A stretch of DNA of 53,143 bases from Candidatus Zixiibacteriota bacterium (GTDB lineage Bacteria > Zixibacteria > MSB-5A5 > GN15 > PGXB01): contig JAGVEJ010000088.1 in the NCBI GenBank assembly GCA_020058225.1, positions 1 to 53,143 on the forward strand, read 5' to 3'. Positions 1 to 53,143 of this stretch are shown piece by piece. Each line of letters starts with the position of its first letter. Position 1 is the stretch's first letter. The notes below the pieces were generated by a model that was not told the DNA's origin, searched no databases, and saw only the letters and a list, made by a program, of their open reading frames with translations. The translations under genes and the position numbers were made by a program.

Positions 1-510
1 CGTTATATTCTCATGAACAAGAAAGTCCTCAATTTGTTTTCTGATTTCAGGCTTTTTCCCATATCGTAACAATGGATAGCGAAAATATCTACCCACTTGG
101 CGATGTCCCGCAACTGCATTTTCCAGAGCTTCCATTCCTTTGACCATATCATCCACCAAAAAGCCGGTTGGCACCTCATTAACATCTTGACCTGAATAAG
201 GATGAAACCCAATAACATGTCCATCTTCAAGCCATTTATCAATCAAACCCCAGTCTGATTCAATATTATCCCCTATTACAAAACCGGCCGCTTGGACCTT
301 ATTCTTTTTCAGCGCTTTTAATATTTGATTATTTATCCATTTTCTCTCTTGCCTATCATAGATCCTTTCGGCAGGCAAATTATCAAAGGTTAGGCATATC
401 TTACCCGCTGATTTTTTCCATTCCTTCTTTTCCTCGGCCATAGAACCAGAAACAGGGCAAAGCATCAATAATGTAATAATCAAGGATAATATCAGAAGTC
501 CTTTTTTCAT
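1..510 (-). CDS. Polysaccharide deacetylase-like (NodB fold) secreted protein, C-terminus beyond window
   Basis: An open frame starts at ATG 508-510 and runs leftwards off the window, giving 170 residues without a stop. Residues 1-25 form a signal peptide (MKKGLLILS, hydrophobic stretch, SMAEEKK). Three elements resemble NodB motifs in order: LTFDNLP (family TFDDGP), GHVIGFHPYSG (family GxHTxSH) and YFRYP (family FRxP). In the family, the second Asp of motif 1 and both His of motif 2 bind the metal. Here the second Asp is Asn and the second His is Gly, so metal binding may be lost or altered. Family members remove N-acetyl groups from cell-wall or exopolysaccharide sugars outside the cytoplasm. 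The fold call is fairly good; activity is doubtful. No clear promoter was found upstream. Confidence 0.7.
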   Translation of the reverse strand, partial: MKKGLLILSLIITLLMLCPVSGSMAEEKKEWKKSAGKICLTFDNLPAERIYDRQERKWINNQILKALKKNKVQAAGFVIGDNIESDWGLIDKWLEDGHVIGFHPYSGQDVNEVPTGFLVDDMVKGMEALENAVAGHRQVGRYFRYPLLRYGKKPEIRKQIEDFLVHENIT

Positions 511-673
511 GGCCAATTATTTAGGACAATTAATCAAATGAATCAACAAAAACATATTTTCAATAATTACTGAAACAAAATACAACCGCGTCAATGGCTC
601 TCTACCCAAGGGAGTGTTGAAAAAACCCTGTTACTAGGGAGAAGCATATTTTTAAGCGCCAAGACCCGGAAGG

Positions 674-797
674 CGTCATGCTGAACTCGTTTCAGCATCC
701 AGAAAGTAGTTACATAAGTGTTCGTCAATGCCGAATCCGGCGAAGACGGACAAGTCAGCTACTGCTTTCTGGTTCCCGTGTCAAGGCACGGGATGAC
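674..797. repeat. MITE-like palindromic repeat element
   Basis: Most of the 421-base gap between the deacetylase-like gene and the carboxypeptidase is an element with inverted ends. It opens with GTCATGCTGAAC, has CCAGAAAGTAG at 699-709, a partly matching CTACTGCTTTCTGG at 759-772, and ends in GGGATGAC. A related shorter copy lies at 9013-9045. No transposase is encoded. The 67-codon open frame starting at 718 lies mostly in this repeat and its flank and is not regarded as a gene. Confidence 0.6.
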
Positions 798-873
798 AAG
801 TCGGGGAGCTACGATGAACATAAACGACGCACTTTACCATAACATACACTTTTTCAACATGCCCGCATTAAGA

Positions 874-897
874 AAGGCGGACATTTCAGTCCGCCTT
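874..897 (-). terminator. Terminator hairpin of the M14 carboxypeptidase gene
   Basis: A perfect 9-bp stem (AAGGCGGAC / GTCCGCCTT) with a 6-base loop lies 35 bases past the stop codon. In the minus direction it is followed by TTTCTTAATG. The same hairpin and flanks recur at 3320-3343. Confidence 0.75.
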
Positions 898-931
898 ATA
901 AATATGCATATCTTCTGATTAATGGCATTCC

Positions 932-3109
932 TTATGGGCAATCAGGGGCAGAACCTCCCTTATAAAGGAAATTAACCAGGTAAGAGACATCACTAATATT
1001 AACATTTCCAGAATTGTTGACATCGGCAGAAATCATGGGAACCGGAGCCGGTCCGCCCTTATAAAGGAAATTTATTGTAAATGTAACATCCTGAATATTG
1101 ACAAAAGAATTTCCGCTGGCATCGCCGCAAATAAAGGCGCTCCCGGTTCCCGCAAACACCTCATCAAGTGGGGAAAACTGGCTCCACTGACCTTGGGCGT
1201 CCCGGGCGCGAACTTTATAATAATAATATCCTTCTGCTCGATTGGTGAAATGGTAGAGTGTGTCGGTCAAACTGGATGATACAATCGTCTCAATCCCATA
1301 GGTCTCGATTGGATATATATCATCAAAATAGAAGCCTTCTTCGGTCAAATAAGAATCAGTCGAATACGTGGCTCTAATAAATACATCCATACCTACATAG
1401 CTGGCAAGGCTGAATTTTCCCTCAACCCAGATTCCCCCCGATGAACCGGTAATACCATTGCCGCGGTTGGCTCCGTTAGGATCATAATTGGTGGTAATAT
1501 TTCCCTCAAGCGGAGTAAATATGGTTCCATCAGTCGATGCTTCTATATAGGCATAGTCATATTCGGTTTCAATATCATAGAATGTCCATAATTTAAGGGT
1601 ATCATTGGCATTGACTCTTATTGGATTTTTAGTCTGCATATAAATCGTCGTGCCGTTATTGGCGCCGGAGAAGAAACTCGTTGTCGGGGTATGCGACCGC
1701 CCCGTCGTCAGTATAAATCCGGTATTGATCCAATTATTCCAATTGCTGGCGGAATCATCGCGGCGGGATTTATTCTGATATTCAATCAGTTCATATTGAA
1801 AGGCAGGATTTAATGTATCATTATGGGACCAAGTAACATCGTAATCAAGCCTGTCCACGTTATCAGGCGTTGTCAGAGCAGGTTTTGCAGGCGGCCGGAG
1901 CTGATAAATATATCCAACCACTCGAGCTACAAAAAGGCATGGCTGAAGATTCTCTTGCACTAGCTCTGTCTTGCGATGTATAGTTGGCCAGAAACCATCA
2001 TCATAAGTGCCGACTTCAATTGTAATGGCAAAATTCTTGTTCTTGGTCGTCTGCTCCCCATATCCCCAATCATCGCTATCACCATTAACCAGATACAACC
2101 CCCAGCCCGGACCGGGAGAGTAACCATTAAGAGCATGGATTGTATCACCCAGCGGAACAAAAATATCATTATCGGGAGTATAAATTCTATCATATCCCCA
2201 TGGATACAGAATCAGATTTGAATATGAGTGAAAATATAATGTTATGACAAAATTATGCGCAGAAATAAAATCCCGCATATTCTGCGTTTCGGGTTCCGAA
2301 AATGGCCCTGTCCCGCGGTAAGTTGCGGCATCCGTATTGGGAGAGGAACCGATATCATCATACCCCCACATGTACCCATAGTTCCGATTCAAATCAATGC
2401 CATAAGTTCCATCGCCATTATTGCGACGGTTTTTCCGCCACATTCCACCACCGGTAGGGGCTATTACCTGATTATAATAGTAACCATCCGGATTCACAGT
2501 AACCACAAACCATATTTCTCGATTATCAACCAAGTCAGTTACGGTCGGAATTGTGCCGTAATTATTGGTGATATAATCCATAAAATAAAATAGCACTTCT
2601 GGAGTAATCACTTCCCGGGCATGAATGGCGGCAGTAAACAATACTTCCGGCTCATCTTCATCAACGCCGGGATTATCGGATATTTTAACCGCCCACGTCG
2701 AGCGCCCTTCAATGGTCTGGCCGATGCTGATCTTGGTCGATACAATATTCGGATGACCAGCAATTATACCGTCAAGATATGCATTAATTTCATCCAGTGT
2801 TTTATACCCCCCCATATCCTTTGTTCGATCAAGACGGGATTGATAGAATTCGGTTAGATCGGGGATATCAATTTCAACTCTGAAGCCCAAGGCAGACAAT
2901 CGGTTCAGTTCATTTTGGTTAGTTACTATTTCGATATAATCGGCCCCATGATAGACCTCATCCAACTGCATCTTCTTGAATTCCTGCCATTGTGCTTTGG
3001 AATCCAAATAGACTTTGGCCTTGATATATGGGGTTTCAGCGGCAAAGATTAGTGAGGTTGTGAGGGTGAGGATAAAAATAAACAACAAAACAACTTTAAT
3101 GAAGCGCAT
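932..3109 (-). CDS. Secreted M14 zinc carboxypeptidase with C-terminal dockerin-type repeats
   Basis: This 725-residue protein would cleave C-terminal residues from peptides outside the cell. Residues 1-23 are a signal peptide. The M14 catalytic domain spans about 100-400: zinc ligands H163 and E166 in IHARE, H294 in YFHSYS, a substrate-binding NRNYG near 241, and the catalytic Glu E365 in ITIEVGT. Residues about 400-655 look like beta-sandwich/fibronectin-like material, including a MAM-like or discoidin-like segment. Residues 660-725 are two calcium-binding dockerin-type repeats (GDASGNSFVNIQD and ADVNNSGNVNISD), each followed by a hydrophobic helix ending FLYKGG. ATG 3107-3109 has a good AGGAG ribosome site. 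All catalytic residues are present, so the call is firm; what the dockerin binds is unknown. Confidence 0.93.
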   Translation of the reverse strand: MRFIKVVLLFIFILTLTTSLIFAAETPYIKAKVYLDSKAQWQEFKKMQLDEVYHGADYIEIVTNQNELNRLSALGFRVEIDIPDLTEFYQSRLDRTKDMGGYKTLDEINAYLDGIIAGHPNIVSTKISIGQTIEGRSTWAVKISDNPGVDEDEPEVLFTAAIHAREVITPEVLFYFMDYITNNYGTIPTVTDLVDNREIWFVVTVNPDGYYYNQVIAPTGGGMWRKNRRNNGDGTYGIDLNRNYGYMWGYDDIGSSPNTDAATYRGTGPFSEPETQNMRDFISAHNFVITLYFHSYSNLILYPWGYDRIYTPDNDIFVPLGDTIHALNGYSPGPGWGLYLVNGDSDDWGYGEQTTKNKNFAITIEVGTYDDGFWPTIHRKTELVQENLQPCLFVARVVGYIYQLRPPAKPALTTPDNVDRLDYDVTWSHNDTLNPAFQYELIEYQNKSRRDDSASNWNNWINTGFILTTGRSHTPTTSFFSGANNGTTIYMQTKNPIRVNANDTLKLWTFYDIETEYDYAYIEASTDGTIFTPLEGNITTNYDPNGANRGNGITGSSGGIWVEGKFSLASYVGMDVFIRATYSTDSYLTEEGFYFDDIYPIETYGIETIVSSSLTDTLYHFTNRAEGYYYYKVRARDAQGQWSQFSPLDEVFAGTGSAFICGDASGNSFVNIQDVTFTINFLYKGGPAPVPMISADVNNSGNVNISDVSYLVNFLYKGGSAPDCP

Positions 3110-3319
3110 TAAGTACTCCTCTTAAGGTATGTAAGTATCTTCCCCAAATATAAGGGATATTGCAAATTATCCAAAGGAAAAATTGTGTCAATTTAAACAA
3201 GTAAATGAAGAGAATTATGCCGATTCTCATATCCTCTGAGGCGGATTCTGAAATGCCGTTCATAAGACCCGACTTTGCCCGAATGGCTGGAGGCGTCGAT
3301 GGCTCACTACCCAATAAGA

Positions 3320-3343
3320 AAGGCGGACATTTCAGTCCGCCTT
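3320..3343 (-). terminator. Terminator hairpin of the large dockerin protein gene
   Basis: A perfect 9-bp stem AAGGCGGAC / GTCCGCCTT with loop ATTTCA, 33 bases past the stop at 3377 and followed by TTTCTT in the minus direction. It lies inside a segment of about 71 bases that is nearly identical to 869-940. Confidence 0.75.
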
Positions 3344-3376
3344 ATAAATCCGCATATTTTTAATTAATGGCATTCC

Positions 3377-5818
3377 TTATGGGCAAACCGGCTCAGGCCC
3401 ATTCTTAAACAGACAATTAATCATATAAGTAATATCCCGGATATTGACCAAGCTATCATCATTGAGGTCACCCACACTTGCTGAGGGCACCGGCGGCCAA
3501 CCATGCTGGTACAGGAAATTTATAAGGTATGTTATATCAAGCACATTCAGGTTGCCACTGTGGTCAACATCGCCAACTGCTGGGGGTGGGTCGGTAATGA
3601 TTAATTGCACAATGGCGTAAAGGGTCGTATCCGCTTGCGGGCAAGGATGGAATCGGTCGGAAGCGCAAATAGTGAGAGCAAAGGTTTCTCCGATATCTCT
3701 GCAAAGCGGCGCGTATGTCCATTCACCTGTGATCGAGTCAATCTCCCCCGGACTGGAAAGAATTTGATATGTGATTCGGTCGGGAAGCGGATTCTGGTCG
3801 ACAGCATCAAAATCGAAATGAAATCCGCCATAATAGTCGTTAACCAGGTCGCTTGGATATGCCGGGAAAATGGGCGGATAATTATTGGCCAAGTTCACCG
3901 ACAGATAAATCTGTTGGGCGAGGCTTCCCGCCGCCAAGGCAGAGATAAACTCGGGTTTGCTACCAATAGGGACTATTTCGATAATGTCGGAATAACCGGG
4001 AGCAATCGCGGCCAACCCTGAATCATAGTAATAAGATGGCGAAATTAGTATTTTGAGGGAATCGTTATGTGTATCATGGGCTACAGATTGAGAATCCACC
4101 CCGGACAGCGCATGGATTCTATAATCAGAATAGGTCACCAAATCAGGAGCATAGAAACACAGATGCAGGGCGCCGACCGAATCTGCAAAATCACCACTGA
4201 TAATAATAGATGAATCGGTTTCAGCCAGAGTCAATTGCCCGCTAAATGCACCACCGGCTTTTGGCAGAGGCATAAATACCCCTTTAATGATTCCCCAGAG
4301 ATATACATAATCCTCCAAAGTCAAAACGAGACCGTCGCCATTTATGTCGCTGGTGGCGATTTGCAATGGTAGATTGACTTGGAAGGCGTCTAATCCATAA
4401 AGGAAATAATTTACAAAAACGATTGCATCAGCAATTTCATTTCCAACGCCATTAAGGTTTAAATCGCCCCTGTTATCATAAGGGCCGGGCCAAGAAAGTG
4501 TAATCTTTTGCCCATAAAACCCCGACGCCCGGGCCGAAACCAGCCTTGGTCTGTTGCCTGAATAGGAGATTTCGAATAATTCGCCAAAGCCGCTGGGAAT
4601 TGAGTCTCTTATTCCGCCAAGTGTCATATCGTTGTGGACCAATATCCGCAGGGTATCGCCAATCCTGCTGTAATTTAAATCCATTTGCGAGGCATGAGAT
4701 AGCAGAATAACGTCATATGGCGAAGAGTTGGTGGCATAATAACAGAGTTGCAATCCCCCAACCGGTAAGCCAAAATTTCCAGAGACCTTAAGTATCGAAC
4801 CCATCTCATCGAATTTCAGGAGGCCGTATGAATTGTCGGTAATAGTCTGATTGGGCGACATTTCGCCTGAAATTATGCCGCTCAAATATACATAATCTTC
4901 AATCTTGGCGGGCAAGAGATCTCCGTTTATATCTGTAGCATTTATCTGCGAGTCAAGGGAAACATTAAAGGCTGTATTACCCTGTATGAAATAATTGGCA
5001 AAATTAACCGCATCAGCAAGCTCGTATGGAAGCCCATTTAGATTTACATCACCTCTCAACGGGTTTGCCGAATCGCATGTAATATTCATAAAACCATGGT
5101 GATAATCGATAAATCTAACAGGGAGCTGACCTCCAAAAATGGCGGAATCCAGACATGAATTCGGCATTCCCTGATATGAAGGGAGATAGTTGTAAGGATC
5201 AGTTGCAATATAATCATTCCAATCAAAAATGTCCTTAGAGACAGCAATACCGGTGTCGCCAGCGCTTCCGTACTTCATAAAATTGTCCTCGCAATCTACC
5301 CAAAAGAAGCGGACTGGAACTGCATTACAGGTATATGAAATATTATATGTAACGTGAAAATTAAGATAGAATAGGACCGTCCCGTCAGGAATATGCAATT
5401 CAATTGGATGCTGGGAGCCGTTATTCAAGTCCGAAATTCCGGAAACTCGTATAAAATAGCCTGTTCTTGGGGGGTAAAGTGAATCATAAACAGGATATGT
5501 AATTGAGTCTATTCTTGCTTCAAAATGCTCCCACTGAAAAGCGCCACTGCCACCAAAAATTGGCCCGGGTGTGGCGCCGAGGAATTTCATCCCGGAGTTG
5601 TCATGACCGAAAGAAAACTCAAAACTGTGCATTTCTTCCGTCCCAGCCGTTTTGATAACCGGCACGGAAATATCGCTCCCTCGAGCTATACTGCTTAAGT
5701 CGCTGATTTCAATCGTAAATGGCGTTTGAGCAAGTAATTGATTTGCCATTGAAATAATAAATATGATACAAAGAAATATGAATATTGGGATTCTCTTAAA
5801 TTGGTAAGGCGCAAACAT
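3377..5818 (-). CDS. Secreted multi-domain protein with cohesin-like N-terminus and three dockerin-type segments
   Basis: An 813-residue exported protein. Residues 1-31 are a signal peptide (FIFLCIIFIISMANQLLAQ). Residues 35-200 have the pattern of a cohesin-like beta-sandwich (GSDISVPVIKTAG, then FEFSFGHDNSGMKFLGATPG). Dockerin-like calcium loops occur at about 255-318 (RGDVNLNG, TDINGD), 450-512 (RGDLNLNG, SDINGDG) and, as a canonical pair, at 748-813 (GDVDHSGNLNVLD, GDLNDDSLVNIRD). Between them are two further beta-rich modules that resemble each other, and an Ig/cadherin-like stretch near 660-745. No catalytic domain was recognised, so it is probably structural or a binding scaffold. ATG 5816-5818 has a strong GGAGG site. 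It lies 76 bases behind the next dockerin gene and is likely co-transcribed with it. Confidence 0.8.
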   Translation of the reverse strand: MFAPYQFKRIPIFIFLCIIFIISMANQLLAQTPFTIEISDLSSIARGSDISVPVIKTAGTEEMHSFEFSFGHDNSGMKFLGATPGPIFGGSGAFQWEHFEARIDSITYPVYDSLYPPRTGYFIRVSGISDLNNGSQHPIELHIPDGTVLFYLNFHVTYNISYTCNAVPVRFFWVDCEDNFMKYGSAGDTGIAVSKDIFDWNDYIATDPYNYLPSYQGMPNSCLDSAIFGGQLPVRFIDYHHGFMNITCDSANPLRGDVNLNGLPYELADAVNFANYFIQGNTAFNVSLDSQINATDINGDLLPAKIEDYVYLSGIISGEMSPNQTITDNSYGLLKFDEMGSILKVSGNFGLPVGGLQLCYYATNSSPYDVILLSHASQMDLNYSRIGDTLRILVHNDMTLGGIRDSIPSGFGELFEISYSGNRPRLVSARASGFYGQKITLSWPGPYDNRGDLNLNGVGNEIADAIVFVNYFLYGLDAFQVNLPLQIATSDINGDGLVLTLEDYVYLWGIIKGVFMPLPKAGGAFSGQLTLAETDSSIIISGDFADSVGALHLCFYAPDLVTYSDYRIHALSGVDSQSVAHDTHNDSLKILISPSYYYDSGLAAIAPGYSDIIEIVPIGSKPEFISALAAGSLAQQIYLSVNLANNYPPIFPAYPSDLVNDYYGGFHFDFDAVDQNPLPDRITYQILSSPGEIDSITGEWTYAPLCRDIGETFALTICASDRFHPCPQADTTLYAIVQLIITDPPPAVGDVDHSGNLNVLDITYLINFLYQHGWPPVPSASVGDLNDDSLVNIRDITYMINCLFKNGPEPVCP

Positions 5819-5894
5819 TCTGACCTCCGCAGTCTTGACAGTCTATTTAAGACAAGATCGTCAATAGGTTTATAAAAATAGCAAAAAAACCGGC

Positions 5895-6830
5895 CTACTG
5901 ATATTGCGGCGCCGGGCCGTTCTTATAAAGATAATTTATCAGATAGGTTATATCCTGAATATTGACAATTCCATTGCCGTTTGAATCACCAGTTTGATAT
6001 GGAGTAGGGGGTAATCCGCTCTTATAAAGAAAGTTTATTAAGAAAGTAATATCCTGAATATTGACTTTGCCGGTGCCATTGGCATCCCCGCAAGGATGAA
6101 TTACCATGGCGCCATCAATAACTTCAACCAAATTTGTATCAAGATGGGGAACAATTACGGTATCGACGAAAATCGAATCGGCGGGCGGGCCGGAAACTTG
6201 TTGCCAATTTAGGCAGATTGTATCATCGGGCGGGGGCATCCATTGCATACATTGATACCAATTGGTATCGATTACTGTGTCAAGATAAATTCCGATAAGA
6301 TTCCCCATTTCATCGGAGAAATGGAAATTATTCACATCACCCAATACCATGAAAAGAACAACATAGCGATCGGTCGTGGTATCAGGGATATCATAAATAT
6401 TTGCCTTTATTTTTATTAATGGAATGTCCCCTGTCTGAGGAAATCCTATACCGGGCGTATAGGGATCGGCAACCATATTCGCGAGTCCCGTGATTCTGAT
6501 GTCAAACCCTTGACCGCCCACTGAGCGAACGTCTATGAATTCCCAACCGGAAGTCAGCGTTCCGGATGTATCGAAACCTCCGGTGAATTGCATAATGTCC
6601 GGCTGATCTAACATCATCCACAATTGAAAACCGGCGACCGTGTCGGTCAGGTTTTGTAAATAGATCGGGAAAGTTACATCCTGCTGGCCGGGGTACGCAT
6701 AGACTGTATCGACCTGAATTATCAGTATTGGAGAAGCTTCCGCTGGTGGCGGGGTAACGAAATAAATGGCCGCGACGAATAATACGAAGACGAACGCGGC
6801 AGGACTGATGCGTCTGCTGATGAGGGACAT
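5895..6830 (-). CDS. Secreted cohesin-like plus dockerin protein
   Basis: A 311-residue exported protein. Residues 1-32 form a signal peptide (FVFVLFVAAIYFVTPPPAEA). Residues about 33-190 have the spacing of a cohesin-like domain (VYAYPGQQDVTFPIYLQNL, GFQLWMMLDQPDIMQFTGG, and a later GDIPLIKIKA strand). Residues 246-311 are two dockerin-type repeats (GDANGTGKVNIQD and GDSNGNGIVNIQD), each followed by a helix with the YLYKNG ending. A cohesin-like and a dockerin domain in one chain suggests self-assembly or docking to a partner. No enzyme domain is seen. It is the first gene behind the promoter at 6947-6975, with an AGGAG site 5 bases before the ATG. Confidence 0.8.
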   Translation of the reverse strand: MSLISRRISPAAFVFVLFVAAIYFVTPPPAEASPILIIQVDTVYAYPGQQDVTFPIYLQNLTDTVAGFQLWMMLDQPDIMQFTGGFDTSGTLTSGWEFIDVRSVGGQGFDIRITGLANMVADPYTPGIGFPQTGDIPLIKIKANIYDIPDTTTDRYVVLFMVLGDVNNFHFSDEMGNLIGIYLDTVIDTNWYQCMQWMPPPDDTICLNWQQVSGPPADSIFVDTVIVPHLDTNLVEVIDGAMVIHPCGDANGTGKVNIQDITFLINFLYKSGLPPTPYQTGDSNGNGIVNIQDITYLINYLYKNGPAPQYQ

Positions 6831-6946
6831 GGCAAACTCCTTTGTAAAAAAAGTTTTAAGAATTTAGTTCGCTAACGATTGTCCCTTACGATCTCCTCCG
6901 GTAGTGTAGTATAGAAAAGAAGGTTCACAACCAAATTACCGATTTA

Positions 6947-6975
6947 ATTATAACCTTTTACCAAATATTTGTCAA
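6947..6975 (-). promoter_or_regulatory. Consensus sigma70-type promoter for the cohesin/dockerin genes
   Basis: In the minus direction TTGACA (6970-6975) is followed after exactly 17 bases by TATAAT (6947-6952), a full consensus match. The predicted start near 6940 leaves a leader of about 110 bases before ATG 6830, in which no clear riboswitch fold was recognised. Confidence 0.8.
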
Positions 6976-7030
6976 GCTAATTATACTGTTTCCCGGCTGG
7001 GGACATGTTGAGGGAATCTGCATAAAAAAA

Positions 7031-7123
7031 CGGAAGGGGTGGGAATCGAACCCACCGGAGACGGCATTACCGCCTCCCCACGGTTTTGAAGACCGTAAGG
7101 GCCACCAGACCCTATCCGCTTCC
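7031..7123 (-). tRNA. selC: tRNA-Sec (UCA anticodon)
   Basis: A 93-base tRNA with the hallmarks of selenocysteine tRNA. The anticodon loop is CTTCAAA (anticodon TCA, reads UGA) on stem ACGGT/ACCGT. The D arm has a 6-bp stem (AGGGTC / GGCCCT) with a 4-base loop. The variable arm is long: an 8-bp stem GGAGGCGG / CCGTCTCC with one G-T pair. The T arm is GTGGG TTCGATT CCCAC. The acceptor stem begins GGAAG and ends CTTCC followed by discriminator G. Position 6 appears to be a C-C mismatch, and only 7 bases lie between T stem and discriminator, so the acceptor stem is shorter than the 8 bp of E. coli. CCA is not encoded; a T run follows. It implies that the genome encodes selenoproteins, but no selA, selB or selD lies in the window. 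Confidence 0.93.
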
Positions 7124-7129
7124 GGATAG

Positions 7130-7158
7130 ATTATAGCAAATTCTTTAAATTAAAACAA
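7130..7158 (-). promoter_or_regulatory. Promoter of tRNA-Sec, start predicted at the mature 5' end
   Basis: Minus-strand TTGTTT (7153-7158), 17 bases, then TATAAT (7130-7135). Six bases separate the -10 box from the first tRNA base at 7123, so transcription should begin at or next to the mature 5' end with almost no leader. Confidence 0.7.
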
Positions 7159-7170
7159 TATCAGGGGTAG

Positions 7171-7213
7171 GTCGGGTTCTGAGTCCCGACTTCGGTCGGG
7201 AGAAAAACCCGAC
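7171..7213. repeat. Nested-hairpin (REP-like) repeat
   Basis: Outer arms GTCGGGTT and AACCCGAC enclose a perfect inner hairpin CCCGAC-TTCG-GTCGGG with a TTCG tetraloop. It lies upstream of tRNA-Sec and downstream of the repeat-protein gene; it could end transcription of the latter or be a mobile palindrome. Confidence 0.6.
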
Positions 7214-7259
7214 AGCCAATTATTTGTTGGCCGCAAAATCTATGAGAGCTTAATTATTT

Positions 7260-7286
7260 GTAGGGGCTTGATTCATCAAACCACTA
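7260..7286 (+). repeat. Small GTAGGGG-type repeat, left copy
   Basis: GTAGGGGCTTGATTCATCAA followed by ACCACTA. A similar sequence lies in the opposite orientation at 9131-9156, so the pair flanks the gene at 7296-8918. Related copies occur at 48112-48160. Confidence 0.55.
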
Positions 7287-7295
7287 AGAATAATA

Positions 7296-8918
7296 TCATT
7301 TTTTCATCAATCCGGTAAGCGATGCAACAAGAAGAGTCGTGAGTATCCACCCCGCAAAAACATGTACCCAATGATAATAATAAATAAATGATCCTACGCT
7401 ATATTTGCTAAGAATCCAAAGATCTCCGACGCCGATATTAACCAATGGAATAAATTCATCTAATGAGTAACCAAATGGGTCGAAATTGCCATTTGCATAA
7501 AGAGAATTGGTGGGAGAAAAGATGTCTGCAGAATTACAGAAAATCCCCCAGCCCATCAGAATAAAAAGGAACATCCAGGCCAAAGTGACCCATCGCCTAT
7601 ATCCAAATCCGATTGTGATTCCCAGGAATAATAGCCAAAGTTTCTCCCAGTATGAAATTTTACCTCTCTTGAACATCTCCCAATTCTTTGCTATTCTAAT
7701 CTTTTTTGCATCCGACTCAAACCCGCTCTTTTCCAGCACCGACGCCAACTGCTCATAAGGTTGCGGGCAATATTGATGCTGTAGGCCCAGCCATTTAGTC
7801 CTTGATTCTGAATCTTTGGGCGATTCATCAGCAATTCTCTCATATTCTAATTCATCTATGTATAGATTCCCTTTTTGCGGCCAGCTTCTCTCTTCATCCC
7901 ACAAGGTGCAAATTTTGGCTGAACGCAAGTCCAAAATCACTTTTTCCAGAAGACTAAAATTCCTCCATTGGAAAAGCCCTTGAATATGCGCTGTCATCAT
8001 GTCGACTCTGCCAATGGCGGTAAAGCTTTCTCGCATGTAAACATTTCCCTTAATGAAAATATTTGGCATACTCAGCGCATCTCCATTCTCATTTTCAAAT
8101 TGGCCATTTTCGCAATCAAGATCTCCCCCGATCTCCGCACCCCGCAGGCTCACTTCACCGATTGCCTTAAATCCATTTCGAAGATGAATGCCTCCGCCCA
8201 CTTTAATCCCATCGGCATTCAGCGCATCTCCATTCTCATTTTCAAATTGGCCATTTTCACAATCAAGGTCTCCCCCAATCACCGCACCAATCAGGCGCAC
8301 CGCACCAATGGCCTTAAATCCGTTTCGAAGAAAAATGACGCCGCCTACCTTAATTCCGTCTGCATTCAGAGCACATTTGCCCTTATTTGCGAATTGGCTC
8401 TTCTCGCAACTGAGGGCTCCCCAGATCTCCGCACCTGGAAGGCACACTTCACCACTGGCCTTAAATCCATTTTGAAAATAAATGTCGCCCCTGGCTTTAA
8501 TACACGTCACATCAATCGATTTTGTATGTGTATTAATTAAAAAGAGAGAACGCAATTCCGCGCGCCTTAAATTTATATCCGAAGAAATTCTGCAATTTCC
8601 AAATAAGAGCCGAAAAGGAATTATTGACTCTTCAAGATCCAAATCACTATCGATTCTCGCACCCTCAACCATAATCCCCTTATGAGTGGCATATTTAACC
8701 GCCTCCTTATCAGTACATACCCAGACGATTCTATTGGCATTCAAAACGCGCTCGCTCCCCCAACTGTTGGCAGTTGCCGGATCATTTTGAGACTCGTCCT
8801 CAGAGCTGTAATCCGCAAACTCCCCTACTGCCGCAGCCCGAAAGAATTTATCATCGACCGGCGATAATTCGCCAAATTTCGCTTTCGCAAGCTCAAGCAA
8901 TTTCTCGGCATTCGGCAT
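7296..8918 (-). CDS. Repeat-rich solenoid protein with C-terminal membrane segments, function unknown
   Basis: A 540-residue protein. The chosen start, ATG 8916-8918, has a GGGAGGA site 7 bases upstream; in-frame upstream codons lack one. Residues about 1-120 are a variable head domain. Residues about 120-350 are built of short beta-strand repeats of the type GDLDCENGQF, NADGIKVGGGIHLRNGF, KAIGEVSLRGAEIG, resembling pentapeptide-like or bactofilin-like right-handed helices. Three copies are also near-identical at DNA level (147-bp period, 8074-8514). Residues about 430-540 contain three hydrophobic segments (LFLGITIGFGY, LAWMFLFILMGWGIF, VHVFAGWILTTLLVASLTGL). This arrangement resembles uncharacterised membrane proteins with pentapeptide-like cytoplasmic domains. 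It stands alone and is flanked by inverted small repeats. No enzymatic motif was seen. Confidence 0.75.
   Translation of the reverse strand: MPNAEKLLELAKAKFGELSPVDDKFFRAAAVGEFADYSSEDESQNDPATANSWGSERVLNANRIVWVCTDKEAVKYATHKGIMVEGARIDSDLDLEESIIPFRLLFGNCRISSDINLRRAELRSLFLINTHTKSIDVTCIKARGDIYFQNGFKASGEVCLPGAEIWGALSCEKSQFANKGKCALNADGIKVGGVIFLRNGFKAIGAVRLIGAVIGGDLDCENGQFENENGDALNADGIKVGGGIHLRNGFKAIGEVSLRGAEIGGDLDCENGQFENENGDALSMPNIFIKGNVYMRESFTAIGRVDMMTAHIQGLFQWRNFSLLEKVILDLRSAKICTLWDEERSWPQKGNLYIDELEYERIADESPKDSESRTKWLGLQHQYCPQPYEQLASVLEKSGFESDAKKIRIAKNWEMFKRGKISYWEKLWLLFLGITIGFGYRRWVTLAWMFLFILMGWGIFCNSADIFSPTNSLYANGNFDPFGYSLDEFIPLVNIGVGDLWILSKYSVGSFIYYYHWVHVFAGWILTTLLVASLTGLMKK
8074..8514 (-). repeat. 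Three tandem 147-bp repeats inside the solenoid gene
   Basis: Units begin at 8074, 8221 and 8368, exactly 147 bases (49 codons) apart. The first two are nearly identical in their first 60 bases (AGCGCATCTCCATTCTCATT at 8074 and 8221); the third is more diverged. The perfect codon register suggests expansion by in-frame duplication. Confidence 0.85.
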
Positions 8919-8959
8919 ATCTATATCCTCCCGAACAATTATGATCACCCTATAGCGCA

Positions 8960-8988
8960 AATATATATCTATGAAATACCCAGCGCAA
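8960..8988 (-). promoter_or_regulatory. Possible promoter of the solenoid gene
   Basis: Minus-strand TTGCGC (8983-8988), 17 bases, TATATT (8960-8965), about 42 bases before the chosen ATG. The -35 box is a weak match. Confidence 0.35.
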
Positions 8989-9012
8989 TTCTCTTTTTTC
9001 TGAAAGCATAAC

Positions 9013-9045
9013 TTTCTGGATTCCGTGTCAAGCATGGAATGACAA
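9013..9045. repeat. Partial copy of the MITE-like repeat
   Basis: CTTTCTGGATTCCGTGTCAA followed by GCATGGAATGACA matches the right half of the element at 674-797 (CTTTCTGGTTCCCGTGTCAA at 765, ending GGGATGACA). It has its own small inverted repeat ATTCC / GGAAT. The rest of the gap 8989-9173 holds only the repeat at 9131-9156. Confidence 0.6.
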
Positions 9046-9130
9046 ATAATGGCGCTATAGCACGCCTAAATATATGGCCTTGCCATTGCATACTATTTAT
9101 TTAAATAATGGCGATTATTTTGGGCAGAAA

Positions 9131-9156
9131 CAACGCTTGATGAATCAAGCCACTAC
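9131..9156 (-). repeat. Small GTAG-type repeat, right copy (inverted)
   Basis: Read on the minus strand it gives GTAGTGGCTTGATTCATCAA then GCG, matching the copy at 7260 in about 20 of 23 bases. It forms a hairpin GCTTGA-TGAA-TCAAGC at 9135-9150 and sits just past the stop of bshB1, where it might also weaken read-through. Confidence 0.55.
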
Positions 9157-9173
9157 GAAATATATGCTGAATA

Positions 9174-9893
9174 TTATATCGACCTCACCGGCATTTCGGA
9201 TGGGTCTTCGATCAAAATATTCTCTTTTATCGCAAACGCCTCGGCATACTTCACGCCGACTTTATGCCCATAATGGCGGGCCGTAATAGTCATATATTCA
9301 AATATATCAACTCCCGGCCTATATATTTCCCTTGATGATGGTGTACCATCAAATTGTGATTTATACGTCGCTACCGCTTTAAGCTTGCGATCGAATTGCT
9401 CGGTCACATCGACAAAGAACGAGTGCGGGCCCTCGCGAAAAGATGATGTATAGATAATCTTGCGGGGACGATGCGGCTCGCCATCGATTTCAAGTTTTTT
9501 TAGACCGGCAAGGAAACAAGCATCATATCCAAGCAGTGATGCCGAAAGATGATCCGGATGCCGCTGAATCCAATATGGCAGGATAACCATTTCCGGTTTA
9601 GTGTCCCGAATAACCTGTGCAATTTTTAATTTATTCTCATGATTGACTTCGACCGCCGCATCAGGTAATCTTAAATTGGCTCGAAAGGTGACGCCCATGA
9701 TTTTAGCCGCATCTTTTGCTTCACTTCCCCGCTCTTCGGCTGTACCTTTGGTCCCCATCTCCCCTTCGGTCAAATCAAGTATGCCTGCCTTCCTGCCCCT
9801 ATCAATCAATTTTATAATCGTCCCACCGCAGGTGATTTCAATATCATCGCGATGCGCCGCTATTGCCAGAACATCCAGCTTGATATTATCCAT
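9174..9893 (-). CDS. bshB1: Bacillithiol biosynthesis deacetylase BshB1
   Basis: A 239-residue member of the PIG-L/LmbE zinc deacetylases. In bacillithiol synthesis BshB removes the acetyl group from N-acetylglucosaminyl-malate. Motif 1 is AAHRDDIEITCGGT near residue 12; the family usually has AHPDD, so Pro is replaced by Arg, while the zinc-binding His and Asp remain. The third ligand region is RHPDH near 113. The length matches BshB1. It overlaps the end of bshA by 8 bases and follows bshC and bshA, so its pathway assignment rests on both family and neighbours. It is the last gene of the run that begins with tetR. Confidence 0.9.
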   Translation of the reverse strand: MDNIKLDVLAIAAHRDDIEITCGGTIIKLIDRGRKAGILDLTEGEMGTKGTAEERGSEAKDAAKIMGVTFRANLRLPDAAVEVNHENKLKIAQVIRDTKPEMVILPYWIQRHPDHLSASLLGYDACFLAGLKKLEIDGEPHRPRKIIYTSSFREGPHSFFVDVTEQFDRKLKAVATYKSQFDGTPSSREIYRPGVDIFEYMTITARHYGHKVGVKYAEAFAIKENILIEDPSEMPVRSI

Positions 9894-11007
9894 TCAGTAC
9901 CTGCTTATAATAATCTTCATATTCGGTGACAATTTTGTCAGCATTGAATTTTTCATCAGCCATTTTTCGGGCATTTTCTTTGAATATGGCCAGTTCCTTA
10001 GCATCCGAGAGTAAATCTATTCCGGCCTTTGCCATAGCCGCCGTTTCTCCAACTGGAAACAAAAACCCATTCTCCCCTTCCATTACTACCTCTACCAAAC
10101 CCGTCCCCGATGTTCCTATCACTGGTACACCGCAGGCCAAAGCTTCCAGCGCCGCCAGACCAAATGATTCTTCTTCCGATGGCAATAAAAACAAATCAGC
10201 CAAAGGCAAAATAGCCTCAACTCTATCCTGATTGCCAAGAAAAATCACCTTTTCATTCAGATTTCTTTTATTAACCTGACGACGGGCAAGAATGGCATCC
10301 GGCCCTTCCCCAATAAGAAGTAATTTGGCTGGCAAAACTTTTGATATTCGGTCAAAAATATCAATTACATCCAAAATTCTCTTTACCGCCCTGAAGTTGG
10401 ATATATGCGCTATAATAAATTCGCCACTATCAGCAAAAGTTCTTCTTTTACAGGAAGTACTTTCCGTATTAAATCTCGTGCCATCAATGAAATTATGGAT
10501 GACCCTTATCTCCTTCTCAATTCTAAATGTATCTTTAGTCTCATTGGCCAGATAATGCGATACCGCCGTAATTCCATCCGAGGCATTTATCGAGAAGCGG
10601 GTTATATCATAATATGATGGGTCAGCCCCCACTAATGTAATATCCGTCCCGTGCAAAGTGGTAATAACTTTTGGCAATTTGCAGGTAACCAGCTGTTTGG
10701 CCAAAAAAGCCGAGGTTGCATGAGGAACAGCATAATGCACATGTAAAATATCCAAATTGAATTGACAGACGACTTCCGCCATTTTGGCCGCGAGAGATAA
10801 AGTATATGGAGGATGCTGAAACAATGGGTAGGCTGTGGTTTCGACCCCATGAAAATAAAGGTTTGGCTGAAACCTGTCCAGTCTGAAAGGAAGTGCATAG
10901 CTGATAAAATGCACCTGATGTTCACGAATAGCTAATTGCTGGCCAAGCTCCGTGGCTACAATACCGGAGCCGCCTGCAACCGGATAACATGTTATACCGA
11001 TATTCAT
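9886..11007 (-). CDS. bshA: N-acetyl-alpha-D-glucosaminyl L-malate synthase BshA
   Basis: A 373-residue GT4-family retaining glycosyltransferase of GT-B fold. BshA joins UDP-N-acetylglucosamine to L-malate in the cytoplasm, the first step of bacillithiol synthesis. The N-terminal motif MNIGITCYPVAGGSGIVATE with ELGQQLA and the later HVHYAVPHA and TLHGTDITLVG are typical of BshA. The C-terminal GT4 nucleotide-sugar site reads PSEEESFGLAALEALACGVPV, with the E-x7-E pattern near 280-290. It lies one base from bshC and overlaps bshB1. Confidence 0.94.
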   Translation of the reverse strand: MNIGITCYPVAGGSGIVATELGQQLAIREHQVHFISYALPFRLDRFQPNLYFHGVETTAYPLFQHPPYTLSLAAKMAEVVCQFNLDILHVHYAVPHATSAFLAKQLVTCKLPKVITTLHGTDITLVGADPSYYDITRFSINASDGITAVSHYLANETKDTFRIEKEIRVIHNFIDGTRFNTESTSCKRRTFADSGEFIIAHISNFRAVKRILDVIDIFDRISKVLPAKLLLIGEGPDAILARRQVNKRNLNEKVIFLGNQDRVEAILPLADLFLLPSEEESFGLAALEALACGVPVIGTSGTGLVEVVMEGENGFLFPVGETAAMAKAGIDLLSDAKELAIFKENARKMADEKFNADKIVTEYEDYYKQVLNG

Positions 11008-11008
11008 C

Positions 11009-12634
11009 TTAGGTCAGGTATTCCGAAATATAAATCAACTGATGTTCTTTTGCACTGGCATCGATTTTATCTGCAATGAAATCTACAACGCCAAAACCAT
11101 ACTTGGCAATGTAATAATTAATATTAAAGGAACGTTCCTGAAGATTTTTATTGGGAAATAACATCGTGGCCAATCTATAAATCTGGTTGCGCGTTGCTTC
11201 CATTCTCTTTTTATGATGATCATAGATTTTTTTCTCAAAAGCGCCGAAAGCAAAATCAATTTTGCCGTATGTTTGCTTTCCCATCGGCTCAAGACTCTCA
11301 TCAAATTGCATAACCGCCTTAAGAAAGCCACGGTAATCTTCTTCCAGCGTCTCCCTAAATTCGGAAATCGTTTGCTCAATTTCTTTGGGGAAAGAACGTA
11401 TAGAAATATCGTTTACCAAACCCTCAATATCACCCGCAAGGTCAGTCAAACGGATCTTGAAATTGTCCAATAGAATTTCATGTCTTCTTTCAATTATGGT
11501 CAAAGCCGGACGGAAAAAATAAAATGGCTGAATAAGATTAAATAATTCAAAAAGTTTTCCAATCTGGCTGAAATAACCTATCTCCGATGGTCCTCCGGCT
11601 TGCGCCACAACCGGGAACAGATATGATTGCCAAAGCGGTCGTGTTAATACATCCGGAGAGAATTTTTCCGGGTGTTTATCAATCAAATCAAGAAGACCCG
11701 GCAATCCAAGCCTTTTATCTTCAACCAAAAATACGCCATCCTCAAAATGGATTGGAATGCGCTGTGGGGCATGGTAGAATAAATGGGCCGCCGATTCCTT
11801 TTTTTCCGCCTGTAAATGGTAACCATCGTTTTCGAGGCTCCGGGCTGTTTCCTGCATCAATTCTTTCATCCGGAAGTGCCCTTCCGCCAAACGTTTTAAA
11901 AAGTCGCGGGAGAGGGTTTTAATCTCTTTATCCGCTGGAGAAAACATCACCAAACCAAGGTCCGGCATAATATCAAGTAGATACTGCGCAAATGCCGTAA
12001 CAAATGAATTCCCCGACGTATATGCCCTAAATAGACGATCATATAATTCTGTGGTAAAATCAGTATTTCCGAATGCCTTCTGTACATCATCAACCAGATT
12101 ACCATAAGCTTCTTTATCATCAAAGAATATCTCTGCGGCCGGGACTCGACGCTTGGGAGGCGAATCATAGCTTATTCTCTCAATTTCGCCATGATGATTG
12201 ATATAAAAGGAATGATTGATTTCCTCAAAATCATGATCATCGGCGGCAATCCAAAAAATCGGTACCACCGGATGATGCAACTCTTTTTCTATAAGTCTGG
12301 CGCGTTTGACAATGCCGATGGCCTTGTATAATGTTAAAAGAGATCCGCCAAAAAGTCCAGCCTGTTGGCCGGCAAAAACACAAATGGCATCATCTCGCTT
12401 GAGTTTCTCAATGGAATCAAATGTCCCAGGTTTGGCACGGAATATGGTATTCTGCCGGAATAAAATATCCGATAATATATTCCGATCAATCTTGGGATCA
12501 CCCAAATTCGCCGCAACCTCAAACGGATTGCGGGCGAAAAAATATTTATTCAAAACCGGCCTTTCGCCCAAAAAATCTAAAAATAGATTGCTAAGCCGAA
12601 ATTCCTTCACCGGCCTTATTGATTGTTCCGTCAT
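11009..12634 (-). CDS. bshC: Bacillithiol synthase BshC (cysteine-adding enzyme)
   Basis: A 541-residue protein of the BshC family, which adds cysteine to glucosaminyl-malate in the last step of bacillithiol synthesis. Family-like segments include FAGQQAGLFGGSLLTLYKA (a Rossmann-type start, near 90), PIFWIAADDHDFEEINH (near 130) and QAGGPSEIGYFSQIGKLFE near 355-375. The C-terminal half has the long coiled-coil helices of the family (about 390-500). The length fits BshC. The chosen start is ATG 12632-12634 with AAGGAAG upstream; a TTG two codons earlier is also open. Either way the gene starts inside the RND gene (44-base overlap), implying coupled translation. Confidence 0.93.
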   Translation of the reverse strand: MTEQSIRPVKEFRLSNLFLDFLGERPVLNKYFFARNPFEVAANLGDPKIDRNILSDILFRQNTIFRAKPGTFDSIEKLKRDDAICVFAGQQAGLFGGSLLTLYKAIGIVKRARLIEKELHHPVVPIFWIAADDHDFEEINHSFYINHHGEIERISYDSPPKRRVPAAEIFFDDKEAYGNLVDDVQKAFGNTDFTTELYDRLFRAYTSGNSFVTAFAQYLLDIMPDLGLVMFSPADKEIKTLSRDFLKRLAEGHFRMKELMQETARSLENDGYHLQAEKKESAAHLFYHAPQRIPIHFEDGVFLVEDKRLGLPGLLDLIDKHPEKFSPDVLTRPLWQSYLFPVVAQAGGPSEIGYFSQIGKLFELFNLIQPFYFFRPALTIIERRHEILLDNFKIRLTDLAGDIEGLVNDISIRSFPKEIEQTISEFRETLEEDYRGFLKAVMQFDESLEPMGKQTYGKIDFAFGAFEKKIYDHHKKRMEATRNQIYRLATMLFPNKNLQERSFNINYYIAKYGFGVVDFIADKIDASAKEHQLIYISEYLT

Positions 12635-15600
12635 CTTCAAAATCTTCCTTGTGAACTTGAATAGTTTCTCTTCTCAAAATAAAGGCAATAACATCATCTA
12701 TCAATGTATATACTATCGGCACAACTATAAGAGTCAATAAGGTGGAACTTATAACGCCGCCTACCACCGCGCGAGCCATCGGCGCCCTAAGTTCCGCACC
12801 CGGGCCAAGGCCAAGCATCAATGGCAACATACCGAATACCATGGCAAATGTGGTCATTAAAATCGGCCGAAGTCGAACTGGGCCGGCAATGAGAATCGCC
12901 TCCGTTCGAGAAATTCCCTTATATCGATTCTGTTTTATGAAGTCAATCAAAAGAATGGCATTTTTTGTAACCAATCCCATAAGCATTATGATTCCTATCA
13001 GAGACATGATTGATATCGAATTACCAAACACCAACAGCGCTATTATTGCGCCCACCAATGACATCGGCAATGAAAACATAATTGAGAATGGATCAAAAAA
13101 TGATTCAAATTGCGAGGCCAATAGCAAATAGACAAAGATTACTGCCAAACCGAGAGCCAGAAATATATATCCAAAAGATTCTTCCTGCATTTCGCCATAT
13201 CCGGTTTTATTAATAGAATATCCCGGCGGCACATCAATTTTGACAACTTCTTTCATAACATTTTCAATTGCCGTCCCCGCAAAATATCCCAAAGCAACAT
13301 TGCACCCGACTCGAATTTCGCGAAGTCGGTCGTAGCGGTTGTATTGTCCGATCGATGAACTTTTTTCAATTTGAGCAATATGCGAAAGCGGCACCATAAA
13401 AGTATTAAATCCCTCGACCTCTTTGTTGCTTGCAATCATCAACCGCCCTATATCCGCAGATTTGGCGCGATCCGATTCTTTAAGGCGAACACGAACATCA
13501 TATTCCTTATCGCCCTCTTTATAGCGGGTAACAACTTCGCCATCAACAAAACTACGGATTGTCGATGCCACCTGATATACATTAATACCCAAATCATTGG
13601 CAAGAGCCCGGTCAATATTGATTTTTAGCTCAGGCTTGTTTTCCTCAAGGTTACTGGTTAGGTCAACCGCTCCGGGAATTTGTCGGAATACATTCTCAAC
13701 CTTATGGCTCAAATCAGTCAGAATATTAAGATCATTGCCACGAATTGAAACCTCAACCTGACGACTCCCTCCCCCCTCCGATTCATCCGTCATAACCGCT
13801 ATCTTGACACCTGGAATTACCGCTATTACTTTTCGAACACTATCAACCATCTGCTGGGCTGATAAGGGACGCAAATTCTTGTCCACCAATTTTACATATA
13901 TGGTGCCTTCATTTACTCCGCTTTGTTGCGAGCCAATAGTTGTAAAGACCAAATCAATCCCCTGAAATTTTGATATCAATTCTTCAATCTGCGCCATTCT
14001 CGCCGATGTAGTTGCAAGATCTGTCCCGGGCGGTGTTTCAACTGATACAACCACCTTACCCTCATCCGTCTGGGGCATAAACTCCGATCCCGCCAATCCG
14101 CCGAGAAATAGAGCCATTACAAAAGAGCCAATGGCCAGGGCAACAACAATAAGTCGATGTCCAAGAGCCCATCTTAATGTCCCTTTATATACAACATTGA
14201 CATGATTGAAAAATCTATTCCAGGGACTTATGACTTTTAATATCCAACGATAAAATCTCCATATAATCCTGAAAAGAGAAAATTTGGGAGGTACGGCATC
14301 AGCCCCTTCTTTTCTCAAAAATCTCGATGAAAGCATCGGTGTTAATGTAAATGCAATGAATAGCGATACAATCACCGAGAATGCGACCGTCATGCCGAAC
14401 TGGTAGAAAAATTGCCCGACAATTCCCTGCATGAACGCCACCGGCAGAAAAACCACGACGATTGAAAAAGTCGTCGCCATAACCGCCAGACCAATCTCTT
14501 TAGTGGCCTGAAAGGCCGCCTTAAATGGCGGTTCGCCTCCATCGAGATGTCGAAAGATATTCTCAATAACCACAATGGCATCATCAATAAGAAGCCCCAC
14601 CGCCAATGATAGACCCATAAGCGATAAAATATTCAGTGTAAATCCCAAAGCGTTCATGAAAGTAAAGGTGGCAATAATCGATGTAGGAATGGCAATGGCC
14701 GAAATAATAGTCGAACGAATATCGGCGAGAAATAGAAATATCACTAAAATTGCCAATAGACCGCCATAATAGATATTGATCAAAACATCATGAATGGAAT
14801 CTTCAATATAGGTTGAATTATCAACTACGATGTTTATTCTAATATCGGGAGGCAATTCATTTTGGATTTTTGCAACCTCTCCCTTGACGGCCTGTGCCAC
14901 CGCCACCGTATTGGCTCCCGATTGCTTTGATATATCAAGAGTAACGGCGTCTTCACCATTGACTTTTGCCAATGATCTCTGCTCAGTGACACCATCAATA
15001 ACAACCGCAATATCTTTCAAATAAACGGGCTGGCCGTGCGGATTGGCTACTGCAATATTGCCAAAATCCGCCACTCTGACGAGTTTTCCCATAGTGCGAA
15101 GCAAATATTCAGTATGGTCCTCATTGACACGACCGCCGGGAATTTCAAGATTAGCCGCCGCCAAAGACCTTTTAACTTCATCAATGGTCAATTCATAAGA
15201 TTCCATTTTCCCAATATCAAGCCAAACATTTACCTCGCGTTCAAATCCGCCTACCAAAACTACGGCGCCTACGCCGGGAATTGCCTCAAGGCGCTTCTGG
15301 ATTTCATCTTTTGCAAGCGTGGTGATTTCGCGCACTGGCCGCTCTCCCGCTATGGTTAGCGACATAATGGGAGCGCTTTGAGGATCATATCTGGCAATTA
15401 CAGGCGCCTCAATATCATTAGGGAGATCAGCCCGTATGGCTGAGACCTTTTCCCTGACCTCCTGTGCGGCTTCCTGCGGGTCTCTTTCAAGAACAAATTC
15501 TGCGAAAACAAAAGAATATCCTTCCTGCGAGTAGGAAGTTATATGTTTCATACCCGAAATCGGGTTAATGGCATCTTCAATCTTTTTGGAGACTTCGGAT

Positions 15601-15779
15601 TCAACCGCCTCAGCGCCGGCCCCGGGATAAATGGTAAGTACGGTCACAAAAGGAAAATCAACATCCGGCATCAGATCGATGCTCATTTCATTAAATGATG
15701 TGTACCCCAGCACAACCAGGGCCATTATCATCATGACCGTGAAAACAGGTCTTCGTATGGCAACATCAGCTAATTTCAA
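12591..15779 (-). CDS. RND-family efflux pump inner-membrane transporter (AcrB/HAE1-like)
   Basis: A 1062-residue proton-driven exporter, the usual length for this family. Topology is typical: TM1 at about 12-30 (VFTVMMIMALVVLGY), a large periplasmic porter loop, TM2-6 near 330-480, a second loop and TM8-12 near 850-1030. The proton-relay pair lies in LLIDDAIVVIENIF on TM4 (D-D, as AcrB D407/D408). The start codon is TTG at 15777-15779, overlapping the stop of the adaptor gene; it has a strong AAGGAGG site 7 bases upstream. Substrates cannot be read from sequence. With the adaptor and TolC-like genes upstream it should form a tripartite pump. Confidence 0.95.
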   Translation of the reverse strand: MKLADVAIRRPVFTVMMIMALVVLGYTSFNEMSIDLMPDVDFPFVTVLTIYPGAGAEAVESEVSKKIEDAINPISGMKHITSYSQEGYSFVFAEFVLERDPQEAAQEVREKVSAIRADLPNDIEAPVIARYDPQSAPIMSLTIAGERPVREITTLAKDEIQKRLEAIPGVGAVVLVGGFEREVNVWLDIGKMESYELTIDEVKRSLAAANLEIPGGRVNEDHTEYLLRTMGKLVRVADFGNIAVANPHGQPVYLKDIAVVIDGVTEQRSLAKVNGEDAVTLDISKQSGANTVAVAQAVKGEVAKIQNELPPDIRINIVVDNSTYIEDSIHDVLINIYYGGLLAILVIFLFLADIRSTIISAIAIPTSIIATFTFMNALGFTLNILSLMGLSLAVGLLIDDAIVVIENIFRHLDGGEPPFKAAFQATKEIGLAVMATTFSIVVVFLPVAFMQGIVGQFFYQFGMTVAFSVIVSLFIAFTLTPMLSSRFLRKEGADAVPPKFSLFRIIWRFYRWILKVISPWNRFFNHVNVVYKGTLRWALGHRLIVVALAIGSFVMALFLGGLAGSEFMPQTDEGKVVVSVETPPGTDLATTSARMAQIEELISKFQGIDLVFTTIGSQQSGVNEGTIYVKLVDKNLRPLSAQQMVDSVRKVIAVIPGVKIAVMTDESEGGGSRQVEVSIRGNDLNILTDLSHKVENVFRQIPGAVDLTSNLEENKPELKINIDRALANDLGINVYQVASTIRSFVDGEVVTRYKEGDKEYDVRVRLKESDRAKSADIGRLMIASNKEVEGFNTFMVPLSHIAQIEKSSSIGQYNRYDRLREIRVGCNVALGYFAGTAIENVMKEVVKIDVPPGYSINKTGYGEMQEESFGYIFLALGLAVIFVYLLLASQFESFFDPFSIMFSLPMSLVGAIIALLVFGNSISIMSLIGIIMLMGLVTKNAILLIDFIKQNRYKGISRTEAILIAGPVRLRPILMTTFAMVFGMLPLMLGLGPGAELRAPMARAVVGGVISSTLLTLIVVPIVYTLIDDVIAFILRRETIQVHKEDFEDDGTINKAGEGISA

Positions 15780-16846
15780 AACTCGACCTCCTTGCCGGTT
15801 GCATCAACAAATCGTGCTAGCTTTACCGGGATGCCATCCCGAAGATAATTCTGGCCTACGGTGATTAAAGTATCGCCGACATTCAGGCCACTTTTGATTT
15901 CGGAGGAGCCATCAAACTCGACCCCTAATTGCACTTCACGTTCAAAGGCCTTGCCATTGGAGTATATATAGATAAAATTTTTATCATTACGATTGATAAT
16001 GGACTGCCGCTCAGCAATTATTATATTATCATATTCGCTTACTGTTATTTCGGCTTTGGCAAACATACCCGGTTTAAACAACTGTGATTCATTATTTACT
16101 TCAACTTCTATCTGAAACGCCCGGGTAACCGGATCAGCCGAGCGGGCCACCATGACTACCCTTCCGGCTCCGACAAAGATCGATTCCGCCTCGAAGGTTA
16201 TCTTAACTTCAGCGCCTTCTTTGAAATATCCGATATCATTACCGCTAACGCCTAATTTCATGCGAAGATTTTCGGTTGATGCTACCGTGGCCACTTTCAT
16301 TCCAGGATAAACATATTCGCCGACAGACACATCAATTGATGTCACTGTTCCGGCTATAGGAGAACGAAGCTCAACCATTTGCAGAGCCGCTTCATAATTT
16401 GCCTTCGAGACCTCATATTCGGTTTTGGCTCCGTCGAATTGTGATTCAGATACCGCTCCCTCTTCATACAAATATTTCATTTTATTGAAATTCTTCTCGG
16501 CATTTTGATATACCGAATATGACTGCATATAGCTTGATGTTGGTCCGGTTCTATCAAGACTTATTATAGCATCATTGGCATGAATGAATTCACCCTCTCT
16601 AACATGAATTTTTTCCACAGCTTCAGATATTTTTGCCAGTATATCCGCTTGTTTTGCCCCTTCCAGAGAACCGGTATAGGAACGGGTCAATTGTTTGGAG
16701 AGAGGCACAATCTCCTTGCCCTTTATAGCTATATTCCGTTCAACAATAGTGGCGCCGGACTCGCCTTTATTGGAACATCCGTTGATTATGCTGACTGAAA
16801 TTCCACTGATCAAAATTCCTATTATTGTCTTTCTAAACATATTCAT
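15776..16846 (-). CDS. RND efflux periplasmic adaptor (membrane fusion lipoprotein)
   Basis: A 356-residue HlyD/AcrA-type adaptor. Residues 1-24 are a signal sequence ending in a lipobox (SIINGC, Cys near 24), so it is probably a lipoprotein. The biotinyl-lipoyl-like half motifs are near 70-85 (ADILAKISEAVEKIHVREGE) and 160-180 (LRSPIAGTVTSIDVSVGEYV), flanking a helical hairpin at about 100-155. A beta-barrel and membrane-proximal domain follow (about 190-340). The start ATG 16844-16846 has a GAGGA site. It links the RND pump and the outer-membrane channel. Confidence 0.93.
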   Translation of the reverse strand: MNMFRKTIIGILISGISVSIINGCSNKGESGATIVERNIAIKGKEIVPLSKQLTRSYTGSLEGAKQADILAKISEAVEKIHVREGEFIHANDAIISLDRTGPTSSYMQSYSVYQNAEKNFNKMKYLYEEGAVSESQFDGAKTEYEVSKANYEAALQMVELRSPIAGTVTSIDVSVGEYVYPGMKVATVASTENLRMKLGVSGNDIGYFKEGAEVKITFEAESIFVGAGRVVMVARSADPVTRAFQIEVEVNNESQLFKPGMFAKAEITVSEYDNIIIAERQSIINRNDKNFIYIYSNGKAFEREVQLGVEFDGSSEIKSGLNVGDTLITVGQNYLRDGIPVKLARFVDATGKEVEF

Positions 16847-16853
16847 ATATTCC

Positions 16854-18167
16854 TCACTGATTGATATCTATACCCAAAGCTTTTTTCATACCCGATTTGG
16901 CCAGACGATAATTATAAACGGAGCGGGACATATTGGTGCGCGCATCGGTAAGAGCCGTTTGAGCCGAAAGTACCTCAATTTGTGTGCCTACGCCCGATTT
17001 ATATCTCAAGTTGGCAATACGCATCCCTTCTTCGGCTTGGGCAATTGTTTCCTTCTGGATTTCAAGGGCCTTTTGCGCCATATTCATATTATCATAAGCC
17101 TGCTCTACTTCAAGACGAATATTATCGTAAGTCTGTTGCTCTTCAAGGACGGCCTGATAATACTTAACCTTGGCCTTGCGAACTTCGCCAATCGTACGCC
17201 CACCGTCAAAAAGAGGAATGCTTAATATAAGCGACGCATTCCATGTTTTGGAAATCTCCCGTCCGGTCAAGGCAAAATCATTGGATGATGCCGTAAACTC
17301 GTAGGTGGTATTAAGGCTGACCACCGGAAAAAGCCAATCTCCCTTGGCGATTCTGACAGCCTTGTCATATCCGCATTTCTGATATTCGGCCTGCTTTATC
17401 TCAGGTCGATTCTTAAGCGCCACCGTAATCAGCGAATCCAAAGGTAACAATTGATAGCCGGCCGTATCACCCTGATTAACATCTATTATTATTTTCTCAT
17501 CAAGCGATAACCCCAAAAATGATTTCAATCGCTTTTCGGCCATGGTAACCTCGGATTGGGCGGCAATTAATTGCGGCTCTAAATTGGCCTTCTCTACCCT
17601 GGCACGCAATAATTCATATTCTGAAATTAATCCCTGACCAAAATATTTCTCAACCATTTCCAAATTATAACTCAATTGATCATAAGCCTTCTGGAGGACA
17701 TCCTGATTGGACTGTGACAGCGAAGCGGCATAAAACATTGATTCCGCTCCAAAAACAATTTGTGATTCCACCTCGCGCACTTTCTCGCTGGTATATTTGC
17801 TATAAACCTTTGCAATATCGAGTGCCGACCCGACTTTGCCGCCCACATATAAAGGCTGTGATAATGACAAGGCAAAATCAAAATCATTATCCATGCTTAT
17901 TGGAATCTTCTGATCGCCAAAGAAAAATTCTCTCGGTTTAAAATTTCTGGTATAACGCCCTGAAAATGATAATTGCGGAAAAGCGCCGGAGCGGGCGGAA
18001 ATTATATCCCCTTGCGCCCGGTCAATCTCCTGCCTGGCGGAGAGATACTGGCGATTATGTTCAATGGCCAACTGCCTTACCTTATCTGCCGTTAAGACTG
18101 TTTCCGCCTTAGCGCCGTTTATTATCATCAAACAAATGAAAAATATTAAGGTGTAAAATTTCAACAT
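16854..18167 (-). CDS. TolC-like outer-membrane efflux protein
   Basis: A 437-residue outer-membrane factor with a signal peptide (residues 1-21, ending NGAKAETVL). Two internally related halves carry long helices (about 35-220 and 240-430), e.g. KVRQLAIEHNRQYLSARQEI and LEVEQAYDNMNMAQKALEIQ, and the strand segments LSLSQPLYVGG and LILSIPLFDGG expected of the barrel. It forms the exit duct of the tripartite pump. It begins 13 bases after tetR and ends 7 bases before the adaptor gene. Confidence 0.94.
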   Translation of the reverse strand: MLKFYTLIFFICLMIINGAKAETVLTADKVRQLAIEHNRQYLSARQEIDRAQGDIISARSGAFPQLSFSGRYTRNFKPREFFFGDQKIPISMDNDFDFALSLSQPLYVGGKVGSALDIAKVYSKYTSEKVREVESQIVFGAESMFYAASLSQSNQDVLQKAYDQLSYNLEMVEKYFGQGLISEYELLRARVEKANLEPQLIAAQSEVTMAEKRLKSFLGLSLDEKIIIDVNQGDTAGYQLLPLDSLITVALKNRPEIKQAEYQKCGYDKAVRIAKGDWLFPVVSLNTTYEFTASSNDFALTGREISKTWNASLILSIPLFDGGRTIGEVRKAKVKYYQAVLEEQQTYDNIRLEVEQAYDNMNMAQKALEIQKETIAQAEEGMRIANLRYKSGVGTQIEVLSAQTALTDARTNMSRSVYNYRLAKSGMKKALGIDINQ

Positions 18168-18180
18168 AGCTATTCCATTA

Positions 18181-18768
18181 TTATTTTTTATGGCTTAAAT
18201 AGATTTTAAACATTTTTACAACTTGATTTATTATTTCCTTCTGATTCCCGCCGCTCATATAGCATTGTTCCTGAACCAATAGACCGTCTCTAATTGAATG
18301 CACCAGCCAGACCAACGCCTCAGCTTCTTTCTTTTTCAGATTGCTGTGACTCATGATATAACCCGAAAATCTTTCCAGAATGATCTTATGTACCTCCGTT
18401 AAATATTTTCGCACTCGGGGAATGTTAAATGCTTGAGCCCAGAAATCAAAAGTAAAATGCTTCTCCCTTTCCATCATTTTAAATGATGTCCGAATAACTT
18501 TTTCAATTATTCTTTCAAGATTGTCTTTTTCATCCAAAAATTTGGTGGCCGCTTTTACCTGTTCGTCAATATGATCCTTAACAACCGCAAGAAATATTTC
18601 TTCCTTATTTTTAAAATGAAAATAAAGCGCCCCTTTGGTTAAACCGGCCTCCCGCGATATATCTTCTGTAGTGGCCGCAATATAACCCCTTTGGGCAAAC
18701 ACCTTGGCCGCCGCCCCGATAAGCTGAGCTTTTCGTTTCTCAGCGGGAAGTTTTGGACTTTGCTTCAT
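18181..18768 (-). CDS. TetR/AcrR-family repressor of the efflux-bacillithiol operon
   Basis: A 195-residue one-component regulator. The N-terminal helix-turn-helix spans about 15-60 (IGAAAKVFAQRGYIAATTED, then ISREAGLTKGALYFHFKNKE). The C-terminal helical domain (about 70-190) would bind an inducer. It is the first gene of its operon. A palindrome ATACCTAC-TG-GTAGGTAT lies 18-36 bases before its start and overlaps the transcription start region, as expected for autoregulation. All downstream genes to bshB1 are spaced so tightly that they are probably under the same control. The inducer is unknown. Confidence 0.93.
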   Translation of the reverse strand: MKQSPKLPAEKRKAQLIGAAAKVFAQRGYIAATTEDISREAGLTKGALYFHFKNKEEIFLAVVKDHIDEQVKAATKFLDEKDNLERIIEKVIRTSFKMMEREKHFTFDFWAQAFNIPRVRKYLTEVHKIILERFSGYIMSHSNLKKKEAEALVWLVHSIRDGLLVQEQCYMSGGNQKEIINQVVKMFKIYLSHKK

Positions 18769-18786
18769 ATCATTTCTCTACTAAAT

Positions 18787-18804
18787 ATACCTACTGGTAG
18801 GTAT
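18787..18804 (-). promoter_or_regulatory. Probable TetR operator
   Basis: ATACCTAC-TG-GTAGGTAT, perfect 8-bp arms around a 2-base centre. It lies directly downstream of the -10 box at 18807-18812 and 18 bases before the tetR start, so a bound repressor would block RNA polymerase. Confidence 0.85.
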
Positions 18805-18806
18805 TT

Positions 18807-18834
18807 ATTTTAATAGAAATAACGAAATTGTCAA
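18807..18834 (-). promoter_or_regulatory. Promoter of the tetR-efflux-bsh operon
   Basis: Minus-strand TTGACA (18829-18834), 16 bases, TAAAAT (18807-18812). The operator begins 3 bases downstream of the -10 box. The rest of the gap to the CorA gene (18835-19009) holds only a weak inverted repeat ATGGTT/AACCAT at 18937-18956. Confidence 0.75.
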
Positions 18835-19009
18835 GAATATGTTTCGCACAATTTTGAGAAAATTATACTAATTATCAGAAGTGTTTTCCGAAAAAAATAT
18901 GGCGTTGTATGTCAAACCCCTGCGGTTTCGACACTTATGGTTAAACCTTAAACCATTTATATCGGAAAATATTTATGAGAATCAGTATAACAAACTTAAG
19001 ATAAGGCAA

Positions 19010-19996
19010 TCAAATCCACTTCTTGCGCTTGAAAAAGAGAACCATAAGCCCAATAATCACAACAAGAACCAACCAAAACATTAAATAACCATATTCCCAA
19101 TCAATTTCTGGCATATACTTGAAATTCATCCCCCAAAGCCCCACCAAGAATGTGGGAGGCATGAGAACCACCGTAAAAATGGTCAAAACCTTTATTATTT
19201 CATTGGTCTTTGTGGAAATGTTGGAGAAATGAACCTCCAGCGCCGATATAAGCGTATCTCTATGAGATTCAGAAAGTTCTATGATTCTTGTCAAATGATC
19301 ATAAATATCATTAAAATATAAAGCCGCCTTCTCTGATATCAGCGATATCTGCCCCCTACTGATATGACCAATCATCTCTTTCTGTGGAAGCGCTATTCGC
19401 TTGAGCTGGTAAATATCGCGCTTTAAAGTAAATATGGTTTTTACCGTTGCGCCACTGGGCTCCTCGAGAACATCCTTTTCTATTTGATCCACTTCCCTCT
19501 CAAAATACTCCAATATATTATTGTAGTTATCGACCATGACATCTATCAGAGTATAAAACATAAATTCCGCTCCGCGCGAAAGAAGCCGCTCATCCTTTAC
19601 CGCCCTGTTATATAGGTAATTGAAGATCCTATGCCCTTGGTAATGGACAGTCACAACCGTATTTCTGGTAAGAAAAATATTGACTTCCTGAAGCCCCATC
19701 CCCTCTTCCCTATTGATATAGTCAGCAATATGAAATTCGACATATATATAGTTTTTATAGTCATCAATCTTTGAACGGGTAAGCTCGGAAATTACATCCT
19801 CTTCGGAAATTACATCCTCAATGGCTAATGGATGGAAATGGAAATCATGTGTCAGAATAAATGATTCTTGATCATCCGGATCAAGCATATCAATCCACAA
19901 AACAACCTCAGGATCGGCAAAAAGAGCATCAAAATCGGCAATGCCATCAATTTTCTGAACCGTCTGCCCAGGCTTCCAATAAAATGATCGAATCAT
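19010..19996 (-). CDS. corA: CorA-family divalent cation transporter
   Basis: A 328-residue CorA-type channel for Mg2+ (or Co2+/Ni2+). The N-terminal cytoplasmic alpha/beta domain (about 1-240) is followed by a long stalk helix. Two C-terminal membrane segments are VLTIFTVVLMPPTFLVGLWG and YLMFWLVLVVIIGLMVLFF, with the signature GMN in LWGMNFKYMPEID between them. The C-terminus is basic (FKRKKWI). ATG 19994-19996 overlaps the stop of the upstream membrane-protein gene (ATGA), so the two are translationally coupled. No clear terminator was seen after the stop. Confidence 0.93.
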   Translation of the reverse strand: MIRSFYWKPGQTVQKIDGIADFDALFADPEVVLWIDMLDPDDQESFILTHDFHFHPLAIEDVISEEDVISELTRSKIDDYKNYIYVEFHIADYINREEGMGLQEVNIFLTRNTVVTVHYQGHRIFNYLYNRAVKDERLLSRGAEFMFYTLIDVMVDNYNNILEYFEREVDQIEKDVLEEPSGATVKTIFTLKRDIYQLKRIALPQKEMIGHISRGQISLISEKAALYFNDIYDHLTRIIELSESHRDTLISALEVHFSNISTKTNEIIKVLTIFTVVLMPPTFLVGLWGMNFKYMPEIDWEYGYLMFWLVLVVIIGLMVLFFKRKKWI

Positions 19997-21039
19997 ATTT
20001 TGTCCTTCTCAGTCGCCATTTCCGGAACTTCAACCTGTCCCAGCAATTCCTCTTTTTCGCCCTCCGCCTCAATTTCCTTTATACTAAGGCGTTCGGAATG
20101 GAAGAAAAACATCCCCATTGTAAATATCGGTAATAGGTCGAGAATATGGAGAGCTAAGGCAAATAACACCGCATCTGATTTGACTATCCCGAAGGCGAGC
20201 AAAGCGGCAACAACTACCAGCTCAAAAGTCCCGGCATTCCCCGGCGTAATCGGTATCAACAGGGCCAGAGTATTTATGACCATGACCAGTATCGCCGAAA
20301 CCAGTGGCAAATCAAACCCAAATGATTTAAATAGATAATAAATAACAAGGACATGCGCCGCCCAAGCCAGTAACGAAAACAACAGCGTCCGGAAAAAATA
20401 ATGACTGGAGCGAAGCAAATCTATACCGCGTGTGAATGAATACGAAAATTTTTTCAGAGTAATATACAACCCGGGCCAGCGCCCTCTCATTAACCGTCTC
20501 CCGACGCTTCCAATTTCGTCCTTGAAATGCAGAATTAGATAAAGCAATACGAAAAGAGATATGGTCGCAAAAGCAATAACATAACTGACTGAACTATACT
20601 CCGGCGGAAGAACAAATGACACCGTGGACAGAATCAAAATAAAGATCAATAGACTTATGGAATCAAACAGGACTTCAATTACAATGGTGGAAAAAATATA
20701 TGATTTCGACAAATTTTCTTTTTTTGAAAAAAGAAGCAATCGTCCCACCTGACCGGTTAAAGCGGGTAGCACAATGTTTAGAACTTGTCCCGCCGAATAA
20801 AGTGATAATACTCGCGGAAACTTTATATTTTTTGTCTTCTCTACAATAGTCTTCCATCTAAAGGCCTTGAGGAATATCATCAGGTATTCCATAAAAATGG
20901 CGGGGATAAAATAGTAAAAATTTACCTTCCGAATCAATTTCTGGGCATCAGTCAAAGAAATATCCTTAACGCAATAGCCCAAAAGAATTATGGCTATAAC
21001 CGTTCCCCAGAAATGCTTCTTTTTAAAAACTGATGCCAT
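19993..21039 (-). CDS. Lysylphosphatidylglycerol synthase/UPF0104-type integral membrane protein
   Basis: A 348-residue membrane protein with about eight hydrophobic helices. It matches the flippase-like UPF0104/AglD/MprF N-terminal family: residues FRWKTIVEKTK, LYSAGQVLNIVLPALTGQVG (near 80-100) and the later LIPITPGNAGTFELVVVAAL (near 265-285) are typical. Members move lipid-linked or modified lipids across the membrane; no synthase domain is attached here. It overlaps corA by 4 bases. A GAGG site precedes the ATG. The leader carries the hairpin at 21057-21072. The substrate is unknown. Confidence 0.85.
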   Translation of the reverse strand: MASVFKKKHFWGTVIAIILLGYCVKDISLTDAQKLIRKVNFYYFIPAIFMEYLMIFLKAFRWKTIVEKTKNIKFPRVLSLYSAGQVLNIVLPALTGQVGRLLLFSKKENLSKSYIFSTIVIEVLFDSISLLIFILILSTVSFVLPPEYSSVSYVIAFATISLFVLLYLILHFKDEIGSVGRRLMRGRWPGLYITLKKFSYSFTRGIDLLRSSHYFFRTLLFSLLAWAAHVLVIYYLFKSFGFDLPLVSAILVMVINTLALLIPITPGNAGTFELVVVAALLAFGIVKSDAVLFALALHILDLLPIFTMGMFFFHSERLSIKEIEAEGEKEELLGQVEVPEMATEKDKI

Positions 21040-21056
21040 TTTTCCTCAAAAATTAA

Positions 21057-21072
21057 ACCCGCCAGAGCGGGT
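21057..21072 (-). terminator. Terminator hairpin downstream of batE (also in the leader of the next gene)
   Basis: Minus-strand ACCCGC-TCTG-GCGGGT followed by TTAATTTTT, 69 bases past the batE stop. It also lies just downstream of a promoter-like sequence at 21087-21115, so it may act on that transcript too. Confidence 0.7.
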
Positions 21073-21086
21073 AAATAATTTCCGAA

Positions 21087-21115
21087 AAAATAGAGATTTG
21101 AGTCATTCCTGTCAA
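21087..21115 (-). promoter_or_regulatory. Promoter-like sequence for the UPF0104-corA pair
   Basis: Minus-strand TTGACA (21110-21115), 17 bases, TATTTT (21087-21092). The predicted start near 21080 places the hairpin 21057-21072 at the 5' end of the transcript. Confidence 0.6.
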
Positions 21116-21140
21116 TCGAAAAGAATGATGAGAAAATCCT

Positions 21141-21896
21141 TTAAATAACCTCGACTAACTCCTTTTTAATCCACCCTTTACGTTTATTTTCAAAAATGGC
21201 CAAATAATATTTATCCGAAGTTTTTTCAATCTCAAAGGTCAGCCCATAGGCCGCCACAAATTCCAAGTCATTATCCTCACCCGGGCCGCTATAAATATTG
21301 GCCTCATTGGCAACTATAACTCCCCATTTAGTCAAATAATCGGTTCTATATTTAAAAGTCGTCATACCGGAGAAAACCAATAAAAGAACCAATAAGCTGA
21401 AAGAGACTATTTTTGCCATCAACCCTCGAAACCAAAAGTGCACCATGGCGCTCAAAAAAAGAAAAAGTAAAATAAATAATATCGATGATATCCATCCCAG
21501 ACCATTCAATGTAAATGGGGCCGTAATCCGATCAAAAAAAGTATTTACCGGATTGATTTTTACGCCTTCCAGATTGGTCGGCATAAATTGGCGAATAAAA
21601 TCCAAATTATTTCTTATATCTTCATCATTTGGGGCGAGTTTTTGGGCGCGCAAGTAATATAGGACGGCATACCCCGGTTTATTCTCCTTAAAGTAGCAAT
21701 TTCCGATATTGAAATGCAGTGGAGCAGAAATATAATTGTATTGTTCCAGTCTCTGATATAATTCCCGTGCGCCGGTAAAATCCCTGCCATTATAAAGATT
21801 ATTGGCGGCAGAAAATAATGAATCCGCATTCAAAGCTAAAGCGATCGGCGCCAGGAAATAAATAAACAAAATTATGATAACATATTCCCTACGCAA
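21141..21896 (-). CDS. batE: BatE-like TPR and SH3 membrane protein
   Basis: A 251-residue protein. It starts at TTG 21894-21896 with a GGAGG site 6 bases upstream; no ATG option precedes the signal segment (VIIILFIYFLAPIALALNA). TPR repeats cover about 25-105 (SAANNLYNGRDFTGARELYQ, LHFNIGNCYFKENKPGYAVL). Two membrane helices follow (about 130-180). The C-terminal region (about 195-251) is a bacterial SH3-like domain (ANIYSGPGEDN ... GWIKKELVEV). This order is that of BatE, the last protein of Bat operons, thought to act at the periplasmic face with BatA-D. Its stop is followed by a terminator. Confidence 0.87.
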   Translation of the reverse strand: MRREYVIIILFIYFLAPIALALNADSLFSAANNLYNGRDFTGARELYQRLEQYNYISAPLHFNIGNCYFKENKPGYAVLYYLRAQKLAPNDEDIRNNLDFIRQFMPTNLEGVKINPVNTFFDRITAPFTLNGLGWISSILFILLFLFLSAMVHFWFRGLMAKIVSFSLLVLLLVFSGMTTFKYRTDYLTKWGVIVANEANIYSGPGEDNDLEFVAAYGLTFEIEKTSDKYYLAIFENKRKGWIKKELVEVI

Positions 21897-23694
21897 TTCT
21901 AGCCTCCTCCAATTTTACAAGGAGTTCCTCTGCATCGGATAGCGATTGACTAATCTGTTCTTGAGGCACAGTCACCGAGGAATATTGCGCTATATCGGCT
22001 CGGCGGAGTAAATCCCTGGCTCTTTCAATCAAGGCCTCATCAAGCTTGGCTTCCCGTAATATTTCAAGCAGACCATCGCCGGTAAGACCATGCGGAGAAA
22101 TATTAAGCTTATCCGCCACATAGGAAAAAATTCCCTTTCGTATTTCGGCGAATAATTTCGACGCCTGCTCAGGAGTGGCCATTTTTCGCGCCGCTGATAG
22201 ATGTTTCCTCGCCAACTTTTTGGCCGCACGGGATCGCGCATATCCAATATCGCTGGTCAACTTTACCCTGCGCTTGTGATTAATCAAAACCACTCCAAAA
22301 ATTAGAACCGGAATGGCATTTATTAACAAATAAATTGGCGTAAATAATATCAGCTGTTTTTTTTGATCAAGCTTTCCTGGTTCCATCTTGATATAAAAAA
22401 TATCTTTGGCATTTGATTCAACCACCCTGCCCCCAATAGCCTGCATTGGCGCCGCAGCATAATCGCCGCCGGAAGATGGAATCACCTGAAGTTCAATTGG
22501 CGAGGTTGCTATTGATTTATATTTCTTGCTTGTGGGATTGAAGAAATCGAGTTTAACCGCCGGAATGAGTAGTTTTCCGGCCCTCTTTGGAATATAAACC
22601 TCTTCAAAAATTTTTGTTCCCCCAACTATGCCATTCAGTTTTGATATCTTTTCATCTGAAGATGCACGGTACACCCTGAAATCCATCAATTCCTCAATCT
22701 TTGGTTCCGCCACCGTTTTAATATTGCCGGCGCCATTAATTTTATAAGTGACCGTCACCGGCTGGTTCATTTCAACCGTCGTCTTATCCGGAACTGCTTG
22801 AATTGAATAATCTCCTACAGTGCCTGAATAATCGGACGGTTTATTATCCTGCGGCAAAGGAAGAATTTTAACCGTAAGCGGTTTCGAGCGAACTGTTTTT
22901 GATTCTCCCTGCGTAAAATAATCATCGAAGAGAGAAAATGGATCGTTGCGCCGGGCGGCTTTTTTCACCGGAATTGTCGCAGTAACCATGGCCGGGCCGA
23001 TGGTCAGTTCTCCAGAACGTGTGGGGAAAAGCGCTGACGCTATCTCGACAACCCGATACCTCTGCCCGTTTGCGGTCTGATAATAGGTCTTTTGCGGCTC
23101 CAGCATATCTGTCCAAAAGTCCGTTGTTTGCGGAGCGGTATATTCCGGTTGGGAATACAACTGCACGGCGTGATAGAATTTGATTCTCAATGTAATTTGC
23201 TCATTGACATAGGCGTATTTTTTATCCACATTCGCCATCAAAAAAATATCTTTATTTTCACCGGTGAGTGTTACAGATTCTTCTTTAATAGAACCGCGTT
23301 TTCCGCTTGATGCATCCACCACGGTCAGCGTCAACTGATTGGATGAAATTCTCTGCCCGCTCGATGTTGTTCCCGAAGCCGCCTTGATTGAATATACACC
23401 GGCCTTTTTCGGTTGGAGAAGATATTGATAAGAATATGAGGATTCCATTTTCCCATTAACAATCGAAATATTAGTAGAACTGCCTTGTGAATAGACATTG
23501 AACATTGACAAGTCCGGCAACTCCGGTTTGGAAACATCCTTTGTTGCGCCGGAAATGGAAATCGTTAAAGTGGCATTCTCGGAAATATCTATGGTTGCCC
23601 GATCCAATGACATCTGCAGAGAAACATTATCCTGCGCCGCAATGCCAATCGCCAAAATTATAACAATTAGGATTCCTCTTAATATATAATTCAT
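21889..23694 (-). CDS. batD: BatD (aerotolerance protein, BatD family)
   Basis: A 601-residue protein. The start is taken as ATG 23692-23694, which overlaps the batC stop in TGATG; an upstream TTG is less likely. It has a signal peptide (ILRGILIVIILAIGIAAQ), then tandem Ig-like beta domains of the BatD family (about 20-430: SLQMSLDRATIDISENATLT, later DKTTVEMNQPVTVTYKINGAG), a membrane helix near 445-465 (PIYLLINAIPVLIFGVVLI) and a cytoplasmic helical tail (470-601). Bat proteins aid oxygen and envelope stress tolerance in Bacteroidota and spirochaetes; BatD is probably the periplasmic partner of the VWA proteins BatA and BatB. Confidence 0.9.
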   Translation of the reverse strand: MNYILRGILIVIILAIGIAAQDNVSLQMSLDRATIDISENATLTISISGATKDVSKPELPDLSMFNVYSQGSSTNISIVNGKMESSYSYQYLLQPKKAGVYSIKAASGTTSSGQRISSNQLTLTVVDASSGKRGSIKEESVTLTGENKDIFLMANVDKKYAYVNEQITLRIKFYHAVQLYSQPEYTAPQTTDFWTDMLEPQKTYYQTANGQRYRVVEIASALFPTRSGELTIGPAMVTATIPVKKAARRNDPFSLFDDYFTQGESKTVRSKPLTVKILPLPQDNKPSDYSGTVGDYSIQAVPDKTTVEMNQPVTVTYKINGAGNIKTVAEPKIEELMDFRVYRASSDEKISKLNGIVGGTKIFEEVYIPKRAGKLLIPAVKLDFFNPTSKKYKSIATSPIELQVIPSSGGDYAAAPMQAIGGRVVESNAKDIFYIKMEPGKLDQKKQLILFTPIYLLINAIPVLIFGVVLINHKRRVKLTSDIGYARSRAAKKLARKHLSAARKMATPEQASKLFAEIRKGIFSYVADKLNISPHGLTGDGLLEILREAKLDEALIERARDLLRRADIAQYSSVTVPQEQISQSLSDAEELLVKLEEARIA

Positions 23695-24404
23695 CACCAA
23701 TCATTCCCCTGATTTGCCGCCGGCCCCTGCATTTGCCGAATATCCTTCTGGATTTCCTTCTCATCATCTTTCAATGCATTCAAGATTCTTTCGGCATCCT
23801 CCTTGGTCATCTCACCTTCCTGATATTGCTGTTGCTCTTGCTTTTGCTGTTCCTGATTTTGTTGTTGCTGATCCTGCTCCTGCTCTTGTTTCTGCTCATC
23901 CTGATTCTTTTGTTGTTGCTGTTGTTCTTGCTTTTGCTGTTGTTGCTGTTTATCTTGTTCTTGCGGTTTAAGTTGTTCCTTTAGCATTTTTCGCGCCAGT
24001 TCCAAATTATATTTGGTGTCGAGATCATCGGGGACAAGCTCAAGCGATTTTTGGTATGATTGTATCGCCTTTTGATAATCGCCCATCTTATAAAAAACAT
24101 TACCCAAATTATATTGGGCCATGGCTTCATTCTCAATTTTCTCCGTCACAAATGATTTCTGAAATTTTTCAGCCGCTTCTTCATACTTCCCTTCTTTATA
24201 TAGGGCGCTACCAATGTTGTACTGAAGTTCGGGCATTTCGGGGCGCTCAACCTCGGCCTGATGATAATATTCAAGAGCTTTGGAGTAATCACCATCTTTA
24301 AATGATTTATTCCCCTTATTGGCCATGCCGGTAAAATTATCCGCATGAACTGAAACCCCTAAAAGCATCATTAAGGATGCACACGAGATAGCGAACTTGT
24401 TCAT
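23694..24404 (-). CDS. batC: BatC-like secreted TPR protein with Gln-rich linker
   Basis: A 236-residue protein with a signal peptide (1-21, ending SVHADNF). Three to four TPR units occupy about 25-145 (ALEYYHQAEVERPEMPELQY, AQYNLGNVFYKMGDYQKAIQ). Residues about 152-200 are almost only Gln, Glu, Lys and Asp, a low-complexity linker. The end is NQGNDW, similar to the conserved tail of other BatC proteins. ATG 24402-24404 overlaps the batB stop (ATGA), and the stop overlaps batD. It probably binds the VWA domains of BatA and BatB. Confidence 0.87.
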   Translation of the reverse strand: MNKFAISCASLMMLLGVSVHADNFTGMANKGNKSFKDGDYSKALEYYHQAEVERPEMPELQYNIGSALYKEGKYEEAAEKFQKSFVTEKIENEAMAQYNLGNVFYKMGDYQKAIQSYQKSLELVPDDLDTKYNLELARKMLKEQLKPQEQDKQQQQQKQEQQQQQKNQDEQKQEQEQDQQQQNQEQQKQEQQQYQEGEMTKEDAERILNALKDDEKEIQKDIRQMQGPAANQGNDW

Positions 24405-25420
24405 ATACTTTTCTGCGCTTTCACCTTCCTTTTTTCCGATACAAAAAACTCAAGAATAATCAATACTATTGCCGCAATCAATGGATATTGATAGCGGTCT
24501 TCATACTGCATAAGAAGCTTTCCTTCAAGCTCCTTCTTCTCCATTTTGCTGATATCATCATAAACCTTATCCAGCTCCATTTCGCCGGCAGAGGCATGAT
24601 AATATTTCCCCCCGGTAGTTAATGCAATTTTCTGAAGGGTCATCTCGTCAGCCTTGGTGATAATCACTTCGCCGGATTTATCCTTTTTATATCCGACCCT
24701 TTCTCCCGCACGATTTATAATAGGAATTGGTTCACCCGCTGAAGAACCGATACCGATTGTATAAATTTTTACCCCTTCTTCACGGGCTTCATCAGCCGCC
24801 CCCAGTGGGTCGGAGCTATGATCCTCTCCATCTGTGAGCAAAATCAGCACCTTGTGCTTTTTCTCCTGTTTATCAAACGCCGAATTTGCCTTGCGGATGG
24901 CATCTCCAATGGCCGTTCCCTGTTGCGGAATCAAACCGACATCTATAACATCAAGGAAAATCTGCGCCGCCGAATAATCAAGCGTAAGCGGACACTGAAT
25001 AAAGGCCTCACCGGCAAAGGCCACAAGACCGATACGATCCCCCTTCAAACGCTCTATTATACCCCTTACTTCCTGACGTGCTTTGGCTATTCTGTCCGGC
25101 TTCATATCTTCAGCCAACATCGAGTTGGAAACATCTATGGCCACAATAATATCCACTCCCTCGCGCTTCATCATCTCCATGTGGGTTCCGCATTGAAGCT
25201 GAGAGAGAGTCATAATCAGAAAAAACACTGCCGCCAAAATCAACGCCGCTTTGCCCCCCTGCCGGGCGAATGATATTTGAGGCGCATTCTTCATTAGAAG
25301 AAGAATATCGCCAAATCGTTCCAGTAGTTTCTTTTTTCGTTTTATAGCCCAGATATAAAATACTGCCAGTAACAATAGTAAAAATAGCAGTAAAAGATTC
25401 TCAGGCGATGCAAATCTCAT
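24401..25420 (-). CDS. batB: BatB, membrane-anchored VWA-domain protein
   Basis: A 339-residue protein with an N-terminal membrane helix (LLLLFLLLLLAVFYIWA), a second near 55-75, and a C-terminal helix near 310-330 (YPLIAAIVLIILEFFV). The VWA domain covers about 85-300. Its MIDAS metal site is intact: DVSNS (D-x-S-x-S) near 96-100, a Thr in CPLTLDY, and Asp in LLTDGEDH. It is paralogous to BatA next door. VWA domains bind protein partners through a bound metal; BatA and BatB probably form a complex in the inner membrane facing the periplasm. Confidence 0.92.
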   Translation of the reverse strand: MRFASPENLLLLFLLLLLAVFYIWAIKRKKKLLERFGDILLLMKNAPQISFARQGGKAALILAAVFFLIMTLSQLQCGTHMEMMKREGVDIIVAIDVSNSMLAEDMKPDRIAKARQEVRGIIERLKGDRIGLVAFAGEAFIQCPLTLDYSAAQIFLDVIDVGLIPQQGTAIGDAIRKANSAFDKQEKKHKVLILLTDGEDHSSDPLGAADEAREEGVKIYTIGIGSSAGEPIPIINRAGERVGYKKDKSGEVIITKADEMTLQKIALTTGGKYYHASAGEMELDKVYDDISKMEKKELEGKLLMQYEDRYQYPLIAAIVLIILEFFVSEKRKVKAQKSI

Positions 25421-25434
25421 AATTTATCCCAAAC

Positions 25435-26472
25435 CTACGGTATTTTCCTGAATACTGTCTGTCCAAGAACTATTTCCAGAATCAAAAGGAAAAACCCAAA
25501 ATTGGCAAATGCGGGAAAAAGCTCCCGATATTGCACATATTCATTCACTTTGACTTTAGTCTTCTCGAGCGAGTCAATCTCATCATATATTTGCTCCAAT
25601 TCCTTTTCGGAGCGGGCGCGGAAATATCTGCCGCCGGTCTTCCCCGCTATCTCTCTTAACATATCCTCATCAATTTCATTGGGAAGATAAACATAACGCT
25701 TGCCAAAGATTGGATCATCAACCGGATACATGGCATTCCCGGGCTTGCCAACCCCGATGGTGTATATCTTGATGCCCATGGTTTTGGCTATTCCTGCCGC
25801 GGTCAAAGGATCAATGGCGCCGGCATTGTTAACGCCATCAGTAAGAAGAACAATTACTTTTGATTTGGAGGTGGACTCTCTTAGCCGATTAACACCATTG
25901 GCAAGCGCCATCCCTATGGCAGTCCCATCCTTGATAAGACCAAACTTCACCTGATCAAGAAAACTCAGTAAAACACCATAATCAAGCGTTAAAGGACATT
26001 GAGTAAATGATGATTGCGAGAAGACAACCAGACCAATTCGGTCGCTCACTCTCTTGGATACAAACCGCTTGATTTCTTCCTTTGCTACATAAAGACGATT
26101 TTCAGGCTTGAAATCTTCAGCTCTCATCGATCCGGAGATATCAAGCGCCAACATGATGTCAATCCCTTCCGAAGTGACTTCTCTGTTCTCAGTTCCCGCC
26201 TGCGGTCGGGCAAAGGCGACTATAAGCAAAGCAATTGATAAAATCCTCAAAATTGATAATAGAAAGCGAAACCGTTGCTTCCCCGTCTTGGCGGAACGTT
26301 TTATAATCTTAAGATCGCTGTATCTTATTGATGCCGACTGAAACTGCCTTCTTCTTAAATAAGAAAATAGCATTAATCCAATCAAAACTGCGCCCGCAAT
26401 GAAAATAATGGCGGCTGAAATGCCAAAATCCTTCTCAAATAAAGTAATATGGAACCCGGCAAACCTAAACAT
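25435..26472 (-). CDS. batA: BatA, membrane-anchored VWA-domain protein
   Basis: A 345-residue paralogue of BatB. The chosen start is ATG 26470-26472 (MFRFAGFHITLFEKD), which has GGGAGG 4 bases upstream; upstream ATG and TTG codons lack a site. Membrane helices lie near 18-36, 65-83 and at the C-terminus (FANFGFFLLILEIVLGQTVF). The VWA MIDAS motif is LDISGSM with CPLTLDY and LLTDGVNN. It overlaps the upstream BatD-like gene by 8 bases and sits 14 bases from batB. Confidence 0.92.
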   Translation of the reverse strand: MFRFAGFHITLFEKDFGISAAIIFIAGAVLIGLMLFSYLRRRQFQSASIRYSDLKIIKRSAKTGKQRFRFLLSILRILSIALLIVAFARPQAGTENREVTSEGIDIMLALDISGSMRAEDFKPENRLYVAKEEIKRFVSKRVSDRIGLVVFSQSSFTQCPLTLDYGVLLSFLDQVKFGLIKDGTAIGMALANGVNRLRESTSKSKVIVLLTDGVNNAGAIDPLTAAGIAKTMGIKIYTIGVGKPGNAMYPVDDPIFGKRYVYLPNEIDEDMLREIAGKTGGRYFRARSEKELEQIYDEIDSLEKTKVKVNEYVQYRELFPAFANFGFFLLILEIVLGQTVFRKIP

Positions 26473-27478
26473 TTTGCCTCCCATTATTACTTCGCGAAAA
26501 CTCTGCCATCGGCTTGGCAATTTTGGTCATCTCTGTCTGCCTAATCGTTTCAACAATGGTAACAGCCTCTTCAAAATCGGAATTAATTTTCATTGCCTCC
26601 GGTGTCAATTTTGCAAATTTAACCAAATCGGAATAATTTAAGAATAATTTAAGACGACCATAAAGCTCTTCTGAAATATCTTTTTCAATAATACATCCCA
26701 AAAATTCCTCAGTCGTCATATCCAGCGCGGGAATTACATAAATTCGCCCAAGGTATGCCCTGATAATCTCCGTCAATTCAATATAGAATTGCTTGGTTTG
26801 GCCATCAGTCGGATAGTTCTTCTCTTTCAGAATGGCAAGAGCCTCAAATGCAATTTCCCATGGCTTGCGAAGATCAACAGGCTCTGAAATCTGCATTTTT
26901 GATTTCCCATATTTCCAATATAAATAAGAAGCAATTCCAATCGCCACCAAGAGGCCCGCTCCCAAATAATAATAAAGTTCCCTGCCGGCTTTAAAATCGA
27001 TAGGCCCCTTAATGTCGCGAATATCAGCCGTATCCGCCGATTCTGCCAATAATGATTTCACCTTGATCGGCGTCGGCTCGGAAACAAGATATTTGACCGT
27101 ACTATCCCGCAACATAAATTTTATCGGAATGGGCGGTATGATATAATCGCCGGTGGTAAAAGTGGTTAATGTAAACCTACTTTCGATTTTTATCCGTCCA
27201 TCTTCAAGCTTGGCGGTCTCATCTGTCTGATAATCTTTAACATCAAAAGCCCCCAGATTGGCTCCAATGGGCGGCGGTGTCAGAATAATATTAGAGTCAT
27301 GGATAATTGTTAATCGATACTTAATTAAATCGCCAATATAAATTTCCGCCCGATCGACCGCAGTTTCAATTGTTATTCCCGGCGCCGAGGTTACTGTATC
27401 CATCACAGGCATGTCTCCGGCGACAGCCAATCCCGCAAAACAGAACAGAAATATAAAAATGTAAATTTCTTTCTTCAT
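26465..27478 (-). CDS. BatD-like membrane protein with DUF4381-type tail
   Basis: A 337-residue protein with a signal peptide (1-20), a periplasmic Ig-like BatD-type domain (about 30-150: VDRAEIYIGDLIKYRLTI, then FTTGDYIIPPIPIKFMLRD), one membrane helix near 175-195 (YYLGAGLLVAIGIASYLYW) and a cytoplasmic helical domain (about 205-320: FYIELTEIIRAYLGRIYVIP, DMTTEEFL) like those found in BatD/DUF4381 proteins of VWA-MoxR operons. ATG 27476-27478 overlaps the preceding gene's stop. A related but shorter protein is encoded at 31801-32679, so the operon has three BatD-type proteins, perhaps serving different VWA partners. Confidence 0.78.
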   Translation of the reverse strand: MKKEIYIFIFLFCFAGLAVAGDMPVMDTVTSAPGITIETAVDRAEIYIGDLIKYRLTIIHDSNIILTPPPIGANLGAFDVKDYQTDETAKLEDGRIKIESRFTLTTFTTGDYIIPPIPIKFMLRDSTVKYLVSEPTPIKVKSLLAESADTADIRDIKGPIDFKAGRELYYYLGAGLLVAIGIASYLYWKYGKSKMQISEPVDLRKPWEIAFEALAILKEKNYPTDGQTKQFYIELTEIIRAYLGRIYVIPALDMTTEEFLGCIIEKDISEELYGRLKLFLNYSDLVKFAKLTPEAMKINSDFEEAVTIVETIRQTEMTKIAKPMAEFSRSNNGRQNV

Positions 27479-28959
27479 TTTCTTTTGTAAATGCTGACTA
27501 CATCTGACTGAAAAACATGCTCATATCCATTGGACAATTCATTAGCATAATATATGGGCGGCTTGTTCACAATTACCACCTGTTCCGGAATTTGTTTTGC
27601 TATCTGTTCTTTTAGATAAACAGAATCACATAGCCTATATTTCATATATTCCTCATGACTAATTGGCAAGGGCCAGTGGAATCCTATTATTTCTGTGTAA
27701 GGCAAAGGTGTTTGGCCGGTGAAAAACAAGTATCCCGCATTTTCAGAGAGAATTACATCAGAGCTTCTACCAAGCTGGAGCATTTTGGAGGTTACCTTCT
27801 TAACTTCGGATAGAAGAAATCTTCTATCCGGCCTACGTATCCCATAAATATTTATGGCAATATATGGCGCTAGAGAGATAACATATAATAGTGCCAACAT
27901 TAAAATAATCTGACGCTCTAGCGCAGGTTTGACTAATTCTCCTAATCTCTTCAATATGCTTTCAAGGGAAAAACCGATAAGAATAATTCCAAAAGCCATA
28001 AATTGTTCAAAGTAATGCCTGAGGATTGGATGAGGGATAAAATATACTCCGGCTATTAGAAGGAAATTCATCAGTGCCATTCCCTCGGGGCTTTTGAATA
28101 GATATTCAAACCTGCTGATTCTTTTCACTTTTAGAATTAGCCATATAGAGATAGCCATAAGGATCAATAAAATTAAGATGTGTGGATCCAAAATAGTTTT
28201 TAAAATTGTCGAAAATCTATTTGTGGCGATATTGGCAATACTCTTATCGATTTCTCTATGTATTTGGAAGATAAAGGTGTCGAAAAAGAATACTTGGGAA
28301 TTCCGCAATAGCTCTAAAACGGAAGGAATTGAAAATGGAACCATTGAAAATAAGGTGATAATCAATGACCTCATAATTTTGGTCTCTGATAATCTCATTA
28401 TCGACCATAAATATAAAGGCAGAAGAACAATAAAAACTGCTCTATGATTGATGAGAGCTGATAGAAATAGACCAAGCAGGATTAGATAAATTGGATGATT
28501 CTTTTCACGGAATAAAAGCCAGAAATAAAATACAGCTAAAGATAATAAATGTGCGAAAACCAATGGCTCAAAGACAGTATGCATGGAGATAATCATTCCC
28601 GAAAATGAATACAGGAATAGGGAAACCACGGCTGATTTAAGACTTTTGCTCAATTTCAATACGATTGCAAATAGAATTACTGCCGATAGAAAACCCGCCA
28701 AAACAACGAACCCCCTTAAAATCCAAAACGATGTCCAGCCGCTTAAAGCAAAGGATGAAAATATGGTTGGCATAAGCATCAGTTGTGTATAGAAGAAATC
28801 AATATATAGTTCCTTGCCAAATCCAACCATTCTTGTGGCATTCAGATAAAATCCTTCATCTCCACCCAGCATTCTGTAGGCCGCAAAAATCGCCAAAATA
28901 ACAAGATGACCTAAAAGCAATAGTGGTACGAGGTACTTATAAATTTGTTCCCTTGTCAT
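27475..28959 (-). CDS. Polytopic GT-C-like glycosyltransferase, embedded in the Bat operon
   Basis: A 494-residue membrane protein with about ten to twelve hydrophobic helices through residue 375 and a soluble C-terminal part (about 380-494). The first loop holds GGDEGFYLNA, an acidic D-E pair where GT-C enzymes (PMT/ArnT/GT39-GT83 type) have their catalytic residue, and residues such as LINHRAVFIVLLPLYLW resemble that group. Such enzymes use lipid-linked sugars to modify proteins or lipids at the periplasmic face. Both ends overlap neighbours by 4 bases (ATGA), so it is truly an operon member. Standard Bat operons have no such gene. Family level is fairly sure; substrate unknown. Confidence 0.75.
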   Translation of the reverse strand: MTREQIYKYLVPLLLLGHLVILAIFAAYRMLGGDEGFYLNATRMVGFGKELYIDFFYTQLMLMPTIFSSFALSGWTSFWILRGFVVLAGFLSAVILFAIVLKLSKSLKSAVVSLFLYSFSGMIISMHTVFEPLVFAHLLSLAVFYFWLLFREKNHPIYLILLGLFLSALINHRAVFIVLLPLYLWSIMRLSETKIMRSLIITLFSMVPFSIPSVLELLRNSQVFFFDTFIFQIHREIDKSIANIATNRFSTILKTILDPHILILLILMAISIWLILKVKRISRFEYLFKSPEGMALMNFLLIAGVYFIPHPILRHYFEQFMAFGIILIGFSLESILKRLGELVKPALERQIILMLALLYVISLAPYIAINIYGIRRPDRRFLLSEVKKVTSKMLQLGRSSDVILSENAGYLFFTGQTPLPYTEIIGFHWPLPISHEEYMKYRLCDSVYLKEQIAKQIPEQVVIVNKPPIYYANELSNGYEHVFQSDVVSIYKRK

Positions 28960-29897
28960 CTTATATTCTCTTCAAAAACCTGCATATTCTCCATAGCCGC
29001 CAGTCTCGAAATATATTCCCCAAATGCCTTTTGTGCCTTCTCCTGCTGGTAATCCATCATTACCGTGGTTTTAATCTCGTTGTATGATTTATCGCCATAC
29101 TTTTCCCTCTTATTGGCAAAATAATAATTCCGAACATCAGCGGTATCAATATTGATTTGAGGCATCATTCGTCTGGTCAAAAACATCTGCGCCAACAGCT
29201 CCTTTTCAATCTGCTTTTGCTTGACTGCAAATTCCGCCTCGCGATCGAAACCCTCACGCATAGCCGCCTTTGACATTAATTCCAGCGACACCAACTGATT
29301 GAGCATTTCAATCTTACCTTTTTTATCCATATAATTTTTCTGAATTTCGGGAGGCAGACTCTGTATCGCCCTATTTAAATCCGACTGATAAATGGCATCA
29401 GAACCAATTTTTGCCAAAATGGTATCGCCTTTAATGGTAAATTTATCTTTGGCAATATTCACCGTTCTATCCAGCTCACGCTTGGCATCAATCATCCGTC
29501 CCATTTTTTCAAGCGAGGCGATCAAATTCCTCCCTGCTTCATCATAATAACTGCCCTTGGGATTTATACTGCGCGCTCTGATAAAATACGCCGCCGCATT
29601 TTCATAATCGCCAACATTCTCAAAATAAATTTCCCCAATCAAATAGTTGATATTACCGCATGTGACCGGGTCAATACCTTGATGGGCCAATATTTTCTTA
29701 TACTCATCTATCGAAGCCTTAAATAGATTATTATCCGCTAATTCGCCGGCAAGATTTATTTCCTGCGCAAAATCATTGCCTGATATGCCCGCCACCCGAG
29801 TTGATAGATATATTAACAATACCAATGTTATAACTGACAGCGCCAAACTAATCAGCGAAATCGTTGAATACCCTTTATTTGTCTGCTCCCCTGCCAT
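28956..29897 (-). CDS. Membrane-anchored TPR protein with SurA/PpiC-like chaperone region
   Basis: A 313-residue protein. One N-terminal membrane helix (about 12-31: ISLALSVITLVLLIYLSTRV) is followed by TPR-like helices (about 45-145: FKASIDEYKKILAHQGIDPV, YENAAAYFIRARSINPKGSY). Residues about 155-300 resemble the N-terminal chaperone domain of SurA/PpiC proteins (LAKIGSDAIYQSDLNRAIQS, MLNQLVSLELMSKAAMREGF). No PPIase domain is present. The inference is a periplasmic holdase or scaffold for the Bat complex or for a substrate of the adjacent GT-C protein. It is translationally coupled to that gene and sits one base from the DUF58 gene. Confidence 0.7.
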   Translation of the reverse strand: MAGEQTNKGYSTISLISLALSVITLVLLIYLSTRVAGISGNDFAQEINLAGELADNNLFKASIDEYKKILAHQGIDPVTCGNINYLIGEIYFENVGDYENAAAYFIRARSINPKGSYYDEAGRNLIASLEKMGRMIDAKRELDRTVNIAKDKFTIKGDTILAKIGSDAIYQSDLNRAIQSLPPEIQKNYMDKKGKIEMLNQLVSLELMSKAAMREGFDREAEFAVKQKQIEKELLAQMFLTRRMMPQINIDTADVRNYYFANKREKYGDKSYNEIKTTVMMDYQQEKAQKAFGEYISRLAAMENMQVFEENIR

Positions 29898-29898
29898 A

Positions 29899-30774
29899 CT
29901 AATGTCTCTTCTCCCTCATCTTGAAAAAATTTATCAACGGCACGATATATGATTGATTGGTGATAATCTGAATAAAATCAAGATTGATTAACCTGAATGA
30001 TCGCTTTAATCCAAAATTATCCGCTTCAGCTTTCTGAGCAAAATCCAGACGGAATTCCATCGAACCGGTATCGACTAACATTACTTCGCCCGTTTCAGCA
30101 TCCTCCAACTCAATCAAACCGACATCCTCGAAACTTAACTCCCGTGGGTCCGATATTTTCATGGCTATTATGTCGTGCTTCCTATTGGCAATTTGAAGTG
30201 GCTTTAGATAATCTTCCGATAGAAAATCGGATATGAGAAAAACAACCGACTTCTTTTTTATCACATGATTAAAATATTCCAATGCCGAAGCAATATCGGT
30301 TCCGGTCCCAACCGGTTTGAAATATAAAATCTCACGTATAAGCCTAAGTACATGAGCCTTCCCCTTTTTTGGTGGTACAAATTTCTCAATCCTATCCGTA
30401 AAAATAATCAAACCGACTTTATCATTATTCTTGATGGCGGAAAAGGCAAGCACGGCGCACAATTCGGCGGCAGTTTCTTCCTTGAACCGCTCTTTAGTAC
30501 CAAAGAATCCCGATGATGACATATCCACAAGAAGAATTACCGAAAGTTCGCGCTCTTCCCTAAATTTTTTCACATGAGGATACCCCGTGCGTGCCGTCAC
30601 ATTCCAATCAATCAAACGTATATCATCACCGGGCAGGTACTGCCTGACCTCTTCAAATTCGATTCCGCGCCCTTTGAAGGTTGAATGATACTCGCCCGAA
30701 AAGAGGTCGTTGACTAACCTTTTGGTGCGAATCTCAATTCGTCTGATCTTCTTAAATATTTCCTTTTGTTCCAT
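29899..30774 (-). CDS. DUF58 (VWA-like) protein
   Basis: A 291-residue soluble DUF58 protein, the constant partner of MoxR ATPases. The signature region reads GRGIEFEEVRQYLPGDDIRL then IDWNVTARTG (near 35-65). The VWA-like core has LVDMSSSGFFG (MIDAS-like D-x-S-x-S near 85) and FLISDFLSEDYL (near 155-165). MoxR and DUF58 proteins are thought to work together in assembling or activating envelope complexes. It starts 15 bases after moxR. Confidence 0.92.
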   Translation of the reverse strand: MEQKEIFKKIRRIEIRTKRLVNDLFSGEYHSTFKGRGIEFEEVRQYLPGDDIRLIDWNVTARTGYPHVKKFREERELSVILLVDMSSSGFFGTKERFKEETAAELCAVLAFSAIKNNDKVGLIIFTDRIEKFVPPKKGKAHVLRLIREILYFKPVGTGTDIASALEYFNHVIKKKSVVFLISDFLSEDYLKPLQIANRKHDIIAMKISDPRELSFEDVGLIELEDAETGEVMLVDTGSMEFRLDFAQKAEADNFGLKRSFRLINLDFIQIITNQSYIVPLINFFKMREKRH

Positions 30775-30789
30775 AATCTGGTATTAAAA

Positions 30790-31779
30790 TCACGGCACTT
30801 CAATTGTATCAAATAATTTTTTCACAATATCATCCGAGGTTTTCTCCTCGGCTTCCGCTTCATAGGTAACTATAACCCTATGCCTTAACACATCAGAACC
30901 TATGGCCTTGACATCCTCGGGAGTGATATATCCCCGCCCCTTAAGAAAGGCATGCGCCTTCGCCGCAATATTCAAATAAATTGTGGCGCGAGGTGACGCC
31001 CCATAGGCGATCAGATTTTTTAATTCCGATAAACCATATTTTTCCGGCTCGCGGGTGGCAAATACGATATTAATGATATATTCCTTGACCTTATCATCAA
31101 CATAGATTTCACCTATTACCCTGCGCGCTTTTAAAATATCCTCAGGGGAAATAACTTTTTGAACCTTCAGAGTTTGTCCAACCGTCATCTTATCCATGAT
31201 CTGACGCTCTTCCGCCGGTGACGGATATGTAATCCTGAGCTTCAACATAAACCTATCAACCTGAGCTTCCGGCAAGGGATAAGTACCCTCCTGTTCAATC
31301 GGATTCTGAGTAGCCAAAACCAGAAATGGCTCATCAAGCTTATAGGTACTATCGCTGATTGTCACCTGACGTTCCTGCATGGCTTCCAATAGCGCCGATT
31401 GCACCTTTGCGGGTGCGCGATTGATTTCATCCGCAAGGACGATATTTGCAAAAATCGGCCCCTTTTTTACAGAGAAATCCCCTTTTTGAGGATTATAAAT
31501 CATAGTACCAATTATATCAGCAGGCAGTAGATCCGGCGTAAATTGAATTCGCCGGAATTTGGTATCAATGGCATCAGAGAGCGTCTTCACCGCCAAAGTC
31601 TTGGCCAGACCGGGAACACCCTCGAGCAAAACATGCCCATCTCCCAACAATCCAATCAATAAGCGCTCTATCATATACTTCTGTCCGACAATGACCGAGC
31701 TAATCTGTGAAGTTAACTTTTCAACAAAAACAGATTCCTTTTCAACAACGGCCTGAATTTGTTCAATATCTTTATTCAT
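30790..31779 (-). CDS. MoxR-family AAA+ ATPase
   Basis: A 329-residue AAA+ ATPase. Walker A is GVPGLAKTLA (near 55-64), Walker B VLADEINRAP (near 117), with the family stretch SALLEAMQERQVT and sensor region LATQNPIEQEGTYPLPEAQ (near 150-170). The lid domain follows (about 230-329). Such ATPases act as chaperones that insert metal or assemble VWA proteins. A GGAGG site precedes ATG 31777-31779. It heads the core moxR-DUF58-batABCDE order. Confidence 0.94.
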   Translation of the reverse strand: MNKDIEQIQAVVEKESVFVEKLTSQISSVIVGQKYMIERLLIGLLGDGHVLLEGVPGLAKTLAVKTLSDAIDTKFRRIQFTPDLLPADIIGTMIYNPQKGDFSVKKGPIFANIVLADEINRAPAKVQSALLEAMQERQVTISDSTYKLDEPFLVLATQNPIEQEGTYPLPEAQVDRFMLKLRITYPSPAEERQIMDKMTVGQTLKVQKVISPEDILKARRVIGEIYVDDKVKEYIINIVFATREPEKYGLSELKNLIAYGASPRATIYLNIAAKAHAFLKGRGYITPEDVKAIGSDVLRHRVIVTYEAEAEEKTSDDIVKKLFDTIEVP

Positions 31780-31800
31780 ATTGCCTCCGACAAATGGCTA

Positions 31801-32679
31801 TTATTTTCTATTGAAGAAATTTTCTATTTCAGAAATTAATCTGACAACATCCCCCGGTTCTCCAGATATGGGTGCATATTTCTCTTTACCCGTCAAAGTC
31901 AACCAATCTGCAAGCCTCTCTTTAGATTCATGAGATATCTCCAAATTTTCCAGCTCAGCAAGCAAATCGGAGGTCGCCCTCCCTTGGCATGGCAAATTAT
32001 ATTTTGCCTCAATAAATAAAATAAACAATCTGTATAGACGCGTGAAAAACTGCTTGCGATCTGATTGAGATTCCTTCTTCAAGACCGCCAGATTTTCAAG
32101 AAATATCTCCTCGGGTGCTTTCGCCGGTTCAATTGCGGCCTTCTCTTTTCTTTTGGTAAAAATTAGATATATTGCGCTCGTTGATAAAACCGCAACAAAA
32201 CCGACTATCGCTAAAAATAATGGCAACCGCGATGATTCTTTCTTTGGAATAGGTTCCGCAACCATTATTTGAAATCGCTGACTCGACAATTCACCCGGAA
32301 TAGAATCCGGCATTAGCACATATCTTAATATAATTGGTTCTATTGTACCAATGCCTCCTTGAGTCGGCTTAAACGCATAATTAAAAGTTCTGATAGTCAT
32401 ATCGACTGCCGCCTCTTGGTGGGTCGAAATTGATGAAGCGGTTCCCATCACCTGAAGATTTTTCGTCGTTGGAATTGGCAATATTTCAAAAGCATACCTG
32501 TCAATTCCCCCCTGCCATTTTACCTCAAGACTCAGCTCAACCGACGACTCAAAAGAAATATTGGTTTTATCAAGATGGGCCGATAAAGATATATCTGCGG
32601 CGGCTGATTGCAAGTTCACAAGCAGAAATAATATTAGAATCGCCGCAATCAAATTGCTAATTTTCAAGGTGTCTCCCAT
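31801..32679 (-). CDS. BatD-like protein, first gene of the Bat operon
   Basis: A 292-residue protein with a signal peptide (ISNLIAAILILFLLVNLQSAAA), an Ig-like periplasmic BatD-type domain (about 28-145), a membrane helix near 155-175 (LPLFLAIVGFVAVLSTSAIY) and a cytoplasmic helical tail (ENLAVLKKESQSDRKQFFTR, RLADWLTLTGKEKYAP) like that of the BatD-like protein at 26465-27478. The start is set at ATG 32677-32679, because the alternative TTG at 32703 lies upstream of the predicted -10 box. The ATG lacks a ribosome site and lies about 8 bases from the predicted transcription start, so translation may be nearly leaderless. Confidence 0.78.
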   Translation of the reverse strand: MGDTLKISNLIAAILILFLLVNLQSAAADISLSAHLDKTNISFESSVELSLEVKWQGGIDRYAFEILPIPTTKNLQVMGTASSISTHQEAAVDMTIRTFNYAFKPTQGGIGTIEPIILRYVLMPDSIPGELSSQRFQIMVAEPIPKKESSRLPLFLAIVGFVAVLSTSAIYLIFTKRKEKAAIEPAKAPEEIFLENLAVLKKESQSDRKQFFTRLYRLFILFIEAKYNLPCQGRATSDLLAELENLEISHESKERLADWLTLTGKEKYAPISGEPGDVVRLISEIENFFNRK

Positions 32680-32693
32680 AATGTGCAAGGCAA

Positions 32694-32721
32694 AAAATAG
32701 CAAAACTTTTTAATTTGTCAA
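32694..32721 (-). promoter_or_regulatory. Promoter of the Bat operon
   Basis: Minus-strand TTGACA (32716-32721), 16 bases, TATTTT (32694-32699). Eleven tightly packed genes follow down to the hairpin at 21057-21072. Confidence 0.65.
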
Positions 32722-32790
32722 TTCCATAGCACTCATAAAGTTAACTTTGAATTATACTTTTTTTTGTTCACAAGGTTGCAAAAAAACTTA

Positions 32791-33639
32791 TCATTTTCCG
32801 GCAATAAATGCCATTAGCCCAAACATCATTAAATACTTTAAGATTGTCGCCGTATGTCTATATTTATCAACGGAATGCGATTGGACAAGATATCCCAGCA
32901 ACACGATTATCGGAATATCCACCAATCCAATTACCATTACCCCATATCCAAATCCAAACCATCCTGTGATTATTGGGATTAATGTCAGAACTATAAGCAT
33001 GATATATATGGTAGATATTATCAGGAGATTAGCCTTTTGAGAGATTAAAACTGGCAATGTTTTATATCCCTCAATTCTGTCACCATCAATATCCGCATTA
33101 TCTTTTATCAATTCCCGCCCAAAGTGAAAAAGCAAAGCAAATATAAATGCAAGCATTGGCCCGGGTATTATAAACCATCTGTCGGGACAAACCGCATACC
33201 CACCCAGCAGAAAAGCGCCCGCCCCCATAATAGCGACAATCAAATTTCCTATTAAAGCCAATTTCTTTAATGTCAGGTTATAGAGAAAAATGGCCAAAAT
33301 ATATCCGACAATTATTAATACATTCAATTGCCCCAATAATAATGCCAGAACAATGGCCATCAGATTAAACAAAGCATATATTATTTTTGCAAATGATAGC
33401 GATATCTTACCCGATGGAATTGGTCTTATTGGATGATTAATTCTATCGACTGCAATATCAGTCAGATCATTCAGAACGTTCCCGGCCCCGCAGAGCAGAG
33501 CTATTGCCAACATGACAAAATAGAGATTGGGAGTCGTATAGAAATCGCCGCATAGATAAGCGCCAACCCATACTCCCATAGCGGCAATAATGCAATTATG
33601 AATTCGAATCAGCCTAAGGGCGGCAATAACTTTTCCCAC
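32791..33639 (-). CDS. UbiA-family prenyltransferase, DGGGP synthase-like
   Basis: A 282-residue integral membrane enzyme with eight to nine helices. The first aspartate motif is NDLTDIAVD (N57-D65) followed by RINHPIRPIPSGKIS. The second is DNADIDGDR near 178. The RIN-x-P-x-RPIPSG pattern is characteristic of archaeal-type digeranylgeranylglyceryl phosphate synthases and close bacterial relatives, which attach a second prenyl chain to a prenyl-glycerol phosphate. Relatives can instead make quinones or chlorophyll side chains, so the substrate is inferred. The start is GTG 33637-33639; no ribosome site is seen and the promoter's -10 box ends 7 bases upstream, suggesting a leaderless mRNA. Confidence 0.82.
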   Translation of the reverse strand: MGKVIAALRLIRIHNCIIAAMGVWVGAYLCGDFYTTPNLYFVMLAIALLCGAGNVLNDLTDIAVDRINHPIRPIPSGKISLSFAKIIYALFNLMAIVLALLLGQLNVLIIVGYILAIFLYNLTLKKLALIGNLIVAIMGAGAFLLGGYAVCPDRWFIIPGPMLAFIFALLFHFGRELIKDNADIDGDRIEGYKTLPVLISQKANLLIISTIYIMLIVLTLIPIITGWFGFGYGVMVIGLVDIPIIVLLGYLVQSHSVDKYRHTATILKYLMMFGLMAFIAGK

Positions 33640-33645
33640 GCAATC

Positions 33646-33674
33646 AGAATAAACGATTAAACCTCAGATGTCAA
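33646..33674 (-). promoter_or_regulatory. Promoter of the UbiA-family gene
   Basis: Minus-strand TTGACA (33669-33674), 17 bases, TATTCT (33646-33651). The start codon lies at the expected transcription start. Confidence 0.65.
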
Positions 33675-33709
33675 TCCGCCGATTAAATAGCCCCATGCGA
33701 TCGGAAGAT

Positions 33710-33737
33710 AGTATCATGGCGCTTTCCCCATGATACT
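33710..33737 (-). terminator. Stem-loop after the second DUF5683-like gene
   Basis: AGTATCATGG / CCATGATACT, a perfect 10-bp stem with an 8-base loop, 13 bases past the stop at 33750. The following bases are only moderately T-rich (ATCTTCC), so it may stop transcription or protect the 3' end. Confidence 0.6.
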
Positions 33738-33749
33738 GAAGTCTGATCT

Positions 33750-34532
33750 CTAAAACTGCCTTATAATATTAAAAGTAATATTGGGATTACTCCCAAAAGG
33801 ATTAGCCTTGAATTTGAATTTCAATCCCCGTTCAGCCGAAGAAAACTCCTCGTCGTCTTCCACTTTCTTGGTCATTTTCTGCACTATCCTAAAACTATCT
33901 ATTCCGGAGACAATTCTATTGAATACGGCAACTCCTATCATAAAAGTCGCCTTCCTAAAGGCCGATTTGCTGGCATTTCTCAGGTTGCGATAAGCCGTCC
34001 TTGAATCCGTATCTTCCCATTGCCAGTAATATGATTGAGTAATTGGATAAATCGGTGCGGTGGGATTAATGATTCTCCCGTCCTCATTATATTCTTCTCT
34101 ATTAATATAAAATGTCAAGTTTTTAAAGAAATCATCGTCCTTGCCTGATGGGTCAATTCCCGCATGTTGTTCCGCATAACGGATATAATCATCTTTCTTC
34201 CAATTGCCATAAGTATGAAATGCCAATGCGCTCGCCCAGATTGCCGCCTCCATCCCCAGAAAAACCTCGGCTCTCCCCTTGGCTCCCGCATAGTACTGCC
34301 CCGCTCCGGGTAATAATAATGATAGCGCTACTGCTTTCAATTTGGACAACGACTTCTGTTCTGCTTTGACTTCCCTTTCAGCTTTATCAGATTCAATATC
34401 ATTGAAATCATCAGCTTGCGCCATTTCTTCGATATTAACAGGAACCATCAACCTTGATTGCCTTAACTCAAATCCGGCAAACAAAAGTGATGGCGCCAAA
34501 AGGATAGCCAATATAGTAATTATAACTCTCAT
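33750..34532 (-). CDS. DUF5683-like exported protein (second of a tandem pair)
   Basis: A 260-residue protein with a signal peptide (residues 1-19, ending LLFAGFEL). The conserved part is near 65-110: VALSLLLPGAGQYYAGAKGR, then EVFLGMEAAIWASALAFHTYG, with P-G-x-GQ-Y-Y-A-G as in DUF5683 proteins, probably lying in or on a membrane. A second hydrophobic stretch lies near 195-210 (FMIGVAVFNRIVSGID). It is paralogous to the neighbour upstream, 4 bases away. DUF5683 proteins of this phylum often lie near envelope genes; no function is established. Confidence 0.7.
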   Translation of the reverse strand: MRVIITILAILLAPSLLFAGFELRQSRLMVPVNIEEMAQADDFNDIESDKAEREVKAEQKSLSKLKAVALSLLLPGAGQYYAGAKGRAEVFLGMEAAIWASALAFHTYGNWKKDDYIRYAEQHAGIDPSGKDDDFFKNLTFYINREEYNEDGRIINPTAPIYPITQSYYWQWEDTDSRTAYRNLRNASKSAFRKATFMIGVAVFNRIVSGIDSFRIVQKMTKKVEDDEEFSSAERGLKFKFKANPFGSNPNITFNIIRQF

Positions 34533-34536
34533 TCTA

Positions 34537-35391
34537 TTAAAACCGGAACGAGAATTTTAATATCGGAATTTCTTCGGTGGCCGAATACTTTTTCAATTCG
34601 GCCTTGACCGTCATCCAACTGTCACCGGCCTGACTTTTATTATGCCTGCGTGCGGCCAAAGCGGCATCAAAGGCCGAAAGAAGATGATTGGCCAAGGATA
34701 CTATCATAAACATATTGGCTTTGTTAAGAAAATCATTAGCTTCCCCGCGCAGATTATTATACTGCTCGCGATGCGGAGAGGGCACATTATCGTATGTAAC
34801 GGTGTCTGCCCAATAATCATCCCAGCCCGCGCGAAATTGCTCATACTTGCCAATCATTTCATAATATTGCTGGGTTTTGGAATCAGGAAGATGGTGCCCC
34901 ATACCAGTATCGACGGCAATACTAAGCGTATCCAGCAACCAACCCCTATAGGATTCGTCCGGTTTTCCTGCGGAATCACCCTCTATCCAATATTTATCTG
35001 CCCATTTCTCAAACTCATCAGTTTTATCCAATCCCTTGCCGTGATTTTGAAAATAGAACACCCATGAGGCCGCTTCAACGCCAAGAAAGAAAATCGGCTT
35101 GATTATGGTGGAACCAGCATATTTCTGCCCCCATCCGGGGATAATCAATGAATATAAAAACGCCCGTTTGGGTGATTTATAATCATATTCGTATATGCTC
35201 TTGTCTTTTGAATCGGTATTAAATTCATCATCCTGTTGTGAGCTATTTAAAAATGCGGCAACATGCTCATCCATACTCATTTTGGCCAATTGAATCTCAA
35301 GCTCAAGACGCGAGGGATTTAGGCTTATGGCCGAAGCGGAGAGAAAGCAAAAAGCAACCAGGAGTGATGTCAATAAAATCAACTTCTTCAT
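34537..35391 (-). CDS. DUF5683-like exported protein (first of a tandem pair)
   Basis: A 284-residue protein with a signal peptide (MKKLILLTSLLVAFCFLSAS). The core motif is FLYSLIIPGWGQKYAGSTII then FFLGVEAASWVFYFQNHGKG (near 80-115), matching the pattern of the downstream paralogue. A second helix MFMIVSLANHLLSAFDAALA lies near 230-250, and both proteins end in a short beta-strand with an aromatic terminus (KFSFRF here, NIIRQF there), as outer-membrane proteins do. The gene starts 14 bases after the M6 protease gene with an AAAGGAAAG site, so it belongs to the T9SS run. Confidence 0.7.
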   Translation of the reverse strand: MKKLILLTSLLVAFCFLSASAISLNPSRLELEIQLAKMSMDEHVAAFLNSSQQDDEFNTDSKDKSIYEYDYKSPKRAFLYSLIIPGWGQKYAGSTIIKPIFFLGVEAASWVFYFQNHGKGLDKTDEFEKWADKYWIEGDSAGKPDESYRGWLLDTLSIAVDTGMGHHLPDSKTQQYYEMIGKYEQFRAGWDDYWADTVTYDNVPSPHREQYNNLRGEANDFLNKANMFMIVSLANHLLSAFDAALAARRHNKSQAGDSWMTVKAELKKYSATEEIPILKFSFRF

Positions 35392-35405
35392 TTATCTTTC
35401 CTTTC

Positions 35406-38400
35406 TTATTTGACAATAGCAATATCGGTAAAGGCGGTTTTAGTCTCGCCGCCAAAATTCGCCTTTAATATACATCTATAAACGCCGGTCGGCAATGATT
35501 CGCCATTCCACTCATTTTCATTGGTTCCGGATTGCCCCGATTTCTCAAATTTGTCCACCTCACTCCCCGATAAATCATAAAAAGTATAAGTTAGACTGGC
35601 ATTGCCTCCCAGATAACATCGAATTGTGGTCTGACCATCAAGCGTGGGATTGGGATAGCAATAAAACTCCTCCGGTGGAAGCTTCTCGGCATATCCTTGA
35701 ATAGAACCGAATTTTTCTGGCGGAATATAAAAAGTCCCCTGCGGATTACTTCCCCCCATTGGCCAATCAGCATATAGTGAGTCATATCCAACATCATAAG
35801 AATAAAACCAGCCATCAACCCCAAGAAACCCAAGTCCACCCCCATTATTTTTCTTATAAACTAACGGCGAACCTACACCTACTCCCCCTGCGTCCAGCGG
35901 GAACCCGTAAAGCAAATCAGGGCCAAAGGCATAGCAATTCCCATTGGACATGAATACAATTATATCCTGATGCTTATCGCCATTAATATCCGCGACCACC
36001 GGAGCCGCAACCGCACGGTCATAAGGAAATTCTCTATCAATTATCAACGGAAAGTCATTTAAGAAGATAAGATTCTTATCAAGAACATATAATTTATTTA
36101 TGGATGGCACAATAATATCGCCATAGCCATCTTCATCAATATCCGAAATAATTATATTGGCCGGTATTGAATCATGCAAATCCTTGTAGCCATAAGCCTC
36201 AAATATTTTCCCGCCCGATTCCAGATAATTGATCTTTATCACCTTTATTTCGCCTGCGGGCGTGGCGACAACAATCTCCGGCATATTATCGCGGTCAATA
36301 TCGCCTGCCGCCGGACCGTAAACATAAAGCCCCTCCAGATCAAACGAGACTGTATCATACAAGGATGATATTAGATATAATCTCGTGTTTATCGTATCGC
36401 CCACAAGAACAACAATGCCGGTCGGCAACTTTATCATTCCCAATAACTCTTCAGCATTAATGGTCGGCGCCGCTTGGGCGCTTGCCCCGATCGAATCAAC
36501 ATTATAAAGCCGGATCGAGTTGCTTTCACTATCAACTATGGCAACCAATAGGCTATCATCAAAAATCAAAGAAAGAATATTGCCCTGTAGCGGCTCCAAA
36601 TAACCAAAGAATAATCTATCAGCCTCTCCCACTTTCTGCGTGTCGCGATTACCAAAAATATAAAACCAATTTCCCACCCCCACTGCTACCCGCATTGAAT
36701 CCTGCCCCATTCCAAAATTCCCCACCACAGGACCGGCCGTAATAGTATCATGCGTGCGGGCAAATAAAGGAACAATATGACCCGATTTTCCGCTCAAAGA
36801 GTAGGCCGTATCATAAAATACCGGCAAATTAGGCGTGAAATCAGAACCATCTTCTTTCATAGCAATAATATTTCTACCCGATACGGCAATAATTTCATTG
36901 GAACCATCGTTATCCAAATCAACCGCAATTGGGGAAAGACCATAAACCGGATATCCTGCCCGTTTTGGAAATCCCACAGAAGCCAAATCATGCTCCAGAT
37001 CAAATGTCATGGTTGTATCCGACGCCGAAATACCCGTGATACGAATATGCGAATTGGCGCCATTATTTCCGATAGACGGCGGATTTGTATTGGGAGTAAA
37101 TGAAGTATTATTCCCTAAATAATACATATCCTGCTGGTCGCCAAAGCCGGACATATAATCTCCCCCAAAATTAACCACACCATCCGCCTCCATAATTTCA
37201 AGAAATCGCCAATCCGGATTTATCTGAAGCATATTTTGCTCAAAATTGGAATATCCATCGCCATTCCAATCCAAGGCGGCCACACGTTCATCAATATGCC
37301 ATATTATAATTCCAGAACCCGGAATCAAAATATCATACTCGCGACTGAATTCTTTTGTGTGAAAATTTACCGGCCCCAAAATCACTGAAGTTGCTGAATC
37401 AGCCAGCAAAGCCGTTTCGGCCCCATCAATTTCCATCTGTCGATTTTCCAAAAGATAATATTCAAATTCAGATATCGGAATTTTAGCCGCCTTTGTCCCC
37501 GTCTTTAGCATTTCCGTCGCCACCAGTTCGATACCTGCGCCCTGTCTATAAATTACAGGTACAATAAACCCAAGAAAACACCGCGACCAAGCATCGGGAT
37601 AAATCGGCATAGTTCCGAATATTCGACCGACATCAAATCCAAAATCTATTCCGGTGCCAAAACCATTATTGTCCATCAAGGAAAAATCGCCTACCTGCGT
37701 GAAAAAATTATTGGTGCTGTACAGGTCAACCAAACCCAATTGATGCCCATATTCATGAGCCATCACTGCATTCAGGGCCGTTCCTCGATTATCCTGACAA
37801 GCCGTTTCAGGCATTATCATGACATCTCTGACAGTATCCTGTCCATTATTAATGGGAATAACCGATGTATCCCCGAGAAATATATTTCCCGTAAATAAAT
37901 CAGAGGTGGTTGGGGGAAAACCAATATCATTCTGCCTATCGGAACCGGCATGAAAAATTATATATGTATCATATTGAGAAAAATCAATCTCCGGCACAGC
38001 CGTATCAATCAATCTGATGGCATCACGGGAAAGCTCTTCAAGGCCAAATACTTCTTCCCAACCCTTGGCGCCATAATATCCCATCGTATGCGGAAAAGTA
38101 TAAACAGAATCATTATCCTCGGGATAGACTTTCCATGTAAGTGCAAGTTTCCCTTCGGATACTATGGAATAATATATATTAAGCGCTTCAAGATGTTTCT
38201 CAAAATACTGCCGGTTATGCGGCGAGGGGTCAATCGTATGCCCAAATTCCTGTTTGTATTCGATAGTATCGCGCATATCGAATTTTCCCCGGCCGGTCGT
38301 GTTGGCATCATCCGGATTTTCATATCTGAAATCAAAGCGCAGGGCAAGAATACGCAGTGTTTTGACAAATCCGGCATCTGATTGAATCTTAGGCATCCCC

Positions 38401-38612
38401 CACGGTTTATCTCTTTCAAGATTCAGGATATTTCGCTTTGAAGCTTTTGAATGAAATCCCCCCTGAGAAACTACCGGATTTTTGGCATCAACCTGCTTTT
38501 TATCAATCGAAAGCGGCTTCAGTATTTTGCCGTCTTCCGCGATGGCATTCATGCCATTTATCAAGAATACCGCGCAGATAATCAGGAATCCTATTCCAAA
38601 TATTGTTTTCAT
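35406..38612 (-). CDS. Secreted M6 metalloprotease with FG-GAP repeats and T9SS C-terminal sorting domain
   Basis: A 1068-residue exported protease; the chosen start is ATG 38610-38612, giving a normal signal peptide (MKTIFGIGFLIICAVFLING). The M6 catalytic domain spans about 80-540: zinc site HEYGHQLGLVD with H286, E287, H290 and D296. FG-GAP/VCBS-like calcium repeats follow (about 545-970: DLDNDGSNEIIAVSG, DIDRDNMPEIVVAT, DIDEDGYGDIIVPS, DINGDKHQDIIVFM). The last about 80 residues are a type A sorting domain (YCYPNPTLDG ... TFYDLSGSEVDKF ... LPTGVYRC), recognised by T9SS and normally cut off by PorU. It lies directly behind the PorU- and PorV-like genes. Confidence 0.92.
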   Translation of the reverse strand: MKTIFGIGFLIICAVFLINGMNAIAEDGKILKPLSIDKKQVDAKNPVVSQGGFHSKASKRNILNLERDKPWGMPKIQSDAGFVKTLRILALRFDFRYENPDDANTTGRGKFDMRDTIEYKQEFGHTIDPSPHNRQYFEKHLEALNIYYSIVSEGKLALTWKVYPEDNDSVYTFPHTMGYYGAKGWEEVFGLEELSRDAIRLIDTAVPEIDFSQYDTYIIFHAGSDRQNDIGFPPTTSDLFTGNIFLGDTSVIPINNGQDTVRDVMIMPETACQDNRGTALNAVMAHEYGHQLGLVDLYSTNNFFTQVGDFSLMDNNGFGTGIDFGFDVGRIFGTMPIYPDAWSRCFLGFIVPVIYRQGAGIELVATEMLKTGTKAAKIPISEFEYYLLENRQMEIDGAETALLADSATSVILGPVNFHTKEFSREYDILIPGSGIIIWHIDERVAALDWNGDGYSNFEQNMLQINPDWRFLEIMEADGVVNFGGDYMSGFGDQQDMYYLGNNTSFTPNTNPPSIGNNGANSHIRITGISASDTTMTFDLEHDLASVGFPKRAGYPVYGLSPIAVDLDNDGSNEIIAVSGRNIIAMKEDGSDFTPNLPVFYDTAYSLSGKSGHIVPLFARTHDTITAGPVVGNFGMGQDSMRVAVGVGNWFYIFGNRDTQKVGEADRLFFGYLEPLQGNILSLIFDDSLLVAIVDSESNSIRLYNVDSIGASAQAAPTINAEELLGMIKLPTGIVVLVGDTINTRLYLISSLYDTVSFDLEGLYVYGPAAGDIDRDNMPEIVVATPAGEIKVIKINYLESGGKIFEAYGYKDLHDSIPANIIISDIDEDGYGDIIVPSINKLYVLDKNLIFLNDFPLIIDREFPYDRAVAAPVVADINGDKHQDIIVFMSNGNCYAFGPDLLYGFPLDAGGVGVGSPLVYKKNNGGGLGFLGVDGWFYSYDVGYDSLYADWPMGGSNPQGTFYIPPEKFGSIQGYAEKLPPEEFYCYPNPTLDGQTTIRCYLGGNASLTYTFYDLSGSEVDKFEKSGQSGTNENEWNGESLPTGVYRCILKANFGGETKTAFTDIAIVK

Positions 38613-38635
38613 TTCTATTCGTCCCATCCCTCTAA

Positions 38636-41332
38636 TTACATATCAATGGAAAGTGAGAATCTCATGGTATTGGCCAATGGCACATTTTCGCTTGATGGTA
38701 TATAAGCAAAGTCAAACTGGAATGATTTATATGCAAGACCAAAACCCATCGTCGGCGTCATGACTTCACCCTCCTGATCATAAATATAACCTCCCCTGAA
38801 GGCTATAAACGACCCATACCAGTATTCGGCGCCGCCATTCAAAATAACTTCCTTCATTTCCTGCTTGACATCATCAATTCCAACCAGAGACTTATTGGCT
38901 TCTACTGTAATCAATGCCTTATTATAGGCCGACTCAATCATTTTCCAGGCAACTCCCACGGCAAGGTTTCTGGGAAGCGGATCGGCCTGAGAAACATCGA
39001 TATATGAAATATCCGGACCAATATTTGTGACAGCCATGCCAAGATTTACCCGGCGATGAATCCGGTAAAGCATACCTATATCAAAGGCTAATCCTGTCGA
39101 TGTGCCACTCCCCTGTTCGCGCCCGGTGCCTAATGACGACAAGTGCGAATAAATCACTCTTGCCGAAATCCCGCCGCTTAATGATTGTGATAAAGGGGTT
39201 CCATACGAAAGCGTCACGGCAATATCAAACGGCAGAAATTCGCCAAGCACATTGGCGGCTTCATCAGTGCGGGTAATGTTGCCATAAGAAAGAAAAGTAA
39301 TATTACCGCCGACTGTCCCCCAACCCTCGACCGCGCGAACATAGGAGAAGAAATCATAGTACATATCATTGGCAAATTCCGGCAACCAGTTTACATGCAT
39401 CATAGAGATTTCGCTTTTGGCGGCCGCGCTGATGAAAATCCGGCCCTTGGTCACAAACCATTTATCGCCATCCCGCTCCTGAATGCTAATACTGTTTCTT
39501 TTCCCCAAATTTTGTTCATTAACACGGGACCAATTGTCGCCATAAATGATTATCCCGGCCTCTGTAGCAAAAAAAGTCTTGTTTTCTATCGGCTGAATCT
39601 TATTGACTTTAGCGCCTGCGGGATTTGCCAAAACCAGCGCCGACTGACCCGCCATAAGCCAGTCTGAATCAAGTCCATTTACCTCCATTATATTTCGGGC
39701 CAATCTGCCGGCTCGGGCGGAATCCCCATCTACCTTCTCCAGCGCATAATCAAAGATCGTTATATCATTTTCCGGAATTATGACCTTATACCCATAGCGC
39801 ATCCACTTGCGACCGTCATATTTCAGCAACCCATATTCTGTTCCTACCCATAGGGCGCCCTTGCTGTCCAAATCCAGATCGGTCAATTCAAAGCCAAAAC
39901 CGGCCGTATAGGGAACCTTGGTTAGGGGACTATAGACGACCTTCTCTTTTGGTGCAACGGCTGAATCTTGAAGCGGGACTCCCCTGCTTCTGACTTGCGC
40001 ATCAAAATAAGCCGTATATATTCCCATAGTATCAATATTGTTTAACAATTCCTGCGTCTGCTCCCGAAACATATTCGCCGCGGGATTTAATTCATTGAAC
40101 TTTTTCAAGAATTTTTCCCTTTCAGACGCGGTATTATAGATTTTCATATCCTCATAAATTGAAGAATCCGTATGCTCAAGGATATTATTAAATTCATAGT
40201 AATTCTTCCACGATGTCCCGTCAAAATGATATAAATCATCATTGACAAGAACCCAAATATTATCTTTCTCTTTGATGGCTATGCCTTTTATTTCTCCGGA
40301 CTGAAGTCCGTCCGACTCACCCCAATGTTTAATAGCGCCGGCATCATAAACAAGCAATCCTGAATCTGTACCAATATAGGCTCTATCATCGAATAGTTTG
40401 ACAAGCAATATTCTGCTGACAGGCGTCTTATCATCGGGCAATAATCTCTGCCAGTTGCGATTATTATAACGATACAATCCTGAATCGGTCGCCAGCCAAA
40501 TGAAGTCGTTATCGGCGGTGAGATCATTAAGATTCCCGCTGAAACTGACATTAAAGGGAATGATAATCTCTTCGGGCAGAAATCTTCTTTTGGCTTTTTC
40601 CAACGCCACCAGAATTTTGTCCGCTTCGCTTTGATCAAGAGTGGAGTCTTTAAATCCATCATAAAATAATTCATCGGCCTGAGTTATCATATTCCAGTCA
40701 ATCAAACACTGATTATAGCTGTCATTGAGAATATTGAAACTATTCTCAAATTCCTCCCGGCTGGAATATGATTCGGGCAAAGCGCTCTGCATCTTATTTC
40801 TCAGAGAATCAATCCTGTCTCGAGAAAAATAATTATTTATTTTGCCGATTTTTTCCATCAATTCGGGAATTCGCTGTTCGGCAGCCTCACCCGCCAATCC
40901 GGTATATTGGCGCAAAATCGACTCAGAAGATTGCTGAGGATCGGTTTCAATTATTTCTCCCTGTCGCCAATCACCCTTGCTGTACTTTACCAAACCCAGC
41001 TCAGTTATTGCCCAGATATCAAACCGCTTGTAATCAATATCAGAACCTTCATTCTTGAAAAGAGCAACCCTTTTAATAGAATTATATTGCTCGGGGATTT
41101 TGATATCAAACCATTTTCCTGAAAGAGGATAAGTGCCCAATCCGGCTGGATTCCAATGCGTGGAGGTAGCATCATCCGCCACCGCCACAAAAGCCTCACC
41201 CATACCAGCCGCTCTGGCGCCTGCGGCTATTCTTAAAAAAAGCACCGCCGCACTGGAAACATTGGCATGTGTATTAACACTTCCGCCCAAAACAAGCGCT
41301 ATAACTATCAAAAGGGCTAATCGTCTTTTCAT
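38636..41332 (-). CDS. porV: PorV-like outer-membrane protein with an inserted seven-bladed propeller
   Basis: An 898-residue protein, more than twice the usual PorV length. Residues 1-24 are a signal peptide. Residues 27-66 are the PorV/UPF0164 start (ARAAGMGEAFVAVADDATST, HWNPAGLG). The continuation of the barrel resumes only near residue 644 (MMHVNWLPEFANDMYYDFFS) and runs to 898, ending RFSLSIDM. The roughly 575 residues between contain seven blade-like repeats of the type WVGTEYGLLKYDGRKWMRYG: DIWAITELGLVKY, FIWLATDSGLYRY, RAYIGTDSGLLVY, NIWVLVNDDLYHF, ALWVGTEYGLLKY, KTFFATEAGIIIY and DKWFVTKGRIFI. Helical segments interrupt them near 130-270 and 380-470. PorV carries T9SS cargo to PorU; the propeller's role is unknown. 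GGAGG precedes the ATG. Confidence 0.85.
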   Translation of the reverse strand: MKRRLALLIVIALVLGGSVNTHANVSSAAVLFLRIAAGARAAGMGEAFVAVADDATSTHWNPAGLGTYPLSGKWFDIKIPEQYNSIKRVALFKNEGSDIDYKRFDIWAITELGLVKYSKGDWRQGEIIETDPQQSSESILRQYTGLAGEAAEQRIPELMEKIGKINNYFSRDRIDSLRNKMQSALPESYSSREEFENSFNILNDSYNQCLIDWNMITQADELFYDGFKDSTLDQSEADKILVALEKAKRRFLPEEIIIPFNVSFSGNLNDLTADNDFIWLATDSGLYRYNNRNWQRLLPDDKTPVSRILLVKLFDDRAYIGTDSGLLVYDAGAIKHWGESDGLQSGEIKGIAIKEKDNIWVLVNDDLYHFDGTSWKNYYEFNNILEHTDSSIYEDMKIYNTASEREKFLKKFNELNPAANMFREQTQELLNNIDTMGIYTAYFDAQVRSRGVPLQDSAVAPKEKVVYSPLTKVPYTAGFGFELTDLDLDSKGALWVGTEYGLLKYDGRKWMRYGYKVIIPENDITIFDYALEKVDGDSARAGRLARNIMEVNGLDSDWLMAGQSALVLANPAGAKVNKIQPIENKTFFATEAGIIIYGDNWSRVNEQNLGKRNSISIQERDGDKWFVTKGRIFISAAAKSEISMMHVNWLPEFANDMYYDFFSYVRAVEGWGTVGGNITFLSYGNITRTDEAANVLGEFLPFDIAVTLSYGTPLSQSLSGGISARVIYSHLSSLGTGREQGSGTSTGLAFDIGMLYRIHRRVNLGMAVTNIGPDISYIDVSQADPLPRNLAVGVAWKMIESAYNKALITVEANKSLVGIDDVKQEMKEVILNGGAEYWYGSFIAFRGGYIYDQEGEVMTPTMGFGLAYKSFQFDFAYIPSSENVPLANTMRFSLSIDM

Positions 41333-41352
41333 TAACGGACCTCCAAGCGATA

Positions 41353-44300
41353 TTAATTGACAACTACTATTTTTCCAAAGGACTCAACCGCAGAATCAGA
41401 ATTCTCCGAAATTGCGGTCACTTTATATATATAAACACCCACGGAGACTCGATCCCCATCGGCATCATTGCCGTTCCATGTGAAAAACTCATGGTAATCG
41501 GCAATAATAGAATTTTCGCTATAATCAAATATTTTCTTTCCCGATAATGTAAATATTTCCAAACTTACATTTTTAGCCGGCGATGTTAATAAAAATGAAA
41601 AAGTTGTTTGTTCCTTCATTGGATTGGGATAGTTCATTAAATCAGAAATCAATAAACGATTGGATTCAACAATCTCGGCATTAAATTCCGCTACCGAAGA
41701 ATTATTGGCATTATCCCAAACCTTAACCTTAAAAGCATGAATGCCAGGATCAAGATTATCAATTTGATACTCCAATTTCCCGGAATAACAGCTTCCCAAA
41801 TTATATTCAAATAAATCGGTCAAATTAATCGCATTCTCCACCTGATTATCAATAACCAGCATAATTTCATGCCCTAAACCGCCCATTAGATTAATTCCCG
41901 ATGAATCCGAAATGCTAATCATCAGTTTTTCACCTTGTGATATCTTATCCCCTGATACAAAATTACTTCTATTAGAGAATGTAATGCCAATTTCCGGCCC
42001 AACCATGTCGCTTCCCGATGCAATATAAGCCGAAACCGGAATTGAGTCCGCCAATCCAAAACCGTCAGTAATGTCTGAAATAGCATATCCCGAAATTCTT
42101 GCCGCCTTCCCGCCATACCCAATATCAAGCGGAGCGATAAATGAAAATCCAAAGTTCCCATCGCTAATTGCAATCTTACCGCGATATATCATAGGCCCGC
42201 CCAACGAATAATTAACAGAATCATATAGTTGCGAACCGATATAAACCTTATGATATCTATCAACTTCGGTATCATAAACAAATATATCTAAGACTCCATC
42301 AAAATCCGTATGATTCCCCGTGCCGCTTTCCACCACTTCACCCTCAATATTATGAAGTGCAAGGGCCTTTAGACTATCCGGTGTGGAGGTAAATTTAACT
42401 TCACAATTTGGAATGCCTAATTTAACAAATGGGTCGCCAAAAAAGGCATAGGTCTGATCATTCTTTATTGGACGAGGAGGATTATATGAATATTGCCTCA
42501 TCACTTTGGCCAAATAGACCGACTGACATATAGACAAATCATCGCCGCCAAATAGCAAATCATAACAGAGCCGATTAAACTCGGCATTATCACCGGCATA
42601 TACCGTCCTTGTCGCCGCCACCGTGGCTATTGCGCCTGCATCGGGAAGACGCAAAAGGTCCTCCGCCATTCCCTCTCTTGTCGGGTCATCATAAAATCCA
42701 ATCGAACACGAAGCCGTAAAAACAAGCGTTAGCTTATCTGAATTTTTCAGCTGAGGTAAATCGGAATTGCGGTTAAAAACATGTTCATGCGACCAAGTAT
42801 CTGGATTTCCATGACCGGCATAGTTGACAAGTAAAGAACCTTCATTGAAACTATTTATTATCGCTTCATTCACATCCGGCTTTTCTCTTTTGGAATCAAG
42901 GGGGTAATCCCATAAATATATTTTATTTCTTCTAAATCCCGCAGGGAGATGATATTTCTGCAAATTCTCCGTCTGAGTTGTATGAAATGACTCAAAGCTG
43001 GAACTGCCAAATTCATCATCGGCCACTAAAGTCACCGTAGCCCGCCATGGCGCATAATTAGATGATGCCTCATAAGACCTGGCCTTCTCTATAATATTAT
43101 TCAGTTGCGAAAGGCTTCTCACCGGCCAGCGGGCAACCATCATATCATACCCTCTATCGTCGGGATAGCTGGAATCGCCATCAAGCAAGCCATAATCTCC
43201 AAAAAACACATAATTATCATCAGAAGCAGTAGAGTCATACTCATGCAAATAAGGCGGTATAAAATTCAATGTGGCCGTATTTAGAATATTCTCATAATCA
43301 TAATTGCCATCACCGACAAGAAGTACCGCCGAGGGTGCCGGTGAAGCGCAATTCTCATAGGCGTATTTCAGAAAATCACGAATTGCCGTCGGGTCATATA
43401 CCCCATAAGAGAATTGATTTATTATATCTTCCAAACTCACCAATGTGACATTTATATCGGATTTCGATTCTCGATAAGAAACATACGACTCAAGCGAAGA
43501 CATAAACTGCTGAGGGGCGATGACAAACATATCAGTTTGAACCAAATAACTTTGTAGGCTTGGTAATGTCACCTTTTCAATTTTACCCGCCTGATTTAGC
43601 TTTGATGAGGCACACAAAAATAGATGCGCCCGATTCTTGCCGGTGAAATCATATTTAAATCTCAATCTGCCATCGAGCAATGTTGCCTGATCAATCATTT
43701 TTGGCTCAAACTTATCGGTTAAATCCAAAACAAAGGGCGCATCACTAAAACTATATTCAACCGATATTTCGGCATTATCGGAACTCGAAACAAGCTCCAC
43801 ATCAATAATATCACTGGTGGGAGTCAAGTCACCTTTATAATAGATTTCACAATAATCAAGATATGGCGGAAATGAATAATAATCATTCATAGATAAATCG
43901 AATTTATTCATACCATCTTTCAAACGTCCCGTCCCAAGATAATAAAAAAATGGAATATCACTGACTACCATTGTGGATGCTACATCATTAATCGATAACT
44001 GAGGGGAAAAAGTCCATACTCGTATTTTTACCAATGATGATTCTGAGGCTAATGCCATCGGAAGGTCCATATAATAGGTAAATTGATTTTCATCCGTCCA
44101 ATACCAATCCAAATACCCCGCGACTGTATTTATAGTATCGCGTCTAAGCATCTTATTTTGCCCATTCCTGGCATAAAACCATCCCGTCGTTATGACCGTA
44201 TCAAAGCTACCTCCGGGAAAACCGGCTAACATTCCCATTCTCTTGCCTTTGTCAGGGAAATCCCCCGATACCGCGAGCCAATAATAATTCATGTTGGTGT

Positions 44301-45216
44301 ATGGATTTTCAATGAACTGAGGTTCAGAATCGACAGGAAATTTCCAATGCTCGGACTTCTCTGCTACGAACAGTATATAATCCGCATAATCGAATTTGCC
44401 ATCGCCGCCATCATTTATAATAATGGCAATCTCTCGGAATTCCGGCCTTGGGGCACTGTTTAAAATCGGCAACGGTTCCCCACCGCCATAAAATATATGA
44501 ATTGAATCACTCATTAAATTTGATAATGAAAGCCCTGCCGACGCCAGATTTTGTCCTATGATTTTTATCATGCCCTCGCTGGTAATCGCAATCTTATACC
44601 ATTCTCCAAAAGGCGAAAAAGCGTCTTGATATGACTTGTATGCTGATTGATATTCGCCAATCACCGGCCAATCTTTCATCTGTTCATAATTCAAGATCAA
44701 TGCCTTCAACATTGGCTCGAAAATTTTATCTTCTTTCGGAAATGGCGCCAAATATATCGACTTACCATCGAATTGAAATTGGACTGATACTTCAACTATT
44801 TGATATAAGTACCCATTTTTTATGGGATTAATCATCAATGATACTGTCTTTATTCCCCTAATTATTTTGATATTTCCTATGCTTGCCGTAGGATTGTCGC
44901 CCAGATTTCGCCCGGCGGCCGGAATAGATGTTATTGACATCGGTTTATCTATTCGAATATTTGTAATAAATGGCTCAGCTTCCGGCGGCACGGCAATCAT
45001 AATCGACTTGGAAAAAACATATCCTGTATCGCCAATCGACTCGGATAGGTATTGTTCAGGATTGGAAATGTTCAAACGAAATGAAATGCCGGAATTATCT
45101 GATGTAATTATTTCTACATCATGATACATTGATGGTTTGGCATGAATAACTGATACAAGAATAAAAAGAGTGACGGTGATTCGAATCCACTTGAAAGGCA
45201 AAATAAAACCGGGCAT
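41353..45216 (-). CDS. porU: PorU-like C25 cysteine peptidase (T9SS sortase) with sorting-domain-like C-terminus
   Basis: A 1287-residue gingipain-family (C25) protein. The chosen start, ATG 45214-45216, gives a signal peptide (MPGFILPFKWIRITVTLFIL); a TTG ten codons earlier is possible. The N-terminal part (about 20-560) is beta-rich. The C25 domain covers about 570-940: catalytic His802 in NYAGHGNPDTW and Cys837 in FTASCSIGF, 35 residues apart as in gingipains. Ig-like domains follow, and residues about 1195-1287 resemble a T9SS sorting domain (YPNPMKEQTTFSFLL, LEIFTLSGKKIFDY, VGVYIYKVT). PorU cleaves sorting domains and attaches cargo to the cell surface. Position next to PorV favours PorU over a secreted protease. 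Confidence 0.88.
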   Translation of the reverse strand: MPGFILPFKWIRITVTLFILVSVIHAKPSMYHDVEIITSDNSGISFRLNISNPEQYLSESIGDTGYVFSKSIMIAVPPEAEPFITNIRIDKPMSITSIPAAGRNLGDNPTASIGNIKIIRGIKTVSLMINPIKNGYLYQIVEVSVQFQFDGKSIYLAPFPKEDKIFEPMLKALILNYEQMKDWPVIGEYQSAYKSYQDAFSPFGEWYKIAITSEGMIKIIGQNLASAGLSLSNLMSDSIHIFYGGGEPLPILNSAPRPEFREIAIIINDGGDGKFDYADYILFVAEKSEHWKFPVDSEPQFIENPYTNMNYYWLAVSGDFPDKGKRMGMLAGFPGGSFDTVITTGWFYARNGQNKMLRRDTINTVAGYLDWYWTDENQFTYYMDLPMALASESSLVKIRVWTFSPQLSINDVASTMVVSDIPFFYYLGTGRLKDGMNKFDLSMNDYYSFPPYLDYCEIYYKGDLTPTSDIIDVELVSSSDNAEISVEYSFSDAPFVLDLTDKFEPKMIDQATLLDGRLRFKYDFTGKNRAHLFLCASSKLNQAGKIEKVTLPSLQSYLVQTDMFVIAPQQFMSSLESYVSYRESKSDINVTLVSLEDIINQFSYGVYDPTAIRDFLKYAYENCASPAPSAVLLVGDGNYDYENILNTATLNFIPPYLHEYDSTASDDNYVFFGDYGLLDGDSSYPDDRGYDMMVARWPVRSLSQLNNIIEKARSYEASSNYAPWRATVTLVADDEFGSSSFESFHTTQTENLQKYHLPAGFRRNKIYLWDYPLDSKREKPDVNEAIINSFNEGSLLVNYAGHGNPDTWSHEHVFNRNSDLPQLKNSDKLTLVFTASCSIGFYDDPTREGMAEDLLRLPDAGAIATVAATRTVYAGDNAEFNRLCYDLLFGGDDLSICQSVYLAKVMRQYSYNPPRPIKNDQTYAFFGDPFVKLGIPNCEVKFTSTPDSLKALALHNIEGEVVESGTGNHTDFDGVLDIFVYDTEVDRYHKVYIGSQLYDSVNYSLGGPMIYRGKIAISDGNFGFSFIAPLDIGYGGKAARISGYAISDITDGFGLADSIPVSAYIASGSDMVGPEIGITFSNRSNFVSGDKISQGEKLMISISDSSGINLMGGLGHEIMLVIDNQVENAINLTDLFEYNLGSCYSGKLEYQIDNLDPGIHAFKVKVWDNANNSSVAEFNAEIVESNRLLISDLMNYPNPMKEQTTFSFLLTSPAKNVSLEIFTLSGKKIFDYSENSIIADYHEFFTWNGNDADGDRVSVGVYIYKVTAISENSDSAVESFGKIVVVN

Positions 45217-45265
45217 ATTATTTTTCCCGGCCCAATAACGCTTCAAAAAACAATATAAAACCGTT

Positions 45266-45329
45266 CGGTTAAAGGGCCAAATGTTTCTAATAAATCTTCA
45301 TATTCTCAAAAATCCAAGTCCTTTAACCG
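45266..45329 (-). promoter_or_regulatory. Inverted repeat in the leader of porU
   Basis: CGGTTAAAGG (45266-45275) and CCTTTAACCG (45320-45329) are perfect 10-bp arms 44 bases apart. Both lie in the predicted leader, between the promoter at 45377-45405 and the start codon, and could form a stem in the mRNA. The rest of this gap, 45406-45597, shows no gene or clear signal. Confidence 0.6.
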
Positions 45330-45376
45330 TTTAATCGATATTTTATTCCTCCTTCTAAACCATTTTAATTGTTGAA

Positions 45377-45405
45377 AATATATAAAGTTCCCATTGATTT
45401 GTCAA
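45377..45405 (-). promoter_or_regulatory. Promoter of the porU-porV-M6 run
   Basis: Minus-strand TTGACA (45400-45405), exactly 17 bases, TATATT (45377-45382). The leader to ATG 45216 is about 155 bases. Confidence 0.75.
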
Positions 45406-45597
45406 TCTACCAAAGACACTTTTACCTATTATTCTGCCTATATCTTACGCAAATTGCTCGCCAAATGTCCAATTTTGGACCACCAAATATTTAATTGCAT
45501 ATTGTTCAACAACTTATGATTATCTGAGTGTTTCGAATAAATATGCCAATTCGCAGATTTTAGGAAAATTATTTCACAAATCCTGCGATGCCCCAAA

Positions 45598-47001
45598 TCA
45601 AACAATCCCAATTCTGTTCATGGCCAATTTTTCAAGCTCAACCGTAAAATGCCTTAAATATGACGATTGACGGGTAATTTTCAATCCCCCAAGCTCGCCC
45701 TTTTTCTTAGCAATTTTCCCGACTATCTCTGCCACATAATCAAGATGACTGCCGGTATACATCCTTCTTGGTACCGCCAAACGAACTAATTCCCTCAGCG
45801 CCGTAATCTTCTCCCCCGTTACTGGATCATACCCCCCAAACATTAATGATCCAATCTCGACTCCACGAATCCCCCCCTCTTTATATAATTCCACGGCAAG
45901 AGCCTGCCCGGGGAATTCCTCGCTCGGAATATGGGGAAGAAATTTTCCAGCGTCGATAAATATCGCATGGCCGCCGGTCGGCTTGATAATCGGAGCGCCG
46001 GCCCTTTCGATGATTTTGCCGAAATATTCAATTTGGCCAATTCTATATGCAAGATAATCCTCATTCAACGCTTCCGCGAGACCGACCGCAACCGTATCCA
46101 TATCTCGCCCCGACATTCCACCATAGGTCGGGAATCCTTCAATTATAATCAAAAGCTCAATCATTCTCTGGGCCAAATCATCATCATTAACCGCGGCAAA
46201 ACCGCCCATATTGGCCAATCCATCTTTTTTGGCAGACATCAGAGCGCCATCGGAGTATGAAAACATCTCCTGCGCTATCTTCTTTATGGTCTTACTTTCA
46301 TACCCGGGTTCATAATGCTTTATAAAATAACAATTCTCAGCATAGCGGGCGCAGTCGAAGAAAAACATAATACCATATTTTTTGCAAATGGCCGCGGTCT
46401 CTTTAATATTGGCCATCGATACCGGTTGCCCCCCCATGGAATTATTGGTGACTGTCATGAACACAACCGGTATTTTATCCGCCCCCTTTTCGTTGATAAA
46501 ACTTTCCAAGCGGCGCGTATCCATATTTCCTTTGAATGGCAATTCATCAGCGATCGCCGCCTCAGGACAGGGAAAATCGACCGGTATTCCGCCTTTATGT
46601 GAGGCATTGGCCCGAGTTGTATCAAAGTGGGTATTGTTCGGAATATAATCCCCTCTTTTTAAAACGGTGGAGAAAAATACATTCTCAGCAACTCGCCCTT
46701 GATGAGTCGGAATAATATGCTTTTTGCTGGTGATGCCCTTGACAATATTCTCAAAGCGATAAAATGAACGGGCTCCTGCATAAGATTCATCGCCAAGCAT
46801 CAATGCCGCCCATTGAGTAGTTGACATGGCGCCCGTACCGGAATCGGTAAGTAAATCGATATAAATATCTTCAGCTTTTATTTTGAATATATTATACTTG
46901 GCCTCTTTTAATATTTGCTCCCGTTCCTCGCGAGTTCTTAAAGCAATAGACTCAATTGATTTTATTCTAAATGGTTCGGCCGGATGCTTGTAATCTTCCA
47001 A
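45598..47001 (-). CDS. tnaA: Tryptophanase (PLP-dependent beta-eliminating lyase)
   Basis: A 467-residue enzyme close to tryptophanase and tyrosine phenol-lyase; the reaction would split L-tryptophan into indole, pyruvate and ammonia. The PLP lysine is K259 in MSAKKDGLANMGG. Family motifs are IDLLTDSGTGAMS, IIPTHQGRVAEN, GGQPVSMAN and EGFPTYGGMSGRDMD. Residues that separate the two activities favour tryptophanase: FDTTR has Asp where phenol-lyases have Thr, and GVEIGS has Ile where phenol-lyases have the phenol-binding Arg. The start is TTG 46999-47001 with GGAGG just upstream. A hairpin lies between it and the asparaginase gene. No tnaC-like leader or permease was found. Confidence 0.87.
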   Translation of the reverse strand: MEDYKHPAEPFRIKSIESIALRTREEREQILKEAKYNIFKIKAEDIYIDLLTDSGTGAMSTTQWAALMLGDESYAGARSFYRFENIVKGITSKKHIIPTHQGRVAENVFFSTVLKRGDYIPNNTHFDTTRANASHKGGIPVDFPCPEAAIADELPFKGNMDTRRLESFINEKGADKIPVVFMTVTNNSMGGQPVSMANIKETAAICKKYGIMFFFDCARYAENCYFIKHYEPGYESKTIKKIAQEMFSYSDGALMSAKKDGLANMGGFAAVNDDDLAQRMIELLIIIEGFPTYGGMSGRDMDTVAVGLAEALNEDYLAYRIGQIEYFGKIIERAGAPIIKPTGGHAIFIDAGKFLPHIPSEEFPGQALAVELYKEGGIRGVEIGSLMFGGYDPVTGEKITALRELVRLAVPRRMYTGSHLDYVAEIVGKIAKKKGELGGLKITRQSSYLRHFTVELEKLAMNRIGIV

Positions 47002-47035
47002 AGCGCCTCCAAAAATAATTATCTTTGCATTATCC

Positions 47036-47060
47036 GTAGGGGCGACTCTTGCGGTCGCCC
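47036..47060. repeat. GTAGGGG-type hairpin repeat
   Basis: GTAGGGGCGACTCTTGCGGT then CGCCC; stem GGGCGAC / GTCGCCC around a 7-base loop. It lies in the 88-base gap between the asparaginase and tryptophanase genes and matches 48197-48224 in plan. Confidence 0.55.
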
Positions 47061-47089
47061 GTCATTTATATAGCTAAGATAGCGGTTCT

Positions 47090-48097
47090 TCACGCCTTTT
47101 TCAAGCTTAATTCCGCAGATATTCTACCGGTAAGAAGATTGGCATAATTGCGGATTTCCGGATTATAGAACGGCATAAAATGCTCTGCCTTTTCCGGATC
47201 CACCAAACACAACTGCTTTATTACCTCGATACAGACTGAATACAATGCCCGCGCATTGCCATCATGAATCTTAACCGCAATTCCAATCGGCGGATCGATA
47301 AACCCTATGCCCTGAATTGCTTCAGCGCCCCCCTTGCAAATTACATTACCGGGAAATGTCCGCATAATTGCCAAATCAAATCTCCCCTCGCCGGAAAACA
47401 TCTCAGGGAATTCGGTCATCGCCTTCTTAATCCGAACCAATATTTTCGAAATCTCCGCCGAATCTCCTTCACCCAAAGCAAGCTTCTTGAAGGCGATGGC
47501 GGTGTGTATCAAAGGCAATCCGAAATTCGGCGCCGAACAACCGTCGATCCCAATCTTAATTTTATCTTTGGGATAACCATACATCCGCGCCACGGCGTCA
47601 AAAACCAACCGCTGAGTTTGCAAATCGGGATTCAAATATTGCGATATATCCTCTCCCAAAAATCTAGCCAGCGCCAAAAAGCCCGAATGTTTGCCGCTAC
47701 AATTATGCCTTAATGGATCTTTATGCTCATTATGCCGAGGATACTCATTATTCATCTGCATAAAAAGCGGCCAATGCGTCCCGCATCTTAAATCTTCGAT
47801 ACGATTACCGGCCGCCTCGAGGTTCGCTTTCACAACCGCCGTATGGTGATCTGTACCGGCATGCGACCCGCACATGATGGAAATCTGCTTGTTGTTGAAT
47901 CCGTATTTATCCGCCGCACCGGTCTCGATTAACGGTATCAATTGAAATGGCTTTGATGACGACCTCACATAAGTAAAAAACTCCGGATCGCCAACATAAT
48001 GGGTCAGTTTGCCGTTTTTATCAACAACCGCGACCGACCCATAATGCACCGACTCTTCCCTCTCCCCCCGATATACTTTGGCAACAATTTCAGGCAT
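47090..48097 (-). CDS. L-asparaginase, Rhizobium etli-type (class 3)
   Basis: A 335-residue cytoplasmic enzyme of the thermolabile asparaginase II family, unrelated to E. coli AnsA/AnsB; it hydrolyses asparagine to aspartate and ammonia. Family motifs are VRSSSKPFQLIPLIETGAA (near 45, with the Ser and Lys of the active site), MCGSHAGTDHH (near 75), HNCSGKHSGFLALA (near 132) and IGIDGCSAPNFGLP (near 185). The length matches the family. ATG 48095-48097 is clear. It may be read together with tryptophanase, 88 bases downstream, as an amino-acid catabolism pair. Confidence 0.9.
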   Translation of the reverse strand: MPEIVAKVYRGEREESVHYGSVAVVDKNGKLTHYVGDPEFFTYVRSSSKPFQLIPLIETGAADKYGFNNKQISIMCGSHAGTDHHTAVVKANLEAAGNRIEDLRCGTHWPLFMQMNNEYPRHNEHKDPLRHNCSGKHSGFLALARFLGEDISQYLNPDLQTQRLVFDAVARMYGYPKDKIKIGIDGCSAPNFGLPLIHTAIAFKKLALGEGDSAEISKILVRIKKAMTEFPEMFSGEGRFDLAIMRTFPGNVICKGGAEAIQGIGFIDPPIGIAVKIHDGNARALYSVCIEVIKQLCLVDPEKAEHFMPFYNPEIRNYANLLTGRISAELSLKKA

Positions 48098-48111
48098 TAT
48101 TCTCTTCCTCT

Positions 48112-48160
48112 GTAGGGGTTTGATTTATCAAACCCGAGACTTGATAAATCGAGCCTCTAC
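48112..48160. repeat. Paired GTAGGGG-type repeats forming a long hairpin
   Basis: GTAGGGGTTTGATTTATCAA (48112-48131) faces an inverted copy ending GAGCCTCTAC at 48160. Each half also has its own short stem (TTTGATTTATCAAA). Related to 7260-7286 and 9131-9156. Confidence 0.55.
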
Positions 48161-48196
48161 TATTTATTATCTAAAAAGCATTTTTCTTTCATAATT

Positions 48197-48224
48197 GTAG
48201 GGGCAAACTCATGCGTTTGCCCTC
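48197..48224. repeat. GTAGGGG-type hairpin repeat
   Basis: GTAGGGGCAAACTCATGCGT then TTGCCCTC; perfect 8-bp stem GGGCAAAC / GTTTGCCC. Same plan as 47036-47060. The gap 48098-48333 otherwise holds only the stem-loop at 48288-48308. Confidence 0.55.
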
Positions 48225-48287
48225 TTTAATTTAGTGCAAAATAATATGGATTGACTCTCAGATCAACCCTTAAGATATCTTTTATTG

Positions 48288-48308
48288 AGGCGGGGGCTAT
48301 CCCCGCCT
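48288..48308 (-). terminator. Stem-loop after sdhB, probable terminator
   Basis: AGGCGGGG-GCTAT-CCCCGCCT, a perfect GC-rich 8-bp stem 25 bases past the sdhB stop. In the minus direction it is followed by CAATAAAAG rather than a T run, so Rho-independent activity is uncertain. Confidence 0.5.
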
Positions 48309-48333
48309 TTCAAAATGCTATAACCTATATTTC

Positions 48334-49053
48334 TCAGCCAATCTTCTTCAACTTGCCGGTGAATTTCGCAATAAGCGATTTCATTTTCAACTTACCAATA
48401 GCGCCCGTCGGATCCAGATTCTTAGGGCAAACCTGCTGGCAATTGAATATAGTATGACACCGAAATACCCCGTAATCGGTCGCCAGATAAGAAAGCCTGT
48501 CATTGGTGGCTCCATCGCGGGAATCATTCACAAAACGCAATGCTTTTAATAGCGCCTGCGGGCCAAGATATTTCTCATCGGTAGCCACCACTGGGCATGA
48601 ACCGTAGCAGGCCGCACACAGGATGCAATCAACATAGATATCAATTTTGGATCTCTGTGCCGGTGACTGCTTGAATTCCCTTGTAGGCGGCTCGCCGACT
48701 GGAATCAAATAAGGCTTAATGGCTTCATATTGCGCAAAGAATGGCGTCAGGTCAACCACAAGGTCGCGAATTATTTTCATGTGTGCCAATGGTCTAATGG
48801 TAACGGTATCGCCAATATCGGCAATCTGAGTTTCGCAGGCAAGACGGTACTTATCGCCAATGTGCATGGCACATGAACCGCAGACACCCATACGACATGA
48901 AGACCGGAAGGCAAGAGTCGAATCAAGATTCTCAAGTATATAATAAAGACCTTCAAGGATGGTCATTCCCTTTACATCAGGAAGTTGATACGTCTGGAAA
49001 TATGCCTGATCGCCCGTCTTGGGATTATATCTAAATACTTTGAAAGTCGGCAT
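48334..49053 (-). CDS. sdhB: Succinate dehydrogenase/fumarate reductase iron-sulfur subunit
   Basis: A 239-residue SdhB. The N-terminal ferredoxin fold carries the 2Fe-2S ligands in SSCRMGVCGSCAMHIG and a later Cys in YRLAC (near 55-80). The C-terminal part holds the 4Fe-4S motif CILCAACYGSCP (near 146) and the 3Fe-4S motif CHTIFNCQQVCP (near 203). It carries electrons from SdhA to the membrane quinone site. It follows sdhA by one base; a GC-rich stem-loop follows its stop. Confidence 0.96.
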   Translation of the reverse strand: MPTFKVFRYNPKTGDQAYFQTYQLPDVKGMTILEGLYYILENLDSTLAFRSSCRMGVCGSCAMHIGDKYRLACETQIADIGDTVTIRPLAHMKIIRDLVVDLTPFFAQYEAIKPYLIPVGEPPTREFKQSPAQRSKIDIYVDCILCAACYGSCPVVATDEKYLGPQALLKALRFVNDSRDGATNDRLSYLATDYGVFRCHTIFNCQQVCPKNLDPTGAIGKLKMKSLIAKFTGKLKKIG

Positions 49054-49054
49054 A

Positions 49055-50755
49055 TTAATACTTCCTTTCCTCAGGTTGATATTTTCCTAATTGAACCGGC
49101 TTATACGAAATTTCCGGGCCATCCGGTTTGTATGTGAACAAAGTATGTTTCAACCATTGTTCATCAACACGCTTGCTGTAATCGCGACGGAAATGCGACC
49201 CCCTAGATTCAGTCCTGCTTAAAGCGCCAAGAGCCACGCAATAAGCGGCATCAAGATTTCCCTCAATCTCCGTCACCCAGAGAAAATCATAGTTGAATTT
49301 GCCGGTGTCTGGAATTCCGCGAACCTGTTTGAATTTTTCTTTAAGAGCTTTGATCTCCTCAAGACCCTTTTTCATATCGGTCTCATTGCGGAATATGCCA
49401 TATTTATCCATCATCACATTTGACAAATCATTCTTGATCGTATATGGATTTTCCTTACCTGCGGCAGTACGAAGTTTTTTGAAACGCTCTTCCTCGGCCT
49501 TCTGCGCCGATTTAAGAGTATCGGTATCAATAGTCTGCGACATATTCTTGACTTTGTTGGCCGCATGATTACCGCAACGTCTTCCAAAGACCACCGTATC
49601 GAGCAATGAATTCCCACCGAGACGATTAGATCCATGCACCGACACACAGGCGCATTCGCCGGCCGCATAAAGACCATCCATACGGGTAAGACCATCCTTA
49701 TCGCATTCGATTCCGCCCATGGTGTAATGCATCGCCGGATGAACCGGAATCGGGTCATTAATCGGGTCGATACTCAAAAAGTTCATGCAGATTTCGCGAA
49801 TACCCGGCAGACGCTCCATAATTTTCTGCGCTCCCAAATGGCGAAGGTCGAGATGAAGATATCTTCCTTCAAATCCGCGTCCCTCATTAATTTCGGTCTG
49901 CATCGAACGGGCGGTAATATCGCGCGGAGCCAGTTCCATGATTTTCTCCGAAACATAATTTTTCATGAAGCGCTCGCCCTTGTTGTTGATAAGATAGCCG
50001 CCTTCTCCCCGACATCCTTCAGTCATCAATATCGATGACCCTTCAAGCCCGGTCGGATGAAATTGAATAAACTCCATATCCTCAAGCGGAACCCCTGCCC
50101 AATATGGAATCGCCACACCAAGACCGGTTGAGGCATGAGCATTGGTTGTATTGACCGAATAAATTCTGCCGGAACCGCCAGTGGCGAACACAACCGCATT
50201 GGCGCCGATAGCTTGAAATTCGCCGGTATGAAGATTCATAGCGATAACGCCGGCGCATCGGCCTCCTTTAACCGCCAATTTGGTTACGAACATTTCATAA
50301 TGAACATCTATTTTTCTTTTGACAACCTGTTCATATAAAGTATGCAACATATACAGACCGGTTCTATCAGCGCCGTAACATGTGCGAGGATATCCGGCGC
50401 CGCCAAACGGACGTTGGGCAATCGTGCCGTCTTCGAATCGTGAAAAGGGACAGCCCCAATGCTCAAATTCAAATATGATGCCGGGCGCATCGGATGTCAT
50501 TATTTCTACCGCAGGCTGGTCGGCCAAAAAATCGGAGCCTTTAATCGTATCATACGCATGCCGTTCCGGCGTGTCGTCCTTAGCGGCTGGATGATTGGCC
50601 AAAGCCGCATTGACACCACCCTGGGCCGCTCCGGAATGCGAGCGTACCGGATGAATTTTGGATATCAGCCCGACTTTTACGCCGGCATCATGCGCCGCAA
50701 TAGCCGCACGCATTCCGGCTAATCCTCCGCCAACAATTACTATATCATAAAACAT
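49055..50755 (-). CDS. sdhA: Succinate dehydrogenase/fumarate reductase flavoprotein subunit
   Basis: A 566-residue SdhA that oxidises succinate to fumarate in the citric acid cycle. The start is set at ATG 50753-50755 ([18 protein letters not shown]), which has GGAGG 8 bases upstream; upstream in-frame starts overlap the cytochrome gene. Motifs are the FAD-binding [10 protein letters not shown] (near 9), the His for covalent FAD in [10 protein letters not shown], the substrate region [20 protein letters not shown], and the catalytic Arg in [10 protein letters not shown]. The length suits the family. It lies between the two membrane-anchor genes and sdhB. Confidence 0.96.
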
Positions 50756-50769
50756 ATTGCATGCCTCCA

Positions 50770-51177
50770 TTACATACCTGTGTAATAACCGGACTGCATT
50801 TTCGGCCACTGCAGAACAATAGCTATTATCATGATGATTATAAAAATTACCATTTCAATCCAGAAAAACACCTTATGCGAAAGCGTCACTCCGAAGAAAT
50901 CGCATATCGTGATGCGCAAACCATTGAGCATGTGGAAGAAAACTCCGGCCACAAGCCCAACTTCAAGAATCGCAAACAATGGATTCTGGACTAATCCCAT
51001 CCGCTGATTAAAGGTTTCCTTGCCCGAAATTGCGGACGAAAGAACATAAGTATGCATCACCAGATAAATTGCCAAGCCGATTCCGGTTATTCGGTGTAGC
51101 AGATAAGCAAATGTGCCGACATTCTTGTTTCGATTGGTATCGTCAAGCGCATTCTTAAACATATTATTAAACGCCAT
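50770..51177 (-). CDS. sdhC: Succinate dehydrogenase cytochrome b/anchor subunit (SdhC-like)
   Basis: A 135-residue membrane protein with three helices (about 32-52, 75-95, 108-128). [20 protein letters not shown] holds the HR-x-[ST]-G motif of SdhC quinone sites, and His residues in VMHTYVL and FFHMLNGLR are candidates for haem ligands. It would anchor SdhAB to the inner membrane and pass electrons to quinone. The SdhC/SdhD names are assigned by motif and are provisional. Confidence 0.85.
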
Positions 51178-51191
51178 ATTCTCCTCCCTTC

Positions 51192-51545
51192 CTAAAATAG
51201 GTTGGTCAGCGTGAAAGTGCCGACCGCGGTTAAAATTATGGCGATGATCCAGAAGGCCGCTTTTGTAAAAATCGAGAATCCCTTAGACGGACGATAATCC
51301 GCAATAATCGCCCAAATTCCGTTCAGCGCGTGAAAAACGCAAAACGGAACGAATAAGAAATAAAACAACTGCCACCAGAATGAACCGGTTAGCCGCGCGT
51401 TGACATCGGCAAAGCTGATTAATCCTTCCGAATGCAGAAAGTGGTGCACATTAATGTGCGTGAAAAGGAAAAACGCCAGAAAAAGCCCTGAGAATCTTTG
51501 CAGAAACCAAGTTAATAGGCTCTGATTTGAAACCTTTTCGGCCAT
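51192..51545 (-). CDS. sdhD: Succinate dehydrogenase membrane-anchor subunit (SdhD-like)
   Basis: A 117-residue protein with three membrane helices (about 18-36, 53-72, 92-114). SLLTWFLQRFSGLFLAFFLF carries a QR-x-SG motif related to the HR-x-TG of the next gene, and TH and HALNGIW supply possible haem-ligand His. It is the first gene of the sdh operon, with CTCC/GGAGAGCC-like ribosome site before ATG 51543-51545, and 14 bases separate it from the next. Confidence 0.83.
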   Translation of the reverse strand: MAEKVSNQSLLTWFLQRFSGLFLAFFLFTHINVHHFLHSEGLISFADVNARLTGSFWWQLFYFLFVPFCVFHALNGIWAIIADYRPSKGFSIFTKAAFWIIAIILTAVGTFTLTNLF

Positions 51546-51593
51546 AAGGCTCTCCTTATAATATTAAAAAAGTTAACAAATTCAAGAACAACA

Positions 51594-51622
51594 ATTTAAG
51601 GCGAATTTTTTAGATTTGTCAA
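51594..51622 (-). promoter_or_regulatory. Promoter of the sdh operon
   Basis: Minus-strand TTGACA (51617-51622), 17 bases, TTAAAT (51594-51599), about 48 bases before the first start codon. Confidence 0.7.
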
Positions 51623-51740
51623 GAATTATCTCTAAACAATTGCCAATCACAGCCATAGCCCACCGACTGATAATAATTATCCGAGTATTGCCAATACGCT
51701 CTACCGTTTCCCCACTCATATATTTCCATTTTGGGGTAGT

Positions 51741-51759
51741 GACACGGCGCCGCCGTGTC
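51741..51759. repeat. GC-rich perfect palindrome in the divergent gap
   Basis: GACACGGCG-C-CGCCGTGTC, 9-bp arms around one base, in the 439-base gap 51623-52061. The gap also has a C-tract (TTTTCCCCCCCCCCTCCCCC-like, near 51860-51880) and no supported gene; the open frame at 51616-51993 has no recognisable product. Confidence 0.5.
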
Positions 51760-52031
51760 CTTCTCTTCGCCGTCAGGAACCCCTTCCTGCCGCAACCCTA
51801 CTTGTTCACAAAAAAATATTTAATTATTGTTCCACAAAAACCAAAATTTCTCTTGACTTTTCCCCCCCCCCTCCCCCATAACTTAAGCTTAATCAAAGAG
51901 ATCCAAGATTCTTTTTTTGGTTGGGCAAAAAGGAATTGCTTGAAAAAGGGGTCTCTGAGAGAAAACGGGTATTTTCAGAGTACAAACGCATGATAATAAA
52001 TTGATATTTAAAGACACTGTTCTGCACAACC

Positions 52032-52054
52032 TATAATATTACATTTGGAGAGGA
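52032..52054 (+). promoter_or_regulatory. -10 box and ribosome site of the last gene
   Basis: TATAAT at 52032-52037 and GGAGAGGA at 52047-52054 precede ATG 52062. No good -35 box stands 17 bases upstream, so the promoter is only half supported; the ribosome site is convincing and fixes the start. Confidence 0.5.
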
Positions 52055-52061
52055 CTATTTT

Positions 52062-53143
52062 ATGAACTGCGTCGATTTTTTCAAGACCGCAACCATCGTC
52101 GCTATCTTCTTTTTTGTTATTGCAGGGAGCATAGCTATAGCCGACTCACAGACAAAAATAAATAGTACTGCTTCATTGCCTCAGGGCAACCGGGGCATTC
52201 CAGTCGATCGTTTCCTTACCCCGGACGGTCGCTTTGATCTAAAGGCGGCCATGGCAAGCGGCTATCAAGGCAATGTTAATCTTGATGGCTACAATGTGCG
52301 GTTGGATCCAAAGACGGGCGAGCCAATTGTCGGCCCTTCGGTTTCACAGCCAACTATTTCAAAGGAACGCGCCAGCAATCCGGGTGATATTTATTGGGAA
52401 GATCACAATTTCCGTGTCCAAGGAATTGATGGCCCAGTAAGAGTGCTGGCTATCTATAATGGAAAATTAATTGCGGCGGGGTCCTTTTCCGTGGCTTGCG
52501 ATGCGATTGCAAATAACATCGCCGCTTGGGACGGTTCCTCATGGTCGGCTTTAGGTTCAGGGATTGGTGACAAATATTCTGGCATTTTTGCGCTCGCTGT
52601 ATATAATGGCAGGCTATTCGCAGCAGGAAGTATTTGCACTGAGGGCGTCGGATGCTTCGGAGGGATTTCAGCCTGGGACGATACTTCATGGTCTTCCGTG
52701 GATTGGGGAATACAAGGTGGACATATTAGGACCCTCACGGTCTACGGTAACCAGCTAATTGCTGGAGGCGAATTTGCATTTGCGGGCGGTGTCCCATGTA
52801 ACAATATTACCGCATGGAATGATACTATTTGGTCACCACTTGGTGACGGGGTGGATGGTGAGGTATTTGCACTCGCGATATATCATGACACTTTAATCGT
52901 AGGCGGATATTTTTCTAATGCAGGCGACTCTTCGGCACTGGGGATAGCCGCATGGGATCGGACGACTTGGTTGCCTCTGGGCTTGGGCGCGTATGCAGTG
53001 ATGGCGCTTTCTGTCTACCATGATAGATTAATAGCCGGTGGATCGTTCACAACCGCAGGTGATATGCCTGCAAATTATATTGCTGCTTGGGATGGAAGTT
53101 CCTGGTCGCCATTGGGGTCGGGTACAAATAACTCTATCCTTGC
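52062..53143 (+). CDS. Secreted repeat (propeller-like) protein, C-terminus beyond window
   Basis: The only gene on the plus strand; 360 codons are open from ATG 52062 to the window edge. Residues about 8-28 form a signal peptide (TATIVAIFFFVIAGSIAIAD). A short linker follows (PVDRFLTPDGRFDLKAAMAS). From about residue 126 the protein is a series of repeats with LAIYNGKLIAAGSF followed by IAAWDGSSWSALGSG; at least five are seen: LAVYNGRLFAAGSI, LTVYGNQLIAGGEF, LAIYHDTLIVGGYF, LSVYHDRLIAGGSF. Such repeats form propellers or beta solenoids in surface proteins of this group. A T9SS sorting domain or dockerin tail may lie beyond the edge. Function unknown. Confidence 0.85.
   Translation, partial: MNCVDFFKTATIVAIFFFVIAGSIAIADSQTKINSTASLPQGNRGIPVDRFLTPDGRFDLKAAMASGYQGNVNLDGYNVRLDPKTGEPIVGPSVSQPTISKERASNPGDIYWEDHNFRVQGIDGPVRVLAIYNGKLIAAGSFSVACDAIANNIAAWDGSSWSALGSGIGDKYSGIFALAVYNGRLFAAGSICTEGVGCFGGISAWDDTSWSSVDWGIQGGHIRTLTVYGNQLIAGGEFAFAGGVPCNNITAWNDTIWSPLGDGVDGEVFALAIYHDTLIVGGYFSNAGDSSALGIAAWDRTTWLPLGLGAYAVMALSVYHDRLIAGGSFTTAGDMPANYIAAWDGSSWSPLGSGTNNSIL

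Follow-up and report, generated by a model that had tools for sequence, protein, structure and literature searches.

Among the closest described systems is the planctosome, which was proposed from sequence in freshwater Planctomycetes of the Nemodlikiaceae (PMC6461901). Like the system described below, it is inferred from sequence, its cargo includes peptidases (M14 and M12B among them), its adaptor carries both a dockerin and a cohesin, and nothing in the part of the account used here suggests that it helps to degrade cellulose (PMC6461901). Similarly, in a cellulosome-like complex of Ca. Stygibacter (Cloacimonadota), S8 and C25 peptidases carry dockerins at their C-termini according to a portion of the published description, and the cohesin protein is said there to have a conserved C-terminal surface-attachment domain (PMC8542988). 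For the type I dockerin itself, calcium positions 1, 3, 5, 9, and 12 and specificity positions 10, 11, 17, 18, and 22 are given in the section of the source cited here (PMC5748583). We found no paper pairing 'dockerin' with 'Zixibacteria', nor 'Zixibacteria' with 'type IX secretion', in that spelling of the phylum name.

Results

The window (the whole 53,143-nucleotide stretch of Candidatus Zixiibacteriota DNA analyzed here) contains three adjacent open reading frames (ORFs) on the minus strand, which we call genes 3, 2, and 1 in the order of transcription (Table 1). A preliminary description had seen in them three neighboring exported proteins ending in paired dockerin repeats, and this holds: all three ORFs are intact, each has a signal-peptide-like start as judged by a heuristic, and each ends in a dockerin that exceeds the Pfam Dockerin_1 cut-off (PF00404, 22.9 bits). 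None of the three carries a type IX secretion system (T9SS) C-terminal tag (CTD). The M14 protease of gene 1 had been called intact, and it does have a complete catalytic domain (PF00246 at 229.3 bits, matching positions 1-283 of the 286 in the profile), together with an InhA-like MAM domain (PF20773, 69.5 bits) and an HxxE zinc motif, which reads HARE. Promoter-like and terminator-like sites in the region number 26 and 11, compared to 20.2 and 7.2 expected.

Table 1. Coordinates, strand, and basis of the features discussed in the text
Feature	Position	Strand	Basis
Gene 3, 311-aa exported putative adaptor: one cohesin-fold domain and C-terminal dockerin	5895..6830	-	ORF, fold, PF00404
Gene 3 predicted cohesin-fold domain, residues 33-247, insertion before last strand	6090..6734	-	VIA-align of model
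Gene 3 C-terminal type I dockerin	5928..6089	-	PF00404 33.7 and 37.8 bits in two scans
Gene 2, 813-aa putative adaptor scaffoldin: cohesin-[dockerin-like-cohesin fold]x2-spacer-dockerin	3377..5818	-	
Gene 2 N-terminal cohesin	5045..5719	-	274.7 bits to family profile A6, itself a row of A6
Gene 2 internal dockerin-like pair 1	4865..5059	-	Alignment A5; approximate boundaries
Gene 2 predicted internal cohesin-fold domain 1	4481..4843	-	Homology to second copy; approximate boundaries
Gene 2 internal dockerin-like pair 2	4280..4465	-	Alignment A5, three helices in model; approximate boundaries
Gene 2 predicted internal cohesin-fold domain 2	3872..4252	-	AlphaFold2 pLDDT 81.6, pTM 0.80
Gene 2 C-terminal dockerin	3392..3580	-	Own-genome dockerin profile E 2e-23; PF00404 28.4 bits
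Gene 1, exported M14 zinc carboxypeptidase, InhA-like MAM domain, C-terminal dockerin	932..3109	-	
Gene 1 C-terminal dockerin	965..1126	-	PF00404 26.9 and 31.6 bits in two scans
Promoter-like site upstream of gene 3	6947..6975	-	TTGACA-17-TATAAT, 12/12; consensus match only
Terminator-like stem in the gap from gene 2 to gene 1	3320..3343	-	Consensus match only
M6-like protein adjoining porU/porV, with a T9SS type A sorting domain	35406..38627	-	TIGR04183 24.5 bits, cut-off 23
PorV/PorQ family protein	38636..41332	-	NF033709 258.3 bits, cut-off 90
Type IX secretion sortase PorU	41353..45246	-	NF033707 664.6 bits, cut-off 420
Fourth dockerin protein, 5' part, repeat protein, cut by contig end	52062..53143	+	

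Cohesin-like N-terminal domains had been suggested for genes 2 and 3, and both suggestions were borne out, by sequence relatives for the former and by predicted fold for the latter; neither domain turned out to be the unrelated beta-sandwich named beforehand as the alternative. Profile comparisons place the N-terminal domain of gene 2 in the cohesin sequence family (its family is labeled COHA here). Pfam cohesin (PF00963) matches 11 of the 13 members of A6, the COHA family profile, at E<1 (best 1.9e-6), the gene 2 copy not being among them, and the COHA profile has 26 matches in the PDB up to E 1.5, all to cohesin or scaffoldin entries or NagJ modules, with 4dh2 the best and the sole match below 0.001. 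A COHA relative in the same genome (contig C150) reaches 25.9 bits against PF00963 (cut-off 24.1), and another (C76) reaches 26.4 bits when scored with its neighbors and 21.2, below the cut-off, as a single protein. For gene 3 (family labeled COHB), the AlphaFold2 model of the N-terminal domain (pLDDT 83.9) has the cohesin jelly-roll fold: it aligns with cohesin 4uyq_A over 142 of 143 residues (VIA-align Z 16.7, rmsd 2.2), and cohesin is named in the title of 47 of the 50 listed fold matches, the remaining three being 3kcp and 4fl4, both scaffoldin entries, and 2o4e, a GH84 module. No sequence profile tried finds a cohesin here: PF00963 matches none of the 18 COHB members, and the domain profile has no cohesin among its PDB matches. 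The fold match is clear, whereas the sequence has diverged too far for such profiles. The COHB scan of the genome contigs used a 7-row subset of the 18-row alignment.

Gene 2 does contain the three dockerin-like segments previously counted, namely a canonical C-terminal pair and two divergent internal pairs that are conserved in relatives (alignment A5, 16 units). In the terminal dockerin the best PF00404 stretch corresponds to one half, and both halves match the own-genome profile (E 2e-23); the first internal pair has only a match to Imm72 in Pfam, at 21.6 bits and below the cut-off of 25. Beyond the preliminary description, the beta domains that follow the two internal segments also look cohesin-like, the second from its model and the first by homology to the second. 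For the second, VIA-align places cohesins 2xdh and 6kgd_A at Z 11.2 and ranks 1-40 are all cohesin or scaffoldin entries (next row Z 8.1), and the tenth-ranked Foldseek match is a CBM2 domain; the first internal unit is 39% identical to this modeled one. The VIA-align comparisons cover the cohesin-fold parts of the gene 3 and gene 2 models.

Dockerins are numerous in this genome, with 57 PF00404 matches. A fourth dockerin protein of the window has its C-terminal dockerin on contig C73 (95 identical bases overlap with the window end). We searched the regions surrounding Pfam dockerin and cohesin matches with a profile built from this genome's dockerins and collected 59 dockerin ORFs. The dockerins are of type I, with two calcium-loop/helix repeats, D/N at positions 1, 3, 5, 9, and 12, and scores over the Pfam cut-off. 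The dockerin lies at most 19 residues from the end in 53 of the 59, one of these through a contig end. By the heuristic, all 53 ORFs that are uncut at the 5' end show a signal-peptide-like stretch compared to 0 of 12 control ORFs, a contrast that is flattering because the dockerin ORFs are whole stop-to-stop frames and the controls are hand-picked non-secretory ORFs with chosen starts. Peptidase domains occur in 14 of the 59 (M14 and C25 twice each, S8 and M28 three times each, and C10, M4, M12, and M1 once each). No glycoside hydrolase Pfam domain (E<=0.001) was found in the 54 ORFs scanned singly or as first member; the other five went through a pooled Pfam scan, with 25 of 59 families among the matches listed. 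Dockerin-bearing cellulases or other plant-polysaccharide enzymes, which would mark a cellulosome, were likewise not found among these 54.

The genome has nine COHA matches (two, on contig C121, partial), of which seven lie in ORFs ending in a T9SS type A sorting domain (TIGR04183) and two in ORFs carrying a dockerin instead; in architecture, the COHA-CTD and COHA-dockerin proteins have the form of cohesin-bearing anchoring and adaptor scaffoldins. The CTD-tagged cohesin proteins, encoded outside the trio, are from their sequences the likely surface anchors. SprA (689.9 bits scored with neighbors, cut-off 200), PorU, and a PorV-family protein are present, and SprA and PorU together point to a diderm host. 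The PorV/PorQ family protein scores below the cut-off of the PorV equivalog model (192.8 against 250), as does the adjacent M6-like protein against NF052323 (297.3 against 600). Genome-wide, there are 49 CTD matches versus the 57 dockerin matches. Type II secretion was considered as a dockerin export route and provisionally set aside: three secretins were found, all matching PilQ best and none over the GspD cut-off. One of these falls just under the PilQ cut-off (279.5 against 284.35), and their neighbors include a clear PilM for one secretin and a weak PilM for another, the one neighbor scanned for the third having no match.

The relatives of this genome are mostly Candidatus Zixiibacteriota. 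Among 60 genomes including our own, dockerins are found in 60, COHA in 56, and PF00963 in 57. Of the best 29 COHA loci (L189-L217), all 28 ORFs uncut at the 3' end carry a CTD. In 6 of 17 named loci (L129, L131, L132, L133, L135, and L136) a COHA protein lies 0.13-0.7 kb downstream of a gene-3-type protein, and in five of the six what follows is two COHA-CTD ORFs. A CTD is not universal among the COHA proteins of relatives: the one of L131 has a dockerin at its end, and COHA and dockerin matches occur together in a 722-aa frame of G010. Where counted, cohesin-fold domains per chain are few compared to classical scaffoldins.

We also compared the dockerin positions known to set specificity. In the own genome, conservation is 0.72 at these positions, 0.80 at the calcium ligands, and 0.35 at variable loop positions. 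Specificity-position identity to the own genome is 0.21 in G033 (33 matches from 30 loci), a strong difference, and mildly reduced in G007 (0.64) and G010 (0.66), for which the 17 top-scoring dockerins each were used, biasing conservation there upwards. The tag is not uniform, as position 11 is Q in 56% of own-genome repeats and identity within G033 is 0.39. In G055, which lacks COHA, specificity positions are poorly conserved (0.31; four sequences from 4 of 6 loci, short matches dropped). G033 has 18 COHA matches, and with its 0.39 the contrast with G055 is small. Among 50 own-genome repeats, chosen by a pattern that fixes some residues and thereby biases amino-acid identity (0.62) upwards, codon identity at conserved residues is 0.512, compared to 0.534 expected from the codon usage of ten window genes, indicating saturated synonymous sites. 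Codon identity at the expected level indicates an old tag that selection has maintained. On these grounds, and because only 3 of the 50 repeats have a neighbor with >95% DNA identity, we rejected gene conversion and recent duplication as the source of tag similarity. Together, the genome-specific majority tag motif and the saturated synonymous sites point to selection by shared partners.

Discussion

We infer from these sequences that T9SS-anchored cohesins probably display dockerin-tagged proteases and other exported proteins, the trio included, in a cellulosome-like manner. COHA proteins with a CTD would leave the cell by type IX secretion and become attached to its outer surface as anchoring scaffoldins, and more than 50 exported dockerin proteins, including the gene 1 M14 carboxypeptidase, would dock on the anchored cohesins in a calcium-dependent way. 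Genes 2 and 3 would serve as adaptors, their terminal dockerin plugging into an anchored cohesin; the single cohesin of gene 3 and the three cohesin-fold domains of gene 2 would accept further dockerin proteins, and the complex would therefore branch. Cohesin-dockerin pairing, partner choice, surface location, and extracellular protein digestion are all presumed in this scheme. Several observations weigh against it: genomes with dockerins and no detected COHA, weak correlations between dockerin and cohesin counts, a tag that is not uniform, COHB binding strands of ordinary conservation, few cohesin-fold domains per chain, the lack of sequence-profile matches for gene 3, the CBM2 match of the internal gene 2 domain, COHA proteins of relatives that end in a dockerin, and dockerin proteins that, with one weak exception, bear no T9SS tag. 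The preliminary description had envisaged a protease-bearing complex made by a small gene cluster. As an inference, a complex of this kind that bears proteases and lacks cellulases has good support, but the scale was wrong, the trio being part of a genome-wide and order-wide system.

The dockerin might instead have no cohesin partner and act generically, as a C-terminal cap or stability module folded by calcium, with the cohesin folds being structural or adhesive. Dockerins without detected COHA would fit such a role: G041, G044, and G055, all of one genus, have 27, 22, and 42 dockerins, no COHA, and 1, 0, and 0 Pfam cohesins, and G009 has seven dockerins and neither COHA nor Pfam cohesin. Across the 60 genomes, dockerin counts (among the matches listed, up to ~88 per genome) show weak correlations, with rho 0.25 (p 0.053) for COHA and rho 0.26 (p 0.047) for PF00963, and the binding face of COHB shows no special conservation, its canonical dockerin-binding strands being no better conserved than its other strands. 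We nevertheless consider a partnerless cap unlikely, as the specificity positions are nearly as conserved as the calcium ligands here, differ in G033, and are encoded with saturated synonymous sites, and as cohesin and dockerin genes adjoin in several relatives; the low value in G055 points the same way, by the small contrast noted above.

Other readings concern export or assembly. It is decidedly improbable, in our view, that the main role of the dockerin is to direct export or sorting, either by binding its cargo in the periplasm to a CTD-cohesin carrier, with both leaving via the T9SS, or by being read directly by an outer-membrane machine: PilQ-like secretins offer possible routes, L137 combines dockerin and CTD within a single frame that is truncated at the 5' end, the dockerin sits at the N-terminal end in three FISUMP ORFs, and we know of no case of piggy-back T9SS export. 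This is despite the mostly C-terminal position of the dockerin, like that of the CTD (53 of 59), the division of own-genome COHA proteins between CTD and dockerin, the lack of a GspD over cut-off, and the absence of a CTD from the dockerin ORFs fetched, with one weak exception (an 823-aa ORF on C121 with a CTD and an internal degenerate dockerin-like match). A related and quite unlikely possibility is that the dockerin is a second, non-covalent T9SS address label, whereby cargo including gingipain-type proteases would ride CTD-cohesin carriers through the SprA translocon and stay displayed. The T9SS would then handle about as many extra passengers as proteins with their own CTD (57 versus 49 matches), and folded proteins would be exported piggy-back by type IX secretion with lineage-keyed tags. 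Finally, genes 2 and 3 could pair only with each other in a self-assembling fibre or S-layer-like lattice beside an unrelated protease. Each has a cohesin and a dockerin, L131 encodes three COHA cohesins and a terminal dockerin on one chain, and a consensus promoter-like site precedes gene 3 and a terminator-like stem lies ahead of gene 1, after gene 2; yet one consensus describes both their dockerins and the protease dockerins, and a cohesin that binds the former should therefore bind the latter, which makes such exclusive pairing extremely improbable.

If cohesin-based display on T9SS anchors is correct, cohesin-dockerin assembly would be a major means of arranging the proteases and repeat proteins that an uncultured order exports, and it would be linked to type IX secretion and not to cellulose. 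It would also imply cohesin families that sequence models miss, different lineages might supply dockerin-cohesin pairs that are orthogonal, and it raises the testable question of how dockerin-only proteins cross the outer membrane.

With clostridial cellulosomes (C. thermocellum and mesophilic clostridia), as outlined in part of the source, the system shares the type I dockerin pattern, the cohesin fold, and the logic of adaptor and anchoring scaffoldins (PMC5748583). It differs in that no cellulases or cellulose-binding scaffoldin were seen in the ORFs scanned, in its T9SS-type anchoring, and in its apparently diderm host. Anchoring in clostridial cellulosomes is of the S-layer type. Like T9SS type A substrates (TIGR04183), most COHA proteins carry the tag and SprA, PorU, and a PorV-family protein are present, whereas the dockerin proteins lack it, with the one weak exception. 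Ca. Stygibacter has, in the portion of its description cited, a single scaffoldin of 3,755 aa, in which cohesins stand in tandem alongside CBMs, and dockerin-bearing GH18 and GH57 (PMC8542988); the present genome has more than one CTD-cohesin as well as cohesin-dockerin adaptors, and the 54 dockerin ORFs scanned singly include no glycoside hydrolase. In the planctosome, the anchor is a lamin-tail-domain protein in the part of the report used (PMC6461901); neither lamin-tail domains nor P-domains are among the Pfam matches listed here. The present system would rely on T9SS C-terminal tags, has a larger client set, and is present across an order of apparently another phylum.

Cohesin domains in the gene trio

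No cohesin was detected in gene 3 by sequence profiles, and the assignment comes from its predicted structure. An AlphaFold2 model built on a 15-sequence alignment (pLDDT 83.9, pTM 0.64) matched only cohesin or scaffoldin chains at Foldseek PDB ranks 1-47, and its best VIA-align partner was the cohesin 4uyq_A (Z 16.7, rmsd 2.2, 142 of 143 residues, over model residues 35-246). Cohesin is named in the titles of 47 of the 50 entries listed by VIA-align, and the remainder are the scaffoldins 3kcp and 4fl4 and the GH84 interaction module 2o4e. On the strength of this model, gene 3 carries a predicted cohesin. We take strands 3, 5, 6 and 8 to be the canonical dockerin-binding face of the fold. Mean entropies of these strands in the gene-3 family (1.68, 1.94, 1.62 and 2.15, versus 1.70 overall) make no conserved binding face visible, a result that is not decisive because the family spans lineages with differing tags. 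A second gene-3-type cohesin gene with a longer insertion, truncated by the contig end, lies at the end of another contig of the same genome (C234, L186:5181-5894); an exact overlap of this end with contig C121 was sought and none was found.

For gene 2, we examined the family of its N-terminal domain (COHA, alignment A6). PF00963 matched 11 of 13 members at E<1 (best 1.9e-6), the gene-2 copy in the window having no match at that threshold. Up to E 1.5 the COHA profile had 26 matches in the PDB (best 7.7e-4), and every one was a cohesin or scaffoldin entry or a NagJ module. From the N-domain to its end, gene 2 holds two units, each combining a divergent dockerin-like pair with a beta domain, and both are kept in relatives. 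When the second unit was modelled (pLDDT 81.6, pTM 0.80), its beta part proved cohesin-like, with a best Z of 11.2, ranks 1-40 taken up by cohesin or scaffoldin entries and the first unrelated row at Z 8.1; in Foldseek, a CBM2 domain appeared at rank 10 amid cohesins. Given the family matches, the conservation of the units and the fold of the second unit, the cohesin fold most likely occurs three times in gene 2, alongside two internal dockerin-like pairs and a single dockerin at the end.

All three genes have a signal-peptide-like start (by heuristic) and a C-terminal type I dockerin above the Pfam cut-off, and in gene 1 Pfam recognises a complete M14 carboxypeptidase and also a MAM-like domain. 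Genes 3 and 2 may form one transcription unit, because gene 3 is preceded by a sigma-70-type site with 12 of 12 consensus positions and gene 2 is followed by a terminator-like stem; both are matches to a consensus only, and the region holds barely more of them than shuffles do.

Features of the gene trio and its surroundings
Feature	Position	Strand	Length	Description
Gene 1	932-3109	minus	725 aa	third in transcription order
Gene 2	3377-5818	minus	813 aa	second in transcription order
Gene 3	5895-6830	minus	311 aa	first in transcription order
tRNA-SeC	7030-7124	minus		anticodon tca; directly upstream of gene 3
Repeat protein	7296-9035	minus	579 aa	repeated segments, hydrophobic C-terminal part; zero Pfam families at E<=1
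ORF row	21141-32703	minus		VWA, MoxR-like, TPR and related ORFs, resembling an aerotolerance (Bat) operon

Probable surface anchors

The genome encodes 49 C-terminal type IX secretion (T9SS) type A sorting domains, together with SprA (689.9 bits including neighbours, cut-off 200). The window adds PorU, at 664.6 bits against a cut-off of 420, and a PorV-family protein, at 258.3 bits against 90; no type II secretin scored above its cut-off in this genome. The T9SS tag ends seven of the nine ORFs with COHA matches (on contigs C150, C86, C189, C100 and C26, and two in C121, both partial matches), and a dockerin takes its place in the other two, gene 2 and a C76 protein that continues for 150 residues beyond the dockerin. 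Dockerin proteins lack the T9SS tag, with one weak exception. Among the best 29 loci of relatives, all 28 COHA ORFs intact at the 3' end carry the tag, and two more are cut. Two exceptions lie beyond these loci: a 722-aa frame in G010 with COHA and dockerin matches, and, closest of the members seen to a scaffoldin, a 1656-aa protein (L131:9135-14102) that combines three COHA domains with internal dockerin-like/beta units and ends in a dockerin. A 329-aa frame that lacks its 5' end (L137:3-989) combines a dockerin match (residues 50-112) with a C-terminal T9SS tag and is possibly a surface-anchored dockerin. One COHA match in a relative (L204, G040:C168:18515-19153) contains one in-frame TAG, and the frame downstream of it ends in a T9SS tag.

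Gene 3 has relatives at 17 loci in named genomes, which by submitters' titles are Candidatus Zixiibacteriota or candidate division GN15 (11), 'bacterium' (4) and Calditrichota (1); the closest, at 49% identity, is titled Ignavibacterium sp. The window's own genome is assigned to a phylum by inference. At six of the 17 loci a COHA protein follows the gene-3-type protein by 0.13-0.7 kb, and at five of those six (L129, L132, L133, L135, L136) two T9SS-tagged COHA proteins follow. A dockerin ORF intervenes between the two genes at L125, and at several remaining loci the sequence ends shortly after the gene or the next ORF carries a dockerin.

Dockerin-bearing proteins and their tag

PF00404 matches 57 times in the genome (2.9 Mb, 94% complete), and a profile of its own dockerins recovered 59 ORFs in the stretches fetched around matches. 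The dockerin lies at most 19 residues from the end in 53 of the 59, and all 53 ORFs intact at the 5' end (of 59) look exported by a simple heuristic that flagged none of 12 window ORFs hand-chosen as non-secretory. Peptidase domains (Pfam) occur on 14 of the 59: M14 (two), S8 (three, the third known solely from the pooled Pfam tally), M28 (three), C25 (two), C10, M4, M12 and M1. Further cargo includes beta-propeller, PKD, TSP3, laminin-G-like and FISUMP proteins, and in several ORFs the dockerin is the sole recognised domain; no glycoside hydrolase catalytic domain was found among 54 dockerin ORFs scanned one at a time. Three proteins (C156, C209 and C180; L107, L109 and L114) have the dockerin directly behind the signal peptide and ahead of a FISUMP (Fib_succ_major) domain, a polarity opposite to that of other clients, and the C209 and C180 dockerins have one repeat only. 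A fourth dockerin protein in the window starts at 52062 and runs on into contig C73; the two contigs share 95 identical bases at the window end.

Dockerin calcium positions are 1, 3, 5, 9 and 12 and specificity positions 10, 11, 17, 18 and 22, as set out in PMC5748583. Across 53 dockerins of this genome, pairwise identity at the specificity positions was 0.72, close to the 0.80 of the calcium positions and well above the 0.35 of variable loop positions. The majority motif is NIQDIT with INYLYKGG, compared with NILDVS in G007, NILDVT in G010 and DISDLVYLVDYMF in G033. Specificity-position identity to this genome differs strongly for G033 (0.21) and mildly for G007 (0.64) and G010 (0.66), chiefly at position 11, where Q occupies just 56% of repeats in this genome; within G033 it is 0.39, and within G055, where no COHA was found, 0.31 (n=4 sequences only). 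Codon agreement at identical dockerin residues (0.512) is no higher than codon usage predicts (0.534), and so the tag, carried on unrelated proteins, is old, maintained by selection at the protein level and altered from one lineage to another. This pattern is as expected if one genome's tags fit shared receptors.

Proposed display system

The simplest account is that the trio belongs to a putative surface display system of cohesins and dockerin-tagged proteases. T9SS-tagged cohesins would be the surface anchors, dockerin-tagged proteases and repeat proteins would dock onto them, and genes 2 and 3 would act as adaptors. Evidence against cohesin-dockerin pairing comes from three genomes of the same genus (G041, G044 and G055), which have 27, 22 and 42 dockerins and at most one Pfam cohesin each, and in which COHA was searched for and not found; G009, an incomplete genome, likewise has dockerins without COHA. 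Across 60 genomes, dockerin counts correlate weakly with COHA (rho 0.25) and with PF00963 (rho 0.26), p being about 0.05 for both. The proposed display system is cellulosome-like in its working and is not a cellulosome in what it carries, given that no enzyme acting on plant polysaccharides turned up among the dockerin ORFs scanned.

Comparison with known systems

We found no literature linking dockerins with Zixibacteria among open-licence papers using that spelling. Two proposed complexes are close to the present system: the planctosome, with M14 and M12B peptidases and an adaptor bearing dockerin and cohesin (PMC6461901), and the complex of Ca. Stygibacter, with dockerin-bearing S8 and C25 peptidases and a cohesin scaffoldin that has a C-terminal domain for attachment (PMC8542988). 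New relative to both proposals are the bacterial group and the breadth across an order, the recurring neighbourhood of genes for T9SS-tagged cohesins and for cohesin-dockerin adaptors, the cohesin families at or past the limit of current sequence models, and the tag motifs that vary from genome to genome.
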